Shown here one piece after another: positions 1-19,633 of a stretch of DNA of 19,633 nt. Every line of letters starts with the position of its first letter. Positions within the stretch are counted from its first letter, which is position 1. The position numbers and the translations under genes are program-made. The DNA lies in the NCBI GenBank assembly GCA_030453005.1, contig JAKDLE010000001.1:1-19633 (forward strand), in the 5' to 3' direction. Source of the stretch: Pseudonocardia sp. Its GTDB lineage: Bacteria; Actinomycetota; Actinomycetes; Mycobacteriales; Pseudonocardiaceae. The notes beneath the pieces were generated by a model. That model was given only the letters and a program-made list of their open reading frames with translations, did no database searches and was not told where the DNA came from.

Positions 1-1
1 G

Positions 2-991
2 GCGGGTCATCAGCGTGGCGCCGCCGTGGCGGGGCCGGCCGGGGCCGCGGCTGCGGCTGGGCACGGGTGGGAACGATCACCGTGGGCGGCCGGGGCGCAC
101 GCGGTCCTCGCCCACGCGCAGCTGCGGCGCGCCGCCCCCGGACATGCCCTGCGCGCCGCGGCGGCCGGGCTGCGGGTCGCTCCCGACGACCTGGACCCGG
201 TGATCCGGTTCGCGCTGCGCAGCGCCCGCGGCGCAGCCCAGTTCGACACCGGCGACCGGACCGCGGGACTGCTGGAGCTGCAGCAGGCCCGCGCAGCGAT
301 CGGCGACGTCGTGGTGCCCGCGGCGCTCGGCGCGGCCGCGGCCCTGTTCGAGCACCACGCTGCGCTGACGCTCGGCCACCCCACGGCAGCGGCCGGGGCC
401 GCCAGCTGGCTCTTCGGCCGCGAACCGGCCGGTCCCGAGCTGGTGCTCATGCGGGCGCGGTCCGAGGCTGTCGTCGGGTCGCACCGGGCGGTGCGCGCGG
501 CCGCCGCCGTGCTGCTCGATGGAACCACCACCCGCCCCCTGCTCGCCCACACGGTCGCCGAGGCGTGGCTGCTGGAGGCCGGTGCCGCCCTCGACGAGGG
601 CGACCGTACCGGCGCCCGGCACGCGCTGCACGCCGCGCTGGCGTGCGCAGAGCCGCTCGACGTGCTGCGTCCCTTCGCCCTGGCCGGACGGGGTGTCCGT
701 GCGCTGCTGGTCGATCAGCTCGGCGGGGTCGAGGAACCGGCCGCATTCGCCGTCCGTGCTCTCAGGGCCCGGCAGCGGACCGGGCTTCCGGCGGTGACCC
801 CGCTCAGCGCCCGCGAGCGCGACGTCCTGACCCGGCTTCCGTCGCTGCGTAACCTCGACGAGATCGCCGACGATCTCGCGGTCTCGGTCAACACGATCAA
901 GAGCCATGTCCGGGCCATCTACGGCAAGCTCGGGGTCAGCACACGACGTACCGCGGTCCTCACCGCACATGAGCAGGGCCTGCTGGTGTGA
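2..991 (+). CDS. LuxR-family transcriptional regulator, C-terminal part (cut by window start)
   Basis: The reading frame is open to the left edge, so the gene begins outside the window; an internal GTG at 26 is probably not the true start. What is visible is an alanine-rich, TPR-like helical region followed by a C-terminal LuxR-type helix-turn-helix of about 60 residues, from LSARERDVLTRL to HEQGLLV, with the typical recognition-helix stretch SVNTIKSHVRAIYGKL. It closely resembles the C-terminal third of the next gene (shared segments around DVLRPFALAG, SVNT.KSH and VSTRR), so the two are tandem paralogues. It probably had an N-terminal MalT-type ATPase upstream. It likely binds DNA as a ligand-responsive activator. 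The target is unknown; nearby sulfatase and HAD genes are candidates by position only. Confidence 0.9.
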   Translation, partial: AGHQRGAAVAGPAGAAAAAGHGWERSPWAAGAHAVLAHAQLRRAAPGHALRAAAAGLRVAPDDLDPVIRFALRSARGAAQFDTGDRTAGLLELQQARAAIGDVVVPAALGAAAALFEHHAALTLGHPTAAAGAASWLFGREPAGPELVLMRARSEAVVGSHRAVRAAAAVLLDGTTTRPLLAHTVAEAWLLEAGAALDEGDRTGARHALHAALACAEPLDVLRPFALAGRGVRALLVDQLGGVEEPAAFAVRALRARQRTGLPAVTPLSARERDVLTRLPSLRNLDEIADDLAVSVNTIKSHVRAIYGKLGVSTRRTAVLTAHEQGLLV

Positions 992-1049
992 GCCGCGTTC
1001 GCGGTCGACGTCCTCCGGCGACTGTCCGGCCCCCTGCTACCCGGCGAGC

Positions 1050-1065
1050 ATGAGACGCATCTCAT
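1050..1065. promoter_or_regulatory. Inverted repeat ATGAGA-CGCA-TCTCAT upstream of LuxR gene
   Basis: A perfect 6-bp inverted repeat with a 4-base spacer lies in the 111-base gap between the two LuxR genes, about 40 bases before the second start. Its size and position fit an operator, possibly for one of the two regulators. It is too short to be conclusive. Confidence 0.3.
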
Positions 1066-1102
1066 CCCCGGAGAGGGAGGTCCACTCACCCAGGTCGGAG
1101 CC

Positions 1103-3730
1103 ATGGTCTGCGATGGACACGGGCGGAGGTCGCGGGCGACGATGCGGATCCCTGGCAGCAAGACGGCGGTGCCGGAACTACCCCTCGAACACATCCCGCG
1201 GCTGGCGTTGCTAGGGCAGTTGGACCGCGCGGCTGCCGGGCAGATCGTCGTCGTGAGTGCCCCGCCCGGGTACGGCAAGACGCTGCTGCTCGCCGAGTGG
1301 GAACGCCGCAGTGGCGGTCCGGGCACGGCGTGGGTCAGCCTCGACCATGACGACGACGACCCACGCCGCTTCTGGGCGGCTGTGCTGGCGGCGCTCAGGG
1401 GCATGCCCGCACTGCCGTCGGACAGCGCGCTGCACCGGGTCGGCACCGCAGCCGTCGGGGACGGCGGCGACCTCGTCGACGAGCTGGCCGAAGCGCTCGA
1501 CGTCCTCGACCCGCCGATCCGACTGGTACTCGCCGATGTCCACGAGGGGACGGCGCGGGAGCCGCTGCGGGACCTCGCGCGGCTGGGCCGGCGTCGCCCC
1601 CGGGGTCTGCGGCTGGTGTTGTCGAGCCGGGTGGACCCGCCGCTCGCGCTGCCGCGGCTGCGGCTGGAGGGCCGGTTGCACGAGCTGCGCGCAGACCGGC
1701 TGCGGTTCGGCGTCGACGATGCCGCGGCGCTGCTGCAGGCGACCGGGCTCGACCTCACACCGGCACAGGTCGACCTCCTGCACCGGCGGACCGACGGCTG
1801 GGTGGCCGGACTGCGACTGGCCGCCCTCGCACTGCGGCGCTCCGACGACACCGACGCCTTCCTGGCCCACTTCTCCGGTGACGAGCGCTCGGTCGCCGAG
1901 TACCTGACCGGCGAGGTCCTCTCCGGCATGCCCCGGGACGCGCACGATCTCCTGCGTGCGGTCAGCGTGTGCTCCCGGCTGCCGGCCGCGCTCGCCGTCG
2001 AGCTGACCGGTCGTCCGGACGCGGGCGTGGTGCTCGAGGACCTGGGGCGCGAGACGGCGATGGTCGAGCGCACCGCCCACGGGGGGCACCGCCTGCACGC
2101 CCTGCTCCGGTCCTATCTCGTCGCCAACCTGAAGCATCGCCGCCCCGCAGCGCACCGTCGGCTGCAGGTGACGGCGGCCCGCTGGTGGGCCGACAATGGT
2201 GAGGCGGCGCACGCCCTGCGCCACGCCGAGCGGGCCGGTGACAGCGCGCTGCTCGCGGAGCTGCTGCGCCGATACGGCGTGCTCCTGCTGCTCAACGGCG
2301 AGCTCGAACCGCTGCGCCGTGGCCTGGCCGCAGTGGGGCCCGCCGGTCGCGCGGCGGACCCGTGGCTCGCGCTCATCGCGGCGATCACGCATCTCGGGGA
2401 GCGGGAACTGCCTGCCGCGGCAGCCGAGCTGGCACACGCGCGGCGGGCCTGGCCCGCGATACCCGACCCGGGCCTCGACGCGCTGCGCACCAGCGCAGAG
2501 CTCCTCGCCGAGGGCATGGGGCTCCCGGTCGTCGCCCAGCCGGCGACAACGACCGGACCTGGTTCGTCCGGGCCCGAGATGGTGGCGCTGCTGCACGTGA
2601 GCCGGGGCGTAGCGGGGCTCGCCGCCGGAGTCGACGGACTCGACGCCGCGCGGGCCGAGCTCGAGCTGGCCCTGGAGCTGGCCCGCCGCAACGAGCTGGG
2701 CTTCCTGGAGGTGCAGAGCCTGTCGCTGCTCGCGATGCTGGCGGGCGTGCGGGGCGACCATCGCGGGATGGTCGCGGCGGCGGAGGACGCCGTGGCCGCG
2801 GCGGCCGGCTGCGGCCGGCATCCGTCAGCATGGTCAGCGGGTGCGTCGGCCATGCTCGCCTACCACGAGCTGCTCGCCGGTGACCCGTCTGCGGCCCGCG
2901 CGCGCGCCGCGGGGTCCCTCGACGGCGCCGACCCGTTGCCGCCCGAGGCGGCCTACACGCTGCACGTCGTGCACGGCACCGCGCTCGCCGACCAGGGCGA
3001 GCGCGCCCGCGGCCTCGCCGAGACCCGGGCCGCCCGTGCTCATGTCGGCGACACGGGCGGGTCACCGGCGCAGCTCGCAGCGCTCGCGGTCCTCGAGCAC
3101 CGGACGGCTCTGCTGCACGGCAACCACGGGGCAACCGCCGAGGTCGCGCAGTGGCTGGAGCGGCGGGTCGGCCGCGTCGGCGAGGTCGTGCTGCTGCACG
3201 CCTGGACGGAGGCCGCTGCCGGGCGGCACGAGGCCGCCCGTACCGCGGTGGCGCCGCTGAGCTCCCGGGCGGTGCCGGCCCTGCTGCCACACACCGGGAT
3301 CGAGGTGCACCTCATCGAGGCCGAGGCCGCCCTGTCCGCAGGAGACCCTCGGGGGGGCTGGGCGGCCCTGGACGCGGCGCTCGCCGAAGGCGAGGTGGTC
3401 GACGTCGTCCGCCCGTTCGCGCTGGCCGGGCCACGCACCCGGGAGCTGCTGGCCACGCGATCGGCATCGAACGGGAACCGGCGCTTCGCCGCCCGCGTGG
3501 ACGCCGCACGTGCGGCGGTGCTCGCCGACGCCGCAAGCATGCTCAGTGAACGGGAGTTGGTCGTGCTCGAGCTGCTGCCGTCCCTGCTCAACGCCGGGGA
3601 GATCGCGGCCGAACTGACGGTGTCGGTCAACACGGTGAAGAGCCACATCCGCTCCATCTACGCCAAGCTCGCCGTGTCGACCCGACGTGACGCCGTGCAG
3701 CGCGCCCACGAGCGGGGCCTGCTGCCGTGA
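1103..3730 (+). CDS. MalT-like LuxR-family regulator with N-terminal P-loop NTPase
   Basis: This 875-residue protein has the full architecture of large ATP-binding LuxR (LAL/MalT) regulators. An N-terminal NTPase has Walker A APPGYGKT (about residues 53-60 from this start) and a Walker B-like strand RLVLADVHE. A winged-helix/TPR-like alpha-helical sensor region follows, and a C-terminal LuxR helix-turn-helix occupies the last 60 residues (SVNTVKSHIRSIYAKL). In the family, ATP and an effector drive oligomerisation and promoter activation. The start is uncertain. ATG 1103 has AGG at 1092-1094 and GGAG at 1097-1100. ATG 1142 (MRIPGSK) follows GGAGG at 1125-1129 and starts exactly where family homology begins, giving 862 residues. 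It is a tandem paralogue of the preceding gene. Its effector is unknown. Confidence 0.93.
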   Translation: MVCDGHGRRSRATMRIPGSKTAVPELPLEHIPRLALLGQLDRAAAGQIVVVSAPPGYGKTLLLAEWERRSGGPGTAWVSLDHDDDDPRRFWAAVLAALRGMPALPSDSALHRVGTAAVGDGGDLVDELAEALDVLDPPIRLVLADVHEGTAREPLRDLARLGRRRPRGLRLVLSSRVDPPLALPRLRLEGRLHELRADRLRFGVDDAAALLQATGLDLTPAQVDLLHRRTDGWVAGLRLAALALRRSDDTDAFLAHFSGDERSVAEYLTGEVLSGMPRDAHDLLRAVSVCSRLPAALAVELTGRPDAGVVLEDLGRETAMVERTAHGGHRLHALLRSYLVANLKHRRPAAHRRLQVTAARWWADNGEAAHALRHAERAGDSALLAELLRRYGVLLLLNGELEPLRRGLAAVGPAGRAADPWLALIAAITHLGERELPAAAAELAHARRAWPAIPDPGLDALRTSAELLAEGMGLPVVAQPATTTGPGSSGPEMVALLHVSRGVAGLAAGVDGLDAARAELELALELARRNELGFLEVQSLSLLAMLAGVRGDHRGMVAAAEDAVAAAAGCGRHPSAWSAGASAMLAYHELLAGDPSAARARAAGSLDGADPLPPEAAYTLHVVHGTALADQGERARGLAETRAARAHVGDTGGSPAQLAALAVLEHRTALLHGNHGATAEVAQWLERRVGRVGEVVLLHAWTEAAAGRHEAARTAVAPLSSRAVPALLPHTGIEVHLIEAEAALSAGDPRGGWAALDAALAEGEVVDVVRPFALAGPRTRELLATRSASNGNRRFAARVDAARAAVLADAASMLSERELVVLELLPSLLNAGEIAAELTVSVNTVKSHIRSIYAKLAVSTRRDAVQRAHERGLLP

Positions 3731-3846
3731 TCGTGCACGCCTCGTTCACCTGGTGTGGGTGAGGACGCGATCCGGCCCGAGCACGAGGCTGAGGGGCACC
3801 GGTGGAGGTGTGCAGGGCCGCCGCCGAGGACCCGAGGGAGGCGGCC

Positions 3847-4068
3847 GTGCCCGACACACGGTACGAGATCCGGGTGACCGGCCGGTTGTCCGAGCGTGCC
3901 AGGGATGCGTTCCTCGGGATGGAGGTCGTCGAGGTTCCCACCGAGACCGTCATCAGCGGCCCGGTCGACGACGGTGGGCACCTCGACACCGTGCTGGCCG
4001 TGATCCAGTCCTTGGGTCTGCATGTGGTGTCGGTGCAGCGGGTCTCCGGGGACACCCGACCGCGCTAG
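3847..4068 (+). CDS. Small protein of unknown function, paralogue of 13639-13842
   Basis: This is a 73-residue cytosolic-looking protein with no signal or membrane segment. GTG 3847 is chosen because AGGGAGG at 3835-3841 lies five bases upstream, and because homology to the second copy begins right after it. An ATG at 3802 in the same frame has no support. Shared with the paralogue are RYE, GRLSE.AR.AF, TVI.G.V.D, HL, Q.LG and VVSV, so both copies are under protein-level constraint. The pattern suggests a compact alpha/beta fold ending in a beta strand. I do not recognise the family. It sits 116 bases after the LuxR regulator and may be co-transcribed with it. Confidence 0.82.
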   Translation: MPDTRYEIRVTGRLSERARDAFLGMEVVEVPTETVISGPVDDGGHLDTVLAVIQSLGLHVVSVQRVSGDTRPR

Positions 4069-4191
4069 CCAATCCGAAAATGGCCGGGGACGGGCGAACG
4101 GGATCACCGTCTCGGCGTCAGGCTGATATCGAGTCGGGGATGGGCGCAGGCGTGACGTCGTGAGGCGATGACGTGGCCGAACGACAGCAGA

Positions 4192-4223
4192 ACACCGCCG
4201 CCGGGTGTGCCCGATGGCGGTGT
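4192..4223. terminator. Possible bidirectional terminator hairpin
   Basis: ACACCGCC (4192-4199) pairs perfectly with GGCGGTGT (4216-4223) across a 16-base loop. It lies in the 190-base gap between two convergent genes, where a two-way terminator would be expected. There is no U-tract, which is common in high-GC actinobacteria. The long loop makes the call tentative. Confidence 0.35.
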
Positions 4224-4258
4224 CCTGCCAGCCGCTGCGCCGATCGCGGCGGCCGCGG

Positions 4259-4708
4259 TCAGGTGCGTACTGGTGCCGATGCGATGCGCATCTCACGCCC
4301 GTGCACGGTGAGGGCGAAGATCACGAGGACGTCGACGGTGATGATGATCGTCGACCACACCGGGTAGGCCGCGATGAAGGTCAGGTTCAGTACGGCGCTG
4401 ATCAGTGCCAGGACGACGCCGACCGTACGTGCCGCGATGTTGCCGGTCAGGACCCCGCCTCCGCTCACCGCGATCAGGACACCGAGCAGGAGATGTGTCC
4501 ACCCCCATGTGGTGTAGTCCACTGCCACCACCAGGCCCGCCGGGCGCACGAGGTAGTAGCTGTCCTGGAAGAGCGCAACCAGCCCCTCGATCGCCTGGAA
4601 GGATCCCAGCATGATCATCATCATTCCCGCGAAGAAGATCCATCCTGTCCAGCCGGTCACCTCCGATTCGCCGGTGTAGGCCGAGCGGGAGGTGTGCGAG
4701 TCGGTCAT
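4259..4708 (-). CDS. DUF7144-type four-helix membrane protein
   Basis: This 149-residue protein has a short polar N-terminus followed by four hydrophobic segments at about residues 20-45, 65-88, 95-115 and 117-137. The first contains WIFFAGMMMIMLGSFQAIEG, which with the later WGWTHLLLGVL is characteristic of the small actinobacterial membrane family now called DUF7144. Its function is unknown. The start is supported by GAGGAG five to six bases upstream of ATG 4708. It lies downstream of the arylsulfatase on the same strand, but the 400-base gap and the hairpin after the sulfatase argue for separate transcription. Confidence 0.88.
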   Translation of the reverse strand: MTDSHTSRSAYTGESEVTGWTGWIFFAGMMMIMLGSFQAIEGLVALFQDSYYLVRPAGLVVAVDYTTWGWTHLLLGVLIAVSGGGVLTGNIAARTVGVVLALISAVLNLTFIAAYPVWSTIIITVDVLVIFALTVHGREMRIASAPVRT

Positions 4709-5084
4709 GGGGTACTCCTCGGGAGAGCCGGGCCCACTGCCCGGAATGGCGCCCAGGGTCGCGGCCCGCAGGCCACCCCGGCCTCATCCGATCCGAATGA
4801 ATGCGGGGCGAGGTCACCCGGCGGCGAGGTCCACGGGTTCGCGACACCTACGGGGTCGAGATCCACCGGGTCGAGGAAACCCAGCCGATGGCTGTTCGGT
4901 CATGCGCCGACAGCCGTGGTGTTCCGTTCGAGCGTGGGAGTCGCGTCGAGGGCTGCGTGTTCTCCCAGCCGGCCCATCACCGCGGCGGGGATCTTCAGCG
5001 CGGCGTCGACGCGTAACCTGGGCCGTGGGAGAACATCGGCGCAGGTCAGCGGGGTCCCTGGTCTGCGGGTTGCGTCGGACCGCC
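4709..5084. other. Stretch without a supported gene
   Basis: This 376-base interval lies between the sulfatase hairpin and the DUF7144 start. Open frames exist on both strands, but none has a convincing ribosome binding site plus recognisable protein. The part nearest 4709 must carry the DUF7144 promoter and its GAGGAG site. I see no repeat or RNA gene here. Confidence 0.6.
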
Positions 5085-5102
5085 TGCGCGGAATTCCGCG
5101 CA
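5085..5102 (-). terminator. 18-bp perfect palindrome just past the sulfatase stop
   Basis: The sequence TGCGCGGAATTCCGCGCA is a perfect palindrome that folds into a 7-bp GC-rich stem with an AATT tetraloop. It begins six bases beyond the arylsulfatase stop codon in the direction of transcription, which is a typical place for an intrinsic terminator or a 3'-end stabilising hairpin. No U-tract follows. Confidence 0.6.
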
Positions 5103-5108
5103 CCCGAC

Positions 5109-7466
5109 CTACTCGCGGGCGAGCATGGCGGCGGCCTCACGTTCGAGGTCGATGTAGGGCTGCCCACTGACGTCGACGGCCAGGCGCTTGAGCGTGCCTC
5201 CGGTGAAGGCCCAGGGTGCGGTGCCGGGGTAGTCGTCGGTGACGGGCTCGCCGCCGTCGCGCCCAACGTTGAGGCCTTCGCCCCCGAGGGCGAACTTGCC
5301 CGGTTGGGTCTTGATGGTGCCCTCGCCCACCCGGCGGTCGCCGTAGTACAGCGAGAGGGTGCCCTGGGCTACGCCCTTCGGCTCCTCGCCGGTCTTGTCG
5401 AAGCCGGCGGACAGGAGCAGGTCCTCGCCGGTCGGCACGTCCTCGGTGGCGACGATCCGCTGCTCGGTCTGGCCGACGAAGTTGTAGACGTAGCAGAGCC
5501 GGTTGTCCTTGACGTAGAGCGCGTGCCCGCCGAAGCGACTTCCGTGGGAGAACAGGACTCCCCGCGCACCCGGATCACCGATGTCCACCAGGGCGCCGAT
5601 GGAGTAGGAACGGTTGCGGATGTTCACCGCGACCGACTCCGGCACCTCGGTGCCGCCCGGCCGGTACACGTACCGATCCCGAGGTGGCACCAGCTGCGGG
5701 CGGGGAGTGATGAAGATCTCCAGCGCGGACCGGTCGTCGAGCGGGAACGCGTGGTTGACGCCGGCCTCGTAGAACCAGAGCCCGACCAGCTGGGCGACCT
5801 TGTCCGGGTGCTCGGCGGCGAGGTCGACGAGCTCGGAGCGGTCGGTATCGGTCTTGTAGAGCTCCCAGGTGTCCGACTCATAATGGCCCCAGCCGCTGAT
5901 CGCAGGATGGGTGGTCACGGCCTTCCACCCGTCGTGCCACAGGGCCCGGGTCCCGAGCATCGAGTAGAACTGGGTCGTCCGGGCCGACGGGATGGCGGCG
6001 GAGTCGAAGCTGTAGCGCATGCTCACGCCCTGGATCGGCACCTGGGTGACGCCCTTCACCCGCTCCGGCTCGGCGACACCGAGGCAGTCGAGCAGCGTGG
6101 GGACCAGGTCGATGGCGTGGTGGTACTGGTCGCGGGTCTCACCGCGGGCACTGATCTGCGCCGGCCAGGAGATGATGCACGGGTCACAGGTCCCGCCGTT
6201 GAACGAGTACCGCTTCCACATCTTGAACGGCGTGTTGAACGCCATCGCCCACCCGTTGGGGTAGTGGTTGTAGGTGTTGGGGCCACCGAGCTCGTCGAGC
6301 ATGGCCATGTTGGAGGCCAGATCGTCCGGGATGCCGTTGAAGAACTTCATCTCGTTGACCGACCCGTCGGGCCCACCCTCCCCGCTGGCCCCGTTGTCGG
6401 AGACCACGACCACGACTGTGTTGTCGAGCTGGTCGATCTCGGCGAGGTAGTCGAGGAGCCGCCCGATCTGCGCGTCGGCGTGGGACAGGAACCCTGCGTA
6501 CACCTCGGCCATGCGCGCGAACAGCCGCTGCTCGTCGCCGGACAGGCTGTCCCACGGCTTGGTGAACTCCAGCTCGGGGAACGGGGCATCGTCGGGACCC
6601 GTGCGGGTCTCGGTCGTCCCGATCGGGTTGAGTGGTGGGAGCTCGGTGGATGCCGGGACGATGCCCAGCTCCTTCTGCCGCGCGAGGATGGTCTCGCGGG
6701 CGCGCTCGTAGCCTTCGTCGAAGCGTCCGCGGTAGCGCTCGGCCCACTCCCGGGGAACGTGGTGCGGGGCGTGGGCGCAGCCTGGCGCGTAGTACAGGTA
6801 CACCGGGCGGTCCGGAGCGATGGCCTTGACGTCGTCGATGTAGGAGATCGCCTTGTCGGTGAGGTCGACGCTGAGGTGGTAGCCCTGGTCCGGGGTCGCG
6901 GGCGGCTCGATCGGGTGGTTGTCGTGCACCAGGTCGGGATACCACTGGTTGGTCTCGGCGCCCAGGAAGCCGTAGAAGCGGTCGAACCCCCGCCCCAGCG
7001 GCCAGTTCCGCCTGGTCGAGGCCATGTTCATCTCGTCCTCGGCGGTGAGGTGCCACTTCCCGACCGCAGCGGTGCTGAACCCGCGTTCGACCACCATCTC
7101 GGCGATGGTGGCGCACTCCGGTGGGATGTGGGCGTTCCCGTTGGGGAAGCCACCCGCGCCCTCGGTGATGCAGGCCATCCCGTTCATGGTGTGGTTGCGC
7201 CCGGTCAGCAGGCACGAGCGGGTCGGTGAGCACAACGCGGTGGTGTGCCACTGGGTGTAGCGCAGGCCGTTGGCCGCAATCCGGTCGATGTTCGGGGTGT
7301 CGATCATGCCGCCGTAGCAGCTCAGCCCCCCGAAGCCGACGTCGTCGAGCACGATGAACAGGACGTTCGGCGCACCCGGTGGCGCCTTCGGCTGCTGGTA
7401 CGGCGCCCAATCCGGCACCGAGTCCCGAATATCGAGATTGACGACCCCACGGAACGGCAGTGTCAC
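5109..7466 (-). CDS. Arylsulfatase (type I, formylglycine-dependent)
   Basis: This 785-residue enzyme hydrolyses sulfate esters to alcohol or phenol plus sulfate. Metal-binding Asp41-Asp42 lie in NVLFIVLDDVGFGG. The activation signature C79-S-P-T-R83 with trailing LLTGR is intact, and Cys79 is the residue converted to formylglycine. GKWHL (Lys137, His139), CAHAPHH and VVVSDNGASGEGG supply the other expected active-site and Ca-binding residues. A C-terminal beta-rich region of about 160 residues follows the catalytic domain; this length fits the large actinobacterial/mycobacterial AtsA-like group. There is no signal peptide, so it should be cytoplasmic. The GTG start at 7466 has AGGAGGT six bases upstream. 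A dedicated maturase (FGE) lies about 1.5 kb away. The natural substrate is unknown. Confidence 0.97.
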   Translation of the reverse strand: MTLPFRGVVNLDIRDSVPDWAPYQQPKAPPGAPNVLFIVLDDVGFGGLSCYGGMIDTPNIDRIAANGLRYTQWHTTALCSPTRSCLLTGRNHTMNGMACITEGAGGFPNGNAHIPPECATIAEMVVERGFSTAAVGKWHLTAEDEMNMASTRRNWPLGRGFDRFYGFLGAETNQWYPDLVHDNHPIEPPATPDQGYHLSVDLTDKAISYIDDVKAIAPDRPVYLYYAPGCAHAPHHVPREWAERYRGRFDEGYERARETILARQKELGIVPASTELPPLNPIGTTETRTGPDDAPFPELEFTKPWDSLSGDEQRLFARMAEVYAGFLSHADAQIGRLLDYLAEIDQLDNTVVVVVSDNGASGEGGPDGSVNEMKFFNGIPDDLASNMAMLDELGGPNTYNHYPNGWAMAFNTPFKMWKRYSFNGGTCDPCIISWPAQISARGETRDQYHHAIDLVPTLLDCLGVAEPERVKGVTQVPIQGVSMRYSFDSAAIPSARTTQFYSMLGTRALWHDGWKAVTTHPAISGWGHYESDTWELYKTDTDRSELVDLAAEHPDKVAQLVGLWFYEAGVNHAFPLDDRSALEIFITPRPQLVPPRDRYVYRPGGTEVPESVAVNIRNRSYSIGALVDIGDPGARGVLFSHGSRFGGHALYVKDNRLCYVYNFVGQTEQRIVATEDVPTGEDLLLSAGFDKTGEEPKGVAQGTLSLYYGDRRVGEGTIKTQPGKFALGGEGLNVGRDGGEPVTDDYPGTAPWAFTGGTLKRLAVDVSGQPYIDLEREAAAMLARE

Positions 7467-7474
7467 GACCTGAC

Positions 7475-7506
7475 CTCCTGTGTGCGAAAAGCAGACTCCT
7501 GTGTGC
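7475..7506. promoter_or_regulatory. Direct repeat GCACACAGGAG x2 at the sulfatase ribosome binding site
   Basis: Read on the minus strand, the 11-mer GCACACAGGAG occurs at 7506-7496 and again at 7485-7475, exactly 21 bases apart (two helical turns). The proximal copy contains the Shine-Dalgarno of the sulfatase. The arrangement fits a protein-binding operator or a duplicated ribosome-entry site. Confidence 0.45.
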
Positions 7507-7713
7507 TGCGACCGTCCCGTGGCCTTCCGGTGCCCGCATCACCCGGCACAGGGGACCGTCGACGGCGACGCCTGCTCAGCGGGGAGCGCTCCGACCCGTC
7601 CCCGCCCAGACCGCTGCGTCACGCGGCACACGTCGCTCACCGAGTCGGGGCGGCCGGGTGTACTCCTCACCTGTCCGGGGTGACGCGGACCCGGCTGCGA
7701 GTTGCTTGGCTGG

Positions 7714-7736
7714 CCTCGCATCGATGTGATGCGAGG
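7714..7736 (+). promoter_or_regulatory. Hairpin overlapping the Shine-Dalgarno of the 7744 gene
   Basis: CCTCGCATC (7714-7722) and GATGCGAGG (7728-7736) are perfect 9-bp inverted arms around a GATGT loop. The right arm runs into GAGGAGGA (7733-7740), the ribosome binding site for ATG 7744, so the folded mRNA would mask part of it. The same dyad could instead be a DNA operator. It lies in the divergent control region between the sulfatase and the plus-strand genes. Confidence 0.5.
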
Positions 7737-7743
7737 AGGAACG

Positions 7744-7824
7744 ATGACCGACCACGCACGTGCCGGGGCTGCGGCGATCCGAACGGCGGACGCCGTCGTG
7801 TCAACGGATCGGCACTCCCCATGA
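7744..7824 (+). CDS. Very short ORF (26 aa), possible leader peptide
   Basis: ATG 7744 follows GAGGAGGA at 7733-7740 with good spacing and encodes 26 residues beginning MTDHARAGAA. Its TGA stop overlaps the next ATG as ATGA at 7821-7824, the usual sign of translational coupling. The peptide has no recognisable family. It may be a leader that opens the downstream start, or the shortened relic of a longer gene. Confidence 0.4.
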   Translation: MTDHARAGAAAIRTADAVVSTDRHSP

Positions 7825-8057
7825 TCTGGCTGCTGCCGGCGTTCCCGGTCGCGTTGACGCTCCTGGCGGTGGGTCTGCACGGCCGGGCGACCGCGCTGTT
7901 CGGGGACGTCGTCCACCTGCACGCCCGGCCTCGTTGTTCGGTGTCGATACTTGCCCTCCACTCCGCCGCGCAACGGAACCGGTTCTCGCCCGCGCCCCGG
8001 CGGGACGGTCAGGAGGCCGGCCTGGTCACGCCGATCGCACCGCAGCCGAACCAGTAG
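7821..8057 (+). CDS. Small protein with one N-terminal membrane helix (78 aa)
   Basis: The start overlaps the preceding stop (ATGA). Residues 1-22 (beginning MIWLLPAFPVALTLLAVGL) form a likely single transmembrane helix. The remainder is basic and low-complexity, with no recognised domain. The N-terminus resembles that of the small protein at 15098, suggesting a common class of tiny actinobacterial membrane proteins. The tail may not be native sequence. It ends 32 bases before the HAD gene, so the two are probably in one transcript. Confidence 0.4.
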   Translation: MIWLLPAFPVALTLLAVGLHGRATALFGDVVHLHARPRCSVSILALHSAAQRNRFSPAPRRDGQEAGLVTPIAPQPNQ

Positions 8058-8089
8058 CGCTGCCGCGCAAACGCGAATGGAGCAGCCGA

Positions 8090-9004
8090 ATGGACACGAC
8101 GACCCTGCCGAGCTGGAACGACGGGCCCGCGCGCCGCGCGGTGCTGGAGTTCCTCGCGACGGTGACGGAGGCCGGTCCGGGCCACGTGCCGCCGGTGGAC
8201 CGCGTCGCCACGTTCGACAACGACGGCACATTGTGGTGCGAGCAGCCGCTGCCCCCGCAGTTCGACTTCGTCCTGCGTCGGTGGGCGGAGATGGCCGAGG
8301 CCGATCCGTCGAAGCGGCGCGAGCAGCCCTACCAGGCGGCCGTCGAGCGGGACGCGGACTGGCTGCGCCACTACTACGACCACATCCCGGAGCTGCTGCG
8401 GGGCCTGGCCCACGCTTTCGACGGCGCCACCCCCGAGCAGTTCGAGGCCATCGTGGCGCGCTTCTTCACCGACGTGCACCATCCCCGCTTCGGGCTGCCC
8501 TACGATCAGGTCGTCTACCAGCCCATGCGCGAGCTCCTCGAGCTGCTGGCCGCCAACGGGTTCCGCGTCTTCATCGCCTCCGGCGGGGGCCGCGACTTCA
8601 TGCGCGTCATCTCCGAGGCCACCTACGGTGTGCTCCGGGAACGGGTGATCGGCACGGCGCCGGACTACGAGTACCGCGACGGCACCCTGCACCGGCTGCC
8701 GACGCTGCTCGGCGGGGTCGACGACGGCCCGGGAAAGCCGGTGCACATCTTCCATCAGGTCGGACGCCGACCGTTGCTCGCCGGTGGCAACTCCGACGGC
8801 GACGTCGAGATGATGGAGTCCGCCCGCTTCGCCCTGCTGGTGCACCACGACGACGCCGACCGCGAGTACGCGTACGACGTCAAGGCCGAGCGCGCCCTCG
8901 ACGTCGCCGCGCGCGACGGGTGGACCGTCGTGAGCATGCGCGACGACTGGTCGACGGTCTTCCCCCAGCGGGTCCCGGTCAGGACAGCGGCCGAGGTCGG
9001 GTAG
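8090..9004 (+). CDS. HAD-superfamily phosphatase/hydrolase
   Basis: This 304-residue protein carries the HAD motifs in order. Motif I is TFDNDGTLW, with nucleophile Asp43 and Asp45. Motif II is the serine in FIASGGGRDFMR, and motif IV is GGNSDGDVEMM, with metal-binding Asp residues. A helical cap of about 100 residues lies between I and II, as in the C1-cap phosphoserine-phosphatase-like group (PF12710 type). It is expected to be a cytosolic Mg-dependent phosphomonoesterase; the substrate cannot be read from sequence. ATG 8090 has GGAG at 8079-8082, seven bases away; the frame is open further upstream but without a ribosome binding site. Its stop is only seven bases from the convergent FGE stop. 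Confidence 0.93.
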   Translation: MDTTTLPSWNDGPARRAVLEFLATVTEAGPGHVPPVDRVATFDNDGTLWCEQPLPPQFDFVLRRWAEMAEADPSKRREQPYQAAVERDADWLRHYYDHIPELLRGLAHAFDGATPEQFEAIVARFFTDVHHPRFGLPYDQVVYQPMRELLELLAANGFRVFIASGGGRDFMRVISEATYGVLRERVIGTAPDYEYRDGTLHRLPTLLGGVDDGPGKPVHIFHQVGRRPLLAGGNSDGDVEMMESARFALLVHHDDADREYAYDVKAERALDVAARDGWTVVSMRDDWSTVFPQRVPVRTAAEVG

Positions 9005-9011
9005 CGGGCCG

Positions 9012-9977
9012 TCACGCAGCGGCGTCGGCCGCCATGCGGAAGCCGATGTTCCCGGCGCTGCTGTCCGGGGAGTTCGCGCTGCGCGCGGCGCACCGGTAGC
9101 GCCAGCAGTAGGACTCCTGGCAGAGGTAGGAGCCGCCGCGCATGTTCCGCTGACCCGGGCGGGCGGGGCCGAACCGGTCGGCGCACCACTCCCACACGTT
9201 CCCGGTCGCGTTGTGCAGGCCGAAGCCGTTGGCCGGGAAGGCGTCGACCGGGGCGGTGCCGGCGTACCCGTCGTCCGCGGTGTCGTGCTCGGGGAAGCGG
9301 CCCTGGAAGACGTTCATCCGGTGCTCGCCGCCCGGGGTCAGCTCGTCACCCCACGGGAAGCGAGCTCCGTCCAGCCCGCCGCGGGCCGCGTACTCCCACT
9401 CGGCCTCGCTGGGCAGCCGCCCGCCCGCCCACCGGCAGTACGCCCGGGCGTCGAGCCACGACACGTGGACGACGGGATGGTCGCCCCGGCCGTCGACGTC
9501 GGAGGTGCCACCCTCGGGTCGGTGCCAGGAGGCCCCCGGCACCTGCCGCCACCACGGTGCGGCCGCGACTGCGCGGGTGGGCGGGAACCGGTCGGGCAGC
9601 AGCCCACCGAACACGAACGACCAGCCTTCCCGCTCCGCGGTGGTGTGGTAGCCGGTCGCCTCGACGAAGGCCGCGAAGTCGTCGTTGCGGACCGCGTGCG
9701 CGGCGACCCGGAATGCTGCGACGTGCACCGCCCGCGGCGGGCCTTCGCCGTCGGCGGGGTAGCGCTGCTCGGCCGATCCCATCTCGAACACCCCGCCGGG
9801 CAGGGCCAGCAACGGGGGACCGGGCGACCCGGACGCGGTGGCGGTCCAGCGCTCCTCGCGCACCACCGTGTCCGCGCCGCCGCGGGTCGCCGCGCCGCAG
9901 CACGCCGCCGCCGTGTCCCGCAGGTCCTCCGAGGCCGTCATGCACTGGAGCATCGCGACCCCGCCCGACGCCGGCAT
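9012..9977 (-). CDS. Formylglycine-generating enzyme (sulfatase maturase, SUMF1-type)
   Basis: This 321-residue protein oxidises the sulfatase CxPxR cysteine to formylglycine, using Cu and O2. The family features are the LPGGVFEMGS entry motif, HPVVHVSWLDARAYCRWAG, RLPSEAEWEYAARGG, TGNVWEWCAD and RGGSYLCQESYCWRYR. Cys286 and Cys291 correspond to the paired copper-binding cysteines of Streptomyces FGE. The C-terminus NIGFRMA is typical. There is no signal peptide, matching a cytosolic target such as the sulfatase at 5109-7466. ATG 9977 shares its A with the SulP stop (TGATG); a GTG at 9980 is an equal alternative. No good ribosome binding site precedes it, so it is probably translated by coupling to SulP. 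Confidence 0.97.
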   Translation of the reverse strand: MPASGGVAMLQCMTASEDLRDTAAACCGAATRGGADTVVREERWTATASGSPGPPLLALPGGVFEMGSAEQRYPADGEGPPRAVHVAAFRVAAHAVRNDDFAAFVEATGYHTTAEREGWSFVFGGLLPDRFPPTRAVAAAPWWRQVPGASWHRPEGGTSDVDGRGDHPVVHVSWLDARAYCRWAGGRLPSEAEWEYAARGGLDGARFPWGDELTPGGEHRMNVFQGRFPEHDTADDGYAGTAPVDAFPANGFGLHNATGNVWEWCADRFGPARPGQRNMRGGSYLCQESYCWRYRCAARSANSPDSSAGNIGFRMAADAAA

Positions 9978-11800
9978 CACCCGTCGGGGATGGGTGCGCC
10001 CGCTGAACCGCCGGTGGTGAGCCCGGTGTCCGCGGGCGGCCTGCCCTCGGCGAGCGGCTCAGCGGGGTCCGTCGCGACCGGTTCGGTCCGGCTCCGACGC
10101 ACGAAGTCGGCCACGGCGTCGCGGATGCGCAGGGGGAACCCGTCGGCGCCGATCCGCTCCTCGAGCTCCATCTGGCGCAGGGTGGTGCGCAGCGACGTGC
10201 GCACCCGGGCCAGCACGAGCCGGACCCCCCGGTCGTCGAGCTGGTCCAGGAGCTCGTCGAGCGCCTCGGCCCCGGTGATGTCCATGTCGACGACCCCCTC
10301 GGCGTCGATGACGACTTCGACGGCCGGTGGCTCCGACTCGTCGACGAGGCGGAGCACCTCGTCGCGCAGGACCGCGGCGTTGGCGAAGAACAGCGGCGCG
10401 TCGAACCGGTAGACGAGCAGGCCCGGCACGGTGTCGGTGCCGTCGAAGTTGGTCGCGCTCCGCCACGCCGTGCGGCCCGCCACCCGTCCGAGTACGGCGG
10501 TCGGGGGCAGCACCGCGCGCCGCAGCACCTCGAGCAGCGACACCACGACGCCCACCGCGATGCCCGGCAGCACACCGACGACCAGCACGCCCGCCGCGGT
10601 GACCGCCGCGAGGGCGAAGTCGCTGCGGCGCACCCGCCACAGCCTGCGGAAGGCGGCGACGTCGACCATCCGGGCCGCCGCGACGAGCACGACCGCGCCG
10701 AGCGCCGCCTGCGGCAGGAACCGGAACACCGGCGTCAGCACCAGGAGGGTGACGGCCGTGAGTGCGGCCGCGATGAGGTTCGCCAGCTGGGACCGGGCCG
10801 GGGTGTCGGCCACGATGAAGCTGCGTGAGTCGCTCGCGTTGGGCGGCAGGCCCTGCAGCAGCCCGGATCCGACGGACGCGGCGGCCAGGCCGAGGAACTC
10901 GCGCGGGCCCGAGACCTGCTCGCGGTCGCGGCGAGCCAGGGCGCTGGCGGTGAGCATGCTGCTGGCGAACACGAGCAGCGCGATGCTCGCGCCCGCGCCG
11001 AGCAGGTCGACCACGTCGCCCGCCTCGACGCTCGGCAGCGACGGGACGGGGATGCCGGCCGGGACCTCCCCGATCACCGGCACCCGGTCGTCCCAGCCGA
11101 GGACGGCCACGAGGACGGTGGCCCCCGCGACCGCGAGCAGGATGCCCGGCACGCCCGGGGCCCACCGGCGCACCACGACGACGATCAGCACGGTCATCGA
11201 CCCGATCAGCAAGGCCCGCAGGTTCGTCGTCGGGAGGCCGGCGGCCAGCTCGGCCAGCTTGCGCCACCAGTCATCGGCGGGAGTCGGGATCGCGAAGATC
11301 TTGCCGAGCTGGCTCACGCCGATCACGACCGCCGAGCCGGCGAGGTAGCCGGCCAGCACGGGGGTCGAGAGCAGCCGGGACACCACGGCGAGCCGCAACA
11401 CCGCGCCCAGCAGCAGGAAACCGGCCGCGACCAGGCAGAGCAGCGCGGCCAGCCCCGACGCCCGCTCCGGTACCCCGGCCGCCAGGCCGCCGATGTAGGC
11501 CGCGGTGACGATCGCGGTCGACGACTCGGGCCCGACGTGCAGGTACCGGCTGCTGCCCAGCAGCGGGTAGAGGAGCAGGGCACCGATCGCGGTGTAGAGA
11601 CCGGTGACGGGAGGCAGGCCGGCCAGCTCGCCGTAGGCCAGGCCCTGGGGTACCAGCACCGCCCACACGGCGAGACCCGCGAGCAGGTCGGGCCGTATCC
11701 AGGACCGCCGGTACCGCATCAGGTCGGCCGCCCCGGGAAGCAGGCGGCGCAGGTGGCCGGGCTGCGGCACCGGTTCGGGTGCAGGCTCCGCTGCGGCCAC
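9977..11800 (-). CDS. SulP-family anion (sulfate) transporter with STAS domain
   Basis: This 607-residue membrane protein has the SulP signature PQGLAYGELAGLPPVTGLYT (residues 51-70). About 10-14 hydrophobic segments follow, then a cytosolic C-terminal STAS domain containing VVIDAEGVVDMDITGAEAL. Family members move sulfate, bicarbonate or other anions; this neighbourhood favours sulfate. GTG 11800 is chosen because GGGGGAG at 11808-11814 sits seven bases upstream. GTG 11806, overlapping the channel stop as GTGA, is an alternative with too short a spacer. A longer open frame to 13363 exists but runs antisense or out of frame through other genes. It lies between the channel and FGE genes in one operon. 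Confidence 0.95.
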   Translation of the reverse strand: MAAAEPAPEPVPQPGHLRRLLPGAADLMRYRRSWIRPDLLAGLAVWAVLVPQGLAYGELAGLPPVTGLYTAIGALLLYPLLGSSRYLHVGPESSTAIVTAAYIGGLAAGVPERASGLAALLCLVAAGFLLLGAVLRLAVVSRLLSTPVLAGYLAGSAVVIGVSQLGKIFAIPTPADDWWRKLAELAAGLPTTNLRALLIGSMTVLIVVVVRRWAPGVPGILLAVAGATVLVAVLGWDDRVPVIGEVPAGIPVPSLPSVEAGDVVDLLGAGASIALLVFASSMLTASALARRDREQVSGPREFLGLAAASVGSGLLQGLPPNASDSRSFIVADTPARSQLANLIAAALTAVTLLVLTPVFRFLPQAALGAVVLVAAARMVDVAAFRRLWRVRRSDFALAAVTAAGVLVVGVLPGIAVGVVVSLLEVLRRAVLPPTAVLGRVAGRTAWRSATNFDGTDTVPGLLVYRFDAPLFFANAAVLRDEVLRLVDESEPPAVEVVIDAEGVVDMDITGAEALDELLDQLDDRGVRLVLARVRTSLRTTLRQMELEERIGADGFPLRIRDAVADFVRRSRTEPVATDPAEPLAEGRPPADTGLTTGGSAGAPIPDG

Positions 11801-11802
11801 GT

Positions 11803-12384
11803 TCACGCTCCCCCTGCACGATCGCGGGTCTCCGCCGCCTGCGGACCGTCGCGCTCGCGCCGCTGGACCGCCACCTGCACCGCGCCGAGCACGATCTTCG
11901 CGATCAGCCCGACCACCACCAGGCCCAGGACCATCTGGATCATCGTGGCGATGCGTGCCACGTCGCTGCGCGGGGCGATGTCCCCGAAGCCGACGGTGGC
12001 GAAGACGGTGACGGTGAAGTAGAGCGCGTCGGTCCGGCCGAGTACCTCGCTGAATCCGTCCGGGTCGTTGCTCGACATCACGGCGTAGGTCGCGGCGAAC
12101 AGCACGACGAACGTCGGCACGGCGATCGCGACCGACTGGATCGCGCGCAGCCGCGGGACGTCGGAGGCGAGGATCGCCCGCACCTGCCAGATGATGACCA
12201 CGGCCAGGACCACCAGCCCGAGCACCAGCCCGACCCCGGTGCCGACGTCGAGCTGCCCGTCCAACGGGGCCAAGTAGTACACGACCACCAGCAGCGCTGC
12301 CGACACTGCGGCCCGAAGCAGTGCCAGGGTCACCGTGCGCCGCCGGCCCGACGGGCTCAGCTCGTCGTAGCGCTTCCTCGTCAT
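11803..12384 (-). CDS. Potassium-channel-family membrane protein (Ion_trans_2 type)
   Basis: This 193-residue protein has two N-terminal hydrophobic segments (about 21-41 and 50-70). A third helix at 81-104 is followed by a pore loop with selectivity filter TVGFGD (130-135) and a last helix at 147-170. The filter is the canonical K+ channel signature. There is no RCK or cyclic-nucleotide domain; the tail is short and charged. It is the first gene of a minus-strand operon and its stop directly abuts the SulP start. The ATG 12384 ribosome binding site is weak. A potassium pathway alongside an anion transporter could balance charge; that is inference. Confidence 0.92.
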   Translation of the reverse strand: MTRKRYDELSPSGRRRTVTLALLRAAVSAALLVVVYYLAPLDGQLDVGTGVGLVLGLVVLAVVIIWQVRAILASDVPRLRAIQSVAIAVPTFVVLFAATYAVMSSNDPDGFSEVLGRTDALYFTVTVFATVGFGDIAPRSDVARIATMIQMVLGLVVVGLIAKIVLGAVQVAVQRRERDGPQAAETRDRAGGA

Positions 12385-12625
12385 CAGGCCTGACCCGCCT
12401 TGCCCGGTGCCGCCGCCGAACCGCCGACGAGCGTCCCCGTGACGACCATCGTGATTCCTCTCCTGGGCCGGCCAGGCCGGGCTGGGTCCGTCCGTCCGGG
12501 ACGTTCACCGAACCGCCGGGCCGCGTCGTGTGCACCACCCGAGCGGGGTGACCCTCCCGCGCGCCGTGCGGTCCGACATCCGTCACACTGGCGGCGCCGC
12601 GGACGCTCGCGGAGGGAGGGCGCCG

Positions 12626-13129
12626 ATGGAACTCGTCCCGCGTGACGACCCGCGTGTCGTCGCGCTGTCCGCGGCGTTGGAGCCCTACGCGTGGACCCGA
12701 ACCGCCCCGGAGATGCTGGCCCGCCGCGCGTTGGGTGTCCTGGACCGGCACTGGCTCCTCGGGCAGCTGCCCGGTCCGCAGCCCGCAGTGCGCCTCGACG
12801 ACACCGAACCTGCGGATCCGTCCGACGAGAGGGTGACGGCCCTGGTGGAGGTCCTCTATCCGCTGCGCCGGCGGGCGCTGACGCGCGGGGCGTTGTGCCG
12901 CCAGCTCGTCAGCGGCCTGATAGCGTGGGGTGTGCAGCGTCGGCTGGCCGACATCGAGACTCGCCTGGCTGCTCGACAGCGGCGCCTGACGCCGGCGCCG
13001 CACACCCGCCCCGCTCACTGGCGGGACATGGCCATCCGCATCTCGGCCTCGCTGTCGACGATGAGCTCGCCGCTCAGGTCGACGGTCACGCTGCGCAGCA
13101 GCCCGGTGAACCGGAACGGGGACCGGTAG
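12626..13129 (+). CDS. Hypothetical protein (167 aa), 3' end overlapping a sulfatase remnant
   Basis: ATG 12626 follows a strong GGAGGGAGGG (12611-12620) with five-base spacing, so initiation is credible. The product is Arg/Leu-rich, predicted mostly helical, with ETRLAARQRRL near residue 115, and has no membrane segment. I do not recognise it. The last 38 or so codons (from about 13015) run antisense to the sulfatase C-terminal remnant and have a different composition. The original stop may therefore have been lost in the rearrangement that brought in the remnant. Confidence 0.6.
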   Translation: MELVPRDDPRVVALSAALEPYAWTRTAPEMLARRALGVLDRHWLLGQLPGPQPAVRLDDTEPADPSDERVTALVEVLYPLRRRALTRGALCRQLVSGLIAWGVQRRLADIETRLAARQRRLTPAPHTRPAHWRDMAIRISASLSTMSSPLRSTVTLRSSPVNRNGDR

Positions 13130-13401
13130 TCGGCCACGATCGGCGCTCCGGGGTTGGCCCCGCACGACAGCCCGCCCGGGTTGAAGATGATCGGTACGGT
13201 CACGGGCAGATCCGCCTGTGCGACGAGCGCGTCGTCGACGTAGAGCTGTGCCCGGCCCGGAGACCCCTTGCCCTGCGTGAAGTCCGGTGCGCCGGTGGGT
13301 TCGAACCCGAACCGGAGCCGGTGCTTGCCCGCGGTCAGGGGATCCGGCGCGGACACCGTGCACACCGCGCGGCTGAGGTAGTTGTGGGCGTAGTGCAGCC
13401 G
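13015..13401 (-). pseudogene. Orphan C-terminal fragment of a second arylsulfatase
   Basis: About 128 codons ending at the stop 13015 resemble the beta-rich C-terminal region of the intact sulfatase at 5109-7466. Shared features include the YxxNY/YVYNF start, an LRFGFEPTG versus LLSAGFDKTG strand, AQLYVDD versus LSLYYGD, PFRFTG versus PWAFTG, and VTVDLSGELIVD versus LAVDVSGQPYID. The catalytic domain with the CxPxR motif is absent and no start codon or ribosome binding site precedes the homologous part. It is therefore a truncated relic. The reading frame is still open and clean, which suggests recent loss. Confidence 0.8.
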
Positions 13402-13638
13402 CTGGTCCGAGTCCCCGGCCCTCCTGCCCGAGCTGCCGACGGTCGGCTCGCTCCTGCTCGAAAGAAGCACCGTGGTGCGCTCATGGTCGTCACCCGAGCC
13501 GGGTGGCCTTCCCCGAGTTGTCCGCGCAACCCGGCACACCCGGAACGGGGGATGCCCGTCTGCGGGAGCGGGTGCACGGTTGCGGGGTCGAGGGCCCAGC
13601 GCAGTCGCCATCCGGGCCCGCGGAGGAGATGAGGACCG

Positions 13639-13842
13639 ATGGGAACGAGGCGGTACGAGTTCCGGGTGGACGGCAGGCTGTCGGAGGAGGCCCGCAGCGC
13701 CTTCGCCGACATGCGGATCACCGAGCCACCCCTGCAGACCGTCATCGACGGCGAGGTGCTGGACGAGTCGCACCTGCACGGAATCATCGCGCAGTTCCAG
13801 ACGCTGGGCGTCACCGTGGTATCCGTGCATCCGGTTCCCTGA
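13639..13842 (+). CDS. Small protein of unknown function, paralogue of 3847-4068
   Basis: This 67-residue protein starts at ATG 13639 after GGAGGAGATGAGG. It aligns end to end with the protein at 3847 (RYEFRVDGRLSE.AR.AF, PLQTVIDG, HLHGIIAQFQTLG, VTVVSVHPV), ending shortly after the VVSV strand. The second copy confirms that both are real genes. It lies between the sulfatase remnant and the nitrilase gene. The family was not recognised; a small binding or regulatory role is only a guess. Confidence 0.82.
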   Translation: MGTRRYEFRVDGRLSEEARSAFADMRITEPPLQTVIDGEVLDESHLHGIIAQFQTLGVTVVSVHPVP

Positions 13843-13931
13843 CACGCCCCGATCCGGCTCAGCCCCTTGCCCGGGCGCAGGGACGGCCATCGAGGTGCGA
13901 CGTCGGGACGAGTGTGTGAACGTATCGCCGG

Positions 13932-14927
13932 TCAGCCGACGTTGCGCGTGACAGCGCGGGACTCCCCCAGCCGGCGGTATATCTCGTGGAAGTCGATCGC
14001 GTAGTCGAAGTCGTCGCGCTCGCGTTCTCGGACACCACGGATGTCGAGGTTGTGGACGATCAGCAGCTCCTCCTCGATGTGCGAGGCCTGGATCAGCTTC
14101 ATCCCGGAGGGCGCCCAGATCCCCGAGCCGCCCCAGAAGGTCGCACCGCTGATCGGGTGACGCCCCACCGCGTTGCAGGCGATGACCCACACCTGGTTGG
14201 TCGCGGCCGCGGCCGGTAGGACCTTGTCCCAGAGGTCTCCGTAGTAGCTGGTCGTGCGCACGTTGAGCCCGGGGTAGTCGCGCACCGCGGCCGCGCGCCA
14301 CGAGGCGAGCTCGATGATCGCGTCGACTCCGTCTCCGAGGCAGTACTCGCGTAGGAGGTCACCGAACAGAACGTCGTAGCAGGTGGTGAAGCCGAAGCGC
14401 CCGCGCGGCCCCTCGAGCACGAGGCGATCGTCCCTGCCGCTGACCGTGTACTCCTTCTCGATGCCGGGGAGGAAGACCTTGTCGTAGGTGTTCTCGGTGC
14501 CCAGGTAGTCGTCACGGTGGGGACCACCGAGGACGAACGTGCGGTTGAACATCTGGCCCGCCGGCCCGCGGGACAGGCCGTTGAGGACGATGCCCCGCAG
14601 TGTGTCGTCGAGCAATGGCGCCAGCTCGCCGTCGAGCCAGTCGCGGTGGTTCTCGACGGCCGAGGCCTCCATGTAGTGCCGGCAGCGCTCCTCGTCCTCC
14701 CAGAAGTAGCCTGACAGGCACAACTCGGGGAAGATCGCGAAGTTGACACCGCGCTCCTTGAGGATCCGGACGACGCGCAGGATCTTCGCTTTGTTGGCCT
14801 CCACGTCGGGGACGGCGGCGCTGATGTTGGCGAGCCCGACACTCGCGCCGTCCCCGTCGAAGAAGGTGCGTTCGACCACCGGAATCCCGTCCACGACGTC
14901 GACTGCCGCGCGTTCCGGGTCCACCAT
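13932..14927 (-). CDS. Carbon-nitrogen hydrolase (nitrilase superfamily amidohydrolase)
   Basis: This 331-residue enzyme has the nitrilase-superfamily triad: Glu68 in FAIFPELCLSG, Lys150 in NTYDKVFLPG and Cys183 in GFTTCYDVLFGDL. It should hydrolyse an amide or carbamoyl bond in the cytosol; aliphatic amidase, N-carbamoylase or beta-ureidopropionase-like activity are possible. ATG 14927 is fixed by GAGGAGG six bases upstream. An in-frame start further upstream (14948) would include that site and is rejected. It stands alone on the minus strand, divergent from the gene at 15098. A role in the sulfate-ester locus is not shown. Confidence 0.93.
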   Translation of the reverse strand: MVDPERAAVDVVDGIPVVERTFFDGDGASVGLANISAAVPDVEANKAKILRVVRILKERGVNFAIFPELCLSGYFWEDEERCRHYMEASAVENHRDWLDGELAPLLDDTLRGIVLNGLSRGPAGQMFNRTFVLGGPHRDDYLGTENTYDKVFLPGIEKEYTVSGRDDRLVLEGPRGRFGFTTCYDVLFGDLLREYCLGDGVDAIIELASWRAAAVRDYPGLNVRTTSYYGDLWDKVLPAAAATNQVWVIACNAVGRHPISGATFWGGSGIWAPSGMKLIQASHIEEELLIVHNLDIRGVRERERDDFDYAIDFHEIYRRLGESRAVTRNVG

Positions 14928-14996
14928 CGGTCGCCTCCTCGGACGCACGGAGCCGTGTCGGTGCAGCCGGATTCTCTACGCGGTGCGGCGGTGTGA

Positions 14997-15053
14997 CATC
15001 ACCCCGCGGGGGGGATCCCGGCCGCGGGCGTGGATCCCCCTGCCCGGGTGATG
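14997..15053. repeat. 57-base imperfect inverted repeat in the divergent control region
   Basis: Two nested perfect arms share one centre at 15025: CATCACCC (14997-15004) with GGGTGATG (15046-15053), and GGGGGATCC (15010-15018) with GGATCCCCC (15032-15040). Together they form a long hairpin with a small internal loop. It lies between the divergent starts of the nitrilase (14927) and the 15098 gene, so an operator is likely. An RNA structure in the 15098 leader is also possible. Confidence 0.55.
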
Positions 15054-15097
15054 CATGGCCCGAGCGGCCTCACGACGATGTGGGCCAGGAGGTGCCC

Positions 15098-15478
15098 ATG
15101 GCTCTTTTCGCGATCCTGCTGCCGGTGCTGGTGGGAGTGGTCTTGCTGGTCATGGAGCGGCTGGAGGCGAGGCTGCTCGGCGTCACACCGCTCGTGAACG
15201 CACGGTGGCACGGTCAGGCCGGACCGCTACCGGCCGCCGAGCAACAGGGCGAGCGCACGCGCCGCGTCGCCGGTGTTGCCTGCGTTCACCTCCGCACGCA
15301 GCCCCCCCTCGTCGCCCCGTTCGAGGAGAATCCCGGCCAGCGCCTCTGCTGCACCGGGCTCTCCGGCGTCGGCCCGGGCCCGCAGCTCGGACACCGCGTC
15401 GGGATCGCCGCATCCGACCAGCTGCTCGATCAGCCGCTCGCCGGCACACCGGTCGCCGTTGTCGGCGCGCGTCCGTAG
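15098..15478 (+). CDS. Small membrane protein, 3' end doubtful
   Basis: ATG 15098 has a textbook AGGAGG (15087-15092) five bases upstream. Residues 1-19 (MALFAILLPVLVGVVLLVM) form a single membrane helix followed by ERLEARLLG, like the 40-70-residue single-span proteins common in actinobacteria. The frame stays open to 15478 (126 residues), but from 15227 it is antisense to the large NTPase gene and reads as low-quality protein. The native protein was probably shorter and its original end has been lost or shifted. Confidence 0.5.
   Translation: MALFAILLPVLVGVVLLVMERLEARLLGVTPLVNARWHGQAGPLPAAEQQGERTRRVAGVACVHLRTQPPLVAPFEENPGQRLCCTGLSGVGPGPQLGHRVGIAASDQLLDQPLAGTPVAVVGARP
15211..15226 (-). terminator. 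Weak hairpin adjoining the NTPase stop
   Basis: CGGTC (15211-15215) and GACCG (15222-15226) form a 5-bp stem with a six-base loop directly after the stop codon of the repeat NTPase. The position fits a terminator but the stem is short. Confidence 0.25.
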
Positions 15479-18070
15479 CTCGGCCATCGCCATCGGGTCG
15501 CCGCGTCCGGCGAGCAGTTCCGCCAGGTGTTCCCCCGCGTACCAGTCGCCGCCGTCGGCTCGGACGCGCAGCTCTGCCTCGGCATCGCGGTCCTGCCGTC
15601 CGGCCAGCAGCTCCACCAGCCGGGCCCCGGCGAAGCGGTCGCCGAGGGCGGAGCGCGCCCGTAGCTCGTCGACCGCCTTCCGGTCGCCACGGCCGAAGAG
15701 CAGCCGGACCAGCATCTCCGCTGCGTAACCATCGCCGGCATCGGTGCGTGTACGCAGGTCGGCGACCGCACTGTCATCGCCCAGGTCGAAGAGCGCCCGG
15801 ACCAGCTTCTCGGCTGCGTAGCCGCTACCGGCCGCGGCGAAGGCCCGCAGGTCCGCAACCGCCGCCGCATCGCCGGGGTCGACCCGCTCGACGAGCACGT
15901 CGACGGCCTCGGGGTCGCCGCCGTGGGCGCGGGCGCGCACCAGCTCGATCACCACCGGATCGCCCATCGCCACCAGGAGCTCGGTCGCGTAGCCGTCTCC
16001 GGACCGGGCGATGGCGCGCAGCTCCACCACGGCGTCGTGATCGCCGCGCTCGACGAGTAGCTCGACCAGGGCCCCTGCCGCATACCAGTCACCGGTACTC
16101 GCCCGATCGCGCAGCTCGTGCAGTGACTCCGCATCGCCCCGCTCGCACAGGAGCATGGACAGCTGCTCCGCCGCACCCCGGTCGCCGGCGCGAGCCCGTT
16201 CCCGAAGGTCCGTCGCCGCGTCCTCGTCCCCCCGCTGGAACAGCAGCCGGACCAGGAGCCGTGCCGCGCTGCGGTCGCCGTCGGCGGCCCGCTCTCGCAG
16301 CTCGGCCGCCGCGTCCTCGTCCCCCCGCTGAAACAGGATCCCGATCAGGTGGTCGGCGCTGTACCGGTCGCCACCGTCGGCGAGGGTCCTCAGCTCGGCG
16401 ACATCCGCCGGACCTCCCCGCTCCGACAGCACCTCGACCAACCTCGTCGCCGCGTGGACGTCACCGTCAGCGGCCCGCTCCCGCAGCTCGGCGACCGCTT
16501 CTGCGTCGCGCCACCCGGCCAGCAGCTCCACCAGCAGCGTCGACGCGTGACGGTCCCCGCTGTCGGCGCGGACGCGAAGCTCGCCGACCGCCTCCGGGCC
16601 ACCGTCGGCGAACAGCAGCTCGGCCAGTCGGCGCGCCGCTTCGTCGTCTCCGGCGCCCGCTCGATCACGCAGCTGCGCTCGGGCCTCTGATCCGCCCAGC
16701 TGGAACAGCAGTTCGGCGAGGCGAACCGCTGAGTCCCCGTCCCCGGCGTCGGCCCGGCCCCGCAGCAGCTCCACCGCTATCGGATCGTTCTGCTCGATGA
16801 GCAGGTCGGCCGCGTCGCGACAACCGTCCCCGGCCCGCGCCCGCAGCTCAGCCACCGCTTCGGGATCACCACGTGAGTGCAGCAGCTCGGCAAGTCGGCG
16901 GGACGCCCTGCCGTCCCCGGCATCGGCTCGCCTTCGCAACAGCGGCAGGGCCCACCCCTGCAGGCCCCGGACGAGAACGGAACCGACGACGCGGTCGGAG
17001 TCTCCACCGTCCTCGACTCCGCGGGTGACGGCCGACCACAGGCTGTCGGGAACCGGTTGCCGACGGCGGTCGTCGCGGGCGTGCTCGGCCAGGTAGCTGT
17101 GGAGCACGACGGCGTCGTCCAGGCCGCCGGCAGGTGCGAGGGCGCGGACGCCGAGGACCGGCCGCATGGCGTGGGGAAGGGCCCGGCTGACCGTCGTCGC
17201 GTCGTGCTGTGGTGGCAGGTAGTCACTGGCCGCCTCGGCCAGCAGGGCGGGGCGGAGCGGGGACCAGAACCCGACGCGGTGGGCGTCCATCGCCGCGGTG
17301 AGCAGCGCGTGGGCATCCGCCCCGTACCGTCCCTCCTCGTAGTGCCGCACCAGATTCGGCCCGCCCGTCAGGTACTGGACGACGTGCGCACCGTCGTCGG
17401 CGGTGAGCGCGGCGCGCCACCGGGGATCCCGCGCAGCGGCGCGCCCGACATCGTCGGGTGTCTCGAAGTCCTCGCACAGCGCAACCGTGACTCCTGGCCG
17501 CGCCAGCAGCTCATGGATCGCCTGGCCACGATCATCGTCCGCCGACCCCCGGATATCGTGCGACCACATGCCGCCGATCACCACCCGCTTCGGTCCCGGC
17601 CGAGGGTCTGCGTCGAGCATGAGGTGCAGGGCGCGAGCGACGTCAGCACCTCGACGGCCGTGGAGGAACCGGTGGGCATCGTCCAGCCACAGGACGGCCC
17701 CGGGCTCCGGGTCAAGCAGGGCGAGGAGGTCACGATCGTCGGCCGGCCGCACCACCGGACGGCCGGGCAGGACGGCACGCAGCGCCTCGTAGCAGGCTCG
17801 GGACTTGCCCGTCGAGGAGCCACCCAGCAGGAGCAGCACCGTGTCTCCCCGGCCGGTGCGCAGCACCGAGCGGAGGTGGTCGTCGTGGGCTCGCTGCACG
17901 TACTCGGTGAGCTGCGGCAGGCCGATCGCCCCGGAGACCGGACGGACGGCCTCGTGCACGCCCAAATGACGGATCGGGTCGACGTCGTCGATCGTCGGAG
18001 CCGTTCGCCCGCGGGGGTTCCCGTCCCATACTGGTCGGGAACCAGTCGGCGACATGCGCAGACGCACCAC
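15227..18070 (-). CDS. P-loop NTPase fused to 31-residue helical repeats (STAND-like)
   Basis: This 947-residue protein has an N-terminal segment with HLGVHEAV and LPQLTEYVQR, then a P-loop domain. Walker A is GGSSTGKS (83-90) and Walker B VLWLDD (126-131). A helical region follows to about 385, then about 18 repeats of 31 residues to the C-terminus. This layout matches signal-transducing STAND-type ATPases, in which the repeats sense a ligand or invader and the NTPase switches state. No separate effector domain is visible. GTG 18070 has GGAGG seven bases upstream; GTG 18100 or ATG 18055 are alternatives. It is flanked by relics, which suits an accessory region. The related actinobacterial proteins I recall are uncharacterised. 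Confidence 0.85.
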   Translation of the reverse strand: MVRLRMSPTGSRPVWDGNPRGRTAPTIDDVDPIRHLGVHEAVRPVSGAIGLPQLTEYVQRAHDDHLRSVLRTGRGDTVLLLLGGSSTGKSRACYEALRAVLPGRPVVRPADDRDLLALLDPEPGAVLWLDDAHRFLHGRRGADVARALHLMLDADPRPGPKRVVIGGMWSHDIRGSADDDRGQAIHELLARPGVTVALCEDFETPDDVGRAAARDPRWRAALTADDGAHVVQYLTGGPNLVRHYEEGRYGADAHALLTAAMDAHRVGFWSPLRPALLAEAASDYLPPQHDATTVSRALPHAMRPVLGVRALAPAGGLDDAVVLHSYLAEHARDDRRRQPVPDSLWSAVTRGVEDGGDSDRVVGSVLVRGLQGWALPLLRRRADAGDGRASRRLAELLHSRGDPEAVAELRARAGDGCRDAADLLIEQNDPIAVELLRGRADAGDGDSAVRLAELLFQLGGSEARAQLRDRAGAGDDEAARRLAELLFADGGPEAVGELRVRADSGDRHASTLLVELLAGWRDAEAVAELRERAADGDVHAATRLVEVLSERGGPADVAELRTLADGGDRYSADHLIGILFQRGDEDAAAELRERAADGDRSAARLLVRLLFQRGDEDAATDLRERARAGDRGAAEQLSMLLCERGDAESLHELRDRASTGDWYAAGALVELLVERGDHDAVVELRAIARSGDGYATELLVAMGDPVVIELVRARAHGGDPEAVDVLVERVDPGDAAAVADLRAFAAAGSGYAAEKLVRALFDLGDDSAVADLRTRTDAGDGYAAEMLVRLLFGRGDRKAVDELRARSALGDRFAGARLVELLAGRQDRDAEAELRVRADGGDWYAGEHLAELLAGRGDPMAMAELRTRADNGDRCAGERLIEQLVGCGDPDAVSELRARADAGEPGAAEALAGILLERGDEGGLRAEVNAGNTGDAARALALLLGGR
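15230..16909 (-). repeat. Tandem array of about 18 coding repeats, 93 bp each
   Basis: The protein shows a strict 31-residue period made of two short helices, AAxxLVxLLxxRGD and AVxELRxRAxxGD. Most units are exactly 31 residues; units 1, 2, 11 and 12 are 30, 28, 27 and 30. A partial unit and a LALLLGG cap end the array. The period is echoed in DNA: the tract from 16215 recurs at 16308, 93 bases later, with one mismatch in about 28. The fold is probably a Sel1/TPR-like solenoid. Confidence 0.9.
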
Positions 18071-18339
18071 CTTCCCACCTCCAGCAGTCTCGAGGTCCAC
18101 TCTGCGATGGCGGCACAGTTCCGGCGCCGCCCGCCGCGGGTGAACTCTCTCCGAGGCGTCGACCCGGGTTCCGCAGCTGATGTTGAGCCCGGACCTTCAC
18201 CAGCAGGTCCGCCTGGCAGTGGGCCAGCGACCGATCCGCCCCGAAGCAGATGCTCAGTCCGTCGTCGACGGTGACCGCGCATGGCGTGGTCACGGACATG
18301 AGCGGTTCGTCCGTGACATGCGGTGAGCCGGACCCCGGG

Positions 18340-18605
18340 CTACCGGTCGGCGGCGCTGCGATGCTCGACCCAGGCGATGACGCTGTCGGACATCCGGGTA
18401 TCGGAGATGGTGTCGATCTCGCGGACCCCGGTCGGGCTGGTCACGTCGATCCCGGTGAGGTAGCGGCCGATGACCGGCCCGTCGCGCTCTCCAGGATGGA
18501 GTGCAGGTTCGGGTCGGAGGGGTCCAGCAGCATGATCCCGCGCCCGGCCATCCCGTCGGTTGGTTTCACCACCGCCTTGCCCCACTCCCGCGTCACGGCG
18601 CGCCA
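18340..18605 (-). pseudogene. Remnant of a glutathione-synthetase-like ATP-grasp gene
   Basis: In one frame, about 18602-18490, the stretch WGKAVVKPTDGMAGRGIMLL followed by DPSDPNLHSILE matches the ATP-grasp lysine and glycine-rich loop region of prokaryotic GshB. In the next frame, 18480-18340, GRYLTGIDVTSPTGVREID matches the C-terminal GshB segment with the conserved NVTSPT-like motif. In an intact enzyme these are separated by about 100 residues, so an internal deletion with frameshift has fused them. The N-terminal domain is also missing. No function is expected. Confidence 0.75.
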
Positions 18606-18726
18606 GCAGCCGTCGTGCAGCGCCGCCGGACGCACCCGCACCGGCGTGCAGACCGCCGTGGCCCTGGCCTCGCGCACGCCGAGAGCGCCCGGACGGGCTG
18701 ACTCGGACCCGGAGCGGGGCTCTCGG

Positions 18727-19288
18727 TCAACTACCGCCGGCCCAACTCTCGAGCACGGCCAGCTCCGGCAGGTCGGCCGCAAGGACGTGATCCTCGTCGA
18801 TGGTCGCGCGCGTGCCCGGCACCGGACGGATCGCCGACGAGCCAGATCTCGCCGGTGGTGCCGTCCAGCGTGACCAGGTCGCCGGGGGTGATCGTGTATC
18901 GCCCATCGGCGGTCCGGGCTCCACCCGCACCGATGATCAGTGCGTCGACACCGACCACCGTGGGCAGACCCCAGCCCCGCGCCACGACCGCGGCGTGGCT
19001 GACGAGCCCGCCGGTCCCGGTGACGATGCCCACCGACACCGCCATCCCAGGGACGTCCTCGGGGATGGTCTCCGGCCGGATGAGCACGATCTCGTCGTTC
19101 TCGTCGCAGTCGGCGGCCTCATCCGAGCTGAAGACGGCCTTGCCGGTCACGCGGCCGGGCGAGGCGCAGAGTCCGCAGGCGATCGCCCCACCGCGCTGCT
19201 GGGTGGTGACAGCGTCGAGCACCGCCTGCCGCGCGGTGGCGCCGACCTCCGCGTCCACCCGTTCCACGGCCTGCTCGCGAGTGAACCG
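18727..19288 (-). pseudogene. Remnant PEP-utilising phosphohistidine domain (PPDK-like)
   Basis: From about 19288 the frame reads FTREQAVERVD, then ASPGRVTGKAVFSSDEA, LIRPETIPEDVPGM and GTGGLVSHAAVVARGWGLP. The histidine in SHAAVVA is the phosphorylated residue of PEP-utilising enzymes such as pyruvate phosphate dikinase. Near 18815-18835 the coding frame shifts; the next frame continues as TIDEDHVLAADLPELAVLE to a stop at 18727. The N-terminal nucleotide-binding domain and PEP/pyruvate barrel are absent, and an IS3-like element begins at the truncated end. It is a broken gene piece. A stand-alone swivelling domain seems unlikely given the frameshift. Confidence 0.75.
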
Positions 19289-19332
19289 CCCCGGGTTTCG
19301 TGGAGGCTCTGAACCCACGAGAAGGTGGATCA

Positions 19333-19633
19333 GTACCAGCTCCCCGGAAGTACCCCAACGATCTGCGTGAGCGTGCGCAGCGTCTGGTCGCGGAAGCGAT
19401 GACGGAGGATCCGTCGTTGTCTCCTAACGCGGCGGTCAAACGGATCGGTCCGCGGGTCGGGATCGTGCCCGACACCCTGCGTGGCTGGGTCAAGCAGACC
19501 CGCATCGATACCGGCCAGGCGCCCGGGACCACGACCGGTGACGCAGCGACGATCAAACGGCTTGAGGCCGAGGTTCGTGACCCTGCTGGCCAATTCGTTC
19601 GGGCCGAGCTGAGAGGCCCGGGCCGGGGGTGGC
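19333..19633 (+). mobile_element. IS3-family transposase OrfA, degenerate and cut by window end
   Basis: The frame from 19333 encodes a helix-turn-helix OrfA: RKYPNDLRERAQRLV, then EDPSLSPNAAVKRIGPRVG, PDTLRGWVKQ and GTTTGDAATIKRLEAEVR. The usual start position is GTA (19333) although GAAGGTGG precedes it, so the ATG/GTG has apparently mutated. After EVR the usual leucine-zipper ELRRANEIL is replaced by DPAGQFVRAELRG, indicating a small deletion. The frame is still open at the window edge, so OrfB may lie beyond. The left end probably lies between 19289 and 19320, interrupting the PPDK-like remnant. Confidence 0.8.

Follow-up and report, generated by a model that had tools for sequence, protein, structure and literature searches.

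The window, meaning the whole stretch of 19,633 nucleotides of Pseudonocardia DNA analysed here, is a contig of 19.6 kb that ends ~1.6 kb upstream of a gene predicted to encode a STAND NTPase joined to a long helical solenoid. The following features were assigned:

15227-18070, minus strand: predicted STAND NTPase-solenoid gene (947 aa, GTG start)
17981-18070, minus strand: short N-terminal extension of 30 aa with no recognisable domain (Pfam, alignment)
16940-17980, minus strand: predicted STAND module, with an AAA+ core, a helical part and a winged-helix-like part (AlphaFold, VIA-align)
17801-17824, minus strand: Walker A, GGSSTGKS, residues 83-90 (alignment of 121 NTPases)
17678-17695, minus strand: Walker B, VLWLDD, residues 126-131 (alignment)
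17090-17101, minus strand: HSYL, residues 324-327, at the family's conserved 'ADYL' (alignment)
15302-16939, minus strand: putative alpha solenoid of 18 units, 14 of them exactly 31 aa (Pfam, self-identity, unit division by hand)
15572-16114, minus strand: solenoid units 10-15, to which the stand-alone proteins of four same-genus genomes align in register (58-59% identity)
15230-15301, minus strand: C-terminal half unit or cap, 24 aa (unit division)
13932-14948, minus strand: carbon-nitrogen hydrolase gene, the nearest same-strand gene, ~280 bp downstream; candidate partner
9977-11806, minus strand: SulP-type transporter with a STAS domain (also in L108)
4259-4708, minus strand: DUF7144 protein (also in L108 and L270)
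1142-3730, plus strand: LuxR-type regulator (GerE; AAA_16 below cut-off), also in L108, L109, L110 and L270
18731-19267, minus strand: PEP-utilising-enzyme mobile-domain fragment (debris)

Gene call and locus

The enclosing open reading frame spans 18100-15227 on the minus strand. Translation probably starts at the GTG at 18070, since this is where P0001 begins, a protein of metagenomic origin that shares 85% identity with the window protein over the N-terminal 420 residues. The frame is supported by 303 identities in 350 positions between the two NTPases and by 81-97% identity of each array unit to its P0001 counterpart. Genes were called with a simple codon-usage script that missed some, such as the family gene of L272.

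The original prediction set the gene in a defence-like neighbourhood of mobile-element and pseudogene debris. The debris is there, in the form of the PEP fragment and, by reading only, of glutathione-synthetase-like and transposase-like pieces upstream. The island reading is weakened, as genes of the window recur in L108 and three other loci and no PADLOC match was obtained for the protein. Seven gene types of the window recur in L108 (genome G004), namely the LuxR-type regulator, DUF7144, SulP, an ion channel, two small proteins and the solenoid, and three recur in each of L109, L110 and L270. The solenoid gene of L108 belongs to a set of stand-alone proteins of ~180-206 aa and six units, found in G004, G021, G033 and G064, that is, in 4 of 62 genus genomes, the window's own aside, which indicates that the cluster is not general. 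In three of these four genomes, a LuxR-type gene in the same orientation lies 0.5-0.75 kb downstream of the stand-alone gene. No tight partner of the STAND gene is visible at the window locus.

Some further observations concern the rest of the contig. The sulfatase (5109-7466), formylglycine-generating-enzyme (9012-9977) and SulP (9977-11806) genes lie close together, and part of a Rhodococcus koreensis plasmid matches the sulfatase DNA at 81% identity. Two small proteins without a Pfam match (3802-4068 and 13639-13842) look related to each other; the one at 13639-13842 is 77% identical to its L108 counterpart.

NTPase module

Walker A is intact in the window protein, with G88 and K89 present in all 121 aligned NTPases, and Walker B keeps its acidic residues (VLWLDD vs the family consensus VlWLdE). 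The winged-helix motif 'ADYL', which is reminiscent of the NLR MHD motif, has Asp in 96% of the 121 sequences and Ser in the window protein; by reading, P0001 also has Ser at this position and P0002 has Asn. The AlphaFold model of the NTPase (16921-18001; pLDDT 93.1, pTM 0.89) shows a predicted AAA+ core followed by helical and winged-helix-like domains. Among the 50 PDB matches listed, those reaching residue 360 of the model are 6mfv, 8bob, 3sfz and five SAMD9 entries. Since the matches that align well to the end of the domain are STAND-type proteins, the label "STAND-like" given to this P-loop NTPase beforehand stands, and on the model the NTPase is of the STAND type.

Pfam holds no NTPase match for the window protein and no NB-ARC/NACHT clade match at E up to 1, and NB-ARC/NACHT is absent among the 22 Pfam families matched by 60 NTPase domains of the family (E up to 0.1). 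Weak nSTAND3 (PF20720) matches occur in 10 of these 60 domains, the window's NTPase not among them, with a best E of 0.0064; hhalign against nSTAND3, run with single sequences and with an nSTAND3 profile of two (L149, L088), gave 81% and 62%. The window protein matches no NCBIfam family and none in PADLOC-DB 2.0.0 at E up to 1. No solved relative emerged by sequence: the NTPase family profile gave three chance-level PDB matches, the best at E 0.46 and none a STAND protein.

Solenoid

The 18 helical units of about 31 residues that had been predicted were recovered as contiguous units at residues 378-923, 14 of them exactly 31 residues long (the others are 27, 27, 30 and 28 residues by hand division), followed by the half unit. 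Shifted by 31 residues, the C-terminal part has a self-identity of 0.434, whereas 500 residue shuffles reached no more than 0.166 at any lag from 20 to 69. The 31-residue units share a mean of 50% identity with one another, compared with the 81-97% that they share with their P0001 counterparts, which indicates that the array was not recently expanded.

The suggestion that a period of 31 marks a distinct repeat class was not supported. HEAT_2 (PF13646) matches the window array with 36.3 bits, above its gathering score of 27.7, and the array alone finds only alphaRep-type chains among the PDB sequences: four matches at E up to 1, three named alphaRep plus bGFP-A, which is presumably an alphaRep too. 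AlphaReps are 31-residue HEAT-like scaffolds. The alphaRep E-values are, however, weak (0.014-0.46), and a pure HEAT label is opposed by the matches of the family profile: with the repeat region of 36 members, the best of 67 PDB sequences is a designed PPR (7.2e-11), followed by TPR and Sel1 and including alphaRep. TPR_19 matches 14 of the 36 aligned family proteins, and the window protein's own array has no Sel1 or TPR match in Pfam at E up to 1. Among 120 relatives, the best repeat lag is mostly 32 (42 proteins) or 28 (37), then 36 (5) and 35 (2); lag 31 is best in P0001 alone, 29 show no clear lag and 4 are too short. Judged from sequence, the repeat is thus not clearly a new class, and its units appear HEAT/alphaRep-like.

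N-terminus

STAND NTPases usually, though not universally, carry an N-terminal effector or signalling domain. Such domains occur in relatives of the window protein, and the window protein itself has none: only ~30 residues precede the NTPase, and HEAT_2 is its sole Pfam match over the cut-off (searched at E up to 1), in agreement with the earlier observation that no effector domain is visible. GerE is also absent from the protein by Pfam. A truncated effector immediately upstream was considered and set aside: translated in all six frames, 18071-19633 contained nothing that matched our TIR and trypsin profiles, and blast found a single weak similarity there to the N-terminal extension of L038 (E 0.022).

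A family with exchanged N-termini

A search with the NTPase region recovered 46 proteins (8000 candidates scored). Reference genomes contained 135 encoding stretches, of which the best 79 of 135 were kept as loci, all from Actinomycetes by title. Loci were gathered by one conserved peptide pattern, and the family gene was called in 75 of 83 sources. Within the window's genus, 7 of 62 genomes have an NTPase match, own and partial matches counted, and relatives occur in 55 of 72,556 plasmid records. A phage origin was dismissed (no match in 50,697 phage records, one relative in a viral-contig scan).

Fused N-termini in the 36 aligned proteins include TIR (8) and trypsin (3). The 72 N-terminal extensions of named loci, read stop to stop and so possibly including untranslated DNA, contain HTH_31 in 21 and HTH_3 in 13 (overlapping sets), an alpha/beta hydrolase in four, TIR in three, and HNH and EAD1 in one each. 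HTH is the commonest N-terminal domain type among the relatives. A tree of 121 NTPase domains, built with FastTree only and with N-terminal class labels taken partly from our own profiles, implies at least 21 changes of class and eight origins of the effector-less class; these fall to 17 and four without the eight database-protein rows of class 'none', which may be truncations at contig ends. The window protein pairs with P0001, as sister to P0003 plus L031 (support 99 for the four), and the N-termini of P0003 and L031 look like HTH domains by reading.

This is an unnamed actinobacterial family, scattered in Actinomycetes and their plasmids, in which the N-terminal domain is often swapped. At the level of titles and the first lines of abstracts, no paper naming the NTPase family was found. 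Since the front domain is so often exchanged, the window protein may signal through a separate partner protein.

Neighbours of the relatives

Ten named loci have fewer than 60 residues before the NTPase and were classed as effector-less; nine of them, L084 being the exception, have a conserved neighbour. By likeness to these loci, the partner that had been proposed for the window protein is plausible, but no tight one can be seen beside its gene. In six Streptomyces effector-less loci, a STAS-type gene (assigned by Pfam for L067 and by similarity to L067 elsewhere) is directly upstream, five overlapping by 8-14 bases and one at 94 bases. In three Paractinoplanes loci, a gene of 197-198 aa without a Pfam match begins 10 bases downstream, followed by an AAA-HerA protein and then a patatin-like protein. 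The AAA-HerA protein of L044 matches PADLOC mad8 (E 7.8e-23). This operon-like set (L044:9805-14384: 197-aa, AAA-HerA/mad8, patatin) also occurs in L039 and L045 and partly in L061 and L088, and is possibly an undescribed defence operon.

STAS-type genes overlap the starts of the effector-less Streptomyces genes at L064:6134-8029, L067:7151-8002 and their relatives, and in several of these loci a small protein without a Pfam match, with a membrane segment by reading, lies further upstream. STAS-type neighbours are also found in L057 and L083, both of which have N-terminal extensions. A protein of ~157-160 aa precedes the family gene in L048, L050, L060, L077 (gene at -1) and L273:8613-9083; it has no Pfam match in L060 and L273, and the L273 protein is alike by reading only. 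In L112 (G017), the family member at 7330-10319 is apparently interrupted by transposase-like genes (by reading).

For most loci, no recurrent partner was seen. A bSEFIR gene (L114:5018-5992, PADLOC E 4e-68) is found downstream of a family member whose N-terminus looks hydrophobic by reading, and L088 has an Mrr-nSTAND3 gene near its family member. In the window's genus, the relative at L271 is a trypsin-NTPase-TPR protein beside Trypco2, and at L272 a PNP-NB-ARC gene lies ~3.5 kb from the relative. With these bSEFIR, Mrr-nSTAND3, Trypco2 and PNP-NB-ARC neighbours, the family has something of the conflict systems described by Kaur et al. 2020 (PMC7159879, available part). The TIR, trypsin and EAD1 fusions of relatives, and the trypsin-NTPase-TPR protein of L271, are architectures of the immune or conflict type and agree with that side of the original prediction.

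Discussion

We lean towards reading the window protein as a STAND NTPase receptor without a built-in effector that acts in trans, and a conflict-type or regulatory role is the best reading of its function. The fold, motifs and architecture of the switch are predicted from a model and from comparison. At rest, the nucleotide-bound module would be held closed, with the solenoid folded against the NTPase. A proteinaceous trigger binding along the solenoid would release the module, NTP binding would then drive oligomerisation, and the assembled NTPase would signal in trans to an effector or regulator that is a separate protein. Action in trans is proposed because no output domain is fused to the NTPase.

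Known systems offer partial parallels. Structure 6mfv, a STAND protein with a TPR sensor that we take to be PH0952, aligns with the model over residues 11-360 (272 residues) and shares a helical-repeat sensor, but the aligned part is only 14% identical. The MalT/LuxR-type STAND 8bob aligns over the same range (284 residues), and the window contains a LuxR-type gene; the window protein itself differs in lacking GerE, and the profile probability is ~20%. MalT illustrates that structural relatives of this NTPase can be transcription regulators. Avs5, as described in the available part of its report (PMC12931631), combines nSTAND3, Sel1/TPR repeats and a Sir2 effector and shows that nSTAND3 proteins with such repeats can be anti-phage; the same text notes a similarity to SAMD9. 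The window protein resembles it in the tripartite plan and the helical-repeat C-terminus, and SAMD9 aligns along the whole NTPase model; however, it has no Sir2 or other effector and no PADLOC match, and nSTAND3 similarity in its family is weak. Finally, relatives show the TIR, trypsin, EAD1 and Trypco2 associations and the repeats treated by Kaur et al. 2020 (PMC7159879), but the part available does not describe this NTPase family, and the window protein has none of those domains.

It is possible, though somewhat doubtful, that the protein is instead a regulatory STAND of a stress-type cluster, whose solenoid would bind or otherwise control the LuxR/MalT-type regulator nearby, in the way that MalT is held by its inhibitory partners; sequestration of MalT by MalY is described in the available part of PMC10427625. 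The stand-alone six-unit solenoids upstream of LuxR-type genes in sister genomes point this way, as do the LuxR-type gene, DUF7144 and the two small proteins of the window. However, the LuxR gene of the window is ~11.5 kb from the STAND gene and on the opposite strand, in L108 the LuxR gene does not directly follow the solenoid gene, an NTPase part is missing from all four stand-alone genes, and the NTPase relatives have many different neighbours.

Loss of an N-terminal HTH or effector domain, leaving a decoy, a protein that negatively regulates fused paralogues, or a gene in decay, seems unlikely. It would fit the HTH-like N-termini of the sister sequences, the debris upstream and the Ser in place of the conserved Asp, but P0001 keeps the same short N-terminus, the NTPase and the array are conserved unit by unit, and the Walker motifs and frame are intact; the upstream DNA, moreover, yields no TIR or trypsin profile match beyond the weak L038 hit. 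An operon with the carbon-nitrogen hydrolase as output enzyme is very improbable: the hydrolase is the nearest downstream gene on the same strand, but the gap is ~280 bp, and a comparison with 1010 called proteins, drawn from the window, L113-L115 and 79 named loci, matched it only to itself. As a partner of the family it was therefore rejected, being near no other member examined.

A shared-sensor design is a speculative and rather unlikely possibility: an effector-free STAND would recruit unfused outputs (STAS, HerA/patatin, here the LuxR-type STAND) via its solenoid, and the stand-alone solenoids of sister species would serve that same partner as subunits that only sense or that inhibit. 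If true, a single locus would link NLR-like sensing with the control of transcription and stress responses. The same solenoid is found by itself close to LuxR-type regulators in sister species. None of the libraries tried has a dedicated model for the NTPase (relatives were compared with Pfam, the window protein alone with NCBIfam and PADLOC), although the architecture resembles that of NLRs. The effector-less members with conserved STAS or 197-aa/HerA/patatin neighbours make an effector in trans directly testable, and the family as a whole probably serves invader sensing or cell-fate signalling.
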